Below, piece by piece: positions 1 through 64,000 of a stretch of DNA of 64,000 nucleotides. The notes below the pieces were generated by a model. That model was not told where the DNA came from and did no database searches. It saw only the letters and a list, made by a program, of their open reading frames with translations. Numbering within the stretch: the first letter of the stretch is position 1; the number at the start of each line of letters is the position of its first letter. Source of the DNA: Flavobacteriaceae bacterium (GTDB lineage: Bacteria > Bacteroidota > Bacteroidia > Flavobacteriales > Flavobacteriaceae); assembly GCA_017857815.1 (NCBI GenBank), contig JAFMCL010000001.1, positions 62,001 through 126,000 on the forward strand. The letters run 5' to 3'. The translations under genes were made by a program, and so were the position numbers.

Positions 1-291
1 TTTATCATTATGTTTCTGTTTTTCAATTGATAAAGCATTTTTCTTGCGTTTGGGGAAGTCAGCTCTTAACATGACATAATTTTCAACAGCATAAGCCTTA
101 AAGCTTTCCTCTTCCCAAATCTCTTTTTCTAATTTAATGCATGGAATGCACCAATCAGAGCCAGAAAAAACAAGAATTAATTTTTGGTTATTCTTTTTTG
201 ATTTTTGAGTTGCAACCTTCCAATCGGTTTCCCAGTTTTGTGCTGTTAATGAGAAACTTAAAAGAAATATAAATACATATATAATTTTCAT
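1..291 (-). CDS. Thioredoxin-family exported protein (partial, C-terminus outside window)
   Basis: The reading frame runs from an ATG at 291 to the window edge (97 codons visible, no stop). The N-terminus is a short hydrophobic signal peptide ending around TAQ, followed by a thioredoxin-like segment with the dithiol motif WCIPC near residue 50. Thioredoxin-fold proteins with CxxC sites reduce disulfides, and an exported one would act in the periplasm on redox folding or cytochrome maturation. It follows the purM-like gene on the same strand after 52 bases, so the two may be cotranscribed. Family membership is clear; the specific function is not, because the C-terminal half is missing. Confidence 0.8.
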   Translation of the reverse strand, partial: MKIIYVFIFLLSFSLTAQNWETDWKVATQKSKKNNQKLILVFSGSDWCIPCIKLEKEIWEEESFKAYAVENYVMLRADFPKRKKNALSIEKQKHNDK

Positions 292-343
292 ATTAATAAA
301 TTCACGAATTATAATAAAGATTCTTTTTTGAGAGAATTTGATT

Positions 344-1513
344 TTAATATTCGAATGTACCCATTTCGGTTTTGATCGTGAGCGCTTTTTTAGAAGAAGC
401 CGCAACCCTTCCGATTATCTGAGCGTCTACATCAAAAGTAGTTGAAATTTCAATAATTTTTTCAGCATGTTCCGCGGGAACATAAAGCTCCATTCGATGA
501 CCCATATTAAAAACTTCATACATCTCTTTCCATGAAGTTCCTGACTCTTGTTGAATCAATTCAAATAATGGAGGAACTGGAAACAAATTGTCCTTTATAA
601 CATGAAGTTCATCAATAAAGTGAAGGATTTTGGTTTGTGCACCTCCACTACAATGAACCATTCCATGAATGGAAGATCGATCTATCGTTTCAAATATTTT
701 TTTAATGATGGGTGCATAAGTTCGTGTGGGGGAAAGTACGAGCTTCCCAACATCCAAAGGAGTATTGTTTGATGGATCTGTAAGATTTTTTGTTCCTGAA
801 TAAACCAATTCAGCCGGAACAGAAGCATCAAAAGTTTCTGGATATTTTTCTTTTAATTTCTTATTAAAAACATCATGTCTTGCCGAGGTAAGTCCATTAC
901 TTCCCATGCCTCCATTGTATTGCTTTTCATAAGTTGCTTTCCCAAAAGAAGACAAACCAACGATGATATCGCCGGGTTTGATATTCGCATTATTGATCAC
1001 TTCACTGCGTTTCATTCTTGCCGTTACGGTAGAATCTACTATAATGGTTTGAACCAAATCACCCACATCAGCGGTTTCTCCACCGGTGCTGTGAATAGTA
1101 ACTCCAAAAGATGATAATTCAGCCAATAATTCTTCACTACCATTGATAATTGCCGATAAGACTTCGGCAGGGATTCTGTTTTTATTTCGTCCTATGGTAG
1201 AAGACAACATGATATTTTCTATAGCACCAACGCAAAGAAGATCATCTATATTCATGATCAACGCATCTTGCGCAATGCCTTTCCATACTGACAGGTCACC
1301 AGTCTCTTTCCAGTAGGCATAGGCCAAAGAGGACTTGGTTCCAGCGCCGTCGGCATGCATGACAATACAATGATCTTCACTACTGGTAAGATGATCTGGT
1401 ACAATTTTGCAAAATGCTTTAGGAAAAAGCCCTTTGTCAATGTTTTTAATTGCTTTATGAACGTCTTCCTTTTGGGAGGAGACGCCTCTGAGACGATATC
1501 GATCTTCAATCAT
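344..1513 (-). CDS. purM: AIR synthase-related protein, probable phosphoribosylformylglycinamidine cyclo-ligase (PurM-like)
   Basis: 389 aa. The protein has the PurM/AIR-synthase fold layout: an ATP/Mg-binding N-terminal half (HADGAGTKSSLAY near residue 53, MNIDDLLCVGA near 88, HSTGGETADV near 141) and a C-terminal half with GLSSFGKATYEKQYNGGMGSNG near 190. PurM converts formylglycinamidine ribotide to aminoimidazole ribotide in purine synthesis. Bacteroidota typically carry this slightly long form of about 390 residues, often labelled only 'AIR synthase related', so the enzymatic role is inferred from family and not from a diagnostic residue. It is divergent from the glutamine synthetase gene. 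Confidence 0.8.
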   Translation of the reverse strand: MIEDRYRLRGVSSQKEDVHKAIKNIDKGLFPKAFCKIVPDHLTSSEDHCIVMHADGAGTKSSLAYAYWKETGDLSVWKGIAQDALIMNIDDLLCVGAIENIMLSSTIGRNKNRIPAEVLSAIINGSEELLAELSSFGVTIHSTGGETADVGDLVQTIIVDSTVTARMKRSEVINNANIKPGDIIVGLSSFGKATYEKQYNGGMGSNGLTSARHDVFNKKLKEKYPETFDASVPAELVYSGTKNLTDPSNNTPLDVGKLVLSPTRTYAPIIKKIFETIDRSSIHGMVHCSGGAQTKILHFIDELHVIKDNLFPVPPLFELIQQESGTSWKEMYEVFNMGHRMELYVPAEHAEKIIEISTTFDVDAQIIGRVAASSKKALTIKTEMGTFEY

Positions 1514-1674
1514 AGAATATATTAAAGTTCAAAATTAACATTAATCAATTGAAATGAATTTATTAGACAATAGAATTATTAACTAGATATCAAAAAAAAA
1601 CGATTACTTTCAAAAAAAACACTTATATTCAAATAAGTCCATGAAAAATTATTGATAAATCCTCAGTTTAATAC

Positions 1675-1707
1675 TTGCTTTAATGAGAATATGATAATTT
1701 ATATTTG
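1675..1707 (+). promoter_or_regulatory. Bacteroidota-type promoter for glutamine synthetase
   Basis: TTG at 1675-1677 and TATATTTG at 1700-1707 are 22 bases apart and match the -33/-7 form TTG / TAnnTTTG. The predicted start near 1714 would leave a leader of about 110 nt before the ATG at 1828, long enough for post-transcriptional control, although I see no recognisable riboswitch. Confidence 0.5.
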
Positions 1708-1827
1708 TTAATATAGATGTGTTGACAAAAAGGTTGGGGCTAATTTACAATTTGGGAAAAGAAGAAGATTCTTATTCAGAAGAAATTTTATTTTTACTTA
1801 GGTTTAAACAAAAAATTATATTACATC

Positions 1828-2835
1828 ATGAGTAAGTCTAAATTAGAGTACATATGGTTAGATGGGTATCAACCAACTGCCAGTTTAAGAAGTAAAACAA
1901 AAATAGTTAATAATTTTAGCGGAAAGCTTGAAGACTGCCCAATTTGGTCATTTGATGGATCATCTACGCGACAAGCAGAAGGTGGATCCTCTGACTGTCT
2001 TCTCAAGCCTGTGGCAATCTATTCAGATCCAGATCGTAAGGATGGGTTTTTGGTAATGACTGAAGTTCTAAACGCAGACAATACTCCTCATGTTTCGAAT
2101 GGAAGAGCAACTATTGATGACGATGACAATGATTTCTGGTTCGGTTTCGAGCAAGAATATTTCCTTTGGGAACCTGAAACAAATTTACCGCTAGGTTTTC
2201 CTAGAGATCAAACACCTCAGGGTCAGTTCTATTGTTCTGCAGGTGCTAAAAATGCATTTGGAAGAGAAATGGTCGAAGAACATCTTGAACATTGTCTAGA
2301 AGCAGGTATTAACGTTGAAGGTGTAAATGCAGAAGTTGCTGCGGGTCAATGGGAATATCAGTGCTTTGCGATGGGTGCAAAACAAGCTGGTGATGAAATT
2401 TGGGTTTCAAGATACTTATTAGAGCGTCTTGGTGAAAAATACGGATTGGCCATCAACTGGCATCCAAAACCTCTTGGAGACACTGACTGGAATGGTTCAG
2501 GTATGCACGCCAACTTCTCTAATGAGACTTTAAGAACTTGCGGTTCTAAGGAGACTTACGAGAAAATCTGTGAGGCCTTTAGACCTGTGGTTAAAGAACA
2601 TATAGAGGTTTATGGCGCTTATAACGACCAACGTTTAACTGGAGCTCATGAGACACAATCAATAAACGAATTTAGTTTTGGTGTATCTGATAGAGGTGCG
2701 TCGATAAGAATTCCTATCTTAACTGTTCAAAATGGATGGAAAGGTTGGTTGGAAGACAGAAGACCTTCTTCTAACGGTGATCCATATAAAATTGCAGGAA
2801 GAATTATTAAGACTGTCAAATCCGCAAAGATATAA
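1828..2835 (+). CDS. glnA: Glutamine synthetase, GSII (eukaryote-like) type
   Basis: 335 aa, about the length of GSII enzymes and much shorter than GSI (about 470) or GSIII (about 730). It has the beta-grasp N-terminal domain followed by the catalytic domain: FGFEQEYFLW near 109, the glutamate ligands around EVAAGQWEYQ near 168, the ATP/ammonium region NGSGMHANFS near 224, and ETQSINEFSFGVSDRG near 273. It condenses glutamate and ammonia to glutamine using ATP, in the cytoplasm. It appears monocistronic, with its own promoter and a hairpin terminator directly after the stop. Confidence 0.93.
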   Translation: MSKSKLEYIWLDGYQPTASLRSKTKIVNNFSGKLEDCPIWSFDGSSTRQAEGGSSDCLLKPVAIYSDPDRKDGFLVMTEVLNADNTPHVSNGRATIDDDDNDFWFGFEQEYFLWEPETNLPLGFPRDQTPQGQFYCSAGAKNAFGREMVEEHLEHCLEAGINVEGVNAEVAAGQWEYQCFAMGAKQAGDEIWVSRYLLERLGEKYGLAINWHPKPLGDTDWNGSGMHANFSNETLRTCGSKETYEKICEAFRPVVKEHIEVYGAYNDQRLTGAHETQSINEFSFGVSDRGASIRIPILTVQNGWKGWLEDRRPSSNGDPYKIAGRIIKTVKSAKI

Positions 2836-2883
2836 TAACACTTGACTATATTTGATTCTATGTGGAATTAAATTTGACACAGA

Positions 2884-2915
2884 AACATCCTATCTCATCG
2901 ATGGGATGTTTTTTT
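2884..2915 (+). terminator. Intrinsic terminator after glutamine synthetase
   Basis: Stem AACATCC (2884-2890) pairs with GGATGTT (2904-2910) and is followed by a run of T to 2915. It lies between two convergent genes and its T-run touches the stop codon of the antiporter gene on the other strand. Confidence 0.7.
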
Positions 2916-3897
2916 ATAAGAATAATGGAATGAGAAAAATAGCGTAAAAAATCAATAAAATCAACCCTTCTTTCCTTCCTAGCTTAAGTTTTTCAGGAAT
3001 AAGCACCAATGGTAGAACCATAACAGAAATACCAATCATCCACCAAATATCATTATTTAAAAGACCGGTGTCTTGAACCATAACAGGATGTACCATTGAG
3101 GTTATCCCCATTACGGCAAGGAGGTTAAAAATATTCGAGCCGATAAGATTCCCTAAGGAGATCGCCTTTTCTTTATTGATTACTGCAATTATTGACGCGG
3201 ACAATTCTGGAATACTGGTTCCCAATGAAACAATGGTAACGCTTATGATCCTTTCAGTTACTCCAAAGTCCTGCGCTAAAAAGACAGCTCCTTTAATCAA
3301 AACTTCGGAACCCAACCAGAGACTAAATCCACCAACGATGAGGTACATAGAGGTTTTTGAAACGGGAAGTAATTCTTCGACTTCCAGTAGAACTTCATCG
3401 GGATCGTTTTTCTTAAACTTGATGAGATAAACTATAAACAGGACAAGTATGAAAAACATAAATGCTCCTTCTGTTGCATTCAATTCCTTATCATAGGCAA
3501 CGAAAATATAGAATAAAACAGTGGCAAGTATCATCATTGGCCAGTCCGTTTTGTAAAAGCTTTGGGGGACTTCAATGGGACATATCAATAAAATAACTGC
3601 AAGTACGAGTCCTAAATTGGCAATGTTAGACCCTACTACATTTCCCAAGGCAAGATCCGGATGCCCACTTAAAGCCGATTGAATACTAACGATCAACTCA
3701 GGAGCGGAAGTAGCAAAAGAGACAACAGTCATTCCAATAACAATTTTTGGAATAGAAAATCTTAATGATAATGCAACTGCTGCATGCATCAGCCAATCCC
3801 CTCCCTTTATCAATAAAAAAATACCAATTGCTACTGCTATAAAAGCCATCAAATAAATTTGTTCAAATATAGGACTTCGAATTAAAATATTTAACAC
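2914..3897 (-). CDS. Calcium/sodium antiporter (CaCA family, YrbG-like)
   Basis: 327 aa with about ten hydrophobic helices and the two inverted alpha-repeat signatures of the CaCA family: GNVVGSNIANLGL near residue 84 and GNLIGSNIFNLLAV near 247, each paired with a preceding helix containing SFATSAPEL and SLGTSIPEL. Members exchange Na+ for Ca2+ across the inner membrane. The acidic loop between the two halves (DPDEVLLEVEELLP) is on the expected cytoplasmic linker. It is a single gene with no obvious operon partner. Confidence 0.92.
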   Translation of the reverse strand: MLNILIRSPIFEQIYLMAFIAVAIGIFLLIKGGDWLMHAAVALSLRFSIPKIVIGMTVVSFATSAPELIVSIQSALSGHPDLALGNVVGSNIANLGLVLAVILLICPIEVPQSFYKTDWPMMILATVLFYIFVAYDKELNATEGAFMFFILVLFIVYLIKFKKNDPDEVLLEVEELLPVSKTSMYLIVGGFSLWLGSEVLIKGAVFLAQDFGVTERIISVTIVSLGTSIPELSASIIAVINKEKAISLGNLIGSNIFNLLAVMGITSMVHPVMVQDTGLLNNDIWWMIGISVMVLPLVLIPEKLKLGRKEGLILLIFYAIFLIPLFL

Positions 3898-4017
3898 ATT
3901 TAAGATTTAAACCTTGGCTTATTTGTAAAGGATAAAATACATGAAATAAGATTTTACTCTATTTTTTTTTTTACTTAACCTTTATTTGTTTTGACTACAA
4001 AACAGAGAGATTATCCA

Positions 4018-4047
4018 TTGTATAAAGTTATAATTAATCTATATTTG
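4018..4047 (+). promoter_or_regulatory. Promoter of tRNA-Arg
   Basis: TTG at 4018-4020, 19-base spacer, TATATTTG at 4040-4047: a full match to the flavobacterial -33/-7 pattern, about 80 bases upstream of the tRNA. Confidence 0.65.
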
Positions 4048-4129
4048 TACACCTAAGTTTTTATACCGTTTGGTTTGTGTTATAAAAATGGATTATGATT
4101 TTTACAACTCCTAATAAAAAACAAAAAAG

Positions 4130-4203
4130 GGCCTCGTAGCATAATTGAATAGTGCACTTGATTACGGCTCAAGAGGTTAGAGGTTTGAGTCCTCTCGAGG
4201 TCA
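4130..4203 (+). tRNA. tRNA-Arg(ACG)
   Basis: A full cloverleaf can be drawn: acceptor GGCCTCG/CGAGGTC (one G-T pair), D stem GCAT/GTGC, anticodon stem CTTGA/TCAAG with loop TTACGGC (anticodon ACG), T stem AGAGG/CCTCT, discriminator A at 4203. CCA is not encoded. The D loop has G18-A19 instead of GG, and the T loop has T at position 56 instead of C, so the usual G19-C56 tertiary pair is replaced by A19-U56. Confidence 0.93.
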
Positions 4204-4207
4204 CGAA

Positions 4208-4240
4208 AAACCAGCTCATTACAAGAGCTGGTTTCTTTTT
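4208..4240 (+). terminator. Terminator of tRNA-Arg
   Basis: Perfect 10-bp stem AAACCAGCTC (4208-4217) / GAGCTGGTTT (4225-4234) followed by CTTTTTT, starting 5 bases after the tRNA. Confidence 0.85.
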
Positions 4241-4453
4241 TGGGGTAACGAATTACTCTATTTTCTTGACATTTCACTTCTGAATCTATAGTGCTCATTT
4301 GGCTTAACTCTATGTCCTTTAACGAAGTACTGAATCCCTCCATTTATTAATATAATATATCTATTAATTTTAAAGAAATCCCAGAACTTACTGAAGATGA
4401 TATGCCTTTATTGAATCGTAATTACTTAATTATATTGATGCTATGATATCTTT

Positions 4454-6766
4454 TTATTCCTGAGTCATCGAATAAGGTCTTGAAGACTTTTCAGTACCTA
4501 ATGTAATATTTGGGTTTGGACTCATCTCTACAGAAAAAATAGATCCATTCATGATTTCGTCATAAGTAATGTAATTTTTCTTGTGGGCAGTTTTGTTTTT
4601 AAAGATCGCGTCGATATAGATGTTTTCCTTTGAATTGTTGGCTGCTTTCATTTCAAAAGTATTCCCATTTTGAAGGTGTAATTTGATGTTTTTAAATAAA
4701 GGGCTCCCCATTGCATATTGACCAGTTCCTGGAGTTACTGGATAAAAACCCATGGCAGAAAAAACATACCAAGCAGAGGTTTGACCATTGTCTTCATCAC
4801 CACAGAGTCCATCGGGTGCAGAAGAGTATAGCTTGTCCATAATATCCCTAGCTCTCATCTGAGATTTCCACGGTTGCCCAAGCCAGTTATATAAATATAT
4901 AGCATGCTGAATGGGTTGATTTCCGTGAGCATACTGCCCCATATTCCCCACAAGCATTTCAGTTATCTCGTGTATTTGTTGACCGTAATAGGAATCATTA
5001 AAAGTGGGTTCCGCAGTAAAAACCTCATCTAAACGATTACGCATTTTGTCTATACCTCCAAAGGATTCTGCCAAACCAATTGGGTCGTGAAACACACACC
5101 AAGTCCAGTGCCAGGAGGAACCTTCAGTAAAGGCATCACCCCATTTATCGGGAGTGAAAGTATTCGCCCAAGTGCCATTTTCATTCTTCCCCCTCATAAA
5201 TCCAATTTCGGGATCAAATAGTAATTTATAATTCATACTTCTCTTTCTAAACAGATCAACTTCTTCTTTTGGTTTGTCCAAAGCTTTTGAAAGCTCAGCA
5301 ATGCTCCAATCTGCAAAAGCATATTCTAAAGTACGTGCAGCGTTTTCATTTACCCCAACATTGTATGGGACGTATCCCAAAACATTATAATAATCCGCTC
5401 CAAAACGCCCCACAGAATTTACGGGGCCTTTACTTTCGGTATTTTTCAGGATTGCTTCATAAAGGATGTTTATATCATATCCTCGGATTCCTCTTAAATA
5501 AGCATCTGCAATATTCACCGCAGAATTTGACCCCACCATACAGTCTCTGTGTCCTGGACTTGCCCATTCTGGCAGCCAACCACTTTCCTTATAGGTATTA
5601 ACCAAGCCTTGCATCACCTGACTCAAGTAATCAGGGTACATGATGGTGAAAAAAGGAAATACAGCCCTAAAGGTATCCCAAAAGCCATTGTCAGTAAACA
5701 TATACCCTGGAAGAACCTTACCATTATAGGGGCTATAATGGACAATATCATCATTGACATCGAGCTCATAAAATTTCCTTGGAAATAACAAGACGCGATA
5801 GAGTGCGGTGTAAAATGTTCTAAATTGCTCAACACTCCCTCCTTCAATTTCTATTCTGCCAAGCTCATTATTCCAAAGTGTTGCAGCCTTATTTTTAGTT
5901 TGCTCGAAAGTATCATTCCCAATTTCCCTTTTTAGATTAAGTTCTGCCTGCTCCAAATTGATAAAAGATGACGCCACTTTTGCCGTCACTTTTTCGTTGT
6001 CTTCTGTTTTAAAACTCAAGACTGCTCCAACATGGTAACCTTCTGCACTTAATGACTGAGTTAAATTCCCATTATCTGCCTTCTTGTTTTCGCTGGTTTT
6101 CCATGTCTGTATTTCATCAAAATCTTTATCAAAATAAATCACAAAGTAATTGTGGAAATTATCGGGTACTCCGCCACTATTATTTCGACAATAGCCAACT
6201 ATTTTTCTTTCTTTAGGAAAGACTTTGACCATTGATCCTTTGAAAAACCCATCAATTAAAACATGAGCATTTTCCGTTTTGGGAAATGTAAATTGAAACT
6301 GCGCACCGCGTTCTGTTGGAGTTATTTCAGTAGTGACATCGTAGTCGGCTAAATATACTTTATAGTAATGCGGTTTACTAGTTTCAGCTTTGTGGGAAAA
6401 CCATGAAGCACGTTGGCCTTCATTGACTATAAGCTCACCCGTTTCAGGAAACAGAGAAAATGCAGCATAATCATTAATCCAAGGACTTGGCTGATGCGTT
6501 TGTTTAAACCCCCTTATTTTATTGGCATCGTAAGAATAACACCAACCATTTCCCATTTCGCCTGTTTGAGGCGTCCAAAAATTCATTCCCCAAGGGGTAG
6601 CGATTGCTGGGTAGGTGTTTCCATTGGAAAGCTCAAAAGCTGAATCTGTTCCTACCAAAGGATTTACAAAATCTACAAGATCATCAGTGGTTTCTGAGAG
6701 ATTACGTTCTTGTGCTTCAATACCATTTAATACAAAAAGTAACACTATGAATCTTACTGTTTTCAT
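4454..6766 (-). CDS. GH92 family alpha-1,2-mannosidase, secreted
   Basis: 770 aa with an N-terminal signal peptide (about residues 1-18, cleavage after IEAQ). It is colinear with GH92: VNPLVGTDS near 33, PWGMNFWTPQTG near 58, GFKQTHQPSPWINDY near 86, then the (alpha/alpha)6 barrel with TDNGFWDTFRAVFPF near 356, HEITEMLVGNMGQY near 595 and GDEDNGQTSAWYVFSAMGFYPV near 658, which carry the calcium-binding and catalytic acidic residues known in the family. These enzymes trim alpha-mannose from N-glycans or mannans, usually in the periplasm. The gene stands alone, with no SusC/D next to it. Substrate linkage is inferred from the family only. Confidence 0.93.
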   Translation of the reverse strand: MKTVRFIVLLFVLNGIEAQERNLSETTDDLVDFVNPLVGTDSAFELSNGNTYPAIATPWGMNFWTPQTGEMGNGWCYSYDANKIRGFKQTHQPSPWINDYAAFSLFPETGELIVNEGQRASWFSHKAETSKPHYYKVYLADYDVTTEITPTERGAQFQFTFPKTENAHVLIDGFFKGSMVKVFPKERKIVGYCRNNSGGVPDNFHNYFVIYFDKDFDEIQTWKTSENKKADNGNLTQSLSAEGYHVGAVLSFKTEDNEKVTAKVASSFINLEQAELNLKREIGNDTFEQTKNKAATLWNNELGRIEIEGGSVEQFRTFYTALYRVLLFPRKFYELDVNDDIVHYSPYNGKVLPGYMFTDNGFWDTFRAVFPFFTIMYPDYLSQVMQGLVNTYKESGWLPEWASPGHRDCMVGSNSAVNIADAYLRGIRGYDINILYEAILKNTESKGPVNSVGRFGADYYNVLGYVPYNVGVNENAARTLEYAFADWSIAELSKALDKPKEEVDLFRKRSMNYKLLFDPEIGFMRGKNENGTWANTFTPDKWGDAFTEGSSWHWTWCVFHDPIGLAESFGGIDKMRNRLDEVFTAEPTFNDSYYGQQIHEITEMLVGNMGQYAHGNQPIQHAIYLYNWLGQPWKSQMRARDIMDKLYSSAPDGLCGDEDNGQTSAWYVFSAMGFYPVTPGTGQYAMGSPLFKNIKLHLQNGNTFEMKAANNSKENIYIDAIFKNKTAHKKNYITYDEIMNGSIFSVEMSPNPNITLGTEKSSRPYSMTQE

Positions 6767-7341
6767 TCTTTATTTTTTTATTCTTCTATTGACAACGGTG
6801 TCACTCTTAAAAAAAATCGTTTTATTTTATTTTGTTTATAAATTTATGTAAAATTCAATTAGTTTAATACCTATTTAAGTCGATCTTCTTGTTTTTACCC
6901 AAACCCAGAATTTGGCTCAGCTCCCATTATAATTTTAATAGTATGTCTTGTAAAATATCTTCAGCTGTAATATTATGACTTCAAATAAGTTTTACCAAAT
7001 TAAGTAAATGGTCAATCAACGATTAAAGACCAATTAAGTAATCAGTGTTTTAATTAACTTAAGGATTCAATTGGTTAATTTGTTGTTTTTCATATCATTA
7101 CCAAATATCTAAAACAATCACTAATTCTTAATTATACTTAAAAATTATGTGGAAAGTCAAATGAGAAATTGGCACCTACCTAGAGAGGACCGTATTAAAA
7201 AGCAAAAAGGGCGGAAATGCAACCATACATCACCAACCCTTTAAGGTATTAACGCTGCGTGAACAACGCTTACAAATTTAAAACTTATAAACTGATTAAG
7301 TCTATTTGTTTCGATTAATTCACAAAATAATTATTTGTTAA
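6767..7341. other. Intergenic region between glpF and the GH92 gene
   Basis: 575 bases without a convincing gene. It is very AT-rich. It contains the palindrome at 6790-6803, a CCAATT...AATTGG pair around 7030-7077, and near 7204-7243 an AAAGGG/CCCTTT pairing with a long loop that could end the glp operon on the minus strand. No RNA gene was recognised. Confidence 0.4.
6790..6803 (-). promoter_or_regulatory. Palindrome upstream of GH92 gene, possible operator
   Basis: TGACA-ACGG-TGTCA, a perfect 5-bp inverted repeat with a 4-base centre, 24-37 bases before the GH92 start codon. This size and place suit a dimeric repressor or activator site, but no regulator gene lies nearby. Confidence 0.35.
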
Positions 7342-8094
7342 TTAAGCAATCGCTTCTAACGCCAAAAAGGCCATCCCAGCAAGAACTGACCCTGTTATCG
7401 GACCCAATACGGGAACCCAACTGTAGCTCCAATCTGCTTTTTTGTTTTTTCTAGGAAGCAATTGATACATCAACCGCGGTCCAAAGTCCCGTGCGGGGTT
7501 AATAGCATAACCTGTAGCTCCACCTAAAGCCATTCCAATTACCCAAACTAAAATCCCTACGGGAAGGGCATCCAAGGAACCCAGTCCAAAATTTTGAATT
7601 TCACTTCCACTGATTTCAATATTCGGCCCCACGATAAACAACACCCCAAACACAAGCATAAAAGTTCCAATAAGCTCAGTTAAAAAATTGTTTTTAAAAT
7701 TCCTTATGGCTGGTGCCGTGCAAAAAGTTCCACGAACAGTGTTTTCATCTTCTGTTGCTTTGTAATGGTCTAAATAGGTCAAATAACACAACCAACTTCC
7801 AAACATGGCGCCCGCTGTTTGACTTATGAAATAACCAGGCACCAATGACCAAGAAAATTTTCCTACTACAGCAAGCCCTATCGAAACAGCAGGGTTGAGG
7901 TGAGCACCACTAGATTTGGAGGTGATATAAACTGCTACAAAAACAGCAAAACCCCATGCACTTGTTATTAATACCAATGGAGATTGGTTTTCAGCATATG
8001 TTTTTCTCAAACTAACATTGGCAACTACTCCTGCTCCCAGAAGAATTAGAATAGCTGTACCAATAAATTCAGCAATAAGAGGATGCATTAACAT
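7342..8094 (-). CDS. glpF: Glycerol uptake facilitator / aquaglyceroporin (MIP family)
   Basis: 250 aa, six transmembrane helices and two half-helices with the MIP NPA boxes: GAHLNPAVSIGLAVVG near 64 and TGYAINPARDFGPR near 196. The D/R after the second NPA (NPARDFGPR) is the aquaglyceroporin form, so glycerol is the expected substrate. The first codons overlap the end of glpD by 7 bases, indicating translational coupling. It is last in the operon glpK-glpD-glpF, which takes up glycerol, phosphorylates it and oxidises it. Confidence 0.93.
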   Translation of the reverse strand: MLMHPLIAEFIGTAILILLGAGVVANVSLRKTYAENQSPLVLITSAWGFAVFVAVYITSKSSGAHLNPAVSIGLAVVGKFSWSLVPGYFISQTAGAMFGSWLCYLTYLDHYKATEDENTVRGTFCTAPAIRNFKNNFLTELIGTFMLVFGVLFIVGPNIEISGSEIQNFGLGSLDALPVGILVWVIGMALGGATGYAINPARDFGPRLMYQLLPRKNKKADWSYSWVPVLGPITGSVLAGMAFLALEAIA

Positions 8095-9641
8095 AATTTG
8101 TAGTTTTTTATGATTTTATTGAATTGTAATAATTGACGCGCTAACCAGTTGTCGTCCTCTTTTAGAAAAGATCTCATTATTTCAGCCACTTTGGGAGCTA
8201 TTTTTTCGGTCTCTGCTGTATCTAAAAACAAACACCTAGTTCTTCTTGCCAAGACATCTTCTAAAGTAATGGCCATTTCTTTTTCAATTGACCAACAAAT
8301 TTGATTTTCTGTGATATAAACTTTCTCTGACAAGGAGCTATTTTTTTCTTCTGACCCGAATGCTTTTACCTTTTGGGAATCCGATCCATAAACGTGTAAA
8401 GGGTCATTCCAATCGGTATTGGGATCATATCCTGAAATGTTTAGATTTTGAGTATTACATTGTCGCTCTGGCAAACCAGCGACGTTGCAAGCTACGTTGG
8501 TGGTGTCTTCTGCAATTTTACGATAGGTCGTCCATTTACCGCCAAGCACACTGATCAAACCACTTTTACTGACAATGACTTTGTGATGTCGTGACACTTC
8601 CTTGGTACTTTCCTTATTATCTTCTGAAGCTGCCAAAGGTCTTAAACCTGCAAAAACGCTTTTCACATCGTCTCGAGTTGGCTTTTTCGTCATGTAGGTC
8701 CCTGCATTCTTTAAAATAAAATCAACTTCTTTATCTAAGGGTATTGGCTCTTCTAAAGTCTCATCAATCAGCGTATCTGTTGTGCCTAACAAAACATATC
8801 CATTCCATGGAACGGCAAACAAAACCCTTCCATCAGTTGTATGTGGAACAAGAATGGCATGTGGGCCATCCAAGAATTCCTTGTCGAGTACCAAATGAAT
8901 TCCTTGAGAGGGTCGTATCATTGCTTTTGCTTGAGGGTCATCTTTTTTGATTATTTCATCTGAGAAAACACCGGTAGCATTTATGATGCTTTTGGCTTTG
9001 ATCTCGTAATCTATTCCCGTTATTTGATCTTTACATTTAACTCCAGTAATTAGGTGGTTTTCTTTAATTAATCCATCCACCGAGAAATAATTGATCAAGT
9101 TGGCTCCCTCTCTTTCCGCTGTTAAAGCAATACTAACAGCCATCCGAGCATCATCAAACTGACCATCGTGATAAATGACACCTCCCCATAATCCGTCTTT
9201 TTTTACGTTTGGAATCAAATTTATTGTTTCTTCTTTATTGAGAATGGTCGAAGGGCCCAATCCAAGATTCCCAGCCATCATATCGTAGATTTTTAAACCC
9301 AATCCATAAAAAGGACTGTTCCACCAATCATATGAAGGGATGACAAAACTTAAATCCCTGACAAGATGAGGTGCATTTTTCCTCATAATTCCCCTTTCAC
9401 GCAAAGCCTCAATTACTAGGGAAATATCCCCATTTTGGAGATAACGCACTCCCCCATGAACCAACTTGGTACTTCTCGAGGAAGTTCCTTTTGCAAAGTC
9501 GTTTTTTTCTAGCAATAAAGTCTTGTATCCTCTGTTGGAAGCATCCAAGGCGATTCCAAGGCCCGAAGCTCCACCTCCAATGATGAGGAAATCATATTCG
9601 GGAGTTTCTGCCAACAACTCAATATTTTTTTTTCGATTCAT
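8088..9641 (-). CDS. glpD: Aerobic glycerol-3-phosphate dehydrogenase (FAD)
   Basis: 517 aa. The N-terminus carries the FAD dinucleotide motif IGGGASGLGIALDASNRG (about residues 21-38), followed by TSSRSTKLVHGGVRYLQ typical of GlpD, and a second FAD contact at LGGKWTTYRKIAEDT near 367. The C-terminal helical domain is present, including a TLEDVLARRTRCLFLD stretch. GlpD oxidises glycerol-3-phosphate to dihydroxyacetone phosphate at the inner membrane and passes electrons to quinone. One base separates it from glpK, and it overlaps glpF by 7 bases. Confidence 0.95.
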   Translation of the reverse strand: MNRKKNIELLAETPEYDFLIIGGGASGLGIALDASNRGYKTLLLEKNDFAKGTSSRSTKLVHGGVRYLQNGDISLVIEALRERGIMRKNAPHLVRDLSFVIPSYDWWNSPFYGLGLKIYDMMAGNLGLGPSTILNKEETINLIPNVKKDGLWGGVIYHDGQFDDARMAVSIALTAEREGANLINYFSVDGLIKENHLITGVKCKDQITGIDYEIKAKSIINATGVFSDEIIKKDDPQAKAMIRPSQGIHLVLDKEFLDGPHAILVPHTTDGRVLFAVPWNGYVLLGTTDTLIDETLEEPIPLDKEVDFILKNAGTYMTKKPTRDDVKSVFAGLRPLAASEDNKESTKEVSRHHKVIVSKSGLISVLGGKWTTYRKIAEDTTNVACNVAGLPERQCNTQNLNISGYDPNTDWNDPLHVYGSDSQKVKAFGSEEKNSSLSEKVYITENQICWSIEKEMAITLEDVLARRTRCLFLDTAETEKIAPKVAEIMRSFLKEDDNWLARQLLQFNKIIKNYKLC

Positions 9642-9642
9642 T

Positions 9643-11127
9643 TTAGGAATTTTTTAAAACCAAACCAATCCTTTTCTCCCAATTAGAGATGATCTCTTCA
9701 TTTTGTGGACTATTTTCAGGGGTGAACTTTCTGTCAATTTCCCATATTTCAGCCAAACTTTCTATAGAGGCCCAATAGCCTGTGGCCAAACCCGCAAAAA
9801 AAGCAGCCCCTAAAGCTGTCGTTTCAGTTGTTTGTGGCCGGATAACATTTGCTTGAAGTAAATCAGCTTGTATTTGCATCAAAAGGTCATTATTGCTTGC
9901 CCCTCCATCAACTTTCAGATTCGAAAATTTAGTTTTTGCATCTTTTTGCATTTCGATAATGATCTCGCGCGTTCGCATTGCGATGGCTTCTAGTGCTGCT
10001 CGGGCAATATGTCCTTTCTCAGTGCCTCGCGTGATCCCAAGGATTGCACCAGTTGCATTTGGATTCCAATATGGCGCACCCAAACCTGTTAAAGCAGGAA
10101 TAAAAGTCACTCCTCCATTGTCTTTAACCGTTGCTGCCAAGGATTCAATTTCAGCGGCTTCAGCTATGATTTCCATTTGATCTCTTAACCATTGAACCAA
10201 GGCTCCAGCAATAAAAATACTGCCTTCTAGCGCATAGGTTGTTTTACCATTTATCTGGTAACCAATTGTCGTTAACATTTTGTTTTGGGAGACTACTGCT
10301 TTTTCTCCAGTATTCATAATACAAAAACAACCAGTCCCGTAGGTGTTTTTAACATCACCAGGAAGAATACACATTTGACCAAACAATGCAGCTTGCTGAT
10401 CTCCAGCAATACCGCTTATTGGAATTTCTTTTCCAAATAATTCGGAGGAAGTTGCTCCCACAACTTCTGAACATGAAGAAACTTTGGGTAATAAGGATCT
10501 TGGTACATCAAGTGCCTCTAAGAGTTCATCATCCCATTCTAGGGTGTGAATATTAAAAAGTAACGTTCTACTCGCATTCGTCACATCAGTAACATGAACT
10601 TTGCCCTTAGTTAAATTCCAAATGAGCCAGCTGTCGATCGTCCCAAATGCTAGCGCTCCTTCTTCTGCTAATTTTCTTAATTCTGGATTACTGTCCAGAA
10701 TCCATTTAATTTTTGTGCCTGAGAAGTAAGCGTCTAAAACCAGCCCTGTTTTTTCATAAAAAAAAGGGGAAAGTCCCTTTTGATCCAGTTTTTCACAAAT
10801 GATGGCTGTTCTTCTATCTTGCCAAACGATGGCATTATAGACCGGAATTCCAGTTTTCCTATTCCAAATAACAGTTGTTTCCCTTTGATTAGTGATCCCC
10901 ATTGCATGGATTTGATTTGTACCAATAGAAGCGGTTTTAAAAACTTCTCTAATCGCTTTTAACTGAGTTTCCCAGATTTCTATCGGATCATGCTCAACCC
11001 ACCCTTCCTTTGGGAAAAACTGAGTGAACTCATGCTGCGACATGCCTATGGATTTTCCTTTTCTATTAAAGACAATTGCCCTTGAGCTGGTTGTTCCGGC
11101 ATCAATCGATAAGAGGTAATCTTCCAT
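9643..11127 (-). CDS. glpK: Glycerol kinase
   Basis: 494 aa from the ATG at 11127. An in-frame upstream ATG at 11166 would add 13 residues not seen in the family, so MEDYLLSIDAGTTSSRA is preferred. FGGY kinase features: phosphate-1 loop SIDAGTTSSRAIVF, NQRETTVIWNR near 81 and the late motif VDGGASNNDLLMQIQAD near 400. It phosphorylates glycerol to glycerol-3-phosphate and is the first gene of glpK-glpD-glpF. Catabolite control in other bacteria often targets this enzyme, but nothing in this sequence shows that here. Confidence 0.95.
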   Translation of the reverse strand: MEDYLLSIDAGTTSSRAIVFNRKGKSIGMSQHEFTQFFPKEGWVEHDPIEIWETQLKAIREVFKTASIGTNQIHAMGITNQRETTVIWNRKTGIPVYNAIVWQDRRTAIICEKLDQKGLSPFFYEKTGLVLDAYFSGTKIKWILDSNPELRKLAEEGALAFGTIDSWLIWNLTKGKVHVTDVTNASRTLLFNIHTLEWDDELLEALDVPRSLLPKVSSCSEVVGATSSELFGKEIPISGIAGDQQAALFGQMCILPGDVKNTYGTGCFCIMNTGEKAVVSQNKMLTTIGYQINGKTTYALEGSIFIAGALVQWLRDQMEIIAEAAEIESLAATVKDNGGVTFIPALTGLGAPYWNPNATGAILGITRGTEKGHIARAALEAIAMRTREIIIEMQKDAKTKFSNLKVDGGASNNDLLMQIQADLLQANVIRPQTTETTALGAAFFAGLATGYWASIESLAEIWEIDRKFTPENSPQNEEIISNWEKRIGLVLKNS

Positions 11128-11291
11128 TTTAAAATTATTTGTCTTCCTTAAAGATATAAATTTCAAATAAACCGATTTTTATTAAACCCTATAGCAATAA
11201 AGTATACTACAATGACGAACAATTTAAGTCCCTACAATTAAATTTTAAAATAACTTTAGCAATAGGTGTAAATCTCTCCTTATAAACAGCC

Positions 11292-11336
11292 AAAAAAAAC
11301 CCTTAAGCTGAAACTAATCAGTTAAGGGCATTTTTT
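11292..11336 (-). terminator. Bidirectional terminator after typA
   Basis: CCCTTAA-G-CTGA pairs with TCAG-TTAAGGG around a 6-base loop. On the minus strand it is followed by eight Ts, so it ends typA; on the plus strand it is followed by CATTTTTT, so it may work both ways. Confidence 0.8.
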
Positions 11337-11381
11337 AAATAGATTGTTGATTTTAATGCTAAAATTAAAACCAACAATATT

Positions 11382-13181
11382 TTACTTGAATGATTTTCTT
11401 TTTCGTTCGTTTTCATCAAGGTAAACCTTTCTCAATCTCAAAAAATTAGGTGTTGCTTCAACAAACTCATCCGCTTGGATGTATTCCAAAGCCTCTTCCA
11501 AAGAGAATTTTATCGGTGGTGCCAAGCTTACTTTATCATCCGTTCCAGAAGCACGAACGTTTGAAAGCTTTTTAGTCTTGGTTACATTGACCACTAGATC
11601 GTCCATTCTTGAATTTTCTCCGATCACCTGTCCTGTGTAAACCTCTTCATTGGGCCCAACGAAAAACTTTCCACGCTCTTGTAATTTATCAAGGGAATAA
11701 GGAATTGCACTACCCTTTTCCATGGAGATCAAAGAACCATTTGTTCGGCCTGGAATTTCACCTTTATAGGGCTGAAACTCTTTGAACCTGTGATTCATGA
11801 TTGCTTGACCAGCCGTTGCGGTCATCAGTTGATTTCGAAGTCCAATAATTCCTCGGGAAGGAATAATAAATTCGCAAATCATTCGCTCTCCTTTATTTAC
11901 GAGACTTAACATTTCACCTTTTCTTAGAGAAACCATTTCAATGGCTTTACCGGAAAGATTGTCCGGTAAGTCAATGGTCAATTCCTCAATAGGTTCATGT
12001 TTTTTACCGTCAATTTCTTTTATAATAACCTGTGGTTGACCAATTTGAAGCTCATAACCTTCTCGTCTCATGGTCTCAATAAGAACGGACAAGTGCATTA
12101 CTCCCCTTCCAAAGACCATAAACTTATCTGCGGAATCCGTTGATCCCAATCTCATGGCGAGATTTTTTTCTAGTTCTTTCGCCAAACGATCTTTAATGTG
12201 TCTTGAGGTTACAAATTTCCCGTCTTTACCAAAAAACGGTGAGTCGTTAATCGTAAACAACATGCTCATGGTCGGTTCGTCGATCGCAATCGTCGGAAGC
12301 GCCTCAGGCTCAATTGCATCAGCAATCGTATCCCCAATATTGAAGTTTTCGAGCCCTATTACTGCACAAATATCTCCTGGTTGTACACTTTCTACCGATT
12401 TACGACCTAAACCATCAAAAATATTGAGTTCCTTAATTTTGGATTTTGTTATTACTCCGTTGCGGTCCACCAAACTAATATTCATATTTGGTTTTAACAC
12501 CCCTCTGAAGAGTCTTCCAATTGCAATTCGTCCCGTGTAAGAGGAATAATCCAAGGAAGTAATTAACATTTGTGTATTTCCTTCTTCAAACTTGGGGGTT
12601 GGAACATGCTCGATAACCATGTCTAATAATGGTTCAACATTCGTAGTCTCATTTTTCCAATCATCACTCATCCAGTTGTTCTTGGCAGATCCATATACTG
12701 TTGGAAAATCTAACTGCCACTCCTCAGCCCCTAATTCGAACATCAAGTCAAAAACAGATTCGTGAACTTCTTCCGGCTTGCAGTTTTCTTTATCTACCTT
12801 GTTGATTACAACCAAAGGCTTTAACTTCAAATCTAATGCTTTCTGAAGCACAAATCGAGTTTGAGGCATTGGACCTTCAAATGCATCAACCAATAGGATT
12901 GCAGCATCAGCCATGTTTAGCACTCGCTCTACCTCTCCTCCAAAGTCAGCGTGACCAGGAGTGTCAATGATGTTTATTTTTGTACCTTTATAATTAACCG
13001 ATACATTTTTAGATAAAATAGTTATTCCTCGCTCGCGCTCAAGATCATTATTGTCTAATATCAAATCGCCAGTTTTCTCATTTTCCCTGAACAATTCGCA
13101 GTGATGCATTATCTTATCAACCAAAGTTGTTTTACCATGATCTACGTGGGCAATAATGGCGATATTTTTAATCGGTGTCAT
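11382..13181 (-). CDS. typA: Translational GTPase TypA/BipA
   Basis: 599 aa. It begins with the GTPase P-loop AHVDHGKTTLVDKI (about 10-23), G2 region DLERERGITI (46-55), DTPGHADFGGEVERV (about 77-91) and NKVD (about 131-134), followed by EF-G-like domains II, III and V and the TypA-specific C-terminus (TNGSLISMEKGSAIPYSLDKLQERG). TypA binds the ribosome and helps 50S assembly, especially under cold or stress. It stands alone, with a TAnnTTTG promoter box upstream at 13201-13208 and a strong terminator. Confidence 0.96.
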   Translation of the reverse strand: MTPIKNIAIIAHVDHGKTTLVDKIMHHCELFRENEKTGDLILDNNDLERERGITILSKNVSVNYKGTKINIIDTPGHADFGGEVERVLNMADAAILLVDAFEGPMPQTRFVLQKALDLKLKPLVVINKVDKENCKPEEVHESVFDLMFELGAEEWQLDFPTVYGSAKNNWMSDDWKNETTNVEPLLDMVIEHVPTPKFEEGNTQMLITSLDYSSYTGRIAIGRLFRGVLKPNMNISLVDRNGVITKSKIKELNIFDGLGRKSVESVQPGDICAVIGLENFNIGDTIADAIEPEALPTIAIDEPTMSMLFTINDSPFFGKDGKFVTSRHIKDRLAKELEKNLAMRLGSTDSADKFMVFGRGVMHLSVLIETMRREGYELQIGQPQVIIKEIDGKKHEPIEELTIDLPDNLSGKAIEMVSLRKGEMLSLVNKGERMICEFIIPSRGIIGLRNQLMTATAGQAIMNHRFKEFQPYKGEIPGRTNGSLISMEKGSAIPYSLDKLQERGKFFVGPNEEVYTGQVIGENSRMDDLVVNVTKTKKLSNVRASGTDDKVSLAPPIKFSLEEALEYIQADEFVEATPNFLRLRKVYLDENERKRKSFK

Positions 13182-13200
13182 CTTATTATTTTTATTCGCG

Positions 13201-13208
13201 CAAATATA
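13201..13208 (-). promoter_or_regulatory. -7 box of typA promoter
   Basis: TATATTTG read on the minus strand, 20 bases before the typA ATG; no clear TTG at the -33 distance. Confidence 0.45.
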
Positions 13209-13362
13209 GGTTTATATACTTAAGAAACTACCCATTAGACATCTACAATTTGATCCTCAAACAAGATTATTTTGTAATTATGAAGAGTACTCGCCTCAAA
13301 TGATCTAATTTAAGATCGATTTTAAGTTATTCTCATATGTATTTTATGATTAAAAAAAACAT

Positions 13363-13370
13363 TAAATTTG
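13363..13370 (+). promoter_or_regulatory. -7 box of gal operon promoter
   Basis: TAAATTTG matches TAnnTTTG. Transcription would begin near 13377, between the in-frame stop at 13385 and well before the only later canonical start (GTG, 13460). This fits translation of galE starting at about 13394. Confidence 0.5.
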
Positions 13371-13393
13371 AACTCTTATTAAAATAAAAACCA

Positions 13394-14437
13394 ATTAAAA
13401 ATTCAGAAAATAAAAAAGTATTAGTCACAGGCGGATTAGGATTTATAGGCTCCCACACTGTGGTTGAGCTTTTAGATGAAGGTTTTGATGTTTTAATCCT
13501 GGATGACCTTTCAAATTCTTCAATAACAGTATTAGATCAGATTAATAAAATCAGTAATAAAAAACCGCTTTTTGAAAAGCTCGATTTAAAAGATAAAAAA
13601 GGAGTTCAAGAACTTTTTTTAAAACACAATGACATTTCGGGCGTGATACACTTTGCAGCCTCTAAGGCAGTAGGAGAAAGCGTAGTAAAGCCTCTTGAAT
13701 ATTATGAAAACAACCTAGTCCCCTTAATAAACTTGCTTCAAGAAGCAGAAAAAACCAATCGATCTTTTTCATTTATTTTCAGTTCCTCTTGCACGGTTTA
13801 CGGTCAGGCAGACCAACTTCCCATAACCGAAGAAGCACCAATCAAGAAGGCAGAATCTCCTTATGGTAACACCAAGCAAATTGGAGAAGAAATACTTTGG
13901 GACACGGTCCAATCCAATGACAATTTAAATGTAATTTCATTACGATATTTCAACCCAATTGGTGCACATGAATCTCTTGAAATTGGGGAGCTACCGATCG
14001 GTAAACCTCAAAACTTGATTCCTTTTCTTACACAAACTGCTGCTGGAATACATGATAAGCTAAATGTTTTTGGAGATGATTATCCAACACCAGATGGGAC
14101 CTGTATTCGAGATTACATTCATGTTGTAGACCTCGCCAAGGCGCACGTAGTCGCAATAAAACGATTGAAAGAAGAAAAACAAAATGAAAGTTTTGAGATC
14201 TTTAACCTCGGAACCGGAAAAGGAAGTAGTGTTTTGGAAGTAATTAAAACTTTTGAACGCGTTTCTGGAGAAAAACTAAATTACGAAATTACTGCTCGAA
14301 GAAATGGCGATATTGTTGAAGCTTATGCTGACACTTATAAAGCCAACAATGTTTTGGGATGGAAAGCAACGCTAAACCTATCACAAGGAATAAAATCTGC
14401 TTGGGATTGGGAAAAAAAAATACGAAATAAATCATAA
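13394..14437 (+). CDS. galE: UDP-glucose 4-epimerase (non-canonical start)
   Basis: The extended SDR protein reads KKVLVTGGLGFIGSHTVVEL from about 13412, so the NAD-binding TGGxGFIGSH motif lies upstream of the first canonical start (GTG at 13460), which would destroy it. The same frame has a stop at 13385-13387 and no ATG, GTG or TTG between that stop and the motif; ATT at 13394 is the best candidate start and gives 347 aa, the usual length. The catalytic SSSCTVYG and YGNTK (YxxxK) are present. It interconverts UDP-glucose and UDP-galactose and opens the galactose operon. A mutated or misread ATG is possible. Confidence 0.85.
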   Translation: MKNSENKKVLVTGGLGFIGSHTVVELLDEGFDVLILDDLSNSSITVLDQINKISNKKPLFEKLDLKDKKGVQELFLKHNDISGVIHFAASKAVGESVVKPLEYYENNLVPLINLLQEAEKTNRSFSFIFSSSCTVYGQADQLPITEEAPIKKAESPYGNTKQIGEEILWDTVQSNDNLNVISLRYFNPIGAHESLEIGELPIGKPQNLIPFLTQTAAGIHDKLNVFGDDYPTPDGTCIRDYIHVVDLAKAHVVAIKRLKEEKQNESFEIFNLGTGKGSSVLEVIKTFERVSGEKLNYEITARRNGDIVEAYADTYKANNVLGWKATLNLSQGIKSAWDWEKKIRNKS

Positions 14438-14454
14438 TTATTTAATTTTGAACT

Positions 14455-16116
14455 ATGAATACAAGTTTTGCCTTTTTAGACTATTTAATTTTTGTTGTAT
14501 ACGCAATCGTGATTCTTGGCGTGGGACTATGGGTTTCCAGGGATAAAGATGGGAAAGATAAAACTGCTGAAGATTATTTTCTCGCAAGTAAGTCACTTCC
14601 ATGGTGGGCAATCGGTGCCTCGCTAATTGCGGCTAACATCTCTGCCGAACAATTTATCGGCATGTCCGGATCAGGATTTGCCCTTGGCTTGGCAATTGCA
14701 TCCTATGAATGGATGGCAGCAATAACATTATTAATCGTAGGAAAATACTTTCTTCCCATTTTCATAGAAAAAGGACTCTATACAATCCCAGAATTTGTTG
14801 AAAAAAGATTTTCCACCAACTTAAAAACCATTTTAGCCGTTTTTTGGATTGCGCTATATGTATTTGTAAACCTTGCCTCCGTAATGTATTTAGGAGGACT
14901 TGCCTTAGAAACCATTATCGGAATTGATATGGTTTATGCGGTGATCGGTTTGGCGCTTTTTGCTGCAGCTTATTCCTTATATGGAGGGCTTTCAGCAGTG
15001 GCTTGGACAGATATCATTCAAGTTGTTTTTCTCGTACTTGGTGGGGTTGTCACCACTTACCTTGCGCTGGACACCGTCTCACAAGGCGAAGGGGTAATTG
15101 GAGGATTAAAAGCAATCTATGCTGCTGCCCCCGACCGTTTTGAAATGATTCTTGACAGAAGTAATCCTGAATACAATAACCTTCCTGGTATTGGAGTGCT
15201 TGTTGGAGGATTATGGGTTGCCAACCTATATTATTGGGGGTTCAATCAATACATCATCCAAAGAACACTTGCAGCGAAGTCTCTAAAAGAGTCTCAAAAA
15301 GGAATCCTTTTTGCCGCTGGATTAAAATTGATTATACCTTTTATTGTTGTAATTCCTGGAATTGCAGCTTACGTCATAGTAAATGACCCTGAGATTCTTG
15401 CAAGCTTAGGAAGTAATGGCACCGACAACATCCCCTCGGCAGGATCTGCTGATAAGGCTTATCCATGGTTGATGCAATTTTTACCCACAGGGTTTAAAGG
15501 AATTGCTTTTGCAGCATTAACAGCAGCCATTGTCTCCTCTTTGGCCTCGATGTTAAATTCCACCTCAACGATTTTCACCATGGACATATACAAACAGTTC
15601 ATAAATCCAAATGCAAGTGACAGACAAACAGTGAAAGTTGGACGTCTTTCCGCCGCTGTTGCACTTGTCATAGGAGCCACAATGGCACCCCTTTTAGGAG
15701 GGATAGACCAAGCTTTTCAATTCATTCAAGAGTATACAGGAGTCGTTAGCCCCGGAATTCTGGCCGTATTTATGTTGGGTCTATTTTGGAAAAAAACAAC
15801 CAACAAAGGTGCTATTTGGGGAGCTTTAACTTCAATCCCTATTGCGCTTTATCTTAAAACAGGTGGAAAAGGCTGGTTTGATGGTACTGCAATGGAAGCT
15901 GTTTTTCCTAAACTCCCTTGGATGGATCAGATGGGATTAACAGCCCTATTGACCATGGCAGTTATCATATTAGTTAGTTGGATGGAAAACAAAGGAAAAG
16001 ATGACAGCAAAGCGATTGAATTAAATAAGGGGATTTTCAAAACAAGTCCGTTGTTCAATATTGGTGCATTTGCTACATTGATTATTTTAACCGTGGTCTA
16101 CACCTTATTTTGGTAA
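14455..16116 (+). CDS. Sodium/sugar (galactose) symporter, SSS/SGLT family
   Basis: 553 aa, about 14 hydrophobic helices. It has the SSS hallmark around SLIAANISAEQFIGMSGSGF (near residue 56) and the SGLT-like stretch LYGGLSAVAWTDIIQV near 176, close to the Vibrio galactose transporter type. It sits 17 bases after galE and directly before galK and galT, so galactose or a close sugar is the likely substrate. It imports sugar across the inner membrane using the Na+ gradient, fitting a marine lifestyle. Confidence 0.92.
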   Translation: MNTSFAFLDYLIFVVYAIVILGVGLWVSRDKDGKDKTAEDYFLASKSLPWWAIGASLIAANISAEQFIGMSGSGFALGLAIASYEWMAAITLLIVGKYFLPIFIEKGLYTIPEFVEKRFSTNLKTILAVFWIALYVFVNLASVMYLGGLALETIIGIDMVYAVIGLALFAAAYSLYGGLSAVAWTDIIQVVFLVLGGVVTTYLALDTVSQGEGVIGGLKAIYAAAPDRFEMILDRSNPEYNNLPGIGVLVGGLWVANLYYWGFNQYIIQRTLAAKSLKESQKGILFAAGLKLIIPFIVVIPGIAAYVIVNDPEILASLGSNGTDNIPSAGSADKAYPWLMQFLPTGFKGIAFAALTAAIVSSLASMLNSTSTIFTMDIYKQFINPNASDRQTVKVGRLSAAVALVIGATMAPLLGGIDQAFQFIQEYTGVVSPGILAVFMLGLFWKKTTNKGAIWGALTSIPIALYLKTGGKGWFDGTAMEAVFPKLPWMDQMGLTALLTMAVIILVSWMENKGKDDSKAIELNKGIFKTSPLFNIGAFATLIILTVVYTLFW

Positions 16117-16120
16117 TAAA

Positions 16121-17242
16121 TTGAATACAGATTCTCCAGAATTAATCGTTCATGCGCCGGGTAGGATAAACCTTATTGGTGAACATATTGATTATAATGG
16201 AGGATATGTCCTGCCTGCAGCAATTGATTTAAAAATAAAATTTAGATTTAGGAAAAAGCAAAATTCCATTTGTACTGTTACTTCAGAATCTCAGGGATCT
16301 TTTGAATTTAATCTTAATGAAGAACTCCAAACCAAAGAGAACCACTGGGGCAATTATGTCCTAGGGGTTGTCGCGGGAATAAGAGATTTACATCCAGGAA
16401 AGCTACAGGGATTTGATTGTGAGTTTAAAAGCGAATTGCCCATTGGATCGGGCATAAGCTCATCTGCTGCACTTGAATGCGGCATTGCAAAGGGACTCAA
16501 CGAAATGTTTGGTTTGGGTCTCAGCAATTATGAGATGATCGAAATTGCCCGCGTTGCAGAGCATAACTTTGTCGGAACTAAATGCGGTGTGATGGATCAG
16601 TTTGCAGTGATGATGGGTGAAGAAAAAAAGCTGATACTACTCAATTGTGAAACTTTAGCGTATGATATCATAGATGCGGATTTCTCTCCCTATCAAATCG
16701 TTTTGCTCAACACCAATGTCTCGCACAACCTTTCAACGAGTGCTTATAACACAAGAAGAGCAGAATGTGAATTGGCTTTAAAAGTAATCAGTAAAGATTA
16801 TTCAGAGTATCAACAATTGGCAAACATACCTTTATCAATAATTGAGAAATACAAGGAGAAACTAACTGTAGATGTTTTAAAAAGAGCTACTTATGTCTCT
16901 ATGGAGAACTCAAGAACCAAAGAAGCTGCGGAAGTGATTCAGAAGGGGCAGATAAAGCGTTTTGGAGAGCTGATGTACCAATCACATGAAGGGCTTACAA
17001 ATAAATATAATGTGAGTTGTGATGAATTGGACTTTTTGGTAGACTATTCAAAAGACTTTGACAATGTGATTGGTGCAAGGATGATGGGTGGAGGATTTGG
17101 AGGATGTACCATCAATTTAATTCATCACGAGGGATTAAAGGATTTTATTAGTTCCATTTCAGAAGCCTACCAAAATAGATTTCATATTAAACTGACCCCC
17201 ATCAGGGTAGCAACTTCAGATGGGGTCACCATTGAAAACTAA
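16121..17242 (+). CDS. galK: Galactokinase (TTG start)
   Basis: 373 aa. Translation appears to begin at TTG 16121, four bases after the symporter stop: the galactokinase signature GRINLIGEHIDYNGG follows at residues 14-28, leaving no room for a later start. GHMP motif 2 (LPIGSGISSSAALECG near 106) and motif 3 (MMGGGFGGC near 326) are complete. It phosphorylates galactose at C1. Its stop overlaps the galT start (TAATG). The T to I change in GEHIDY at the usual EHTDY threonine is a mild oddity. Confidence 0.95.
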   Translation: MNTDSPELIVHAPGRINLIGEHIDYNGGYVLPAAIDLKIKFRFRKKQNSICTVTSESQGSFEFNLNEELQTKENHWGNYVLGVVAGIRDLHPGKLQGFDCEFKSELPIGSGISSSAALECGIAKGLNEMFGLGLSNYEMIEIARVAEHNFVGTKCGVMDQFAVMMGEEKKLILLNCETLAYDIIDADFSPYQIVLLNTNVSHNLSTSAYNTRRAECELALKVISKDYSEYQQLANIPLSIIEKYKEKLTVDVLKRATYVSMENSRTKEAAEVIQKGQIKRFGELMYQSHEGLTNKYNVSCDELDFLVDYSKDFDNVIGARMMGGGFGGCTINLIHHEGLKDFISSISEAYQNRFHIKLTPIRVATSDGVTIEN

Positions 17243-18279
17243 TGAATTCTGAATTTAACAAAAGGCCGCACAGAAGAAAAAATATTTTAACAGGGGAATG
17301 GATTTTGGTTTCTCCCCACAGAACCGAAAGACCTTGGCAGGGAAAGGAAGAAGTGCCGCAACACAAAGAAGTAATCCCCTATGATCCAAAATGTTATTTA
17401 TGCCCAGGAAATGAACGTGCAGGAGGTGGAGTAAATCCAGATTACAAAGAAACCTATAGCTTTATAAATGATTATGCTGCAATTCTCGACGGCCCATTTG
17501 AAAGTACCAAAGATGGGCTATTAGAAGCTGAAACCGAAACTGGTTTGTGCAAAGTTATCTGTTATGCTCCCGATCATTCGCTTACCCTACCTCTGATGGA
17601 GGATGATCAGGTTCTAAGGGTAATTAATCTTTGGCAAAAAGAGTATCAGGAATTGGGGGCTATGGAGGCAATCAATCATGTGCAAATATTCGAAAACAAA
17701 GGTGAAATCATGGGTTGTTCCAATCCACACCCTCATGGGCAAATATGGGCACAACGTTCAATTCCTCAAGAAGTTCAGAAAAAGCACAAGAACCAAGAGG
17801 ACTATTGGAATAAAAACAACAAAGGTTTACTAAAAGATTATATCGATTTAGAGCTTAGGAAAAATGAAAGAATAATCGTAGAAAACAAAACGTTTGTAGC
17901 TTTGATTCCCTACTGGGCAGTCTGGCCTTATGAATCGATGATTGTTCCTAAAAAACAACATCAATCAATACTGACTCTTTCTAATGCTGAAAAAAAAGAT
18001 TTCGGATCAATAATAAAAACGCTAACCATCAAGTATGATAATCTTTTCGGTGTTTCGTTTCCTTATTCAGCAGGGATCCACCAGGCTCCAACCAATAGTA
18101 TGTCAAATGAGTTCTGGCACTTTCACATGTCCTTTTACCCTCCTTTGCTGCGCTCAGCGGAAGTTAAAAAATTTATGGTAGGTTATGAAATGTTTGCGAC
18201 ACCGCAACGAGACATTACTGCTGAACAGGCAGCAGAAAAACTAAAATCATGTAGTGAAATTCATTATTCTAAGGCTTAA
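17242..18279 (+). CDS. galT: Galactose-1-phosphate uridylyltransferase
   Basis: 345 aa. HIT-superfamily transferase with Zn-site CYLCPGNERAGG near residue 51 and the active-site motif NPHPHGQIWA near 162, where the second histidine forms the uridylyl intermediate; C-terminal HFHMSFYPPLLRS near 294. It exchanges UMP between UDP-glucose and galactose-1-phosphate, finishing the Leloir pathway with galK and galE. Its ATG overlaps the galK stop by one base. A palindromic terminator follows. Confidence 0.95.
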   Translation: MNSEFNKRPHRRKNILTGEWILVSPHRTERPWQGKEEVPQHKEVIPYDPKCYLCPGNERAGGGVNPDYKETYSFINDYAAILDGPFESTKDGLLEAETETGLCKVICYAPDHSLTLPLMEDDQVLRVINLWQKEYQELGAMEAINHVQIFENKGEIMGCSNPHPHGQIWAQRSIPQEVQKKHKNQEDYWNKNNKGLLKDYIDLELRKNERIIVENKTFVALIPYWAVWPYESMIVPKKQHQSILTLSNAEKKDFGSIIKTLTIKYDNLFGVSFPYSAGIHQAPTNSMSNEFWHFHMSFYPPLLRSAEVKKFMVGYEMFATPQRDITAEQAAEKLKSCSEIHYSKA

Positions 18280-18320
18280 ACATTAATATAATTTTTTAAT
18301 AAAATATTAGATTTAAAGCA

Positions 18321-18354
18321 AAAAAAACTCCTAATTAATTAGGAGTTTTTTTTT
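18321..18354 (+). terminator. Bidirectional terminator between galT and ompA-like gene
   Basis: The 20-base perfect palindrome ACTCCTAATTAATTAGGAGT is flanked by A7 on the left and T9 on the right, so it serves both convergent transcripts. Confidence 0.88.
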
Positions 18355-18374
18355 GATTAAAAGATAAAGGAAAC

Positions 18375-19706
18375 TTATTCCCCTATTTTAATTACGACTC
18401 TTCTGTCAAATACGACTCTTCTGTTAGCAGCTCTTCCGCTTTTAGTATTATTGTCAGCAACTGGTTTTGTCTCACCATATGCTTTAGTTTCTAGTCGGTT
18501 TGCATCTATTCCGGAAGCGATAAGTGCATCTTTAACACTATTGGCACGTTTCTCAGATAGTTTCTGATTGTATTCAGAACTACCATCCTCTGAAGCATGA
18601 CCTTCAATTATAATTGATGCATCTGGATACTCTTCTAAAACAGCTTTCAAACTATTCAATTTGGAGGTAGCATCGTTAGAAATAACATAACTATCTGCTT
18701 TAAAAAGAATCTTAGAATTATCTCCTTGTAAGAAATCTATTAATTTTTGAGGAACTGCTGGGCAACCATTATTCGCAGCTTCACCAGCTTCATCTGGACA
18801 AGCATCGTCTTTATCTGCAACACCATCTCCATCACGATCTGCCCATGGGCAACCGTTGTTAGCTGCTTCACCTACTTGCTCAGGACATTTGTCTAAATTA
18901 TCAGCAATACCATCTCCGTCAGAATCTGGGCAACCATTCATTTCAGCGCTTCCAGCTTTATCTGGGCAAGCATCTTCGCTATCGGCAACACCATCTCCAT
19001 CAGAATCTGGACAACCATTCATTTCGGCACTTCCAGCTTCTTCAGGACAAGCGTCTTTATTGTCAGGGATTCCATCACCGTCAGTATCAGGACATCCTTC
19101 GAATTCTTTCAAACCAGGAATTTCTGGACAAACATCTTTTTTATCAGAAACACCATCTTTATCAGAATCCTGCGCTCCGAAGTTAAAGCTTACTCCAATT
19201 ACATGTTGTAAATGATTGTATGCATGTGCTTCATTTGCAGAACGATAAGAAGTACTTGCGTTAATTGCCCAATTGTCAGAGAGGTAATAATTAAATCCTA
19301 CTCCTCCTAAAATGGTTCTTGCAGATTCTGTTGACGGAAAGTTTCCTTCCTTACTAGAATCTGAACCAAATTTAGAAAGTCCATATCCAGCAAATAGATA
19401 AGGGACATATTTTCCTTCTGTAATATTAAATTTTACTATACCATCTATTGACAAATAGTCAGTTGAGATACTGTTAATGTCAAAGGAGTTCTTGGCAAAC
19501 TGAGCGCCAATTGAAAATCCCCCAGCAATGTAACGGGAAAGACTCAAGTGTGGGACTCCGAAACCAGTGTCGGAATCAACGGCGTCATCTTGGACACCAA
19601 CTATATTTGCCCCAATGCTTACAGCCCAAGGGTTTTCAGAGGTTTGTGCGTTCAACACAATCGTTGCCATAAAAACGGCAGTGATAAGGTAAGTAAGATT
19701 TTTCAT
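18375..19706 (-). CDS. OmpA-family outer membrane protein with thrombospondin type 3 repeats
   Basis: 443 aa: signal peptide (1-20, cleavage after NAQ), an N-terminal beta-barrel of about 155 residues, then about 140 residues (roughly 178-317) of aspartate-rich calcium-binding TSP3 repeats of the form [12 protein letters not shown]...G, and a C-terminal OmpA peptidoglycan-binding domain (ILFKADSY near 337 to NRRVVF near 433). It links the outer membrane to peptidoglycan; such proteins are abundant surface proteins in Flavobacteriia. The TSP3 units are similar even at DNA level (18760-19150), which can cause length variation. Two TAnnTTTG boxes lie upstream. Confidence 0.92.
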
Positions 19707-19742
19707 TGTTTATGTTATTTGTTCAAAAGTAAGATGTTTGTC

Positions 19743-19774
19743 CAAAATTAGAATTATTTATCTAATATAGCCAA
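19743..19774 (-). promoter_or_regulatory. Promoter of ompA-like gene
   Basis: Minus strand: TTG (19774-19772), 21-base spacer, TAATTTTG (19750-19743), start expected near 19736. A second TACTTTTG box at 19731-19724 could be an alternative. Confidence 0.45.
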
Positions 19775-19796
19775 TTTTTTGTTTTAAAAAAAGCAA

Positions 19797-20699
19797 TTAA
19801 ATGTCGCAAAGAATTACTGCGCTCTCAAGTGAGTTTAAAGCATCTTTATACTTAGGGATAAATTCTTGAGCAACAAACCCCTTGAATCCTGTTTCAAAAA
19901 TTGCTTTCATAATGGCAGGATAAAAGAGTTCTTGTGTTTCATCAATCTCATTTCGTCCTGGAACTCCAGCAGTGTGATAGTGTCCAAAATATTCATGATT
20001 ATCTTGAATGGTCTTAATGATATCTCCCTCGCTGATTTGCATGTGATAAATATCATAGAGTAGTTTAAAGTTTTGGGAGCCTAATCTTTTGCAGAGCGCA
20101 ACTCCCCATGCAGAATTGTCACACATATAATCAGGATGATCAACTTTAGAATTGAATAATTCCATCTGAAGAACTACACCTCTTTTTTCTGCAAGTCCTA
20201 TGATTTCTTTTAAACCCTTGACACAGTTTACGAGTCCAGTTTCATCATCAATACCTCGCCTGTTGCCACTAAAACAAATGAGATTAGTATAGCCAGCATC
20301 TGCGACTAAATCAATATGTTTCTTATAGCTCTCAATCAATTTTGGATGGTACTGAGGGTCGTTAAAACCTTCTGTTAGGCTAATTTCAGCTCCGTTACAC
20401 ATTGTGGATTCGAGATTGTGTTTTTTAAGAATGTGCCAATCCTTAGGGCCGATTAAATCGACACCTGTTATGCCCATCTCCTTGATTTTAATTGCAAATT
20501 CGTCTAAAGGAATCTCTCCATAGCACCATTTGCAAACCGAATGATTAATGTTTCCTTTCATTAAAGATTTTGTTTTATTATCTACTGTTTTCTGTGAATT
20601 TATCGCCAATCCATCGGCCATTGAAAGCCCTGTAGTCGCAAGTAAAATTTTCTTAATTGCTGTCCTTCTTTGTGATTCTTTCTTTAGATTATTCATCAT
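19797..20699 (-). CDS. Exported hydroxypyruvate isomerase-like TIM-barrel protein
   Basis: 300 aa. The N-terminus has a twin-arginine-like signal (QRRTAIKKILLATTGLS). The rest is a xylose-isomerase-like/AP-endonuclease-2 TIM barrel with acidic and histidine metal ligands at MELFNSKVDHPDY near 181, LLYDIYHMQISEGD near 212, HYHTAGVPGRNEID near 240 and AQEFIPKY near 284. This ligand pattern is that of the hydroxypyruvate isomerase (Hyi) group, which acts on small hydroxy-keto acids or on sugars. Export argues for a periplasmic sugar or keto-sugar substrate, so the Hyi activity should not be assumed. It sits 7 bases after an SDR gene on the same strand. Confidence 0.8.
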   Translation of the reverse strand: MMNNLKKESQRRTAIKKILLATTGLSMADGLAINSQKTVDNKTKSLMKGNINHSVCKWCYGEIPLDEFAIKIKEMGITGVDLIGPKDWHILKKHNLESTMCNGAEISLTEGFNDPQYHPKLIESYKKHIDLVADAGYTNLICFSGNRRGIDDETGLVNCVKGLKEIIGLAEKRGVVLQMELFNSKVDHPDYMCDNSAWGVALCKRLGSQNFKLLYDIYHMQISEGDIIKTIQDNHEYFGHYHTAGVPGRNEIDETQELFYPAIMKAIFETGFKGFVAQEFIPKYKDALNSLESAVILCDI

Positions 20700-20706
20700 T
20701 TTATTT

Positions 20707-21498
20707 TTATCTGACTCGAGATCGAATTACGACATTATGTACCAATTTATTTGATAATCTTTTTAAAAATACACCTAATTTTTCTTTTCCTCCTATAGAC
20801 ACTTCCCACTTTTTTTGATCGATGGCATGTATCATTTTTCTTACAAAATAAGTGACATCTAGCCCCTTTCGAGTGGCTTCGTCATCTATACCCAATGCTG
20901 TGCCATCTCCTTGAATAGAATTTAATGCAATAGGGGTTGCAACAAAACCGGGACAAACCATAGTTACATAAACATTATCCTTTTGATGTTCCATTCGCAT
21001 AACATCAAAAAAACCGTGAAGGGCATGTTTAGCGCCACAATAACCAGATCGATAGGGAGAACCAAATTTACCCATAACACTGCTCACAACAACATAATGT
21101 CCCGATTGCTGTGAAATAAAATGAGGGAGAATCGCCCTTGAAAGTGCTACGGTTCCTAAATAATCAATCTCTATTATTTTTTTGAACACCTCAAATTTGG
21201 AGTCTAAGATTAATGAACGTTGACTAATCCCCGCATTATTTATCAAGACATCGACCCTTCCGAAGAAAGAAAGTGCTTTCTCAACCTGATTTGGAGCTGA
21301 ATCAAAATCATTGATATCAAAAGGAAGTATTTCGATTTTAGAATGACCCATGCAGCTTTCTTTAACCTCTAATAAAACCGCCATTCTTCTCGCTGAGAGA
21401 ATCAGATTTACATTTTGTGTGGAATACTGTCTCGCCAGTTCTGCACCAATTCCTGAAGAAGCACCCGTTATCCATACTACTTGGATTGATTTATCCAT
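20707..21498 (-). CDS. Short-chain dehydrogenase/reductase
   Basis: 263 aa. Classical SDR: NAD(P)-binding TGASSGIGAELAR near residue 11, NNAGISQ near 87, catalytic serine in VVSSVMGKFGSPYRSGY near 139-155 and YCGAK as YxxxK. The arginine of LSARR (about 37) suggests NADPH preference. The substrate is unknown. It is immediately upstream of the exported isomerase-like gene on the same strand, but one product is cytoplasmic and the other exported, so a shared pathway is uncertain. Confidence 0.88.
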   Translation of the reverse strand: MDKSIQVVWITGASSGIGAELARQYSTQNVNLILSARRMAVLLEVKESCMGHSKIEILPFDINDFDSAPNQVEKALSFFGRVDVLINNAGISQRSLILDSKFEVFKKIIEIDYLGTVALSRAILPHFISQQSGHYVVVSSVMGKFGSPYRSGYCGAKHALHGFFDVMRMEHQKDNVYVTMVCPGFVATPIALNSIQGDGTALGIDDEATRKGLDVTYFVRKMIHAIDQKKWEVSIGGKEKLGVFLKRLSNKLVHNVVIRSRVR

Positions 21499-21560
21499 TT
21501 TCTTTTAAGCTTTTCAATTTTAAAGGTATGCTTTTTGTTTTCATCAGATTTGACCAACAC

Positions 21561-22568
21561 TTATTGATTCACCTCAAACCAATGGTTTACGCGTTCTTGT
21601 ACATTGTCTTGAATGTCTCCCCAAAAAAGATTAATGTCTGCGTAATGGTAATTTTTAACAACGGACAACAAAATTCGACCAGGGATTTTGGGAACACTAG
21701 ACCACAACAATCCGTCGATTTTCTTAATCTTTAAACTTTTAGGATAAACTTTCAAATCTTTATTTAATACTCCTTTGTGGTCTTCAATATCTGACTCATT
21801 CTGATTGTCCCAAGTTATAGGATTGGTTACAACTCCCCCAACGAACCATCTTTCATAGCTCTTTGGGAGTTTGTTCATTTTAAAAGTATTCCAGCTTACA
21901 AAACCTCCAATAGCTGAGGGATTTGTTAATGGCTTAATGGTTTTAAATTCATCTTTAAAAATTCGAGTTCCAACTAAATAAGCTGCGACTAATTGATTCT
22001 GAAGTGGCTTGTCATCAAAAAAGTCTTTAATCAATTGGCGGGCATGCATGCTTCCCTGACTGTGAGCGGCAATAATAATTGGCTTGCCTTGATTGTGATG
22101 TTCTAGGTAGTATTGAAAAGCAGTTTTTACATCTTCATAAGCTATATCCCATGCTGGCAAGCCTTGATCTTTGTATCCATCAACAAAAATCCTATAATGT
22201 GCTTGTCTGTAAAAAGGCACGTATAAATTTCCAGCAGCTGCAAAAGCAGAAGCTTGGTATTTAACCGCAGTTGATCTAATATAATCTTTTGTGGATTCAA
22301 TCATAACATCTGCATTCCAATCCGAATTTTTCTTATCCGTCAATAGGGTTGGATAAACAAAAAAAACATCCGCTTTTTTAGACATTGTTTCCTTCACCAA
22401 TGACTTTAAGTCTTCCGGGTAATTGCCTGGCAAAACAGCCCAACTTTCTGTTTTTGAAAAATCTGGTTTAAGAGGGATTTTATACTGATCAAAAGCAACC
22501 GAATCATAGTTTGTTTTACAAGCTGCCAAAATCATGAATATATATAGTGTGATAATTTTCTTTTTCAT
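21561..22568 (-). CDS. DUF3089 alpha/beta-hydrolase-like lipoprotein
   Basis: 335 aa. Lipoprotein signal with lipobox ILAAC (Cys about residue 17). DUF3089 features: VFFVYPTLL near 73, and a nucleophile elbow AAHSQGSMHARQLI near 168, in which the serine is the likely nucleophile. Such proteins are thought to be esterases or lipases but have no settled substrate. It lies 62 bases upstream of the SDR gene on the same strand. Confidence 0.82.
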   Translation of the reverse strand: MKKKIITLYIFMILAACKTNYDSVAFDQYKIPLKPDFSKTESWAVLPGNYPEDLKSLVKETMSKKADVFFVYPTLLTDKKNSDWNADVMIESTKDYIRSTAVKYQASAFAAAGNLYVPFYRQAHYRIFVDGYKDQGLPAWDIAYEDVKTAFQYYLEHHNQGKPIIIAAHSQGSMHARQLIKDFFDDKPLQNQLVAAYLVGTRIFKDEFKTIKPLTNPSAIGGFVSWNTFKMNKLPKSYERWFVGGVVTNPITWDNQNESDIEDHKGVLNKDLKVYPKSLKIKKIDGLLWSSVPKIPGRILLSVVKNYHYADINLFWGDIQDNVQERVNHWFEVNQ

Positions 22569-22660
22569 AAGAGGGACAAATATAAAGTTTTGAAATTATA
22601 AACATTCACACCTTTTGGGTTTAACATTCATTAAAATGTAAACAGGTAAATTAGTATCTT

Positions 22661-22668
22661 TACTTTTG
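22661..22668 (+). promoter_or_regulatory. -7 box of sodC promoter
   Basis: TACTTTTG; start expected near 22675. This places an in-frame TTG at 22666 before the transcript and supports the ATG at 22708. Confidence 0.55.
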
Positions 22669-22707
22669 TATTTACATCTAGTTGTTATTAACGAAAAACT
22701 AATCACC

Positions 22708-23229
22708 ATGCGTCTACTAAAAAAAATATTTTTTTCATTATTTATTGTTGCTTTAATTTTCGCCTGTCAAGAAGAAGAAAAAACACTTGAGATCAGTGTT
22801 AATGCAAAAAGTGGGAGCAGCACTTCGGGTAAAATTACTTTCACTGAAAAGGGAGGTCAAGTAACTTTGGAAGCCCATATCAATGGATTGACTGCGGGAA
22901 ATCATGCCATACACATTCACGAAACAGCAGATTGCTCTTCGGATGATGGAAAATCATCAGGAGGCCACTGGAATCCAACTTTCGAAAATCACGGAGCTTG
23001 GGGAAGTGAGGCAGGATACCACAGAGGGGATATCGGTAATTTTAATGCCAATGAAAACGGTCATGGCATGATCACTTTCTCAACAGACTCGTGGTGTTTG
23101 GGTTGTGATGATGCAAACAAAAATATCATTGGAAAAGCTATAATTGTTCACCAAGGTGAAGATGATTTAATTTCTCAACCTTCTGGAGCAGCTGGTGCAA
23201 GAGTTAGCTGTGCAGGAATTATTAAATAA
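22708..23229 (+). CDS. sodC: Cu/Zn superoxide dismutase, lipoprotein
   Basis: 173 aa from the ATG at 22708, chosen because the lipoprotein signal (lipobox IFAC, Cys at about 20) then has normal length and the promoter box lies at 22661-22668. Copper ligands appear as HAIHIHE, the bridging histidine in GGHWNP, zinc-site H/D in ENHGAWGSEAGYHRGDIGN, and a C-terminal VHQGEDD; the disulfide cysteines are C in ADCSS and VSCAG. It detoxifies superoxide in the periplasm. The catalytic arginine is in GARVSC. It is unusual only in the extra cysteine pair WCLGC near 131. Confidence 0.93.
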   Translation: MRLLKKIFFSLFIVALIFACQEEEKTLEISVNAKSGSSTSGKITFTEKGGQVTLEAHINGLTAGNHAIHIHETADCSSDDGKSSGGHWNPTFENHGAWGSEAGYHRGDIGNFNANENGHGMITFSTDSWCLGCDDANKNIIGKAIIVHQGEDDLISQPSGAAGARVSCAGIIK

Positions 23230-23259
23230 AATTTCTGAGAAAAATATAGTCTTAAACTA

Positions 23260-24063
23260 CTACCATTCGCGCCTAGCATTTAACTTTTCTTGCTCTTCAA
23301 TCTGTTCTTTTGAAAGGACTTTTAGAAAAGAAGGATGCTGCTCAATGGCATATTCTATTTTTTCTATAATTGACTCAGAGGATTCTTTTTCATAATCAAT
23401 CTCTAACGGAGCCTTGATTTCCATCGATTGTAGAATCCCTTTTTTCTTCAATCTAATTCCTTTTTTATCAAAAGACCTTCTGAACCCATCAATTACTATG
23501 GGCACTACAATAGGTTTGTATTTTTTAATGATATGCGCCGTTCCTTTTCTGATCGGCCGGAAAGGCTTGGTCGTCCCTTGCGGAAAAGTAATCACCCAAC
23601 CGTCATTTAATGCAATACCGATATTGGAAATATCACTCATTTTGACTTTTCGATTGATTTCTTGTCCTTTTTCCCTCCAAGTTCTTTCTATTGATACAGA
23701 TCCCGCATAGGCAAAAATTCTAGGCAACAATCCTGCTTTCATTGTTTCTTTTGCCGCTACAAAATAAATATTCAATTTAGGGTTCCACAAATATCCAACA
23801 TTCTTTATTGAATCAGTTCGGCCGCTGAGGCTGGCATTAAAAACATGAAACATAGCAACCACATCAGCAAAATAGGTCTGATGATTTGAAACAAATAAAA
23901 CATTGGTGTCGGGGAGGTCTCTAATAATAGAAGATCCTACTATTTTAAGTTCGTTAAAACCTCTATAACGTCTGTGGGTCATAAAACCCATATAACGAAT
24001 AAGCCACTTTTTAATAATTAAAACTTGACCAAAAGGGTTTCTTTTTAACATATTTATTTTCAA
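23260..24063 (-). CDS. 1-acyl-glycerol-3-phosphate acyltransferase family protein
   Basis: 267 aa. PlsC/LPLAT signature: acyltransferase motif NHQTYFADV (HxxxxxD form, near residue 61) and TFPQGTTKPF near 159 as the EGTR-like block III. An internal amphipathic N-terminus is present. It transfers an acyl chain to lysophosphatidic acid or a related lysolipid at the inner membrane. The block III sequence PQGTTK deviates from EGTRS, so the acceptor may differ. It is convergent with sodC. Confidence 0.85.
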   Translation of the reverse strand: MKINMLKRNPFGQVLIIKKWLIRYMGFMTHRRYRGFNELKIVGSSIIRDLPDTNVLFVSNHQTYFADVVAMFHVFNASLSGRTDSIKNVGYLWNPKLNIYFVAAKETMKAGLLPRIFAYAGSVSIERTWREKGQEINRKVKMSDISNIGIALNDGWVITFPQGTTKPFRPIRKGTAHIIKKYKPIVVPIVIDGFRRSFDKKGIRLKKKGILQSMEIKAPLEIDYEKESSESIIEKIEYAIEQHPSFLKVLSKEQIEEQEKLNARREW

Positions 24064-24093
24064 TAATGAAGCAAATATAAAAACAATTTTAGG

Positions 24094-24729
24094 CTAGCTT
24101 AGCAATAAAATCCTTAATTCTGACAATATCATAGCCGTTGCCCCCCACACTACTTTTTCATTAAAAACATAGCATGGAACCTCAAATTCGTCCATATAAT
24201 TGGTAGTCAGATTTTTACGCAATACCTGCTCATGCCCTAACAGCTTGCTTACGGGGATTTCCAAAATCAGATCTACTTCTTTTATTTGGCGGACAAACTC
24301 GGGCTTTTCAAAACTGTAACTAACAAAGGGAGAAACCAAAAAATTACTAGGAGGAATAAAGACGTCAGTAAGCGACCTAAGCTTGTGAATCTCTATTCCA
24401 TTCAGACCCACTTCTTCTGAAGATTCTCTGAGAGCGGTATCCCATAAGTTAGTGTCTTTGGCTTCGGGCTTTCCCCCTGGAAAACTAATTTGCCCAGAGT
24501 GAACACCTACATAACTGTTGCGTTGAATTAAAACAAAGTGAAGTAAATCTTTTTCATCAGGGTAAAGGTGAATTAAAACTGCAGCTTTTTTTGGAGTGTT
24601 TTTGTCTTTAAATAAAGATTCGAGTTGTTTCATTCTTTGAGGCGGTGCCAAAAGCGAATGCGCTTCATTTCCAGAAAGCGTAATTTGTTTTAACTTTGAC
24701 TTTTGATCTAAAAAAATTTTGAAATTCAT
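24094..24729 (-). CDS. NUDIX hydrolase, CoA pyrophosphatase-like
   Basis: 211 aa. It has the CoAse-specific upstream motif VGVHSGQISFPGGK (about residue 74) and a Nudix box ending ALRESSEEVGL, with the same insertion found in E. coli NudL-type enzymes. Members cleave CoA and its derivatives to 3',5'-ADP and phosphopantetheine. The start codon at 24729 overlaps, on the opposite strand, the start codon of the cyclophilin gene (both inside one CATG). The first conserved block begins near residue 30, so a later start cannot be excluded. Confidence 0.85.
   Translation of the reverse strand: MNFKIFLDQKSKLKQITLSGNEAHSLLAPPQRMKQLESLFKDKNTPKKAAVLIHLYPDEKDLLHFVLIQRNSYVGVHSGQISFPGGKPEAKDTNLWDTALRESSEEVGLNGIEIHKLRSLTDVFIPPSNFLVSPFVSYSFEKPEFVRQIKEVDLILEIPVSKLLGHEQVLRKNLTTNYMDEFEVPCYVFNEKVVWGATAMILSELRILLLS
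24691..24698 (+). promoter_or_regulatory. -7 box of cyclophilin gene, inside the NUDIX coding region
   Basis: TAACTTTG matches TAnnTTTG, 30 bases before the cyclophilin ATG; transcription would start near 24705, inside the antisense NUDIX gene. Confidence 0.45.
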
Positions 24730-25414
24730 GAAATATTTTAAAGTCCTTTTATTAGCATCATTAGTGTCACTTCAATATTCTTGTCAAACTAAAGAAAAAA
24801 ACAAACAAAGCAAACCCTCTTTGGAGAAAAAAACAGAAATCAAAACTGAAACCAAAAGTAAAACTGTTTTTCTGAATGATGACAATGCCATTCCTTTCTT
24901 TTATGAATACGAGAAACACAATAAAGAAAACAAGGTCAGGATTATAACACGTTATGGTAATATCGATATTCTACTTTATGAAAACACCCCCTACCACAGA
25001 GCAAATTTCGTTTATTTAACGAAAATGAATTATTTTGAAGGCAGCATCTTCCATAGGGTTGTCTCTGGGTTTATAATACAAGGTGGGAATTCCGACAGTC
25101 GAAAGAGTGCTTTAAAAAGAACTAAAATAGGACGTTACCTCCTTCCACCAGACACTAAAAAGGGGCACCCACACCACCGCGGCGTAATTTCTATGCCAAG
25201 CAGTGAAATTGACAATCCACACAAAATGGCTTCTCCTTATGAATTTTTCATAGTACAGCAGTCTCCCGGAGCCTATCATCTTGATGGAAGTTACACTGCC
25301 TTTGGCGAAGTGATTAGTGGAATGGAGGTGGTTGATAAGATCAACAAAGAGCCGGTTGACAGCAGAGAAATGCCTCATAATAATGTTTATTTAAAAACTA
25401 TAATTATTGAATAA
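24728..25414 (+). CDS. Peptidyl-prolyl cis-trans isomerase (cyclophilin), lipoprotein
   Basis: 228 aa from ATG 24728. Lipoprotein signal with Cys in LQYSC (about 19), a charged linker rich in K/E, then a cyclophilin domain: ITRYGNIDILLYENTPYHRANFVYL near 76, FHRVVSGFIIQGGN near 109, and GSYTAFGEVISGMEVVDKI near 190. It would catalyse proline isomerisation in the periplasm. A stretch of about 30 residues (KSALKRTKIGRYLLPP..) between the FHRV and MASPYEF blocks is the usual bacterial-lipoprotein variant. Confidence 0.9.
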   Translation: MKYFKVLLLASLVSLQYSCQTKEKNKQSKPSLEKKTEIKTETKSKTVFLNDDNAIPFFYEYEKHNKENKVRIITRYGNIDILLYENTPYHRANFVYLTKMNYFEGSIFHRVVSGFIIQGGNSDSRKSALKRTKIGRYLLPPDTKKGHPHHRGVISMPSSEIDNPHKMASPYEFFIVQQSPGAYHLDGSYTAFGEVISGMEVVDKINKEPVDSREMPHNNVYLKTIIIE

Positions 25415-25527
25415 CATTTGCTTATAATTATTTTTAATTTAATAAAATATTTATTACATTTTAGTTTGAAGAAAACAATTATCATAAAATATTATTACTT
25501 TTATGTTACTAATAAATATTATCAATA

Positions 25528-26469
25528 ATGACACTCACCCAACTCAATTACATGCTAGCAGTGGCCGAATATGGTAACTTTACGACTGCAGCTGAAAAAT
25601 CATTTGTTACGCAACCTACTTTGAGCATGCAAGTCCAGAAAATTGAAGAAGAACTGGGCGTAAAAATATTTAATCGGGGGACAAAACCAATTATATTGAC
25701 CGATGTAGGCGAAAAAATAGTTCTACAAGCGAAGAGGATTGTTGATGAGGCGAACCGGATGAGTGATATTGTTTCGGCGGAAAAAGGTTTTGTAGGAGGA
25801 GTTTTTAGACTAGGAATCATCCCTACAATTATGCCTACTTTACTTCCAATGTTCTTAAATATTTTTACGAAAAAATTCCCCAAAGTGGACTTAAAGATTG
25901 AGGAATTAACAACTGAAAATATTTCGAAACTTTTAAATCAAGGGCACATAGATGCTGGAATCGCAGCGACGCCACTAGCTGAAGACAGCATAATAGAAAT
26001 ACCGCTATACCATGAGCCTTTTGTAGGTTATATTCCAGAATCAAATTCGCTTTATGGTAATGAACAGATAGCAATTGAGGATTTAGATGTTTCAGAAATT
26101 TTAGTCCTTGAGGATGGGCACTGTTTTAGGAATCATGTTTTAAATCTCTGCCAGATTAAACAAAAAAACAACAACAGGTTTGAAATTAAAAGCGGAAGCT
26201 TTGAAACCTTAATCAAATTGGCAGACGAGGGCTTGGGAATGACACTACTCCCCTATCTGCACGGAATCGAATTATCTAAAGAAAAGCAAAAAAAAATAAG
26301 GTTATTTACAGCTCCTGCCCCTGCAAGGGAAGTCAGTTTAATCCACTCAAAAAGTCAATTGAAGATGCCCATTATTTCTGCGCTAAGAGCAACAATAAGC
26401 AGCATAATAAGAGGCGCCATAAAGTTTGATAATATCAAGGTTATCCCCCCCAAAAAAATTAATCGCTGA
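25528..26469 (+). CDS. oxyR: Hydrogen-peroxide-sensing LysR regulator OxyR
   Basis: 313 aa. N-terminal winged helix (LTQLNYMLAVAEYGNFTTAAE, about 3-23) and a LysR substrate domain. The redox pair is in GHCFRNHVLNLC: two cysteines eight residues apart, exactly the OxyR C199/C208 arrangement. Oxidation forms a disulfide that switches on peroxide defence genes. No catalase gene is in the window, although sodC lies 2.3 kb upstream. The 3' end overlaps by 11 bases a small gene on the other strand. Confidence 0.93.
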   Translation: MTLTQLNYMLAVAEYGNFTTAAEKSFVTQPTLSMQVQKIEEELGVKIFNRGTKPIILTDVGEKIVLQAKRIVDEANRMSDIVSAEKGFVGGVFRLGIIPTIMPTLLPMFLNIFTKKFPKVDLKIEELTTENISKLLNQGHIDAGIAATPLAEDSIIEIPLYHEPFVGYIPESNSLYGNEQIAIEDLDVSEILVLEDGHCFRNHVLNLCQIKQKNNNRFEIKSGSFETLIKLADEGLGMTLLPYLHGIELSKEKQKKIRLFTAPAPAREVSLIHSKSQLKMPIISALRATISSIIRGAIKFDNIKVIPPKKINR

Positions 26470-26668
26470 AAGACAAACTTTGAAAAAGTTCTGGATGTGA
26501 TTTGACATAGCTAAGTGACCATCTATAAAGTCTCACGCCTTCCTCTGTAGGAAGATAAGAAATCGCTTTATTAAGTTCTTTCTTAAAGAGGTCAGGATGA
26601 AAACTCACTTTTCTTAAAACACTTTTGTAAAAAAAATAAGCCGAAGATGTTTGCGTTATGTTTAACAT
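26459..26668 (-). CDS. Small hypothetical protein, 69 aa
   Basis: Charged, helical-looking protein (VLRKVSFHPDLFKKEL followed by AISYLPTEEGVRLYRW). The KVSF-x-x-x-LF-x-KEL pattern resembles a family of small flavobacterial proteins of unknown function that I recall next to regulators. Its end overlaps oxyR by 11 bases in a tail-to-tail layout, and its 5' side faces the padR promoter. The codon pattern is protein-like; no function can be assigned. Confidence 0.6.
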   Translation of the reverse strand: MLNITQTSSAYFFYKSVLRKVSFHPDLFKKELNKAISYLPTEEGVRLYRWSLSYVKSHPELFQSLSFSD

Positions 26669-26742
26669 AAATTAAATATATTTTATTTTTTAATCAAGTA
26701 GTGTTGTAAAAATGTTAAAATCTGAAAAAATAGTACTATGTA

Positions 26743-26772
26743 TTGCATATTACCTTTTTTTACATACATTTG
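26743..26772 (+). promoter_or_regulatory. Promoter of padR-pspC operon
   Basis: TTG (26743-26745), 19-base spacer, TACATTTG (26765-26772): an exact flavobacterial promoter. Start near 26779, ten bases before the padR ATG at 26789, which rules out a start at 26738. Confidence 0.7.
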
Positions 26773-26788
26773 TAAAAAAGAAATCATA

Positions 26789-27124
26789 ATGAACATCGAT
26801 AACACAAAAGCTCAAATGCGAAAAGGCGTACTTGAATTTTGTATTTTAACAATACTCGCGGACAAAGACAAGTATACGTCCGAAATACTAAGCACCCTTA
26901 AATCTTCTAAAATGCTAGTAGTTGAAGGAACCGTTTACCCACTCCTTAATCGGTTAAAAAACAGTGGTCTATTGGAGTATCGCTGGGAAGAATCAACCTC
27001 TGGCCCCCCAAGGAAATATTATAAAATAACAAAAGAAGGCAAGCTGTTTCTATCAGAGCTAGCTGTTACTTGGGAAGAACTTTTTAAAGCCGTAAACACT
27101 ATTTCTAAATCTAACCACAAATAA
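26789..27124 (+). CDS. PadR-family transcriptional regulator
   Basis: 111 aa from ATG 26789. Winged helix typical of PadR: QMRKGVLEFCILTILADKDKYTSEILSTL followed by VVEGTVYPLLNRLKNSGLLEYRW and GPPRKYYKITKEGK, then a C-terminal dimerisation helix. Small PadR proteins usually repress their own operon, often responding to membrane stress or small molecules. One base separates it from the pspC-domain gene, a pairing common in Bacteroidota. Confidence 0.93.
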   Translation: MNIDNTKAQMRKGVLEFCILTILADKDKYTSEILSTLKSSKMLVVEGTVYPLLNRLKNSGLLEYRWEESTSGPPRKYYKITKEGKLFLSELAVTWEELFKAVNTISKSNHK

Positions 27125-27125
27125 A

Positions 27126-28220
27126 ATGAACAAGACAATTAACATTAACCTCGGCGGAACTTTCTTTCATATTGATGAATCTGCCTATAAACTATTGCAA
27201 CAATATCTCGAAAAACTTAAAATCACATTTTCTAACACTCAAGGAAAAGAAGAAATCATAGAAGATATAGAAAGTAGAATCGCTGAGTTGTTGCGAGAAA
27301 TAAAAATACATGCTGATCAAGTGATTGTGCTCTCAAATATCAATTCTATAATTGACATTATGGGTCAACCAGAAGACTTTATCAGTGAAGATGATGAAGA
27401 GAGATTAATGCGCCCTGAAAAAAAGTTATTTCGAAACCCTGAAGATCGCTACATTGGTGGTGTTATTTCGGGACTTGGTAGCTATTTTGGTATTGAAACG
27501 ATTTGGATGAGGATTATATGGTTAATCCTAGCTGTTTTCTCTGCAGGGGCACCTGTAATCGTGTATATCATCATGTGGGCATTAATCCCTGAGGCGAAAA
27601 CTACTGCGGAAAAACTACAAATGAAAGGGGAACCCGTGAACATCTCTACCATCGAAAAAAAGATAAAAGAAGAGTTTGATGAGGTTTCAGAAAAAATAAA
27701 AAATGCAGATTACAGCAGCATGACTTCTACCGTAAAAAAAAAATCCGAAACTTTTTTTTCCTTATTAATAAATCTTTTGGGTAAAGTCTTTAAACTCATT
27801 GGAGTTGTGATTGGTGTACTATTCTTGATCATCTCCTCTGTAGTATTTACAGCATTAATTATTTCGATTTTCTCAATTGGAATAATGGGTTTTTATGAAT
27901 ATCCGGAGTTTTTTGCAAATTTCAGCATTGGACCCGACACGCCTTTTACTCTAATTAGCTTCTTGGTGTTCATTTCCTTATTAATCCCCATGGTATTTTT
28001 GTTCCTTTTGGGTATGAAATTATTAAACCCAAAATCAAAATCGATTAGTTTGCTGGGAAAATTAATTTTATTAGGCATCTGGTTGATTAGTATTTTTACG
28101 TTTTTATTTTTAGGTTTCGCTGAAGCTAAATCTCAATTGTTTACATCGAAAATTCAATCAGAGTATACGATTCAGAAATATTCGTCAAACACATTTTACT
28201 TAAAACAAGGAACTTATTAA
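27126..28220 (+). CDS. PspC-domain membrane protein, possibly C-terminally shortened
   Basis: 364 aa. N-terminal block with a conserved IEDIESRIAELL (about 45), then the PspC domain (YIGGVISGLGSYFGIETIWMR to WALIPEA, about 112-160), and several further membrane helices. PspC-type proteins act in envelope stress and with PadR in Bacteroidota. From family knowledge, flavobacterial members usually continue for another 150-200 residues of soluble domain; this one stops at residue 364 soon after the last membrane helix. The region after it leads to the tRNA-Pro island, so loss of the C-terminus is possible. Confidence 0.85.
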   Translation: MNKTININLGGTFFHIDESAYKLLQQYLEKLKITFSNTQGKEEIIEDIESRIAELLREIKIHADQVIVLSNINSIIDIMGQPEDFISEDDEERLMRPEKKLFRNPEDRYIGGVISGLGSYFGIETIWMRIIWLILAVFSAGAPVIVYIIMWALIPEAKTTAEKLQMKGEPVNISTIEKKIKEEFDEVSEKIKNADYSSMTSTVKKKSETFFSLLINLLGKVFKLIGVVIGVLFLIISSVVFTALIISIFSIGIMGFYEYPEFFANFSIGPDTPFTLISFLVFISLLIPMVFLFLLGMKLLNPKSKSISLLGKLILLGIWLISIFTFLFLGFAEAKSQLFTSKIQSEYTIQKYSSNTFYLKQGTY

Positions 28221-28317
28221 TCGCTGTTTTGACGAATCCGAATACTAAATAAAAGCTTTTCGGAATATAAGGATAAATTAATCTTCATAATCCGTTAAAT
28301 TTATATATTAAAAATAT

Positions 28318-28325
28318 TATATTTG
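28318..28325 (+). promoter_or_regulatory. -7 box of tRNA-Pro promoter
   Basis: TATATTTG; predicted start near 28332, about 155 bases before the tRNA. In this leader, 28337-28352 reads GGACATAGCGTAGTCC, resembling the 5' part of the tRNA-Pro. Confidence 0.45.
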
Positions 28326-28487
28326 CGCCCTTGAAAGGACATAGCGTAGTCCAGTGCTTAAATAAAAACACATAATACGCAATTGAAATATTGAAAAATG
28401 TATTTTTTTAAATACAGAACCGGAGTTTTAGTAAAAACCTAAAACTGAAGACATTATTAAGGTGAAACATGTGTTTTTCTTTTTTCT

Positions 28488-28562
28488 TCGGGGTGTAGCG
28501 TAGCCCGGTTATCGCGCCGCGTTTGGGACGCGGAGGTCGCAGGTTCGAATCCTGCCACCCCG
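28488..28562 (+). tRNA. tRNA-Pro(TGG), integration site of the island
   Basis: Acceptor CGGGGTG/CACCCCG, three-pair D stem GCG/CGC, anticodon stem CCGCG/CGCGG with loop TTTGGGA (anticodon TGG), T stem GCAGG/CCTGC, T loop TTCGAAT, discriminator A 28562. CCA is not encoded. The last 15 bases of the gene plus two following bases are repeated at 46706-46722, so the island restored a complete 3' end upon insertion. Confidence 0.96.
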
Positions 28563-28564
28563 AC
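28548..28564 (+). repeat. attL-type 17-bp direct repeat (tRNA-Pro 3' end)
   Basis: ATCCTGCCACCCCGACA, identical to 46706-46722. The flanking bases differ on both sides, so the identity is exactly 17 bp. It covers the T-stem 3' half, acceptor 3' strand and discriminator of tRNA-Pro(TGG), the classical crossover site for tyrosine integrases. Confidence 0.85.
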
Positions 28565-28568
28565 AGAA

Positions 28569-28589
28569 TGACGTCAAACAGACGTCTTT
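28569..28589 (+). terminator. Weak hairpin directly after attL
   Basis: GACGTC (28569-28574), loop AAACA, GACGTC (28580-28585), TTTT. It lies on island DNA and may now end the tRNA-Pro transcript. Confidence 0.45.
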
Positions 28590-28597
28590 TGATGGAT

Positions 28598-28643
28598 AAT
28601 CAAATGAAAATCAGGAATTTTCGTAATTCTTGGATTCATTTGA
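28598..28643. repeat. Long imperfect inverted repeat next to attL
   Basis: ATCAAATGAA (28598-28607) pairs perfectly with TTCATTTGAT (28634-28643), with a further imperfect inner stem. Lying between the att core and the integrase gene, it may be an arm-type recombinase or excisionase site, or a transcriptional hairpin. Confidence 0.45.
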
Positions 28644-28779
28644 TACCATTTCCAACCAATTTAAAGGTGACCTTTTTTGAACTAATAAAATCTTAGTTTT
28701 AGAACGCCGGAGCACATCGTTCTTCACACATCATTTTTTGGCTTTCGTTTAACTGATTTTTTAATCTAAAACGAAAGGT

Positions 28780-29299
28780 ATGCGTACTACAAAATCATTT
28801 GGAATCCATTTTTGGCTAAAACGTTCGAAACAACAAAAAGATGGCCATATACCCATTTATGGCAGAATCTCCGTTAATGGAGATAGGAAAGACTTTAGCT
28901 TAAGAAGATCCATTCTGGACAAACATTGGTGCTCACAAACGGGTAGGGCACTTCCGAAGACCAATATTTCAAAAACCTTGAATCCTCATCTGGATGAAGT
29001 GGCCACAGAAGTAAAAGAGTGCTATGAAAGTTTTGTTAAGACCAGGGAATTTGTAAGCGCTCTGCGGGTAAAGATGCGATTCTTAGGATTGGAAGGTGAA
29101 GTCGAAACCCTGCTAGATTTTATAAAACATCATCGAGATGAAGAATTAAAGAAATTGTAGCCGAGCACTTCAAAAAACGGTTTCCAAGCTCTTGGGTCAC
29201 ACTAAGTTGTCCACCACAAGAAAATATGCACGTGTCATTGAAAAGAAAATTAGCAATGATATGAATGCATTGAAACGGAAGCTGGAGATAAAAAATTAA
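28780..29299 (+). pseudogene. Tyrosine-type site-specific integrase remnant
   Basis: 28780-29160 encodes the N-terminal arm-DNA-binding domain (126 aa; MRTTKSFGIHFWLKRSKQQK, YGRISVNGDRKDFSLRR) and then stops. Directly after, in another frame (29159-29299), the extreme C-terminus of the same kind of enzyme appears: KTVSKLLGHTKLSTTRKYA, with the box II histidine (LGHTKLSTT) and the active-site tyrosine, then IEKKISNDMNALKRKL. About 200 residues holding the catalytic arginine and lysine are missing. It is therefore the island's own integrase after an internal deletion, and it cannot catalyse excision. Confidence 0.85.
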
Positions 29300-29531
29300 A
29301 GAAATTACGATTCAATTTATGAACCCAATAAAATTGAACTCAAGTGCCATTTGAGAGTGGTAAAATAATAAAGTGCGGACTGCCTGAAAAATATAAACTG
29401 CCAAAAAAGAGCCAATGAACGGGAGGGACCCAGTTCTAGACAAAACAAAAGTCTTGGGGTATTCACTTAGCATTTCTATTCTATCAGACCACTATCTAGA
29501 GCCTTGCGAATTGTGTAGTTGAAAAATTATA

Positions 29532-32500
29532 TCATGATTGATTATCTCTTAGAAACTTACTCGGGGCACAACCATATTTTTCCTTAAAACAGGTGCTAAA
29601 ATAACTCGGGCTTGAAAACCCGGTCATATCGCTTATTTCACTCAAATTGTAATGACTATTTGAAAGGAGTTGCTGTGCCTTGGTCAGTCTTATTGATCTT
29701 ACAAACTCGGTAACGGTTTGACCTGTCAATGCCGAGATTTTTCTGTATAGGACGGAATGGCTCATTCCAATTTCAGAAGCAAGCTCCGAAACGGAAAACT
29801 TAGAATTAGACATGTTCTCTTCTATAATACCCATTGTTTTTTCGACAAAGGTTTCATCCACATTGTTAAACGCAATATCGCCAGGCTTGATCAGTGTTTC
29901 CTTCCTGAACTTATCTCTTAAAACTTTCCTCGATCTGATCAGGTTTTTAACACGGGCCCCTAGGACATCGAGATAAAAAGGTTTGGTTACATAATCATCG
30001 GCTCCATATTCAAAACCCTCCATTTTAAATTCGTGCGAACCTCTTGCCGTCAAAAGAATAATAGGAATATGTGATGTCCTGTAATCCGATTTGATGGATT
30101 TGCACAATTCCAAGCCATTGAGTCTGGGCATCATGATGTCGGAAATAATAATATCCGGAATGACTTGGTAAACCTTTTCCTTTCCTTCCAGGCCATCTAT
30201 GCTTGTCAGTACCTTAAAACTTTTTGAGAAGTAGTCCTTGATGAGGGTCCTGATCTCAAAATTGTCCTCTACAAGCATGAGTATAGGTTTAGAGTCTGCA
30301 CTAGTTCCTGAAATCTCTGGTTCCAAAAGAAATTCATCTTCACCAATGGAATCCGGTAAAACATTTTTGGGATGCTTATCGACAATTTCCATGTCATTAT
30401 AAAATGACTTTTTAATCGGGATGATCATTTTGAACAGGGTATAAGAATTGGGCTCTGTTTTGACCACAATGGTTCCATAATGGATGTCTATAAGATTTTT
30501 GGTGATGGCCAAACCTATTCCCGTCCCGATAGAAAAGTTCGTACTATCTTCTGCCTGATAAAAGCTATCAAAAATTTTGTTGAGTTCATCTTCCTTTATT
30601 CCTAGGCCATTATCTTTTACTTTTATTACAAGCTGTTCATCTTTTTTATCCAAATCAATATTGACATCTATTTTGTCTTTGGCGAACTTAAATGCATTAG
30701 AAAGAATATTGTACATGATGATTTCCAGTTTATCAGTATCTAACCACCCTGTTTCACAGTTATTGGAAATCGATAGTTGAAACTTGACATTTTTCTCCTC
30801 GGCATATTGATAAAATGGTATACATAATTCTTTGAAGAAATGTTTAAAATTGATTTCTTGAACATTTAATTGTGCCTTTGTGGATTCCAATTTTCTAAAA
30901 TCCAGAATTTGATTTATCAAACTCAAAAGACGTTGACCATTTCTGTTCATTGTCATAATAAGACTGTACGCCCAATTATTTGTTTTCACCTTTGACAATT
31001 GATTTAATGGCGACAACAACAAGGTCAAGGACGTTCTAAGCTCATGGGAAATCGAAGTGAAAAAGTTAATTTTTGACCGGTGCAGTTCTTCATCCTTATC
31101 ATGTTTATATCTTTCTAGAAGAAGCTCATTTTTTAAGCGGAGCCGGTCCCTTATGCTTCCGTATATGTAGTAGGTCAGACTACCTGACAGTAGGAAATAA
31201 AGGAGATAGGCAAGTTTTGATTGCCACCATACCGGTGTGATTTTGATTACGATTTGTTTTTCGGAAACATAATCGGAATCGGAATTGTTTTCGTTATACG
31301 CTTTTACCCTAAAGGTATAGTTTCCATGTGGAATGTTCGAGTAGTTTGCAAAAGGAAACTCAGCTGGGGCGGTAATCCAACGGTCATCAATGCCATCCAG
31401 TTTGTACTGGTATTCTACGTTATGGGGGGTTTTATATTCAGGAACGGCAAATTCAAAACCAAAATTATTGAGGAAATGTGGTAGTTTTAAGGACGCCTTG
31501 TAGACAATTGAGGAATCCAAAGGCCGATATTTTTCAATGGTATCAAACACTTCGATAGCCTCATTGAATATTTTTAAAGTTGTTAGTTTCAGATTGATAG
31601 TTTTTTTATCATTTCTAAGTTGTTCAGGGTAAAACGAAACCAAGCCCTTTTTGCTTCCAAAAAAAAGTTGACCGTCCTCAGCTTTGGCATTGGCCCCAGA
31701 TTCAAAATCATTGGTCGGCAAACCATCATTGGTGTTATAGGATTGGATTTTGTCATTATTGATATTATAAGTAACAAGTCCATTATTTGTGCTGAACCAA
31801 TAATTATTGTTGGCATCCTGTATTATTCCATAAAATGAATCCGCAGGGAACCCCTTCTCTGAACTAATATTGTCAATGGAGTTTTTTTTTATGTCGAAAT
31901 AAAAAAGACCTCCTCCCTCGGTGCCTATCCACATCGACCCAAGATGGTCTTCATAAAAGTCCTTCACCGGAAAATCGATATTGCCTCCACCATCAATTAC
32001 CAAGTTCGATAGTGGATCAAATTTCCGAGTTTCTTGGTCATATATTTGGATTCCTTTGTCCAAAGTGCCGATCCATATTTTATTGAAAGAATCGGCAAAA
32101 ATGCTAAGAATGGTATTTGAACGTAAATTACCGTTTGTGTTAGTTTTTGTAAAATGTTGAAATTCAAAAGTTTTCTTATTGTATTTAAACAATCCATGAT
32201 TATAAGTTGCAACCCATATATTTTGTTTAGCATCTTCCAACATATCAAATATGGACAGTGCATAGAGTTCTTGGTCAAGTGAAGTAGCTATCTTGGCCTC
32301 CAGAAAGTCGTCTGAACTTTCTTCTTTAAAACCTATGATACTATTTCTGAAGTTACCCGTCCAAACATTTTTTTCAATATCCTCGAACACATTCATAACA
32401 ATGTTCGAAGGAATGGATGTATTATTGTTCGGGTCGTAGTCGTAATTCTTGAACATGTCCGTTTTCAGGTCAAACCTGTCCAAACCTGATGTGCCGGTAC

Positions 32501-33647
32501 CTACCCATAGATAGTTCGCTCCCATATATAATGATGTGACGACATTGGAACTTATGCTGTTTGAATCTTTTGACAATGAGGTCTGATAGATTTTAAAAGG
32601 CGTGGAAACTGTCTTGTTAACAGTTCCATCGTTCATTCCAAGCCAAAAGGTGTTGTTATCATCTATGAAAATACAGTACGAAAGATTATATGTAAGGCTC
32701 AAAGGGTCGTATATATCCCTTCTATAAACGCTGATTTTGTCGGTATCAATGTCGACCGAGTTCACTCCATTAAAGGTTGTCAACCAAATTTCCCCAGATT
32801 TGGAATATTTTATATCAGTAACATCATTGGTACTAATATTATTCGGAGAATCACCGCCCTTATAATGTTTAAACCTTTCCGTCTTGGTCTCAAACTTGTA
32901 CAGACCATCGCTTTCCGTCCCTATCCATACATTGTTCAAGGGGTCCAAACAGATTCGCTGCCCTGTTCTGGTGCTTTTATAATTCTTGTCGTTATAGGTA
33001 TAATGTGAAAATCTGTTGGTTTTTGTGTTCAATCTATCAAGTATTCCAACTCGCGTGGCAATCCATATTTCTTCCTCATCAATGGCTATGGAAAAAACAT
33101 AATCGTTACTGATGGTATTTTCAGCATATTCCTTTTGGGCATAATTAATCATTGAATCCTTGTTTTTATCAAAAACATACAATCCTTCCCCATAGGTGCC
33201 CATCCAAATAGTGTTGTCGTCATTACCTGTAATACAGGTTATGTAATTTTTTTTGTAGATGGAATTTTTCGTGTTCCTGTAGTTCAAAAAAGTCTCTGTT
33301 TTTGGATTGTACTTATTGATTCCTCCCTGCATAGTACCCACCCAAATGTAACCTTCATTGTCCTCGTAGATAGAAACAACATTATTGTTGCTGATGGAAT
33401 GGATATTATCGATATCGGTCTTGAATGCCTTAAATCGGTAACCATCATATCTATATAGGCCATGTGTACCCCCAAACCAGGTAAAACCCTCCCTGTCTTT
33501 CAATATGCAGTTGACTGAAGCAAGGCCATCTGCAACAACAAGCTCTTCAAATTTCAAGGAAAGCTCCTGGGAATAGGAAACTTTGGGTATTACAAGACTA
33601 TTGCCAAGCAATAATACTGATATCAACCACCTTATGCTCATATCCAA
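29532..33647 (-). CDS. Hybrid two-component sensor/regulator (HTCS) controlling the PUL
   Basis: 1371 aa, all HTCS modules in one chain: signal peptide (1-26), periplasmic propeller of repeated 'IWIGT..GL.....' blades (about 30-690), Y_Y_Y domain (about 735-805), one transmembrane helix (about 812-830), histidine kinase with phospho-His in SISHELRTSLTLL near 868, ATPase N/G boxes (NAFKFAKD, GLGIKEDE, GIGLAI), a receiver domain (LMLVEDNFEIR near 1124, phospho-Asp in IISDIMMPRLNG near 1169) and a C-terminal AraC helix-turn-helix (about 1285-1368). It senses a glycan fragment in the periplasm and activates the divergent susC operon. The usual proline of the H box (HELRTP) is serine here. Confidence 0.95.
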   Translation of the reverse strand: MDMSIRWLISVLLLGNSLVIPKVSYSQELSLKFEELVVADGLASVNCILKDREGFTWFGGTHGLYRYDGYRFKAFKTDIDNIHSISNNNVVSIYEDNEGYIWVGTMQGGINKYNPKTETFLNYRNTKNSIYKKNYITCITGNDDNTIWMGTYGEGLYVFDKNKDSMINYAQKEYAENTISNDYVFSIAIDEEEIWIATRVGILDRLNTKTNRFSHYTYNDKNYKSTRTGQRICLDPLNNVWIGTESDGLYKFETKTERFKHYKGGDSPNNISTNDVTDIKYSKSGEIWLTTFNGVNSVDIDTDKISVYRRDIYDPLSLTYNLSYCIFIDDNNTFWLGMNDGTVNKTVSTPFKIYQTSLSKDSNSISSNVVTSLYMGANYLWVGTGTSGLDRFDLKTDMFKNYDYDPNNNTSIPSNIVMNVFEDIEKNVWTGNFRNSIIGFKEESSDDFLEAKIATSLDQELYALSIFDMLEDAKQNIWVATYNHGLFKYNKKTFEFQHFTKTNTNGNLRSNTILSIFADSFNKIWIGTLDKGIQIYDQETRKFDPLSNLVIDGGGNIDFPVKDFYEDHLGSMWIGTEGGGLFYFDIKKNSIDNISSEKGFPADSFYGIIQDANNNYWFSTNNGLVTYNINNDKIQSYNTNDGLPTNDFESGANAKAEDGQLFFGSKKGLVSFYPEQLRNDKKTINLKLTTLKIFNEAIEVFDTIEKYRPLDSSIVYKASLKLPHFLNNFGFEFAVPEYKTPHNVEYQYKLDGIDDRWITAPAEFPFANYSNIPHGNYTFRVKAYNENNSDSDYVSEKQIVIKITPVWWQSKLAYLLYFLLSGSLTYYIYGSIRDRLRLKNELLLERYKHDKDEELHRSKINFFTSISHELRTSLTLLLSPLNQLSKVKTNNWAYSLIMTMNRNGQRLLSLINQILDFRKLESTKAQLNVQEINFKHFFKELCIPFYQYAEEKNVKFQLSISNNCETGWLDTDKLEIIMYNILSNAFKFAKDKIDVNIDLDKKDEQLVIKVKDNGLGIKEDELNKIFDSFYQAEDSTNFSIGTGIGLAITKNLIDIHYGTIVVKTEPNSYTLFKMIIPIKKSFYNDMEIVDKHPKNVLPDSIGEDEFLLEPEISGTSADSKPILMLVEDNFEIRTLIKDYFSKSFKVLTSIDGLEGKEKVYQVIPDIIISDIMMPRLNGLELCKSIKSDYRTSHIPIILLTARGSHEFKMEGFEYGADDYVTKPFYLDVLGARVKNLIRSRKVLRDKFRKETLIKPGDIAFNNVDETFVEKTMGIIEENMSNSKFSVSELASEIGMSHSVLYRKISALTGQTVTEFVRSIRLTKAQQLLSNSHYNLSEISDMTGFSSPSYFSTCFKEKYGCAPSKFLRDNQS

Positions 33648-33828
33648 TACAGTGTTTTCTAATGTAATGTAGTGATTTCAGGCCATTTACAAACCAGTGA
33701 CACGTTAAAATTCTAGCCTTAAAGGCAATTAGATTAAAAATTTAAAGTCTTTGACGAAAAATCAAAACTGCCATTGACGCCTCGCACCTAGTTTTATCAC
33801 AAATTAAATTAACTCAAATCGAAAGTAT

Positions 33829-36800
33829 ATGAAAAAACAAAATTTTAAAACAATTTTAACTCTGATTTTGATGTTTACGGCCATGGGTATGTTTGCACAA
33901 AATCAAATCAATGGCAAAGTTGTGGATGATTCCGGTCAACCACTGCCTGGAGCCAGTGTCGTTGAAAAAGGGACTGCGAATGGAACACAGTCCGATTTTG
34001 ACGGGAACTTTACAATTACAATATCGGATGAGAATGCCGTTCTTGTAATTTCTTATGTAGGCTTTGATACACAAGAAGCTCCTGTTGCAGGGCAAACCAA
34101 TATCAATGTGACGTTAAAAGAAGATGCGGCCGCTCTTGAAGAGGTGGTGGTAGTCGGGTATGGGACAAAAAAGAAAGTGAATATAACCGGGGCAGTAACG
34201 TCCATAGGAATTAAGGATATTGAGAACAGACCTGCACCAAATGTATCGACGTTGTTGGCTGGGCAAGTACCAGGTTTGTCCGTCATACAACAATCGGGAA
34301 GACCAGGTCAAAGTCAAGGTACATTTAGAATTAGAGGTATTGGAACATTAGGTAATTCCGATCCTTTGATTTTAGTTGATGGAATTGTTGGTGATTTGCA
34401 AGATATTGATGTAAACGATATTGAAAACGTTTCGGTATTAAAGGATGCATCCGCTGCAATATATGGGGTAAGGGCTGCCAATGGGGTAATTTTGGTCACC
34501 ACAAAAAGAGGTCGCTCAGGAGTTCCTGTAGTTTCTTATCATGGAGGAGTTGGCACCCAACAGGCATTTAAAGTACCGGATAGGGTCAACTCATACGACT
34601 ATGCAAGGTTGTATAATGAGGCCCTGACCAATGATGGTGGATCACCTTTGTTTTCGGATGATGACCTTGCCAAGTTCAGAGATGGAACGAGCCCACAAAC
34701 CCATGCGGATATCGATCATTTCGAGAAGCTATTAAAAAGCGGTAATCCAATAAAGAAATTTCATAATATCAGTGTATCGGGTGGTACGGAAACTACAAAA
34801 TACAACCTTTCGTTTGGGTATCTGGATGAAGGCTCTTTGATTAAAACCTTTGGATACGATAGAAAGAATTTTCGTGTCAATATTGACCAAAAAATAAATG
34901 ATAGATTGGATGTCGGTGTAAAGCTTGCCGGATCCTTTGGTAAAACATTCGGTAATATTCAGTCCGTAGGTCAGATTATTACGGAGTCCTATCGAGAATT
35001 TCCGGGAGAAGTGGACCAGTTTGAAAACGGCCTTTGGAAAAACATGCAGGAGTTTGGCGTAGGGCAAAGAAATATGCTGGCCTATTTGGAATTGCCTTTA
35101 GGGACCGATGTAGATAGAAACAATGATTATGTAAGTACCGTTTTTGCCGAATTCAAAATCACGCCAGAATTAAAGTTGAAAGGTCAATTTGCAGCAAGAA
35201 ATGACAATAGACTTCAAAATAGAAAAAGAGATGTCGTACAGTGGCATAGGTACGATGCTGCGACAGACACATACAATGGTAGCAATATTGCAAGTGGATA
35301 TTTGATTCGAAGAAATGAAACCGTCTGGGACTATACTTCCAATCTACTTTTGACTTACGAAAAATCATTCAATGACCATAAATTAGAAGGGTTGTTGGGT
35401 TTTGAACAGCGAGATCGTAATTGGTCTTTTAGTCAAGCCGCAAGGTTTAGTCTTTCTTCTAGTAATGAATTAACTGAATTAAATGGGGTTGCAGATGGGA
35501 GTGATCGGGGAGAAGGTAATTCTACAGATTATAAGTTAAGATCTGCATTTGGAAGAATTAATTATAATTTTAAGGACACCTACTTTTTTGAAGGTATTTT
35601 AAGATATGATGGGACTTCCAGGTTTGCTAAAGAGAATAGATTTGATTATTTCCCTTCATTTTCTGGAGGATGGAAAATTTCCCAAGAAGATTTCTTTACA
35701 TCTGAAACTATTAGTCATTTAATGTTAAGAGGTTCATGGGGGATATTGGGGAATCAGGAAATAGGGGATTATCAATTCCTAAATACCTTTGGTCCGAGAG
35801 ATAATTACAATTATACCTTTGGAAGCAATTCGAGTAATGGTGTCCTCGAAAATGGGACTTTGGCAAATCCGGAAATTCTATGGGAAACCACCACTGCTAC
35901 CAACATTGGTGTCGATGCAAGATTGTTCAGCAATTCCTTATCTGTTACCGCTGAATATTTCATAAAAACTACCGATGATATTCTCTTAGGATTGGATCAA
36001 CCCTACATTTTAGGGGCAAAAAACCCACCCACGGTTAATGCAGGATCTGTTGAGAACAAAGGATGGGAGTTTAACCTAGGCTATAATGGCGGAATAAATG
36101 ATGGTTTTCATTACTATGTAAATGCGAATGTCGGTTACGTAAAAAACCAAATAACCGATTTAAAAGGAACCGAAAGACCTGGAAAGGATATTGGAGATCC
36201 TATACAAAATATATTTGGATATGTATCCGATGGATTGTTCAATTCGCAAACCGAGATTGATGCAGCGCCAACACATAATATTGCTGGGACCCCCGAGCCG
36301 GGTGATGTTAAATACAAGGACATCAACGGGCGCGATGCAAACGGAGAGTTAACAGGTCTACCTGATGGGGTAGTAGACGCTGATGACCGAAAATCATTGG
36401 GAACTTATTTCCCAAAGTATAATTTTGGACTAAATCTGGGATTCGATTGGCATAATTTGGATTTCTCTATGGCATGGCAAGGTTTTGCAGGTCACAAGGT
36501 TTTGACCGATGGACCAACGGTACGTCCTTTCTGGGGTGGGAATGCTCCACCATCACAACATATGGTAGATAATTTCTGGACCCCTTCGAATACAAATGCG
36601 GACTTCCCTAGATTAGGAATTTCAAATCAAGGTAGAAATTACCAAGCAAGTACGTATTGGGTTAACAATGGTGATTTTGCCAAGTTAAGAAACATGCAAA
36701 TAGGCTACACCTTGCCTAGTGATGCTTTAACCACCATAGGAGTGACCAGGTTTAGAATATATGTGTCCGGTGAAAACCTTTTATACATTTCTAAACTTAA

Positions 36801-36903
36801 AGATATAGATCCTGAATTTGCCCATGGAAATGGTTTTGCTTGGAATAACAATAACTATCCGACCAACAGACAGTTCCTTTTAGGGTTTAACATAACATTC
36901 TAA
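33829..36903 (+). CDS. SusC/RagA-type TonB-dependent outer membrane transporter
   Basis: 1024 aa. Signal peptide (1-23, MFAQ), carboxypeptidase-regulatory-like domain (about 26-105), TonB-contact region [15 protein letters not shown] near 102-116, plug domain with [11 protein letters not shown] and [29 protein letters not shown], then a 22-strand barrel ending in ...LLGFNITF with the terminal phenylalanine of outer membrane proteins. With SusD it forms the glycan uptake complex powered by TonB. It is divergent from the HTCS gene across 181 bases and three bases upstream of susD. Confidence 0.96.
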   Translation: [1024 protein letters not shown]

Positions 36904-36906
36904 AAA

Positions 36907-38505
36907 ATGAAAAAAATGAAAAAAATGAAAAAAATAATCATACTATATATCATATTGGCTATTGGAATTACAAGTTGTAACGACGAGTTTTTTGATGTTG
37001 GTCCAGGTGATAAATTAACCGGTGTGTCCTTTTGGAAAACAGAAAAGGAAGCTTCTGATGCACTAACAGCTGCCTACGCTACTTTTTCGGAACGAGGAAG
37101 TGTTTTGAGTACCTGGAATACTTATCTTTTTGCCGCCGGGACCATGTCAGATGATGCGACAGGCACCTACAACAGCTTTCAAGATGGGTCTGTTGGGCCA
37201 ACAGATGATACAGTAGGAGATCTCTATAAAGAACTGTATAGTAATATTAGGGTCTGCAATGTTTTTTTAGCAAATATTGATAGACCTGAGATGGATGAGG
37301 CTTTGCGCAATAGGTTTATTGCAGAAGCAAGATTCATCAGAGCCTTCCATTATTCCATATTGAGAAATAATTGGGGCGGTGTACCACTTATTACAGAACC
37401 TCTGACCACATCTGAATTAAACGTTCCAAGGGCGTTGGCAGAAGAAATAACAACCTTTATTTCCACAGAATTAACGGCAGCTGCAGCAGATTTACCCGTG
37501 TCATATGGTGCCAATGACCTGGGAAGGGCAACAAAAGGAGCCGCGCTGACCTTAAAAGCCCGTGCACTGCTATATGCAGGAAGCCATACCGAAGCGGCGT
37601 CAACGGCCCAGGACGTAATGGCTTTGGGGTATGATCTTTTTCAAGATGGAAATGGAGAAGGATATTTGAATGTTCATCAAAAACCGAATGAAGATAATCA
37701 GGAAGTTATTTTTGCAGTAAGGTATAACAACCCTGATACATTCCATTGGTATTTGGTTAGGGTATATCCTCCCAACCATACACATCCAGGAGGTGAAAAT
37801 GGGGCCGTAAAAATATCACAATCGTTCGTAAATGCTTTTGAAACTACAGACGGAAAAACCATTGACGATGTCACATCCATATTTGATCCTTTGAATGAAT
37901 TTGATAACCGAGATCCTAGATTAAATATGGCGGTCTTAAAAAAAGGAGATGTTCTTTCCGGAAATCCTTTAGCAGGAAGTACAGTTGATGCCTCAAATAA
38001 TACCGGGTATTATGCCCGAAAATTGATACAGGATGAAGACTTTCACGGATGGGATAGATACGATAGGGATATTGTATTAATGCGTTACGCGGAAGTTTTA
38101 TTGATTTATGCCGAGGCAAAAATTGAAAGCGGTTCAACTGATCAATCGGTTTTAGATGCCATCAATGATGTTAGGGCCCGAGCCTATGGTACGGTCCGCA
38201 CAGATACTGCTAATTATCCTGCCATAACAACAACGGATCAAAGTGAACTCCGCGAAATTATTAGAAGGGAACGTCGTGTAGAATTGGGAATGGAACATGG
38301 AGATCACAGACTTAATGACATCCGTAGATGGAATATAGCTGAGACCGTATTAAATGGGGATTTAAACGGTGCAATTGATGATGCTACAGGGGATTATCGG
38401 TTCATAAAGAGATTAAGTTTTGATGCTTCCAAACATTATTTGTGGCCAATTCCCCAAAGAGAAATAGATTTATCCGATGTATTGAATCAAAATCCCGGAT
38501 ATTAA
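36907..38505 (+). CDS. SusD/RagB-type surface glycan-binding lipoprotein
   Basis: 532 aa. Lipobox GITSC (Cys about 24), followed by the SusD tetratricopeptide fold: FIAEARFIRAFHYSILRNNWGGVPLI near 138-162 and the C-terminal RRERRVELGMEHGDHRLNDIRRW near 456, ending LNQNPGY, a typical SusD tail. It captures oligosaccharides and acts as the lid of SusC. The start has three successive in-frame ATGAAAAAA units (36907-36933), so any of three ATGs could be used. A terminator follows at 38532-38570. Confidence 0.96.
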   Translation: MKKMKKMKKIIILYIILAIGITSCNDEFFDVGPGDKLTGVSFWKTEKEASDALTAAYATFSERGSVLSTWNTYLFAAGTMSDDATGTYNSFQDGSVGPTDDTVGDLYKELYSNIRVCNVFLANIDRPEMDEALRNRFIAEARFIRAFHYSILRNNWGGVPLITEPLTTSELNVPRALAEEITTFISTELTAAAADLPVSYGANDLGRATKGAALTLKARALLYAGSHTEAASTAQDVMALGYDLFQDGNGEGYLNVHQKPNEDNQEVIFAVRYNNPDTFHWYLVRVYPPNHTHPGGENGAVKISQSFVNAFETTDGKTIDDVTSIFDPLNEFDNRDPRLNMAVLKKGDVLSGNPLAGSTVDASNNTGYYARKLIQDEDFHGWDRYDRDIVLMRYAEVLLIYAEAKIESGSTDQSVLDAINDVRARAYGTVRTDTANYPAITTTDQSELREIIRRERRVELGMEHGDHRLNDIRRWNIAETVLNGDLNGAIDDATGDYRFIKRLSFDASKHYLWPIPQREIDLSDVLNQNPGY

Positions 38506-38531
38506 AAATAGGTTTTCATATTAGTTTAGTT

Positions 38532-38570
38532 GGAGAGGCCTTAGGTGTTCCATCTCAGGCCTTCTCTTTT
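38532..38570 (+). terminator. Terminator after susD
   Basis: GGAGAGGCCT (38532-38541) pairs, with a bulge, with AGGCCTTCTC (38557-38566), then TTTT. It separates the susCD transcript from the enzyme genes; partial read-through is likely in PULs. Confidence 0.65.
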
Positions 38571-38858
38571 CTACGAGTTTTATTGCGTTCACTCTCCAAA
38601 GATTCAATAAAGTATAAAAATTTCTCATAAAAAATGAATCTATGATACGTATCGAGGGAAAGATTACGGAAATATCACAGTAGAGTAAAGGTCAGTATGG
38701 AAAAGGAACTCGCCAAACCCAACAAGCCATTCATTTCTAACGTCGTTTCAGGGGTTGTCCATCCCTTTAGCTATAAAGGCCTAGTGGCTTTAACATCTGG
38801 GGTATACACCCTTAGATGTTCAAACAAAAATGAAATATTATTTATAAAAATCCGAAAA
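38571..38858 (+). other. Leader region before the GH109 gene
   Basis: 288 bases without a plausible gene: an open frame from 38697 has no family-like N-terminus and merely extends the GH109 gene upstream of its signal. A 10-bp hairpin (ACATCTGGGG with wobble pairs, 38793-38819) lies 40 bases before the ATG and could stabilise or attenuate the second transcript. No clear TAnnTTTG box was found. Confidence 0.4.
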
Positions 38859-40268
38859 ATGAAACAACGCAATTCTAGAAGAAAATTTCTAAAGAACAGT
38901 ACTTATGCCAGTGCATTTTTGGGCATGTCAGCCTGTGGGGTATATCAAAAGAAGGCAGAAATGACCGCCAAAGACGTTCTGGCAGAAATTACAAAAAAGC
39001 GGCCTTCGACGAATACTTCGGTAATGGGGCTAAAGGTAGATCCCATCAAAAAGGTGCGTATTGCCATGATCGGGTGCGGTGACCGCGGTCTTGGGCTACT
39101 GTACCAGTTCAATGCGCTATGTCCTGATATGGCCACCATTGTGGCCTTATGCGATGTTCGTGAAAAAATGGTGCAGCGTTCGGTCGATTATTTAAGAGAA
39201 CATGGTAACGAACGCCCTCAAACCTATACAGGAAGCCTAACAGCTTGGAAAGAAATGGTGGAACGGGACGATATAGATTTCGTTATTGTGGCAACACCTT
39301 GGGAAGATCATGTTCCCATGAGTGTTTACGCTATGCAACAGGGAAAGCATGTTGGTGTCGAAGTGCCTGCTGCATATACCTTGGAAGGTTGCTGGCAACT
39401 CGTTGATACCGCTGAAGAAACGCAACGGAATTGCATGATGCTCGAAAACGTTTGTTATGGGGATGAGGAAATGTGGTTGTTGAATATGGCCCATGCCGGG
39501 GTTTTTGGTACGCTCAACTATGCAGAGGCCGCCTATATCCATGACTTAAGAGCAGGACTGTTCAACAATGCAACCTACAACAACTGGCGTATGCAGCATC
39601 ATATCGTCCGAGACGGTAATCTCTACCCGACCCACGGACTTGGGCCCGTAGCCCAATATATGGATATTCAGAGGGGAGATAAGTTCGAATATCTGGTCTC
39701 CATGAGCAGCCCCCAGAGTGCATTGTCAGAATATGCACGTACAGTTGATGCAGACAACGAATTTCACGACCGCACCGATTTTGCACATGGCGACATGAAC
39801 AATAGTCTTATAAAAACCAACAAGGGTCGGTCAATATTGGTGCAGCATGATGTGGTCACACCACGGCCTTACGACCGAAAAAATGTGTTGTCAGGAACAA
39901 AAGGGTATCATCAGGGTTACCCCAGTAAAATGTCATTGGATGGCCATGGTCATCATTTCCTTGAAGGCAAGGCTTATGAAAAACTAAGACAAACATATAG
40001 GCATAGCATGTGGAACAGGCTACAGGAGCGTATTGACCGGCATAAAGGAGGGCATGGTGGAATGGACTTTGTCATGGCCTATCGGATCATCGAATGCTTT
40101 AACAAAGGAATTGCCCTAGACCAGGATATTTACGACGGGGTGGCCTGGTCAGTGGTAGGACCGCTATCCAAAATTTCCATCGAAATGGGTAGTTCCCCGG
40201 TACCCTTTCCTGATTTTACCAGAGGCAAATGGGAAGAGAAAAGGAGATTGGAAATTATAGAATCATAA
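38859..40268 (+). CDS. GH109-type NAD-dependent glycosidase (alpha-N-acetylgalactosaminidase family), exported
   Basis: 469 aa from ATG 38859, chosen because it gives a twin-arginine-type leader (NSRRKFLKNSTYASAFLG) with a possible lipobox SAC. Gfo/Idh/MocA fold with NAD loop IGCGDRGLG near 69. Motifs shared with the characterised GH109 enzymes as I recall them: EVPAAYTLEGCW, ENVCYG, HDLRAGLFN, YPTHGLGP, GHGGMDF and a C-terminal SVVGPLSKIS...PDFTRGKW. GH109 enzymes cleave alpha-GalNAc through a transient NAD-mediated oxidation at C3. It is 12 bases before the next hydrolase gene. GalNAc specificity is inferred from family; related members have other activities. Confidence 0.85.
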   Translation: MKQRNSRRKFLKNSTYASAFLGMSACGVYQKKAEMTAKDVLAEITKKRPSTNTSVMGLKVDPIKKVRIAMIGCGDRGLGLLYQFNALCPDMATIVALCDVREKMVQRSVDYLREHGNERPQTYTGSLTAWKEMVERDDIDFVIVATPWEDHVPMSVYAMQQGKHVGVEVPAAYTLEGCWQLVDTAEETQRNCMMLENVCYGDEEMWLLNMAHAGVFGTLNYAEAAYIHDLRAGLFNNATYNNWRMQHHIVRDGNLYPTHGLGPVAQYMDIQRGDKFEYLVSMSSPQSALSEYARTVDADNEFHDRTDFAHGDMNNSLIKTNKGRSILVQHDVVTPRPYDRKNVLSGTKGYHQGYPSKMSLDGHGHHFLEGKAYEKLRQTYRHSMWNRLQERIDRHKGGHGGMDFVMAYRIIECFNKGIALDQDIYDGVAWSVVGPLSKISIEMGSSPVPFPDFTRGKWEEKRRLEIIES

Positions 40269-40280
40269 TCCAGTTTGTCA

Positions 40281-42473
40281 ATGATGTTCAGAAAACTGGT
40301 TTTGGTTTTATTACTGTTTGTTTGTATTGGGTGGGCACAGCAGCCTTGGCAACCTCAAAAATATGTGGTAGAAGAAAATAAGGTTGAAAATAAATTAACC
40401 CTCTCAACTCCATATTACACATTTGTCCATAATCTAAAACAAGGCGGTGCCCTAGAGAGAATATCCCTTAATCATGGCGTGGAAAAGAATCTACTATTGA
40501 CCCCAATTTCAGCCAATTTAGGTTTAAAGCGTGAAAAGGAAGATCCCCCGGCATCTTGGTACGATGGAGGTGTTAAAAAATACAGCACTGCCAATGATAC
40601 GTTGCCAGAATATCGGTTAGAGGAAGTCAAAGGATGGCCCGTATTAACAATATTGTCCAATTTTAGGAACAGTAATTTTCAATCTGTAGGGGTTAGACTA
40701 AAAACCAAGTACACCTACAAATGGGGTTATGTGAAGATACACCACGAAGTTATTTTTCCTGAATTGCCAAAAAAAGTCAGTTACCTAGAGATTATGTCTA
40801 CAAAATTGGCTCCCAGTTTGGACCATTATGGATATATCCCAGGAGTGTCCGAGGCCACCTCAATGGATAACCTTTTCGGCTGGGAAGGGTCTCATGTAAG
40901 GCAATGGGGAAGAATCAGGCCCGGCACTCATTTTGATTTGCCCCTAAAGTTGAGGAATCTACCAAGATATGCGGTTTTTGCAAATCATGGAAAAGAAGGA
41001 TTGGAATGGTTTTCAGCGGATGACCTCTCCCAATGGAATTATCAACTTACCGGGGAATCGGGAACAGGACTGTTCAAAGTAGCTCCAACTTTTGATCCCA
41101 TTGGTATTTCCTTGAGCATACAGCCCCTTAATTTGGGCACGCGATACGATTTGCCGAAGGGAGGATACGCCAAACTCTCGGGTACGTATGAGTTCGACTA
41201 TTACCTAGGGGTTCCAATCATTACAGGAAAGGCCAACAAGCCCTTGATGGACTTTGGATTTAGGGTAAATGAAGGCAAATGGCTATCGAAAGAAAGAATA
41301 AATGAACTTTCCGAGAAGGGCATCGGGCACATGACGTTACACAACGATGGTCCTACCAAAAGTGGTTTGTTTTGGGCCGATGGCAGTTATCCCCCATATC
41401 CTCCTAAAGAAATGAAAAAAATGGATAGGACCATCGAGAATATCCATAGAGCGGGGTTGACCACAATTCCATATTTCTCAAATCACGAACTTCACCCCTC
41501 TACCCCGGAATTTAAGCAATTTGGAAAGGAATGGGGCAGAATGGTAGATGATCAGGGCAATCTGCGGCCTAATTTTCATTTTGGGGTACATATGTGCCTG
41601 AAGTCTGGGTGGAAAGAGTTTTTCAAGCATTCGGTAGATACCGTTTTGACCAATCATGATTTTGATGGTGTATACTACGACTGGAACGTACCCTTGTTTT
41701 GCGGCAATTCACTCCATGTTGACTCCAAGGATAAAATAAAAGTAGATTCAAAGGGTCTGGCAGCTATATCTGACAACCGTTATACCCATTGGGACGTGGA
41801 CGAGTTGATAGAACTAATGGAATGGACAAGGGCCAAGGTTGGAGCCGACGGAATCATTAACATTCATAATACCCTAATGCCAATGTTTGCCACCGAAAAT
41901 TTTGCAAACAACGTGGTCGGAATGGAATTTACCTATGGGGTGTTGACAAAATCAATGCCCCACCCTTCACAACTTCCGTTGGAATGGAGCTTTGGTGGCG
42001 CCAGGCCTAGAGGTGTAATCACATATGGAACGTTGCATCCCGAAGCATCCAAAACCTTAAAGGAAAGTTTTGCAATAACTGCGTTAATGACTGGTGTATT
42101 TCCATGGCGGGCAACAGACGAAAGTCTAAAAGCCTTTAAGATATTGGAACTCATTGAAGATATTGAAACCTATACCTTCCAAGATTATCGCAACAGCACA
42201 GTGGATATTTTGTCCAAGCAGGGAATTTCCGCTGTTTATAGTAAAGAGGATAAGGCATACATCCTACTCGCGAACCCTAGCGGCAATTCAGCCATCTTGG
42301 ATTACAATATTAACCTGGAGAACCTACCGTTCCCAATACCCAAAGCAACTAATTTGAGGGTCTTGGATTTGGATAGAATTGATCAGAGGGTGTTCAAAAC
42401 TCTTCAGCCCAATGGGAAACTTGAATTGAAAAGTAATGAAATAATGATAGTTAAAATGACAGTTGAAAAATGA
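40281..42473 (+). CDS. Secreted TIM-barrel glycoside-hydrolase-like protein, family unassigned
   Basis: 730 aa from ATG 40281 (a TTG six bases earlier is less likely). Signal peptide ends near GWAQ. The first half is beta-rich (sugar-binding/super-sandwich-like); the second half is a TIM-barrel with HNDGPTKSGLFWADGSYPPY near 354, NHELHPSTPEF near 408, DFDGVYYDWNVPLFCGN near 462 and INIHNTLMPMFATENF near 530, ending with a beta-sandwich. The DGVYYDW aspartates are placed like a clan GH-D/GH101/GH129 nucleophile, but no family could be assigned by eye. Located between GH109 and the sugar-activation genes, it probably cleaves the main chain or side group of the target glycan. Confidence 0.75.
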   Translation: MMFRKLVLVLLLFVCIGWAQQPWQPQKYVVEENKVENKLTLSTPYYTFVHNLKQGGALERISLNHGVEKNLLLTPISANLGLKREKEDPPASWYDGGVKKYSTANDTLPEYRLEEVKGWPVLTILSNFRNSNFQSVGVRLKTKYTYKWGYVKIHHEVIFPELPKKVSYLEIMSTKLAPSLDHYGYIPGVSEATSMDNLFGWEGSHVRQWGRIRPGTHFDLPLKLRNLPRYAVFANHGKEGLEWFSADDLSQWNYQLTGESGTGLFKVAPTFDPIGISLSIQPLNLGTRYDLPKGGYAKLSGTYEFDYYLGVPIITGKANKPLMDFGFRVNEGKWLSKERINELSEKGIGHMTLHNDGPTKSGLFWADGSYPPYPPKEMKKMDRTIENIHRAGLTTIPYFSNHELHPSTPEFKQFGKEWGRMVDDQGNLRPNFHFGVHMCLKSGWKEFFKHSVDTVLTNHDFDGVYYDWNVPLFCGNSLHVDSKDKIKVDSKGLAAISDNRYTHWDVDELIELMEWTRAKVGADGIINIHNTLMPMFATENFANNVVGMEFTYGVLTKSMPHPSQLPLEWSFGGARPRGVITYGTLHPEASKTLKESFAITALMTGVFPWRATDESLKAFKILELIEDIETYTFQDYRNSTVDILSKQGISAVYSKEDKAYILLANPSGNSAILDYNINLENLPFPIPKATNLRVLDLDRIDQRVFKTLQPNGKLELKSNEIMIVKMTVEK

Positions 42474-42752
42474 ACAGGACAGCTTATCTATTGGCCAGCA
42501 TTCTGATAATGGTTGTAGGATGGTAGAAGTGAAAAAGTCAAAGGAATGGACGTCAAAGAACTGACCATGCTGATGCATGATATACTAAAATGTGAACAGG
42601 CCATCAATCTGGATGGTGGAGGATCCTCAACCATGTGGATTAGAGAACAACCTTTCAATGGGGTGGTCAACTACCCCACTGACAACAATAGATATGACCA
42701 TGAGGGTTCAAAGAGTAAATCGATGGCATTGATTCTAACACCCAAGAATTAA
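42470..42752 (+). pseudogene. Phosphodiester glycosidase (NAGPA-like) remnant
   Basis: An ATG overlapping the stop of the preceding gene (42470) starts a signal peptide (MNRTAYLLASILIMVVGW) ending at a TAG. In another frame, starting right at this stop, lies the C-terminus of a NAGPA phosphodiester glycosidase: DGRSEKVKGMDVKELTMLM and the signature INLDGGGSSTMW, to TAA at 42752. About 200 central residues are gone. The intact enzyme uncovers phosphodiester-linked GlcNAc or related groups, so the ancestral PUL may have targeted a phosphate-bearing glycan. Confidence 0.75.
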
Positions 42753-42756
42753 GAGA

Positions 42757-43483
42757 ATGGAAAAGGTGATCCTACTTGTCTATTTTTTTCTATTGCTCTT
42801 TTCCTCAAACAAACTAGGGAGCTTTGAAAAAGTTGAATCCTAAAACCTACATGGTGAAAAAAATCAATTTCCAAAACATTGAACCATCTAAAATCTTCGA
42901 AGATAGTATTTGGACCTCAGCCAATGTATTGGAAGATTTTTCTCAACCTTGGTCAAATGCCGATTCCCCGAAAACAAAGTTCCTGACCCTGCACAATGAC
43001 CAGTTTTTGTTCCTAAGGTTTGATGTCGAAGATAACAATGTACTTATACATAAAGAATCAGAGGATAAAATGAACGTAGCGCAGTCCGATAGAGTTGAAA
43101 TCTTTTATAGGGAGAATAAGAAAATGGATTCTTACTTCTGTCTGGAAGTTGACCCCAACGGTCGGGTTTTGGACTACGCTGCCTCGTTTTACAGGAAGTT
43201 TAATAATAATTGGGTTTGGCCAAAAGACCATATTCTCACTACTGGAAAAAAGTATTTAAACGGGTATAAGGTTTATATAACCCTCAGCATACAATCGTTG
43301 AGGGATTTAAGAATAATGATAAAAAACAAAATCCAGGTAGGTATTTACCGCGGAGATTGCAAATCGTTACCATCTCGAAAACAAAAAGAAGCTGAAATCA
43401 ATTGGATTTCGTGGGTGACCCCTAAAACCGAAAGGTCTGATTTTCATGTGTCATCTTCCTTTGGAATACTGACCTTGGAGTGA
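42757..43483 (+). pseudogene. CBM9-like carbohydrate-binding protein, frameshifted at the signal peptide
   Basis: ATG 42757 opens a good signal peptide (EKVILLVYFFLLLFSS) but ends at a TAA near 42843. The body, in the next frame from about 42824 to 43483 (about 215 aa), is a carbohydrate-binding/DOMON-like beta-sandwich similar to family 9-like modules (FEDSIWTSANVLEDF, FLTLHNDQFLFLRFDVED, QSDRVEIFYREN, CLEVDPNGRVLDY, WVTPKTERSDFHVSSSFG). One base change in a homopolymer (T7 at 42782-42788 or A5 near 42827) would join both. Without the signal it would stay in the cytoplasm. Sequencing error or real decay; other PUL genes here are also broken. Confidence 0.6.
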
Positions 43484-43513
43484 ATATCAAATCCAAACAC
43501 TATAAAATAAATA

Positions 43514-44623
43514 ATGCTAGTTGAACAAAAAATTAATATGCAAAAAATCATTTCCAGGGCCCCGGCACGAACCTGCCTATTTGGGGATCACCAAGACTAT
43601 CTAGGACTTCCGGTGATTGCTTGTGCGATCAACAGACATATTACCCTTGATGCCGTACGGAATGGTTTGGAAAAATTCGTAATTCATATGCCAGACATGG
43701 GAGAAGTACGAACCATTTCAATAGATCCTTCGATTGACAGGGTGGAAAAAGGAGATCACCTATTGGCCGCCCTGAAAATTTTGGAGGACTATGGATGCAT
43801 CCCTACGACAGGGTACGATATTACCATAAGGGGAAATATTGCCATCAATGCAGGTACATCAAGCTCAAGTGCTGTCGTGGTGTCTTGGATACAGTTTCTA
43901 ATCGAGGCCTTTGGTTGTAACCAAATTGTTGACAAAGAGTTCATTTCTCAATTGGCCTACCACTCAGAGGTGAGCTTTCATGGAGCTCCAGGAGGTAAAA
44001 TGGATCAATACAGTATTGCCATCGGGCATATCATTTTTCTTGAAACCGGAGAAAATACGACCTATGAGGTATTCGATAAACCATTAAAGGGATTGATAGT
44101 GGCAGAATCTGGAATACCCAAACAAACTGCAGGTGTGCTTGCGGAGCTTAAGGAAAAAGCCTTGCTGGCAATTCATATTGTTAAGCAACAAATCCCTGAA
44201 TTTAACATCTCAGAGGTTACCAAGAAAGAACTGCCAAAATACTTGAACTACATTTCAGACGACTTGAAAACATATTTAAGAGCTACCGTTTTGAACCATG
44301 ATATTACCCAACGTGCCTTACAGGAGTTTAGAAAATCACGACTTCGCCCGATGGAAATAGGAAAGTTGATGAATGAACATCATCAGGTGCTTAAAGAATA
44401 TTTGAAATTGACGGTTCCTAGAATTGACGATATGATTACCGGTGCAATTCAAGCGGGGGCATTGGGCGCCAAGATAGTAGGATCGGGCCGTGGAGGAAGC
44501 ATCGTAGTATTAGCTCCCAAAGGGAAAGAGGAAACGGTTATAAAAGCATTAATGGATGCCGGGGCTAAAGATGCGTATAAAGTAAACGTGGATCCGGGTG
44601 CAAGAATCGAAATTATAAAATAA
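43514..44623 (+). CDS. GHMP-family sugar-1-kinase (galactokinase-like)
   Basis: 369 aa; an internal ATG at 43538 (MQKIISRAPART) may be the real start. Motif 1 ARTCLFGDHQDYLGLPVIA matches the galactokinase signature in position, with GDH for GEH; motif 2 NIAINAGTSSSSAVVV near 115 and motif 3 IVGSGRGGSIVVLAP near 325 complete the GHMP fold. Such kinases add phosphate to C1 of a hexose. It is followed within 8 bases by a nucleotidyltransferase and then by an epimerase, so the sugar is probably turned into a nucleotide sugar. GalNAc, galactose or GlcNAc are candidates; the sequence cannot separate these. Confidence 0.85.
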   Translation: MLVEQKINMQKIISRAPARTCLFGDHQDYLGLPVIACAINRHITLDAVRNGLEKFVIHMPDMGEVRTISIDPSIDRVEKGDHLLAALKILEDYGCIPTTGYDITIRGNIAINAGTSSSSAVVVSWIQFLIEAFGCNQIVDKEFISQLAYHSEVSFHGAPGGKMDQYSIAIGHIIFLETGENTTYEVFDKPLKGLIVAESGIPKQTAGVLAELKEKALLAIHIVKQQIPEFNISEVTKKELPKYLNYISDDLKTYLRATVLNHDITQRALQEFRKSRLRPMEIGKLMNEHHQVLKEYLKLTVPRIDDMITGAIQAGALGAKIVGSGRGGSIVVLAPKGKEETVIKALMDAGAKDAYKVNVDPGARIEIIK

Positions 44624-44630
44624 CAATATA

Positions 44631-45521
44631 ATGACAAAACATTTGAATTTAGTGATTTTGGCAGGTGGTGCATCCTCCAGAATGAAAAAACCTGTCGATC
44701 CCGACAATTCCAATCTTACCGAAGAAGAAGTTCAACAGGCGAATGAAAGAAGCAAAGGGCTTATTTCGGTAGGTTCCGAGGGTAGGCCATTATTGGATTA
44801 TGTATTATTTAATGCTAAAAAAGCGGGTTATAAAAAAATTTATATCGTCATAGGCGAAGAAGGAACCCTGTTCAAGGAATTTTATGGCAACAAAGATAGG
44901 GACAACAACTTCAAAGGGTTGAGCATCTCCTTTGCAACGCAGTACATTCCTGAAAGTCGGGAAAAACCATTCGGAACGGCTGATGCTCTTTTCCAGACCG
45001 TAGAGCAGTATCCTGAACTGAATTCACAAATGTACACGGTCTGTAATAGTGACAACCTTTACTCGGTAGTGGCATTTGAGGCCTTAAGAAATACGGTCAG
45101 TCCCAATGCCTTTATCAGCTATGACCGGGATGCCTTGGATTTCCCATCGGAACGCATTCAACGTTTTGCGCTGGTGAAGTTGGATGAATTTGGCTATTTG
45201 TTGGATATCATTGAAAAGCCTTCCGAGTTCGAAACTTCGCAATATGCCGATAGGTATGGAAAACTAAGGGTCAGTATGAACATTTTCAAGCTTGCAGGCA
45301 GTTTGGTATACCCTTATCTTAAAAACTGCCCGATACATCCAATAAGAAATGAGAAGGAACTACCTACGGTTCTATTGAATACATTGAAAGACCATCCAAA
45401 AACGGCCATTGGTATCCCACTGTCAGAGCATGTTCCCGACCTCACGGCCAAGGACGATATTGTTGTTGTCAAGGAATATTTGGAAAAAAACTATCCAGTA
45501 TTGGATTGGGAAAATGCATAA
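44631..45521 (+). CDS. Sugar-1-phosphate nucleotidyltransferase
   Basis: 296 aa. Rossmann-like NTP transferase: nucleotide loop VILAGGASSRMKKP (about 7-20), GLISVGSEGRPLLDYVLFNA near 44, metal-binding aspartate in CNSDNLYS near 139, DIIEKPSEFE near 189. An insertion of about 20 residues (DPDNSNLTEEEVQQANERS) sits between the loop and the lysine of SKGLI. It would couple the 1-phosphate made by the upstream kinase to UTP (or another NTP), releasing pyrophosphate. One base separates it from the epimerase. Confidence 0.85.
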   Translation: MTKHLNLVILAGGASSRMKKPVDPDNSNLTEEEVQQANERSKGLISVGSEGRPLLDYVLFNAKKAGYKKIYIVIGEEGTLFKEFYGNKDRDNNFKGLSISFATQYIPESREKPFGTADALFQTVEQYPELNSQMYTVCNSDNLYSVVAFEALRNTVSPNAFISYDRDALDFPSERIQRFALVKLDEFGYLLDIIEKPSEFETSQYADRYGKLRVSMNIFKLAGSLVYPYLKNCPIHPIRNEKELPTVLLNTLKDHPKTAIGIPLSEHVPDLTAKDDIVVVKEYLEKNYPVLDWENA

Positions 45522-45522
45522 A

Positions 45523-46443
45523 ATGGATAAATATCTAATTACGGGAGGTGCTGGATTCATAGGGAGCCATATTGCCGAGCAGCTTTCCAGCCACGGATAT
45601 GAAGTGGTCGTATTGGACAGTCTACGAACCGGTTTCAAAAGGAACATCCTCAACTTAAATGTACAGTCTGTTGAGGGTAGTATTCTTGACAAAGCGTTGC
45701 TAGCTGAGTTGGCTCAAGGAACCAAGGCCATATTCCATTTGGCCGCCTTGGTTAGCGTTCCCGAATCTTTGGAAAAGATCGAGGACTGCATATCCATAAA
45801 TACAATGGGAACCATCAATGTACTGGAAGCTGCAAAACAGAATCAAGATTGCAAAGTTGTACTTTCGAGCTCGGCGGCAAATTATGGCGATGATCCTGAA
45901 TTGCCCAAGGTCGAATCCATGATACCCAAGCCGATGACTCCTTATTCCATTACAAAGTTGGATGGAGAGTATTACCTCAAAATGTATCAAGAGCAATGGG
46001 GCGTACCGACAACTTCTTTGCGTTATTTCAACGTTTTCGGGCCACGCCAAAATCCAAAGTCGGCTTATGCCGCCGCAGTTCCTATTTTTATTGAAAAAGC
46101 TTTGCGAAACGAACCCTTGACCATTTACGGAGATGGTCAACAGACCCGGGATTTTATATATGTAAAAGACGTCGTAAAAGCCAATATCCATGCCTCTTTG
46201 GTAGGAGATGAAACGTATAATGTTGCCCTTGGCCAAAGTACTTCCATATTACAACTGGCGGAAAATATCATAGACATTACAAATTCCAAATCCCAAATAA
46301 AATATTTAGCCGAACGCCCTGGAGATATTAAACATTCGCAAGCGGATGTCACAAAGTTCAAAAAGTTAGGGTTCAGACCAGAATATAGCCTAGAAGAAGC
46401 CCTAACCGAAACCATTGAATATTATGCCAAAATAATTACATAA
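45523..46443 (+). CDS. NAD-dependent sugar-nucleotide epimerase (GalE/WbpP-like)
   Basis: 306 aa from ATG 45523; an ATG at 45514 is possible. Extended SDR with NAD motif ITGGAGFIGSHIAEQL, SSSAANYGDD near 117 and catalytic YSITK near 143 (YxxxK), then RYFNVFGPRQNP near 168 and GDGQQTRDFIYVKDV near 203. The ancestor type epimerises C4 of UDP-sugars, and WbpP-type members prefer N-acetyl sugars. Following a kinase and a nucleotidyltransferase it would convert the imported UDP-sugar, for example UDP-GalNAc to UDP-GlcNAc. Substrate is inferred. Confidence 0.88.
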   Translation: MDKYLITGGAGFIGSHIAEQLSSHGYEVVVLDSLRTGFKRNILNLNVQSVEGSILDKALLAELAQGTKAIFHLAALVSVPESLEKIEDCISINTMGTINVLEAAKQNQDCKVVLSSSAANYGDDPELPKVESMIPKPMTPYSITKLDGEYYLKMYQEQWGVPTTSLRYFNVFGPRQNPKSAYAAAVPIFIEKALRNEPLTIYGDGQQTRDFIYVKDVVKANIHASLVGDETYNVALGQSTSILQLAENIIDITNSKSQIKYLAERPGDIKHSQADVTKFKKLGFRPEYSLEEALTETIEYYAKIIT

Positions 46444-46453
46444 GAATAATATC

Positions 46454-46507
46454 ATGATAGATCTAAGTACGCTCGATTATTCAATAATTTTCGGCCATAA
46501 TGAGTAA
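46454..46507 (+). pseudogene. 5' stub of a sodium/solute symporter
   Basis: Ten bases after the epimerase stop, an ATG starts MIDLSTLDYSIIFG-HNE-stop. 'STLDYSIIFG' is like the first residues of SSS symporters (compare FLDYLIFVVYAI of the symporter at 14455 in this window). The rest of the gene is gone, with a junction near 46493. The PUL probably once ended in a transporter for the released monosaccharide. Confidence 0.45.
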
Positions 46508-46705
46508 TGTTGATTTAAAAATAGAAATACAGCCAATTTCTCCTAGGTAATTTTTTTGATCTTTTTTGTTTTCTTTTGGCAGAATTCCATATTTTTGGCC
46601 CGAAAGAAGGTCTGAAAAGGCTGTTCAGGGTGCCTTAAAAGGTGCCCCATTGAAGAAACTGATTTATAAAATTTTGATTATGAGGCGGTTGGAAGAGGAC
46701 TTAGG
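46508..46705. other. Right-end island DNA without a recognisable gene
   Basis: 198 bases up to the right att repeat. An open frame from 46566 runs through the att repeat into tRNA-Pro(GGG) and is not credible. It may be a scrap of a gene removed in the same deletion that cut the symporter. Confidence 0.4.
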
Positions 46706-46722
46706 ATCCTGCCACCCCGACA
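46706..46722 (+). repeat. attR-type 17-bp direct repeat
   Basis: ATCCTGCCACCCCGACA, exact copy of the 3' end of tRNA-Pro(TGG) at 28548-28564, not part of any complete tRNA here. It marks the right island boundary, 18 bases before tRNA-Pro(GGG). Confidence 0.85.
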
Positions 46723-46740
46723 AAAAGTATCCAATTTATT

Positions 46741-46814
46741 CGGGATGTGGCGCAGCCTGGTAGCGCACACGCATGGGGTGCGTGGGGTCGCAGGTTCAAA
46801 TCCTGTCATCCCGA
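46741..46814 (+). tRNA. tRNA-Pro(GGG)
   Basis: Acceptor CGGGATG/CATCCCG, D stem GCGC/GCGC, anticodon stem CACGC/GCGTG with loop ATGGGGT (anticodon GGG), T stem GCAGG/CCTGT, T loop TTCAAAT, discriminator A 46814. Before island insertion it would have been the tandem neighbour of tRNA-Pro(TGG) and is now separated from that gene's promoter by 18 kb. Confidence 0.94.
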
Positions 46815-46890
46815 CTAGTTTTTATAATATTTAATAAAACCTCGGTAATTTTATACTAAACGAGTTTTTTAATCCTAAAGGAATTGATCG

Positions 46891-47808
46891 CTACTCTGAT
46901 TTACTCATGGGAGAATCGTCACATTCTATCGCTCCAACAACATAATACAATCCGTTCAAGAAGAAAGACAGAAGTTTGGGGTCTTCCATGCTTTGGGCGT
47001 TGTGAGAAGGTGAAGAATAGAACACCCTCCCTGCTCCATATTTCTTAATCCAGGAAAGGTATTTAATCTTATCCTTTGGTCTTTCTCTTTTCATTTTAAT
47101 TTCATCCAAATCCAAATAAAGTAGTGGTCTGAAATTATAATTTAAGTATTCATTTTTAAAAAAATATGGCTCATCAAAATGAACAAAACCAGTTGGATCA
47201 AAACTTTTCACTAAGGGATGGTTGGGGTCAACCAGTTTAACATGAATGTTTTGTTGCGCAGGATGAAAATCAAAACTACCTCCAGCCATTTCACCAAACG
47301 CTAGCGAATTATTTTGCATTACTATTCCGCCGTGCATTATCATGACACCATTTCCTTTCTTGATGTGATTCAATAAGTTATTTTCAAGTTTTTCTGCTTT
47401 TTTCAACCGCTGCTTTTCACTCAGATTGCGGTCCGACTTAAGTGCATCCCACAAAAGATCGCGCCGCTCTCTATTAGAACAATTATTGTTTAAAATAATT
47501 GCATCAAATTTTTTAATATTTTTCTTATCAAAAACTGAAATATCTTTAGAAACAGTAACATTAAAATCATTTGACTTTTCAGCAATCAATTTCATCACAG
47601 CCTCCGTGTGGGGAATGGTCCAATGATTATAACCAGTGTGTAGCGAGAAAATTAAGATGTTCTTTTTAACCTTTAATCCTTTTCCATCGGGTACGATTTT
47701 TTCAATTTTAGTCAACCATTCCTCTGAAAGCTCAAAAGAAGAAAGACTTTGTGTAAAAACAATCATTGGAATTAGAACTAATAAAACTGATGCAAATATC
47801 TTTTTCAT
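46891..47808 (-). CDS. ThuA-domain protein, exported
   Basis: 305 aa with signal peptide (1-19). ThuA fold, a class-I glutamine-amidotransferase-like domain: ILIFSLHTGYNHWTIPHTEAV near 50, FDAIILNNNC near 102, GNGVMIMHGGIV near 155, GGSFDFHPAQQ near 176, HFDEPYFF near 211 and GRVFYSSPSHNAQSMEDP near 262. ThuA proteins occur with sugar dehydrogenases and trehalose/sucrose utilisation, with no proven reaction in most cases. It has its own promoter and is divergent from the sulfatase operon, suggesting a common sugar pathway. Confidence 0.88.
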   Translation of the reverse strand: MKKIFASVLLVLIPMIVFTQSLSSFELSEEWLTKIEKIVPDGKGLKVKKNILIFSLHTGYNHWTIPHTEAVMKLIAEKSNDFNVTVSKDISVFDKKNIKKFDAIILNNNCSNRERRDLLWDALKSDRNLSEKQRLKKAEKLENNLLNHIKKGNGVMIMHGGIVMQNNSLAFGEMAGGSFDFHPAQQNIHVKLVDPNHPLVKSFDPTGFVHFDEPYFFKNEYLNYNFRPLLYLDLDEIKMKRERPKDKIKYLSWIKKYGAGRVFYSSPSHNAQSMEDPKLLSFFLNGLYYVVGAIECDDSPMSKSE

Positions 47809-47829
47809 GATTTGTACTTATTAATTTTT

Positions 47830-47859
47830 CAAAAATAATCTTTAATTAAACTTTAACAA
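47830..47859 (-). promoter_or_regulatory. Promoter of ThuA gene
   Basis: Minus strand TTG (47859-47857), 19-base spacer, TATTTTTG (47837-47830); start near 47823, 15 bases before the ATG. Confidence 0.65.
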
Positions 47860-47928
47860 CAATTTTGTTGAACATAAGAATATATAAACGTTTTTTGTTT
47901 AAAATAGATTTTTATAATTAAATCAAAT

Positions 47929-47959
47929 TTGAATTATAATCTTAAAACATTTAAATTTG
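47929..47959 (+). promoter_or_regulatory. Promoter of sulfatase operon
   Basis: TTG (47929-47931), 20-base spacer, TAAATTTG (47952-47959). Start near 47966, just past the GTG at 47964, so translation should begin later, at TTG 48000. Confidence 0.65.
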
Positions 47960-47999
47960 TATTGTGCGCGAACACGAAAGTAACCAATTTAATTTATCC

Positions 48000-49478
48000 T
48001 TGAATAATAAATCATATTTTCTCCTATTGTATTTGACAATCCTATCCGTAGGGTGCAAATCAGATAAGAACACAATCGCAGATGAAAGACCCAATGTGTT
48101 GTTTATTGCTGTTGATGACTTAAGACCAGAATTGGGGATTTACGGAAACAGTATCGTAAAGAGTCCGAATATCGATCAACTGGCAAGAGAAGGGACTTTG
48201 TTCACTCAGCATTATGTTCAAGTTCCAACCTGCGGTGCCTCAAGGTATAGCCTAATGACAGGCATGCGGCCCAGAAAAAAAATGCATATTTCAAATCAAG
48301 CATTTTACACTGAAATGGCCAACAAAAAAGAACAAGAAAAACCTGAATCTTTTGTACATCAATTCAGAAAAAGTGGTTATAACACTGTAGGAATTGGCAA
48401 ACTAAGTCATTCTGTTGATGGGCTTGTCTATGGTTATAACGAGGCGCCTTCTAAAATAAAAGAAATGCCACACAGTTGGAACAAATTTGTTTTTGATTCT
48501 GGAAAATGGGGAACTGGCTGGAATGCCTTTTTTGGTTATGCAAATGGAGAAAATCGTCAAAGTCTCAAAAATCAAGTAAAACCTTATGAATCTGCTGATA
48601 TCGATGACGAAGGGTATCCCGATGGGTTAATTGCAAAAAGTGCGATTGCAGAACTCAAATTATTAAAGAAAAATAATAAGCCATTCTTTCTTGGGGTTGG
48701 TTTTTTCAAACCCCACCTGCCTTTTAATGCGCCTAAAAAATATTGGGACCTATACAACAGAAACGACATTCCAATTGCGCCAGATCCCTTTATTCCTGAA
48801 AATGTAAATCCTGCAAGCCTTCAAAAGATGGGAGAGTTAAATAATTACAAACTCTCTGATGAAAAAGCAAGTCTCTCTAAGCCACTTTCTGATGCATATT
48901 CTCAAAAACTAGTACATGCTTACTATGCCGCGGTCAGTTATGCCGATGCACAAATAGGCAAAGTAATTGATGAATTAAAAAATCTTGAACTAGATAAAAA
49001 TACGATTGTCGTTATTTGGGGAGACCATGGCTGGCACTTGGGAAATGATCGAGTTTGGGGAAAACACACACTTTTTAATGTTGCCTTAAAAAGTGCATTA
49101 ATAATAAAAGTCCCAGGGTTGAAAACAAAAAACAGTCAAGTAAATTCAATACTAGAAACGGTAGACCTCTACCCTACCCTTTTGGAATTATGTGGAGTTG
49201 AACAACATCACAAAGTTGATGGAGAAAGCTTTGTAGATCTAATCAAAACACCTGATTTAAGCAAACAAAATGTTGCCTATAGCTATTGGAAAAATGGGTT
49301 TTCAGTTAAAACAGATCGTTATCGTTTATCAAAATTTTTCAGAAATGAAGAACCTGTTGTTGAGCTTTATGATCATCTTTTAGACCCTTATGAAAATATA
49401 AACATCGCTCCAATGAAAACGAAAGAAGTTGAGCAATTGATGCCTATTTTAAAAAAAGGTGATAATGGATTTTATTAA
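48000..49478 (+). CDS. Lipoprotein sulfatase, iduronate-2-sulfatase-like
   Basis: About 492 aa from TTG 48000, giving a compact lipoprotein signal with lipobox LSVGC; GTG 47964 is in frame but lies at the predicted transcription start. Sulfatase S1 family: metal site VLFIAVDDLRPELG, the formylglycine site PTCGASRYSLMTG with CxAxR (Cys maturation), GIGKLSH, GFFKPHLPFNAPKKYW and VVIWGDHGWHLGNDRVWGKHTLF. It removes sulfate esters from a sugar, probably a marine sulfated glycan. It needs a sulfatase-maturating enzyme that is not in this window. First gene of a same-strand run to the cytochrome c. Confidence 0.92.
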   Translation: MNNKSYFLLLYLTILSVGCKSDKNTIADERPNVLFIAVDDLRPELGIYGNSIVKSPNIDQLAREGTLFTQHYVQVPTCGASRYSLMTGMRPRKKMHISNQAFYTEMANKKEQEKPESFVHQFRKSGYNTVGIGKLSHSVDGLVYGYNEAPSKIKEMPHSWNKFVFDSGKWGTGWNAFFGYANGENRQSLKNQVKPYESADIDDEGYPDGLIAKSAIAELKLLKKNNKPFFLGVGFFKPHLPFNAPKKYWDLYNRNDIPIAPDPFIPENVNPASLQKMGELNNYKLSDEKASLSKPLSDAYSQKLVHAYYAAVSYADAQIGKVIDELKNLELDKNTIVVIWGDHGWHLGNDRVWGKHTLFNVALKSALIIKVPGLKTKNSQVNSILETVDLYPTLLELCGVEQHHKVDGESFVDLIKTPDLSKQNVAYSYWKNGFSVKTDRYRLSKFFRNEEPVVELYDHLLDPYENINIAPMKTKEVEQLMPILKKGDNGFY

Positions 49479-49507
49479 AAAATTATCTTTAATTTAAACA
49501 GTTCAAT

Positions 49508-50758
49508 ATGAAGATCTCAATTGTATGCATAGCCATCTTCACTTCTTGTGTTAGTCTATCTAACAAGGAAGAAAAAATGATGTGTTTTGAAATAGAAAAA
49601 AACGATATCACTGCTACCCGACTTACGAGTGTCTCTATCGAAAACATTCATTTCGATGATTTTGAAACAGGGGTGGTGTTGTTAAAAAAATCATCCTCAG
49701 AATCAAAAGAAATTAATTTTCAAATTGATAATAAACAAAAGAAATTATGGTTCAAACACAATCCCATGAATGAATCAGGAAGCATCAAGTATTGCTTAAT
49801 CAAAAAGAAAAATTCAGTTGTCAACACTCAATTCAAATACAAAAAAACAGCAGGGGATTTAACATTAATTTCTAAGGAAAAAGCACTGGTCACTTATCGT
49901 TATGGGATGACTTATCCTCCAAAAGGAGTAGATTCTATCTATAAAAAATCGGGCTATGTTCACCCAATTCTTTCTCCAAAAGGAGATACGCTAACAAGAA
50001 TTCAACCTCCAGATCACTTTCATCACTATGGATTATGGGGGCCATGGACCAGAACCAAAGTCGATTCAGAAAAAATTGATTTTTGGAATCTTAAAGATGG
50101 ACAAGGAACGGTTTTGTTTAAAGAATTTAATTCAATTCAAGCTGGAAGTATATTTACCGCGTTTGATGCAAAACAGGAGCACTTGATCTTGGAAAACCGA
50201 GAAATTAGTGAGGTCGCAATAAACGAAAACCTAAAAATAAAAATGTGGGAAGTTGACGGGAAAGATCAATACATTCTTGATTATACAAGTGAATTTAGCA
50301 GTCCATTGCCCAATGGAATTCTCTTTGAGGCCTATCGCTACGGGGGTGGATTGGGATTACGGTTTACGGAAAGATGGCACAAAGACAATTGTACGGTTTT
50401 CACTTCTTCAGGCAAAGACAGATTAACTGCAGACGGCAGTGAAGCCAAGTGGTGCATCGTGACCGGCGAATCTGCTGACGGAAAAAGCACCAATGGCATA
50501 TTATTTATGAGTCATCCGGAAAATAAATCACATCCAGAACCAATGAGAGTATGGCCTATAGATGGTAATAATGGGCGAGGAGATCTGTTTTTTGAATTCT
50601 GTCCGATTCGTCATAATGAATGGAAAATCGAGCCTCAGAAAAAATATAATTTAAAATACCGAATGTTGGTTTTTGAAGGAAATATAGACCCTGAAGAAGC
50701 AGAGCAACATTGGCAGGCCTTTGCCAAAAAATTAAAAATATTAATAAATAAAAATTAA
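49508..50758 (+). CDS. DUF6807 (PmoA-like) family protein, exported
   Basis: 416 aa with a signal peptide and possible lipobox FTSC at about residue 14. The core motifs are YVHPILSPKGDTLTRIQPPDHFHHYGLWGPWT near 156 and RVWPIDGNNGRGDLFFEFCPIRHNEW near 351. This domain is common beside exported Gfo/Idh oxidoreductases in Bacteroidota and Planctomycetota, with no verified activity; the name PmoA in databases does not imply methane oxidation here. It lies 29 bases after the sulfatase and 7 bases before an oxidoreductase gene. Confidence 0.8.
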   Translation: MKISIVCIAIFTSCVSLSNKEEKMMCFEIEKNDITATRLTSVSIENIHFDDFETGVVLLKKSSSESKEINFQIDNKQKKLWFKHNPMNESGSIKYCLIKKKNSVVNTQFKYKKTAGDLTLISKEKALVTYRYGMTYPPKGVDSIYKKSGYVHPILSPKGDTLTRIQPPDHFHHYGLWGPWTRTKVDSEKIDFWNLKDGQGTVLFKEFNSIQAGSIFTAFDAKQEHLILENREISEVAINENLKIKMWEVDGKDQYILDYTSEFSSPLPNGILFEAYRYGGGLGLRFTERWHKDNCTVFTSSGKDRLTADGSEAKWCIVTGESADGKSTNGILFMSHPENKSHPEPMRVWPIDGNNGRGDLFFEFCPIRHNEWKIEPQKKYNLKYRMLVFEGNIDPEEAEQHWQAFAKKLKILINKN

Positions 50759-50765
50759 AGAACTC

Positions 50766-52139
50766 ATGAAAAGAAGAAAATTTATTGGGAAAACTGTTTT
50801 AGGGACAGCTGCGATGGTTGGATTCCCTACGATAGTTCCCGCTAGTGTATTGGGGAAAGATGCTCCGAGTAATAAAATAAATATTGGTCAAATTGGCTGT
50901 GGACGAATTGCTAGAAGTCATGACTTACCAGAAACGATGAGGCACAACAAAGCAAACATAATGGCGGTTTGTGATTTGGATTCAAACAGGACAAAAGATG
51001 CTAAGATATTAGTGGATAAGTTTTATAAGGAAAAAACAGGGAAAAGCAATTATAACGGTACGAAAATGTACGATGATCACCGGGAGTTGCTCTTAAACAA
51101 AGACATTGACGCAGTAATTATCAGCACACCAGATCATTGGCACTCACAACCTGCCATGGAAGCTGCCATTGCCGGAAAGGATATTTATTTGCAAAAACCA
51201 ACCTCTTTAACTTTAAAAGAAGGAAGGCAATTGGTAGATGTGGTTAAAAGCAAAGAAACCATTCTTCAAGTTGGTACCCAGCAGAGGGCAATGCCTCAAT
51301 TTAGAATTGCTGCAGAATTAGTCAGAAATGGTAGAATCGGAAAATTACACACTGTAAAAATTGGACTGCCTGGGGATCCAGGAGGGCCAGACGCCCCGGA
51401 AATGCCAATTCCAAAGAACTTAAATTATGACATGTGGTTGGGCTCTACTCCAGAAGTTCCTTACACAGAAATCGGAGTTCACCCCCAAATAGGATATAGC
51501 CGACCGGGATGGTTGAGATTAGAACAATATGGCGCAGGAATGATTACAGGATGGGGACAGCACCATTATGACTCAGCGGCATGGGGAATGAATACTGAGC
51601 ATACTGGTCCTATTTCTGTTGAGGCGATTGCTAGTTTTCCAAAGTCTGGACTTTGGAATGTACACGGAGACTTTATGGTCAAGCATGAGTATGAAAACGG
51701 AATCTCTGTACTCACTAGTGGAGGCTATACTAATGGAATTCGTTATGAAGGTTCAGAAGGTTGGATTTTTGTTTCAAGAGGAAGTTATACCGCTTCGGCT
51801 TCTGATCCAACTGATAAAGAAAAAAGCAGCAAAGCTTTAAACGCCTCTGATCCTAAAATTCTAGAATCTGTGATTGGTGCAAACGAAACACATTTATACA
51901 AAATCGATGAGCAACATGGAAATTGGTTAGATTGCATAGAAACAAGAAACGCACCAATTTCTCCTGTAGATATTGGTCACAGAGCTTGTTCAGTTTGTCT
52001 TATTAGTCATATCGCAATGAAGATCCCAAGAAAATTAGAATGGAATCCAAAAACCGAAATGTTTGTTAATGACGATGAAGCAAATACGTTTCTCAGCAGA
52101 CCGCAACGAAAACCTTATGGAACAAATTACGTTAAATAA
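50766..52139 (+). CDS. Gfo/Idh/MocA oxidoreductase with twin-arginine signal
   Basis: 457 aa. N-terminal Tat signal KRRKFIGKTVLGTAAMVG, then the NAD(P) Rossmann fold (IGQIGCGRIARSHDLPE near 40), STPDHWHSQPAMEAAIAGKDIYLQKP near 119 containing the conserved lysine of the EKP-type motif (here QKP), and WGQHHYDSAAWGMNTEH near 262. Exported, cofactor-preloaded members oxidise or epimerise sugars in the periplasm, and some work through 3-keto sugars. Its neighbours suggest action on a desulfated sugar. The exact substrate is unknown. Confidence 0.9.
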   Translation: MKRRKFIGKTVLGTAAMVGFPTIVPASVLGKDAPSNKINIGQIGCGRIARSHDLPETMRHNKANIMAVCDLDSNRTKDAKILVDKFYKEKTGKSNYNGTKMYDDHRELLLNKDIDAVIISTPDHWHSQPAMEAAIAGKDIYLQKPTSLTLKEGRQLVDVVKSKETILQVGTQQRAMPQFRIAAELVRNGRIGKLHTVKIGLPGDPGGPDAPEMPIPKNLNYDMWLGSTPEVPYTEIGVHPQIGYSRPGWLRLEQYGAGMITGWGQHHYDSAAWGMNTEHTGPISVEAIASFPKSGLWNVHGDFMVKHEYENGISVLTSGGYTNGIRYEGSEGWIFVSRGSYTASASDPTDKEKSSKALNASDPKILESVIGANETHLYKIDEQHGNWLDCIETRNAPISPVDIGHRACSVCLISHIAMKIPRKLEWNPKTEMFVNDDEANTFLSRPQRKPYGTNYVK

Positions 52140-52164
52140 AAAATCATATACTTTTAATTTTATA

Positions 52165-53508
52165 ATGAAGAAATTCGCAATACTAATTTCAATAATTCTA
52201 TTTATTTCTTGTCAAAAAAATAATTCAAAAACGGTAAAATTCATGACGTTGGATCCCGGGCATTTTCATGCAGCTTTAACCCTAAAGACGATGTATGAAG
52301 GTGTTGATCCTTCGATAAGTGTTTTTGCACCTGAAGGACCTGAAGTAAAAGATTTTTTGAGTAAAATATCTGCCTATAATTCACGAGATGAAGACCCTAC
52401 CGAGTGGGAGGTAAATGTTAATCTTAGTGATGATTTCTTACAAGTCATGGTCAGTAAAAAGCCTGGGAATGTAATGATCGTTGCTGGGAAAAACTCAAGA
52501 AAAATTGATTATGTATTGGCTGCGGTTAAAGCAGGTTTAAATGTCTATGCAGACAAACCATTGGTCATCAACCCCGAAGGATTTATAAAGCTCGAAGAGG
52601 CCTTTAGAATAGCAAAAGAGAACAATGTACTGATTTATGACATCATGACAGAGCGATTTGAAGTTACCACAGGTTTGCAAAAAGCATTTTCCATGTCCTC
52701 CGAAATCTTCGGGTCATTAATCGATGGAACCGAAGAGGAACCCGCTATCAGCAAGTTGAGTGTTCATCATTTTTTTAAATATGTGTCTGGAAAACCATTG
52801 GTCAGACCCGCTTGGTTTTTCGACATCAACGAAGAAGGTGAAGGAATTGTTGACGTTACTACGCACCTCGTAGATTTAATTCAATGGGAAGCTTTTCCCA
52901 ACCAAATCATTGACCGATCTGATATCGAAATGGTAAGTGCCAAAAGATGGCCAACCGAATTGACGCCCAGAGAATTTCAAAAAGTTACGGGATATTCTTA
53001 TTATCCTCCCTATCTCAGTAAAGATCTAAAGGGAGAGAATTTAAAAGTTTACTGTAATGGAGAAATGAATTATAAAATTAGAGGAAAACACGCAAAAGTT
53101 TCGGTCGTCTGGAATTTCAAAGCACCAGAAGGTACAAAAGACACGCATTACAGTATTATGCGTGGAACAAAGAGTGATTTAATCATTAAACAAGGTGAAG
53201 CCGAAAATTACAAAACTACCTTATATATCCAACCCAATGAAACTGAAGGTTTCGAAAATAATTTGGTCACGACACTCAGTGAAGTTCAAAGTGAATTTCC
53301 TGGAGTTACTTCAACAAAAATTTCAGATTCATTATGGAAAATAAACGTTCCAGAGGAATTAAAAATTGGTCACGAAGCACATTTTGGACAAGTAACTATT
53401 AATTTTTTAAATTACCTTAAAAATGGGGAATTACCCGCATGGGAGGTTCCAAATATGATTACTAAATATTACACAACAATCGAAGCCTACAAAATGGCTC
53501 AAGATTAA
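52165..53508 (+). CDS. Gfo/Idh-like lipoprotein with putative oxidoreductase C-terminal domain
   Basis: 447 aa from ATG 52165 (an upstream open frame is ignored because it would put the lipoprotein signal inside the chain). Lipobox FISC; then VKFMTLDPGHFHAALTLKTMY near 26, NVYADKPLVINPEGF near 136 (DKP as EKP-type lysine motif), YDIMTERFEV near 165, VDVTTHLVDLIQWEAFPNQ near 232. It is a Rossmann-domain protein of the type found beside exported Gfo/Idh enzymes. Its N-terminus lacks the usual GxGxxG loop (GHFHAA instead), so NAD binding is uncertain. Confidence 0.82.
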   Translation: MKKFAILISIILFISCQKNNSKTVKFMTLDPGHFHAALTLKTMYEGVDPSISVFAPEGPEVKDFLSKISAYNSRDEDPTEWEVNVNLSDDFLQVMVSKKPGNVMIVAGKNSRKIDYVLAAVKAGLNVYADKPLVINPEGFIKLEEAFRIAKENNVLIYDIMTERFEVTTGLQKAFSMSSEIFGSLIDGTEEEPAISKLSVHHFFKYVSGKPLVRPAWFFDINEEGEGIVDVTTHLVDLIQWEAFPNQIIDRSDIEMVSAKRWPTELTPREFQKVTGYSYYPPYLSKDLKGENLKVYCNGEMNYKIRGKHAKVSVVWNFKAPEGTKDTHYSIMRGTKSDLIIKQGEAENYKTTLYIQPNETEGFENNLVTTLSEVQSEFPGVTSTKISDSLWKINVPEELKIGHEAHFGQVTINFLNYLKNGELPAWEVPNMITKYYTTIEAYKMAQD

Positions 53509-53615
53509 AAATATAGCAAATAACAACTGATGTTTAACAACAAAAAAACATCTTATTAAAACAAAATAATTTCTATAAGATTAATTCGTAATTTCATCAC
53601 TATATAAAATCAACA

Positions 53616-54737
53616 ATGAAATCAAATTTATATTTAACACTCGCCCTTCTAGTCGTTTCTTTTAGCTCTTGTATTTCTCAGGAAAACCCTCCTCTAATTG
53701 AAACACCAGAGCAAACCAAATACGGAACAGAAACAATCGTTGATGGTATTGAAGTGCCATGGGGTATGACGTTTCTGAGCGAGAAAGAATTGTTGGTAAC
53801 CGAAAAAAAAGGAGTGTTATACCGTGTTTCAAATGGAAATAAAACAGAAGTAGGCGGACTCCCTGAAATTTACAAAAGAGGACAAGGAGGGCTTTTGGAC
53901 GTTGCCGTTCATCCTGATTTCAAAAGCAATAATTTGATCTACATGACCTTGTCAAGTCATATTGAAGGAGATAAAGGCGGAAACACTTCGCTCTACCAAG
54001 CCAAGTTGAATGCCAATACACTAGAAGATGTTAAGCTTTTATATAAAGCGACACCCAATACAACCAAAGGACAACACTGGGGATCAAGGATTGTTTTCGA
54101 TAACGATGGGCATTTATTTTTCTCAATTGGAGATCGAGGGAATCGAGATGTTAATCCTCAAGATCTCAAAAGAGATGGTGGGAAAATTTACCGTCTTAAT
54201 CTTGATGGAAGTATCCCGTCTGACAACCCCTTTATAAATGCCGATGGAGCTAAAAAGGCAGTTTTTTCCTACGGACATAGAAACCCTCAAGGGATGACTG
54301 TTCATCCAAAAACAGGAGAAATCTGGGAAAATGAACATGGCCCAAAAGGTGGAGATGAAATCAATATCATCCAAAAAGGAAAAAATTATGGATGGCCAGT
54401 TATCACTTATGGTATAAATTATAGCGGAACTCCCATCACAGATGAAAGATCTAGACCAGGGATGGAACAACCTTTTTATTATTGGGTTCCTTCAATCGCG
54501 CCAAGCGGAATGGCCTTTTCTTCCTCAAAGATTTACAAGAAATGGAAAGGAGATTTATTTGTTGGCTCTCTTAAATTCAAATACTTAGAACACCTCGTAA
54601 TCAAGAAAGGTAAAGTGGTGAAAAGAGAAAAAATATTGAATGAAATTGGACGCATTAGAAACGTTAAAGAGGGTCCAGACGGTTATCTATACATCGGAGT
54701 TGAGGGCAAAGGGATTTTAAAAGTGATTCAAAAATAA
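53616..54737 (+). CDS. PQQ-dependent sugar dehydrogenase (glucose/sorbosone dehydrogenase family), lipoprotein
   Basis: 373 aa. Lipobox FSSC (about 19); six-bladed propeller with VPWGMTFLSEKELLVTEKKG near 46, GGLLDVAVHPDFKSNNLIYMT near 92, HWGSRIVFDNDGHLFFSIGDRGNR near 154, GHRNPQGMTVHPKTGEIWENEHGPKGGDE near 220. The catalytic His of HWGSR and the calcium/PQQ residues of GHRNPQG are present. It oxidises a sugar in the periplasm. Its stop overlaps the start of a cytochrome c gene (TAATG), indicating that the latter receives the electrons. Confidence 0.9.
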   Translation: MKSNLYLTLALLVVSFSSCISQENPPLIETPEQTKYGTETIVDGIEVPWGMTFLSEKELLVTEKKGVLYRVSNGNKTEVGGLPEIYKRGQGGLLDVAVHPDFKSNNLIYMTLSSHIEGDKGGNTSLYQAKLNANTLEDVKLLYKATPNTTKGQHWGSRIVFDNDGHLFFSIGDRGNRDVNPQDLKRDGGKIYRLNLDGSIPSDNPFINADGAKKAVFSYGHRNPQGMTVHPKTGEIWENEHGPKGGDEINIIQKGKNYGWPVITYGINYSGTPITDERSRPGMEQPFYYWVPSIAPSGMAFSSSKIYKKWKGDLFVGSLKFKYLEHLVIKKGKVVKREKILNEIGRIRNVKEGPDGYLYIGVEGKGILKVIQK

Positions 54738-55138
54738 TGAAGCTAATCTCCTTGATCTTTGGTCTTTTTCTTTTCTTAAAAATCTCATGGCTTCACCAAA
54801 ACAAACCATTACAAGAAAGTATCGCGGATGGTGGAGAAATCTATCAAGATTTTTGCGTTCAATGTCATTTAGAATCTGGTGAAGGAGTTTCGGGGGTTTT
54901 CCCACCTTTAGCAAATTCTGATTACTTATTAAACAATATAGATTTAAGTATCAAAGGGATAAAATATGGATTAAGTGGCCCTATCGAAGTTAATGGAGAA
55001 ACCTATGATGGAGTCATGCAGAACCAAGGATTAGAGGAGGAAGAAATTGCAGATGTTATGAACTATATTCTAAACAACTGGAACAATTCAAGTGAACAGA
55101 TAATCACACCACAACGCGTCAGTCAAATTCAAGAATAG
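54737..55138 (+). CDS. Small periplasmic cytochrome c
   Basis: 133 aa. Signal-anchor N-terminus, then one heme-binding site CVQCH (about 36-40) followed by GEGVSGVFPPLANSDYLL, and a methionine in YDGVMQNQGLEEEEIADVMNYI suitable as the sixth ligand. Class-I-like mono-heme cytochrome. Translationally coupled to the sugar dehydrogenase (1-base overlap), so it is its likely electron acceptor, passing electrons to the respiratory chain. Confidence 0.9.
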   Translation: MKLISLIFGLFLFLKISWLHQNKPLQESIADGGEIYQDFCVQCHLESGEGVSGVFPPLANSDYLLNNIDLSIKGIKYGLSGPIEVNGETYDGVMQNQGLEEEEIADVMNYILNNWNNSSEQIITPQRVSQIQE

Positions 55139-55151
55139 GCTTCTAAAACAG

Positions 55152-55460
55152 ATGAACTTAAAGAGCGTTTTTAATAATATATATCGTTATATATATCTTG
55201 TAATATTTATTGTTTTTCTTATTTGGATGGTCTTTCTGGACACCCATTCTCTCAAAATTCACAACGAACTGGATCGGGAGGTTGAAAAACTTGAAATACA
55301 AAAAAAAGAATTAGAAAAGTTAATAAAAGAGGATAATAAAAATATTAAATATTTAAAAAATACTGATAGCTTAGAAAGGTTTGCACGTGAAAAATACGGT
55401 CATAAAAAAGAAAATGAAACCATCTTTTATATCGAATATAAAGACAGTGTCCAACAATAA
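55152..55460 (+). CDS. FtsB/DivIC-family septum formation protein
   Basis: 102 aa: one transmembrane helix (about 12-30), a long coiled coil (HNELDREVEKLEIQKKELEKL) and the C-terminal LERFAREKYGHKKENE typical of FtsB/DivIC. It bridges early and late division proteins in the periplasm. It follows the cytochrome gene by 13 bases and precedes parA. Its coding sequence holds a CACGTG core that is only a poor parS match. Confidence 0.88.
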   Translation: MNLKSVFNNIYRYIYLVIFIVFLIWMVFLDTHSLKIHNELDREVEKLEIQKKELEKLIKEDNKNIKYLKNTDSLERFAREKYGHKKENETIFYIEYKDSVQQ

Positions 55461-55551
55461 ATAAAAGGCTTTTTATTTTATTGAATCAAAACTCTCATTA
55501 ATTTTTACAACCTTATTTTTAATTGTATTTTTAACAAATATTTTTTCATTA

Positions 55552-56334
55552 ATGGCTAAAATAATTGCGATTGCGAATCAGAAAGGAGGAGTTGGTAAAA
55601 CAACAACCTCTGTCAATCTTGCCGCTGCTTTGGCTGTTCTAGAAAAAAAAGTACTTCTGGTAGACGCTGATCCACAAGCCAATGCTACTTCTGGACTTGG
55701 CGTGGAGGTGAAACTCCAAAAACTGGGAACCTATCAATTGTTAGAGCATACTGCTAAAGTTGCCGAAACTATAGTTTCAACCAGTACTCCTAATCTTGAT
55801 TTAATCCCTTCTCACATTGATCTTGTCGCTATTGAGATTGAATTGGTGGATAAAAACGAAAGGGAGTACATGCTCAAAAAAGCTTTACAGCCTATTTTGA
55901 ATCAGTATGATTATGTAATCATAGATTGCGCTCCTTCCTTAGGATTAATAACGCTAAACGCATTGACTGCCGCTGACTCACTTCTTATTCCTATACAATG
56001 TGAGTACTTTGCTTTAGAGGGGCTAGGTAAATTGCTAAACACCATCAAAAGCGTTCAAAAAATACACAATAAAAACTTAGATATTGAAGGTTTACTTTTA
56101 ACCATGTACGACTCTAGGCTGAGACTATCAAATCAAGTAGTAGAAGAAGTTCAAAAGCATTTTGGAAAAATGGTTTTCAGAACAATCATTCAGCGAAATA
56201 TCCGATTGAGTGAAGCACCAAGTTTTGGTAAGAGCATTATTGATTATGACGCAACAAGCAGAGGAGCAAAAAACTATTTATCTTTGGCACAAGAAATTTT
56301 AAATAATAATAAAAATTCAGTGGTCAATGGCTAA
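55552..56334 (+). CDS. parA: Chromosome partitioning ATPase ParA (Soj)
   Basis: 260 aa. Deviant Walker A IANQKGGVGKTTTSVNLAAAL at the N-terminus, Walker A' LLVDADPQANATSG near 35, Walker B YVIIDCAPSLGLIT near 122. It forms ATP-dependent dimers on the nucleoid that move ParB-bound origins. It overlaps parB by 8 bases; the pair lies upstream of DUF5683 and dapB, the usual flavobacterial order. Confidence 0.96.
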   Translation: MAKIIAIANQKGGVGKTTTSVNLAAALAVLEKKVLLVDADPQANATSGLGVEVKLQKLGTYQLLEHTAKVAETIVSTSTPNLDLIPSHIDLVAIEIELVDKNEREYMLKKALQPILNQYDYVIIDCAPSLGLITLNALTAADSLLIPIQCEYFALEGLGKLLNTIKSVQKIHNKNLDIEGLLLTMYDSRLRLSNQVVEEVQKHFGKMVFRTIIQRNIRLSEAPSFGKSIIDYDATSRGAKNYLSLAQEILNNNKNSVVNG

Positions 56335-57223
56335 GAAAGACAAAAGAAAGGTTTTAGGAAGAGGGCTCTCGGCATTATTAGACGACCCGCAAAATGAAAT
56401 TCGCTCGATTGAGGATCCCAACGCAAATAAACTTGTAGGAAGTATCGTTGAATTGGATATTGATAAAATTGAAGTCAACCCCTATCAACCCCGAACAAAC
56501 TTTAACGAGGAATCAATTAAAGAATTGGCAGACTCGATCAAAGCGCTCGGTATCATTCAACCGATTACCGTAAGAAAACTAGATCTCAATAAATATCAAT
56601 TGGTTTCAGGTGAAAGAAGATTTAGAGCCTCCAAGTCAATTAATCTAGAAACAATTCCAGCCTATGTTAGAATTGCCAATGATCAAGAAACTCTGGAAAT
56701 GGCGTTAGTCGAAAACATTCAAAGACGTGACTTAGACCCAATCGAAATCGCCTTGTCCTACCAAAGGTTAACTGATGAAATAAATTTAACGCAAACCCAA
56801 TTGAGTGAGCGGGTTGGTAAACAACGCTCTACAGTTGCCAACTATATGCGCTTATTAAAGCTAGATCCAATTATCCAAACTGGAATGCGAGATGGGTTTT
56901 TATCCATGGGTCATGGACGAGCACTCATCAATATTGAAGAAACAGAAACGCAACTTGAAGTTTACGAGAAAATAGTTTCTCAAGGTCTTTCTGTTCGAGC
57001 AACTGAGTCACTTGTGAAGAATGTAAAAGAAAGCAGAAGTGAGCTGAAAACAAATAAGATTCAGCCTGAGTTATATAAATCTACGAAATCAGATTTCGAA
57101 GCCTATTTTAACACGAAAGTCACTATAAAGGGTAACGAAAAGGAAAAAGGAAGCATTCAAATTCACTTTGACTCACACAAAGAGTTAAGTCAAATATTAA
57201 AAAAAATAAACCTTGAAGACTAG
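56327..57223 (+). CDS. parB: Chromosome partitioning protein ParB
   Basis: 298 aa. N-terminal GLSALLDD; ParB/Srx CTPase domain with NPYQPRTNFNEESIKELADSI near 51, GERRFRAS near 98 and ALVENIQRRDLDPIE near 126; helix-turn-helix LTQTQLSERVGKQRSTVANYMRLLKL near 153; C-terminal dimer domain. It binds parS sites and slides as a CTP clamp. The end overlaps the DUF5683 gene by 11 bases. Confidence 0.96.
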   Translation: MAKKDKRKVLGRGLSALLDDPQNEIRSIEDPNANKLVGSIVELDIDKIEVNPYQPRTNFNEESIKELADSIKALGIIQPITVRKLDLNKYQLVSGERRFRASKSINLETIPAYVRIANDQETLEMALVENIQRRDLDPIEIALSYQRLTDEINLTQTQLSERVGKQRSTVANYMRLLKLDPIIQTGMRDGFLSMGHGRALINIEETETQLEVYEKIVSQGLSVRATESLVKNVKESRSELKTNKIQPELYKSTKSDFEAYFNTKVTIKGNEKEKGSIQIHFDSHKELSQILKKINLED

Positions 57224-57767
57224 TGTCTTTCTCTTGTTTTTATTTTTTATCAACCTGCAACTTTACGCTCAGGAACTCGAAAAAAAGATTCCGAAAAGTA
57301 GAAAAGAACGTTTGATTGAAAACCCTTTAACGCCCTCAAGAGCAGCATTTTATTCCGCTATCATTCCAGGTTTAGGGCAGGCCTACATTGGTCAGGCTTG
57401 GAAAATACCACTTGTTTATGGCGCAATTGGCAGCTCGGTTTACTTTTATTCTCACAATAAAAAGCAAATGAATCGCTACAGGGCGGCCTACAAGCGAAGA
57501 TCTAGGGGATTTACAGATGATGAGTTTATAGAGCTTATCCCAGAGAAAAGCAAACTGTTAGAAGGAATGGAATTCCATAAAAAATATCGAGACATGTCTT
57601 TTCTATTTATCATTGGAACTTACATGCTAAATATTTTGGATGCGAACGTAGGTGCGCACTTGATGCAATTTAATGTTAAAGACAATTTAAGTGTAAAACC
57701 CCATTTTGAGTCGGATATCTATGGCGTCAATTCAAATGTAGGATTAAAAATGGTAGTTAAACTATAA
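57213..57767 (+). CDS. DUF5683 membrane protein (TTG start)
   Basis: 184 aa. The only reasonable start is TTG at 57213 inside parB, which gives a proper signal/anchor (KTSVFLLFLFFINLQLYAQ). The core has RAAFYSAIIPGLGQAYIGQAWKIPLVYGAIGS near 43, a membrane hairpin with GLGQ-like turn shared by the family, and a later helix FLFIIGTYMLNILDANV. Function unknown; strongly conserved in position between parB and dapB in Flavobacteriia. Confidence 0.88.
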   Translation: MKTSVFLLFLFFINLQLYAQELEKKIPKSRKERLIENPLTPSRAAFYSAIIPGLGQAYIGQAWKIPLVYGAIGSSVYFYSHNKKQMNRYRAAYKRRSRGFTDDEFIELIPEKSKLLEGMEFHKKYRDMSFLFIIGTYMLNILDANVGAHLMQFNVKDNLSVKPHFESDIYGVNSNVGLKMVVKL

Positions 57768-57779
57768 TTATTATTAAGA

Positions 57780-58481
57780 ATGAAAATAGCTTTATTAGGA
57801 TACGGAAGAATGGGCAGAGCCATCGAGAAAATTGCGAAAAATCGTGGGCATGAAATCGTAGCTAAAATTGACAAAGACCAAATCGTGGGAACTCTTGAGC
57901 ACGCAAATGTTGCAATCAACTTTAGCGTTCCAAACGCTGCTGTAAACAATATCTTTTCAGCATTATCTTTAAAAATCCCTGTAGTTTGCGGAACAACCGG
58001 ATGGCTAGAAGATCTTAAAAAAGTCACTGATTATACTACAAAAAATGACACTGCTTTTCTCTATGCTTCTAACTTCAGCATTGGCGTCAATTTGTTTTTC
58101 AAATTAAACGAACAATTGGCCAAAATGATGAATACCCAATCTGAATACCAGGTGAATATTGAAGAGATTCATCACATTCACAAACTCGATGCTCCCAGCG
58201 GAACTGCAATTACTTTAGCAGAGGGAATCATAGAAAACAGTAAGTCAAGTAATTGGAGTCTTTCTACAGACAACTCTGATGAAATACAGATTAATGCGAT
58301 TAGAAAAGGAGAAATCCCAGGTACGCATACCGTTACATATGAGTCTTCAATTGATGCAATCAGCATTAAACACAAAGCCCACAACAGAGAGGGTTTTGCG
58401 CTTGGAGCTGTGGTTGCTGCGGAGTGGATCGTTGGGAAAAAAGGAATTTTCAAAATGAGTGATGTCTTAAATCTTTCCTAA
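57780..58481 (+). CDS. dapB: 4-hydroxy-tetrahydrodipicolinate reductase
   Basis: 233 aa. NAD(P) loop LLGYGRMGRAIEKIAKNRG at the N-terminus and the substrate/catalytic motif EEIHHIHKLDAPSGTAI near 128 (HHxxKxDAPSGTA), with GTHTVTYES near 182. It makes tetrahydrodipicolinate for lysine and meso-diaminopimelate synthesis. The gene begins 12 bases after DUF5683. Confidence 0.95.
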   Translation: MKIALLGYGRMGRAIEKIAKNRGHEIVAKIDKDQIVGTLEHANVAINFSVPNAAVNNIFSALSLKIPVVCGTTGWLEDLKKVTDYTTKNDTAFLYASNFSIGVNLFFKLNEQLAKMMNTQSEYQVNIEEIHHIHKLDAPSGTAITLAEGIIENSKSSNWSLSTDNSDEIQINAIRKGEIPGTHTVTYESSIDAISIKHKAHNREGFALGAVVAAEWIVGKKGIFKMSDVLNLS

Positions 58482-58530
58482 AATAGAATTAATCGTTGTG
58501 TAAAATCTATACATTTAAAAAAACAAAACA

Positions 58531-60234
58531 ATGACTTTAATACAATGGATACTGTTTTCTTTAGCCCTTCAAGTGGTTCACTTTTTAGGAACATGGAAAC
58601 TATATAGAGCAGCAGGAGAAAAATCATGGAAAGCAATAATACCAGTTTATAACGCTATTGTTTTAATGAAAATTATCAGGCGTCCAAAATGGTGGGTGTT
58701 TTTACTTTTTTTCCCAGTAATCAATCTGTTAATGTTTATTGCCATTTGGGTCGAAACACTGAAGAATTTCGGTAAAAACAAAACCATAGAGGTATTGTTA
58801 GTTATTTTCACTTTAGGATTTTATTTATTTGTATTAAACTATAGTAAAAATCTAACGTACATTAAGGATAAAAGCTCAATCCCAAGTTCTGGATTTAACG
58901 ATTGGATTGGTTCTATTGTATTTGCTGTTATTGCGGCAACCTTTGTTCATAATTATTTTTTTCAACCTTATATTATCCCAACTGGGTCATTAGAAAAATC
59001 TCTGTTAATCGGTGATTTCTTATTTGTTAGTAAGTTTCACTTTGGTGCTCGAGTTCCTTCGACAGCGGTTTCTTTCCCAATGGTTCATGATACAATTCCA
59101 ATTATCAAAACGAGATCGTATTTGAACAAACCGCAATTACCTTACATGCGATTTCCTAAAATTCAAAGGGTAAAAAGAAATGACATTGTCGTCTTCAATT
59201 GGCCAGCAGATACTGTAAGAAAGTTTTTCGTTAAAGAAAAAGGAGTGAAAAAACCAATCGACAAAAAATCAAACTATGTAAAGCGATGTGTCGGAATCGC
59301 TGGAGACACGCTCGAAATTATTGATGGATTTGTTCACATCAATGGAGTTAAAAACATCCTTCCAGAACGTGCTGAAGTTCAATATGGTTTCACTGCCTAC
59401 GCAGAAAAAGGGATATCATCAAGAAAACTTGTAAGCGCTGGAGTTAAAGATTTTTTGAGGCGTTATAAAATTGAAAACATAACTCAAAACAGCTACGAAA
59501 AGCTCGCTCCTTATCTTGTGGGCAGCACTGGAAATAGTCAAGATGATTTTATTGCCATCACCAGAGACAAAGGGCTCGAGCCCGAACTGGTTCGCTCCTT
59601 AGGGCTTCGAGTAAGTGAGTTATTGGAGAAAACAAAAGCACTAAACCTGACAATTAAGGAAGCTGCAATATTGGCAAAACAACCTTGGTTGGATAGCGTT
59701 GTTCGGCAGATCAGTAAAAACAAAACTCCAAATAAAATCTTCTTCCCCAACCGCATTCCATTCGATTGGAATCAAGATAATTTTGGGCCTCTCGTTATAC
59801 CTAGTGCTGGCATGACTGTTAACTTAAACTCCTCTAATTTATCGCTTTACAAAAAAGCTATCATGGATTATGAAAATAACGACCTTGTAACCAATGCAGA
59901 TGGAATATTTATCAATGGAAAAAAAGTGACTCAATATACTTTTAAACAAGACTATTACTGGATGATGGGAGACAACCGTCACCGTTCAGAAGACAGCCGG
60001 TTTTGGGGGTTTGTACCTGCAGATCATATCGTAGGAAAACCTGTATTTATTTGGTTTAGTATTGATGGCATCAATGATGGCATACGCAACTGGAAAGTAA
60101 GATGGGATCGGGTGTTCACAACAGTGGGTGGAACAGGAAAACGGATCTCCTACTTCCCCTATTTTATTGGACTTTTGATCCTATGGAAAGTGTATTCTTT
60201 GATTGTCAGAAGAAGAGCTAAAAAAGAGAAATAA
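58531..60234 (+). CDS. lepB: Signal peptidase I with N-terminal DUF5684 membrane domain
   Basis: 567 aa, much longer than E. coli LepB because of an N-terminal membrane domain (about 1-115, DUF5684-like: GEKSWKAIIPVYNAIVLMKI) and an insertion of about 170 residues in the catalytic domain. The active serine is in IPTGSLEKSLLIGDFLFV near 150, the general-base lysine in YVKRCVGIAGDTLEII near 250, and the late box MGDNRHRSEDSRFWGFVP near 485. Ser is followed by Leu where most have Met. It removes signal peptides at the outer face of the inner membrane. Its stop overlaps the wbqC start. Confidence 0.93.
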   Translation: MTLIQWILFSLALQVVHFLGTWKLYRAAGEKSWKAIIPVYNAIVLMKIIRRPKWWVFLLFFPVINLLMFIAIWVETLKNFGKNKTIEVLLVIFTLGFYLFVLNYSKNLTYIKDKSSIPSSGFNDWIGSIVFAVIAATFVHNYFFQPYIIPTGSLEKSLLIGDFLFVSKFHFGARVPSTAVSFPMVHDTIPIIKTRSYLNKPQLPYMRFPKIQRVKRNDIVVFNWPADTVRKFFVKEKGVKKPIDKKSNYVKRCVGIAGDTLEIIDGFVHINGVKNILPERAEVQYGFTAYAEKGISSRKLVSAGVKDFLRRYKIENITQNSYEKLAPYLVGSTGNSQDDFIAITRDKGLEPELVRSLGLRVSELLEKTKALNLTIKEAAILAKQPWLDSVVRQISKNKTPNKIFFPNRIPFDWNQDNFGPLVIPSAGMTVNLNSSNLSLYKKAIMDYENNDLVTNADGIFINGKKVTQYTFKQDYYWMMGDNRHRSEDSRFWGFVPADHIVGKPVFIWFSIDGINDGIRNWKVRWDRVFTTVGGTGKRISYFPYFIGLLILWKVYSLIVRRRAKKEK

Positions 60235-60833
60235 TGAAAGTTGGTGTTTGTCCGGCCTATCTACCCTCTGTCAATTATATGGCCTGGATTGTTGCTCAAA
60301 AAGAAATAGGATTTATTATTTCTAACCACTTTCAAAAACAAACCTTTAGAAATCGGACTTCAATTTATGGTCCTAATGGTAAATTAAATTTAACCATTCC
60401 GATTGTGCATCGAAAAGATTTAGACCATCAACTCGATAAAAACGTGTTGATACATCAAGAAACCTCTTGGCAGAAAAATCATTGGAGATCACTTGAAGCC
60501 TCCTACCGCTCCTCTCCTTTTTTTGAGTTTTATGAACTCGACCTCTATCCATTCTTTCATACCCGACAGCAAAACTTAATGGCGCTCAACATCCAGCTCA
60601 TTCTTGAAATATTATCACTTTTGGAAGTAGATATAAAAATTATCAAAGAAGAAGAAATCACGAGTGAATTTAGAGCTCTAATTTTAGCCAAAGAAAAAAC
60701 AAACAAATCAAATCCTGTTTACAATCAGGTATTTGCAACCAAGCACGGATATCTTGACAATCTGAGCATACTCGACTTATTGTTTAATTTGGGGCCAGAA
60801 AGTGTTGATTATTTAATGAAACTAGACGTTTAA
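60234..60833 (+). CDS. WbqC-family protein
   Basis: 199 aa. WbqC fold motifs: CPAYLPSVNYMAWIVAQ at the N-terminus, FQKQTFRNRTSIYGPNGKLNLTIPI near 36, and SWQKNHWRSLEASYRSSPFFEFYE near 79. Members are found in glycan biosynthesis clusters and beside lepB in Bacteroidota; the reaction is unproven. Starts in a TAATG overlap with lepB. Confidence 0.88.
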   Translation: MKVGVCPAYLPSVNYMAWIVAQKEIGFIISNHFQKQTFRNRTSIYGPNGKLNLTIPIVHRKDLDHQLDKNVLIHQETSWQKNHWRSLEASYRSSPFFEFYELDLYPFFHTRQQNLMALNIQLILEILSLLEVDIKIIKEEEITSEFRALILAKEKTNKSNPVYNQVFATKHGYLDNLSILDLLFNLGPESVDYLMKLDV

Positions 60834-60835
60834 AA

Positions 60836-61840
60836 CTATTTCCAATCAATGGTTGCGGAAATGGGATTGTGATCGGAAAGGGATTTCTGATAGGTTTCAA
60901 AAGCGATAAGCTCAAACTTTGGATCTGCAAAAATGAAATCTATCCTAAAAGGAAAATAAGCCAACTTATAGGTCGATCCTAATCCACCTCCAGTTTCAAC
61001 GAATACATCCTTGCGTTTTTTACTCAAACGACTATAAACTTTTGAAAAAGCATTATTATTTAGATCAGTACAAACAATCGCAGGGTATTTAAGAGACTTG
61101 TCTACTTTTTCAAATTGATCCATTTGAAATTGTTGCTTGAGCATGACCTGTTCAATACGATTTTTAAACTTTAAGGAATGTTCCTGAGAAAACAAGGTGT
61201 CTTTTATATTTAATCTTAAAGATTCCAAATGAATGTTATAGACCCTAAGAGTGTCATGCTTATAGACAATATCTGAATATATAGCACCATTATTTGAATC
61301 ATCAAATTTTATAACTCCGTTATTGATCAATGGGAATTTTGAAAATATACTTAATCCATTTTTACCGTTTTTAAATGAAGGTTCAATAAAACGATAAGGA
61401 TAGTCCGAAAATTCAGGACTCTGCTCTATAGCAAATTCCTGAAGACAAAAAATATCTGGGGATTCCATTTTAATAAAGCTTGATATTTTTTGAGGAATAT
61501 CTTTTGATTTAATCCATTCATAGCGATTAAACAATCGAACATTAAAACTCATCACTTTTAATCCTTTTGAAACTTGAACCGCATTATTGGGGAGCTTGTA
61601 AAGCATGCCCCATTGATTGAAGCCAATAAGTAATGAAAATATAAAAATTAATACGGGCCATTTCAACTTAATTAGCCAATAAGAAACAAAAACAAGATTG
61701 ACAAAAGCAATTACAGGCACCAAGAGATTAAACAATGGAAAAGTGAAAAAGCCACCAAAAGTACCCATTAGAATTATTTGAGCTGTTAATAGAATAGAAT
61801 TAACAAGCAGGAGAACCTTATCTAAAAAATTTAATTTCAT
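60836..61840 (-). CDS. Endonuclease/exonuclease/phosphatase-family membrane protein
   Basis: 334 aa: three N-terminal membrane helices (about 10-85), then an EEP domain: MSFNVRLFNRYEW near 97, FCLQEFAIEQ near 132, YNIHLESLRL near 199, CTDLNNNAFSKVY near 258 and KSLSDHNPISATI near 320, giving the metal-binding Asn, Glu and the catalytic SDHxP. It may hydrolyse phosphodiesters of lipids or nucleotides outside the membrane. Last of a mutL-rhomboid-rhomboid-EEP row, convergent with wbqC. Confidence 0.87.
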   Translation of the reverse strand: MKLNFLDKVLLLVNSILLTAQIILMGTFGGFFTFPLFNLLVPVIAFVNLVFVSYWLIKLKWPVLIFIFSLLIGFNQWGMLYKLPNNAVQVSKGLKVMSFNVRLFNRYEWIKSKDIPQKISSFIKMESPDIFCLQEFAIEQSPEFSDYPYRFIEPSFKNGKNGLSIFSKFPLINNGVIKFDDSNNGAIYSDIVYKHDTLRVYNIHLESLRLNIKDTLFSQEHSLKFKNRIEQVMLKQQFQMDQFEKVDKSLKYPAIVCTDLNNNAFSKVYSRLSKKRKDVFVETGGGLGSTYKLAYFPFRIDFIFADPKFELIAFETYQKSLSDHNPISATIDWK

Positions 61841-61863
61841 AATTGAATCTTTAGCTAAAAAGA

Positions 61864-62730
61864 TTAGTCTTTACCCGCTCTAAAAAGAAAATCTTTTTCT
61901 TCTTTTGAAAGGCTATCATATCCTGATTTTCCTATTTTATCCAAAATGGCGTCAATCTTTACTTGTTTATTTTCATCTGATTTTTGAGATTTGACTGGTT
62001 TGCTTTTTGGAGCTCGATAAACCATTTTAAGGGATTTTTTTTCAAAAATCGCTTTCCAAATGTTTTCAAACCAAATGCCTATATCATTTCCTTTCCCCAA
62101 TTGACGGGCGTATAAAAAGCCTAATATAGCACCTCCAATGTGCGCTAAATGACCCCCTGCGTTTCCGTAGGGTATTTGAATAACATCTAAAAAAAAGAAA
62201 ACCAATCCCAAGTATTTAAGTTTTGTGTTAAAAAAGAAAACACGTATATCTTGTTCAGGGGTGTAAGTACATATAAAAATAAAAGCTGCCATAACCCCAG
62301 CAGAAGCTCCTATCATCGGTGGGTAGGAACCTCTAAAAACAGGAAACAAAGAATAGCTTAGTAGAAAAATGATTCCTCCTGTTATGGCTCCTAAAAAATA
62401 GTTATTTACAAAAATTCTATCTGGAAAAAGATTTAGCATTAATCTTCCTGAGTAATAAAGAAGTATCATGTTCCAAAGCAAATGAAAGAAATCTGCGTGC
62501 AGAAAGCTATAAGTGATTAAAGTCCAGGGGCGGGTAATAAAAGTGTAGAAATTCGGGGAAAGTTGGACCCAATCAGAAAAAGAAGCTGTCGGAATTTGAA
62601 AAAGATAAAAAACAGAATTGAAAACAAAGGGAATCACAAAACAGATCACATTGATGACAATAATCTTTTCAGCAATGGATAGTTGCGAGTATTTATTTTT
62701 TAAATTGTCCCAACGATTCATAAGTCCCAA
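61864..62730 (-). CDS. Rhomboid-family intramembrane serine protease, with C-terminal extension
   Basis: 288 aa, about six membrane helices. Catalytic Ser in PPMIGASAGVMAAF near 138 and catalytic His in GHLAHIGGAILGF near 193; HxxxN-type turn in FFHLLWNMILLYY near 82. After the membrane domain about 70 soluble residues follow, ending KVKIDAILDKIGKSGYDSLSKEEKDFLF, a short DUF6576-like tail. Overlaps the preceding rhomboid gene by 13 bases. Confidence 0.92.
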   Translation of the reverse strand: MGLMNRWDNLKNKYSQLSIAEKIIVINVICFVIPFVFNSVFYLFQIPTASFSDWVQLSPNFYTFITRPWTLITYSFLHADFFHLLWNMILLYYSGRLMLNLFPDRIFVNNYFLGAITGGIIFLLSYSLFPVFRGSYPPMIGASAGVMAAFIFICTYTPEQDIRVFFFNTKLKYLGLVFFFLDVIQIPYGNAGGHLAHIGGAILGFLYARQLGKGNDIGIWFENIWKAIFEKKSLKMVYRAPKSKPVKSQKSDENKQVKIDAILDKIGKSGYDSLSKEEKDFLFRAGKD

Positions 62731-63458
62731 CGGTTAGCATTTGAGTCATTTTTTTTCCAAAATCGCATCATAATTAATCCTGTAATCGCACCTCCTACAT
62801 GAGCAAAATGAGCAATCGGTCCAATTGAATAAGAAGAAAATCCGAAAAACAAATCAGATAAAATAAGTATTGGAACCAACACCTTTGCTTTGACAGGAAT
62901 TGGAGGAAACAAAAGCATCAAACGTGCATTTGGAAAAATCATAGCAAATCCAACCAGCACACCATAAAGCGCACCCGAAGCACCTACCATCACAGAACGG
63001 TAGGCATTAAAACCACCTGACAAAGTGCTTTCTCCAATTTGATCAATTGCCGCAGTGGGCAAATAGGCTGTTTGATAAAAGTCATCTATTTGAAGTGCAT
63101 TCATTCCAAAATCAGTCAATGCATCACTGACTTGACCCACTTGATAATAATAGAGTAATAGCTGTAATCCAGCTGCACCAAGACCTGTGGAAAGATAAAA
63201 AAATATAAATTTTTGTTTCCCCCACATTTGTTCTAAAGGAGTTCCGAACATGTAAAGACCAAACATGTTAAAGAATATGTGAGAAATATCGCCATGCATA
63301 AACATATGCGACAAAGGCTGCCATATTTGAAATTTAGGATTTCTCGGATAATGCAAAGCAAATAAATCGTAGACAAGATCACCAAGTGTTAGGGTCGCTA
63401 AAAAAAAGATCCCATTAATAATGAGCAAATGTTTTACTGTCTCCGTTATGTTTCGCAT
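62718..63458 (-). CDS. Rhomboid-family intramembrane serine protease
   Basis: 246 aa, six membrane helices. HMFMHGDISHIFFNMFGLYMFG near 51, catalytic serine in SVMVGASGALYGVLVGF near 156, histidine in AHFAHVGGAITGL near 220. Paired tandem rhomboids after mutL are frequent in Flavobacteriia. An insertion of about 45 residues between helices 3 and 4 (ALTDFGMNALQIDDFY) is longer than in the second copy. Its start overlaps the mutL stop by one base. Confidence 0.92.
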   Translation of the reverse strand: MRNITETVKHLLIINGIFFLATLTLGDLVYDLFALHYPRNPKFQIWQPLSHMFMHGDISHIFFNMFGLYMFGTPLEQMWGKQKFIFFYLSTGLGAAGLQLLLYYYQVGQVSDALTDFGMNALQIDDFYQTAYLPTAAIDQIGESTLSGGFNAYRSVMVGASGALYGVLVGFAMIFPNARLMLLFPPIPVKAKVLVPILILSDLFFGFSSYSIGPIAHFAHVGGAITGLIMMRFWKKNDSNANRWDL

Positions 63459-64000
63459 TAATTCAATTTATTTTCTAATTCTTCTTTATCTAAAGTAACA
63501 AAAATTTGACGATCAAATGGCGAGAGTAAAGTCTCTTTACAAGCAAACAAATCATCTACCAGAGCTTGCTGTTCTGCGATGGAAAGATCCTTACCTGGTT
63601 TTATTGAAAGGGATTTGGCAATCACTTTTGAGATGAAATCAGCTTGACTAAAACTTTCTAAAGGAGTTTCCTGCTCAGTACTTGCAAAAACATCTTCAAA
63701 CAATTGGTTTAACTGTTTGTCATTACAAATTGCTGGCACACCAGTGATGACTATCTTATTATTTGACAATTGGGTTACAAAACCCACCGAATGAAGATTT
63801 TCCTGATACCCTTCAAAAAGCGCGATTTGAGAATGAGTTAATTCAATCTCTCTAGGAAACAACAATTGTTGACTCAGAATATCTCGCTGAGTAATACCTT
63901 TCAAAAAAGCCTCATAAAGTACTCTTTGATGTGCTCTCTGCTGATCCATGATCAACAGACCCGAACGAAGAGAAGTCACAATATATTTATTGAAAAGTTG
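63458..64000 (-). CDS. mutL: DNA mismatch repair protein MutL (C-terminal part)
   Basis: 181 codons visible; the frame stays open to the window edge, so the N-terminal ATPase domain lies outside. The segment is the MutL dimerisation/endonuclease domain: QLFNKYIV..LRSGLLIMDQQRAHQRVLYE, the endonuclease region starting the D-Q-x-A-x-x-R type element, and a C-terminal ACKETLLSPFDRQIFVTLDKEEL. The DQQRAHQR element suggests a MutL with the metal-dependent nicking motif family (DQHAxxERxxYE), in a variant with Q for H and an H for E; nicking activity is uncertain. Confidence 0.9.
   Translation of the reverse strand, partial: QLFNKYIVTSLRSGLLIMDQQRAHQRVLYEAFLKGITQRDILSQQLLFPREIELTHSQIALFEGYQENLHSVGFVTQLSNNKIVITGVPAICNDKQLNQLFEDVFASTEQETPLESFSQADFISKVIAKSLSIKPGKDLSIAEQQALVDDLFACKETLLSPFDRQIFVTLDKEELENKLN

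Follow-up and report, generated by a model that had tools for sequence, protein, structure and literature searches.

Mobile genetic elements of gut Bacteroidetes carry 47 described SusC/SusD loci (PMC6907783), and the B. thetaiotaomicron PUL BT4240-50 encodes a GH109 together with a type of GalNAc kinase different from the one considered here (PMC11992087). Among marine Bacteroidota, movement of PULs is usually inferred from gene trees. We analysed a 64-kb stretch of a Flavobacteriaceae genome (hereafter the window) and its relatives, in which an insertion can be traced from its borders and empty site to a dead integrase and to live-looking relatives sharing the tRNA; this makes the transfer route directly testable. 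Among the results listed by searches of the open-access literature, none was a publication on a tRNA-Pro PUL element.

Very probably, an integrative element inserted at tRNA-Pro(TGG) gave rise to this locus, leaving a genomic island whose cargo is a PUL and whose integrase has since decayed. A sequence-only reading of the window had proposed an 18-kb island of this kind, and the repeat, empty sites, integrase remnant, and gene content all support it. Like the gut elements, the island is SusC/SusD cargo on an integrated element; unlike them, it sits at tRNA-Pro, its integrase is dead, and its cargo is a PUL only. With BT4240-50 it shares a GH109 alpha-GalNAcase, SusC/SusD, and a GalNAc kinase (predicted in the island) within one locus. 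BT4240-50 alone has a phosphotransferase-type kinase, an extra GH2, and an M60-like protease, whereas the island has a GHMP kinase, a nucleotidyltransferase, and an epimerase instead. This is a known kind of island; the most interesting part is a tRNA-Pro element family with interchangeable cargo. The features, all located by position in the window, are:

28489..28564, + strand: tRNA-Pro(TGG), integration site, whole at the island's left end (ARAGORN)
28549..28565, + strand: left att copy, ATCCTGCCACCCCGACA (exact repeat)
28780..29160, + strand: integrase remnant, N-terminal arm-binding domain (Arm-DNA-bind_5; PF17293, 6.6e-12; 34% to G036 integrase residues 1-142)
~29174..29299, + strand: integrase remnant, C-terminal tyrosine-box fragment in a different frame (66% over 38 aa, G036 integrase residues 376-413)
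29532..33647, - strand: hybrid two-component regulator (HTCS), 1371 aa
33829..36903, + strand: SusC-type TonB-dependent importer (TIGR04056, 1.8e-283)
36907..38505, + strand: SusD-type lipoprotein (PF07980, 1.5e-48)
38697..40268, + strand: GH109, probable alpha-N-acetylgalactosaminidase (6t2b, 2.2e-105)
40275..42473, + strand: DUF6259 protein, putative glycosidase, 732 aa (PF19773, 1.9e-7)
42519..42746, + strand: NAGPA (phosphodiester glycosidase) gene remnant, 76 codons (67% over 76 aa to the Wocania gene)
42824..43483, + strand: CBM9-like carbohydrate-binding protein (PF06452, 2e-11)
43514..44623, + strand: GHMP sugar kinase, probable GalNAc 1-kinase (galactokinase and GalNAc kinase relatives)
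44631..45521, + strand: sugar-1-phosphate nucleotidyltransferase (PF00483)
45523..46443, + strand: UDP-sugar 4-epimerase, WbgU/WbpP-like by homology; start codon approximate
46706..46722, + strand: right att copy, ATCCTGCCACCCCGACA (exact repeat)
46741..46815, + strand: tRNA-Pro(GGG), tandem partner of tRNA-Pro(TGG) in relatives (tRNA prediction)

Both borders of the island carry a direct repeat matching the tRNA 3' end. The 17-bp sequence ATCCTGCCACCCCGACA is exact in its two copies, allows no extension on either side, and corresponds to the tRNA-Pro(TGG) 3' end and one further base. The sequence-only reading had placed the right copy correctly and the left one a base too low (28548-28564); its match of the 17-mer to the tRNA 3' end is confirmed by the exact repeat and the tRNA coordinates. 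In the entire 2.2-Mb genome the 17-mer occurs twice, at the two island borders, against an expected count of 3.7e-5 from base composition, and is thus no common genome repeat. Measured core to core, the island spans 18,157 bp. Joining the window flanks in silico produced a tRNA-Pro(TGG)/tRNA-Pro(GGG) pair with a 19-nt spacer, the tandem that had been anticipated for the excised state. No second att copy or nested island was found past tRNA-Pro(GGG) in the window. Misassembly in the source draft genome (55 contigs) keeps a residual probability, although the 17-bp repeat is too short to cause it easily.

Relatives preserve the uninterrupted arrangement. A search for the tRNA in 60 relatives recovered the tandem TGG/GGG pair in seven members of the genus (G011, G009, G012, G010, G007, G001, and G017), as the sequence-only reading had foreseen, with a spacing of 31–38 nt where ~18 had been predicted. 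The best empty site is that of G011, in which both flanks are syntenic around the tRNA pair. Its left flank holds the gene at 24719, LysR, PadR, and PspC (57–70% protein identity for PadR and PspC, mostly 85–93% for the rest), and its right flank ThuA, sulfatase, DUF6807, Gfo/Idh, GSDH, cytochrome c, DivIC, ParA, and ParB (mostly 85–96%), with ~2.6 kb of other genes separating the tRNA pair from ThuA. The flanks in G009 and G012 are consistent with this arrangement at lower identity. Since the joined window flanks match the tandem arrangement of the relatives, the most plausible reading of the island is insertion within the lineage of the window.

Base composition also sets the island apart. 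The baseline was the window flanks only, at 36.1% G+C compared with 39.7% in the island, and GC3 is raised in the island genes (0.31–0.46 vs 0.31 +/- 0.03; Mann–Whitney p = 0.0003). The exceptions are SusC and SusD, at background GC3, and the HTCS, at background overall G+C.

The integrase gene adjoining tRNA-Pro(TGG) survives as a remnant. The reference for it is an intact 426-aa integrase behind tRNA-Pro(TGG) in another Flavobacteriaceae genome, G036, whose two ends are matched by the two fragments; the remnant noticed just inside the tRNA by the sequence-only reading is therefore genuine. Judged from its sequence, the island integrase is dead because ~230 residues, including most of the catalytic core, are gone between the fragments. 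The island thus has neither an intact integrase nor transfer and replication genes: no excisionase or mobilisation gene was found in it, nor any match to an RteC/HTH17/DnaC-like module.

We propose that a tyrosine recombinase recombined an element, from a donor we infer, with the last bases of tRNA-Pro(TGG). An ancestral tRNA-Pro(TGG)-tRNA-Pro(GGG) pair would have been split in this way, with an intact tRNA at the left end and a 17-bp copy at the right end. The integrase would derive from a family of tRNA-targeting recombinases that inserts comparable elements carrying other cargo at the tRNA-Pro(TGG) of various Flavobacteriaceae. Because its catalytic core is lost and no replication or transfer gene is left, the island would now be fixed unless another integrase acts on it. 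As a decayed element, it is therefore probably no longer self-moving.

Two alternatives bear on this history. The PUL might be old and native at the site and have been lost from the relatives, for example by recombination between the two short repeats. Such a loss would produce an identical empty site, most of the genus genomes are incomplete MAGs, and the HTCS, SusC, and SusD genes lie near background in overall G+C or GC3. Native origin is nonetheless very improbable: the tandem arrangement is common to seven relatives, the near relative G011 among them; the locus has an integrase remnant and an att copy; and no close copy of the island SusC was found in any of the 21 genus genomes. Only slightly more credible is that the island is still mobile through an integrase gene at another locus of the genome. 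In favour are two intact att copies and nine Phage_integrase hits in the genome, but none of the loci retrieved around these hits matched the remnant, and the island's want of an excisionase or mobilisation gene also counts against mobility in trans. Insertion followed by decay of the integrase remains our preferred reading.

Adjacent SusC and SusD genes, glycoside hydrolases, and a regulator identify the cargo as a PUL, and gene annotation confirms that it is the island's sole cargo. As predicted from these genes, it would provide a sensor, a SusC/SusD importer, GH109, a second putative glycosidase, a binding protein, and three sugar-activation enzymes. No relative of the second putative glycosidase, the DUF6259 protein, emerged at the thresholds used from 300 genomes of the family or 395 of the phylum; a pattern scan of genome contigs and a PDB sequence search were likewise empty. 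Homologs retrieved by the DUF6259 profile gave no phmmer match to the island protein. Its structure model, built without homologs, had a pLDDT of 33.

The PUL core has orthologs in an uncultured Flaviramulus (L092; SusC 87%, SusD 86%, GH109 75%) and in Wocania arenilitoris (L093; HTCS 69%, SusC 77%, SusD 79%, GH109 78%, CBM9 49%), so that SusC is shared at 77–87%, SusD at 79–86%, and GH109 at 75–78% identity. These loci differ in the other enzymes that flank the core, with GH20, NAGPA, and a phosphorylase-family gene in Wocania, and no tRNA was found near either core PUL in the sequence compared. The island retains a 76-codon piece of NAGPA, which the Wocania PUL has in full; by this sequence comparison, the island PUL is therefore remodelled. 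The sequence-only reading had called the PUL complete, a description that needs amending in that the NAGPA remnant (42519–42746) reveals remodelling. Its further view of glycan metabolism as moving in a single unit is borne out only in part because the Wocania and Flaviramulus versions have another gene complement.

The substrate is likely an alpha-GalNAc glycan. The GH109 is close to the characterised alpha-GalNAcase 6t2b, an enzyme of solved structure (2.2e-105), and the epimerase falls near WbgU and WbpP, which are UDP-HexNAc 4-epimerases. The island epimerase has a serine at the position that we take to set substrate size in WbpP. From the enzyme families, the most parsimonious route would lead from GalNAc to GalNAc-1-P, UDP-GalNAc, and UDP-GlcNAc, with the kinase, nucleotidyltransferase, and epimerase most likely acting in that order on released GalNAc. 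A single insertion would thereby be tied to a whole probable GalNAc pathway of uptake, release, activation, and epimerisation. The island could be as described and the activated sugar another, such as galactose or a uronic acid; we consider this unlikely, if far from negligible. The kinase and nucleotidyltransferase lack a close characterised relative, and a related pair elsewhere in the genome lies beside sulfatases, both of which leave room for another sugar. Against it stand the closeness of the GH109 to a characterised alpha-GalNAcase, the position of the epimerase near UDP-HexNAc epimerases, and the addition to the Wocania PUL of GH20 and NAGPA, both typical HexNAc enzymes. GalNAc thus stays our preferred assignment.

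The second kinase–nucleotidyltransferase pair of the same genome (G000:C24, L078, 7611–9519) is ~50% identical to that of the island and is located among sulfatase-like genes. Related pairs also occur elsewhere in the phylum, some of them adjoining an epimerase ~51–54% identical to the island's. At three loci in other Bacteroidota (L082, L083, and L084), genes for a GHMP kinase, a nucleotidyltransferase, and an epimerase lie near each other. This clustering suggests a widespread UDP-sugar route.

Beyond the sequence-only reading, our comparison revealed an element family at the same tRNA, in which at least one member combines an intact integrase with a different PUL. Integrases similar to the G036 enzyme were detected in 87 of 240 Flavobacteriaceae genomes (E <= 1e-70), and a tRNA gene lay upstream in 28 of the 30 loci examined. 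All seven of the most similar integrases (>=84% identity, G036 included) have tRNA-Pro(TGG) ~0.2 kb upstream; other loci have tRNA-Arg, -Asp, -Lys, or -Pro. Six of the seven, from six other genera, repeat the same 16-bp att core 17–30 kb downstream, with an RteC, HTH17, and DnaC-like module in between, and appear to be intact elements. The island has the same 16-bp core and its integrase remnant begins 215 bp behind the tRNA, compared with ~207 bp in the family, but it does not have the RteC/HTH17/DnaC-like module. In the integrase tree the remnant is on the tRNA-Pro side (97/96 split), on a long branch and with 40% of columns. By its site and remnant, with the module missing, the island appears to belong to a broader group of elements that target tRNA-Pro and that carry PULs in some cases and other cargo in others.

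The closest parallel is the G036 element (C303; L099/L138), whose contig ends before any right att site. It shares with the island the same tRNA-Pro(TGG), the same left-end 16-bp core, a related and similarly placed integrase, and a PUL that adjoins the integrase and includes its own sugar kinase. It differs in having an intact integrase, an RteC/excisionase/DnaC-like module, and a fructan PUL, which lies between integrase and RteC and comprises a sensor, a sugar transporter, two GH32 genes, SusC, SusD, a PfkB-type sugar kinase, and a LacI regulator. Wocania has a decayed element at its tRNA-Pro(TGG), in which the integrase is truncated and SusC is split; SusD and a fragment of the DnaC-like gene are also present, and no right att site was found. 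At least two elements from other genera at this tRNA, those of G036 and Wocania, hold other sugar gene sets. Other family members carry unrelated cargo, for example a decarboxylase with a cytochrome assembly protein, or a secreted peptidase. A 19.3-kb element at tRNA-Pro(TGG) in G031 (C24; L037/L038) has a 26-bp repeat, restriction/defence-type cargo, and an intact but more distant integrase. We tentatively suggest, while regarding it as somewhat doubtful, that these elements form a widespread, tRNA-Pro(TGG)-specific family acting as an exchangeable platform, in which a slot behind the integrase takes either other genes or entire self-sufficient PULs with sensor, importer, enzymes, and sugar kinase, and a PUL stays fixed once the integrase decays.

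The tRNA-Pro genes form a hotspot, with further variation among relatives. Inserts between the tRNA pair in G005 (2.1 kb), G019 (0.9 kb), and G025 (6.2 kb) had no extra repeat and were rejected as family elements. The near relative G018 (C10, C29; L035/L043/L044) carries cargo of its own and an integrase of another type at these tRNA-Pro genes, and its tRNA-Pro(GGG) is duplicated 6.6 kb apart with an att-like sequence ahead of each copy. To the right of tRNA-Pro(GGG) in the window, positions 46891–54737 hold ThuA, sulfatase, DUF6807, two Gfo/Idh, and GSDH genes, a block kept in relatives that differ in its distance from the tRNA and in the presence of the sulfatase.
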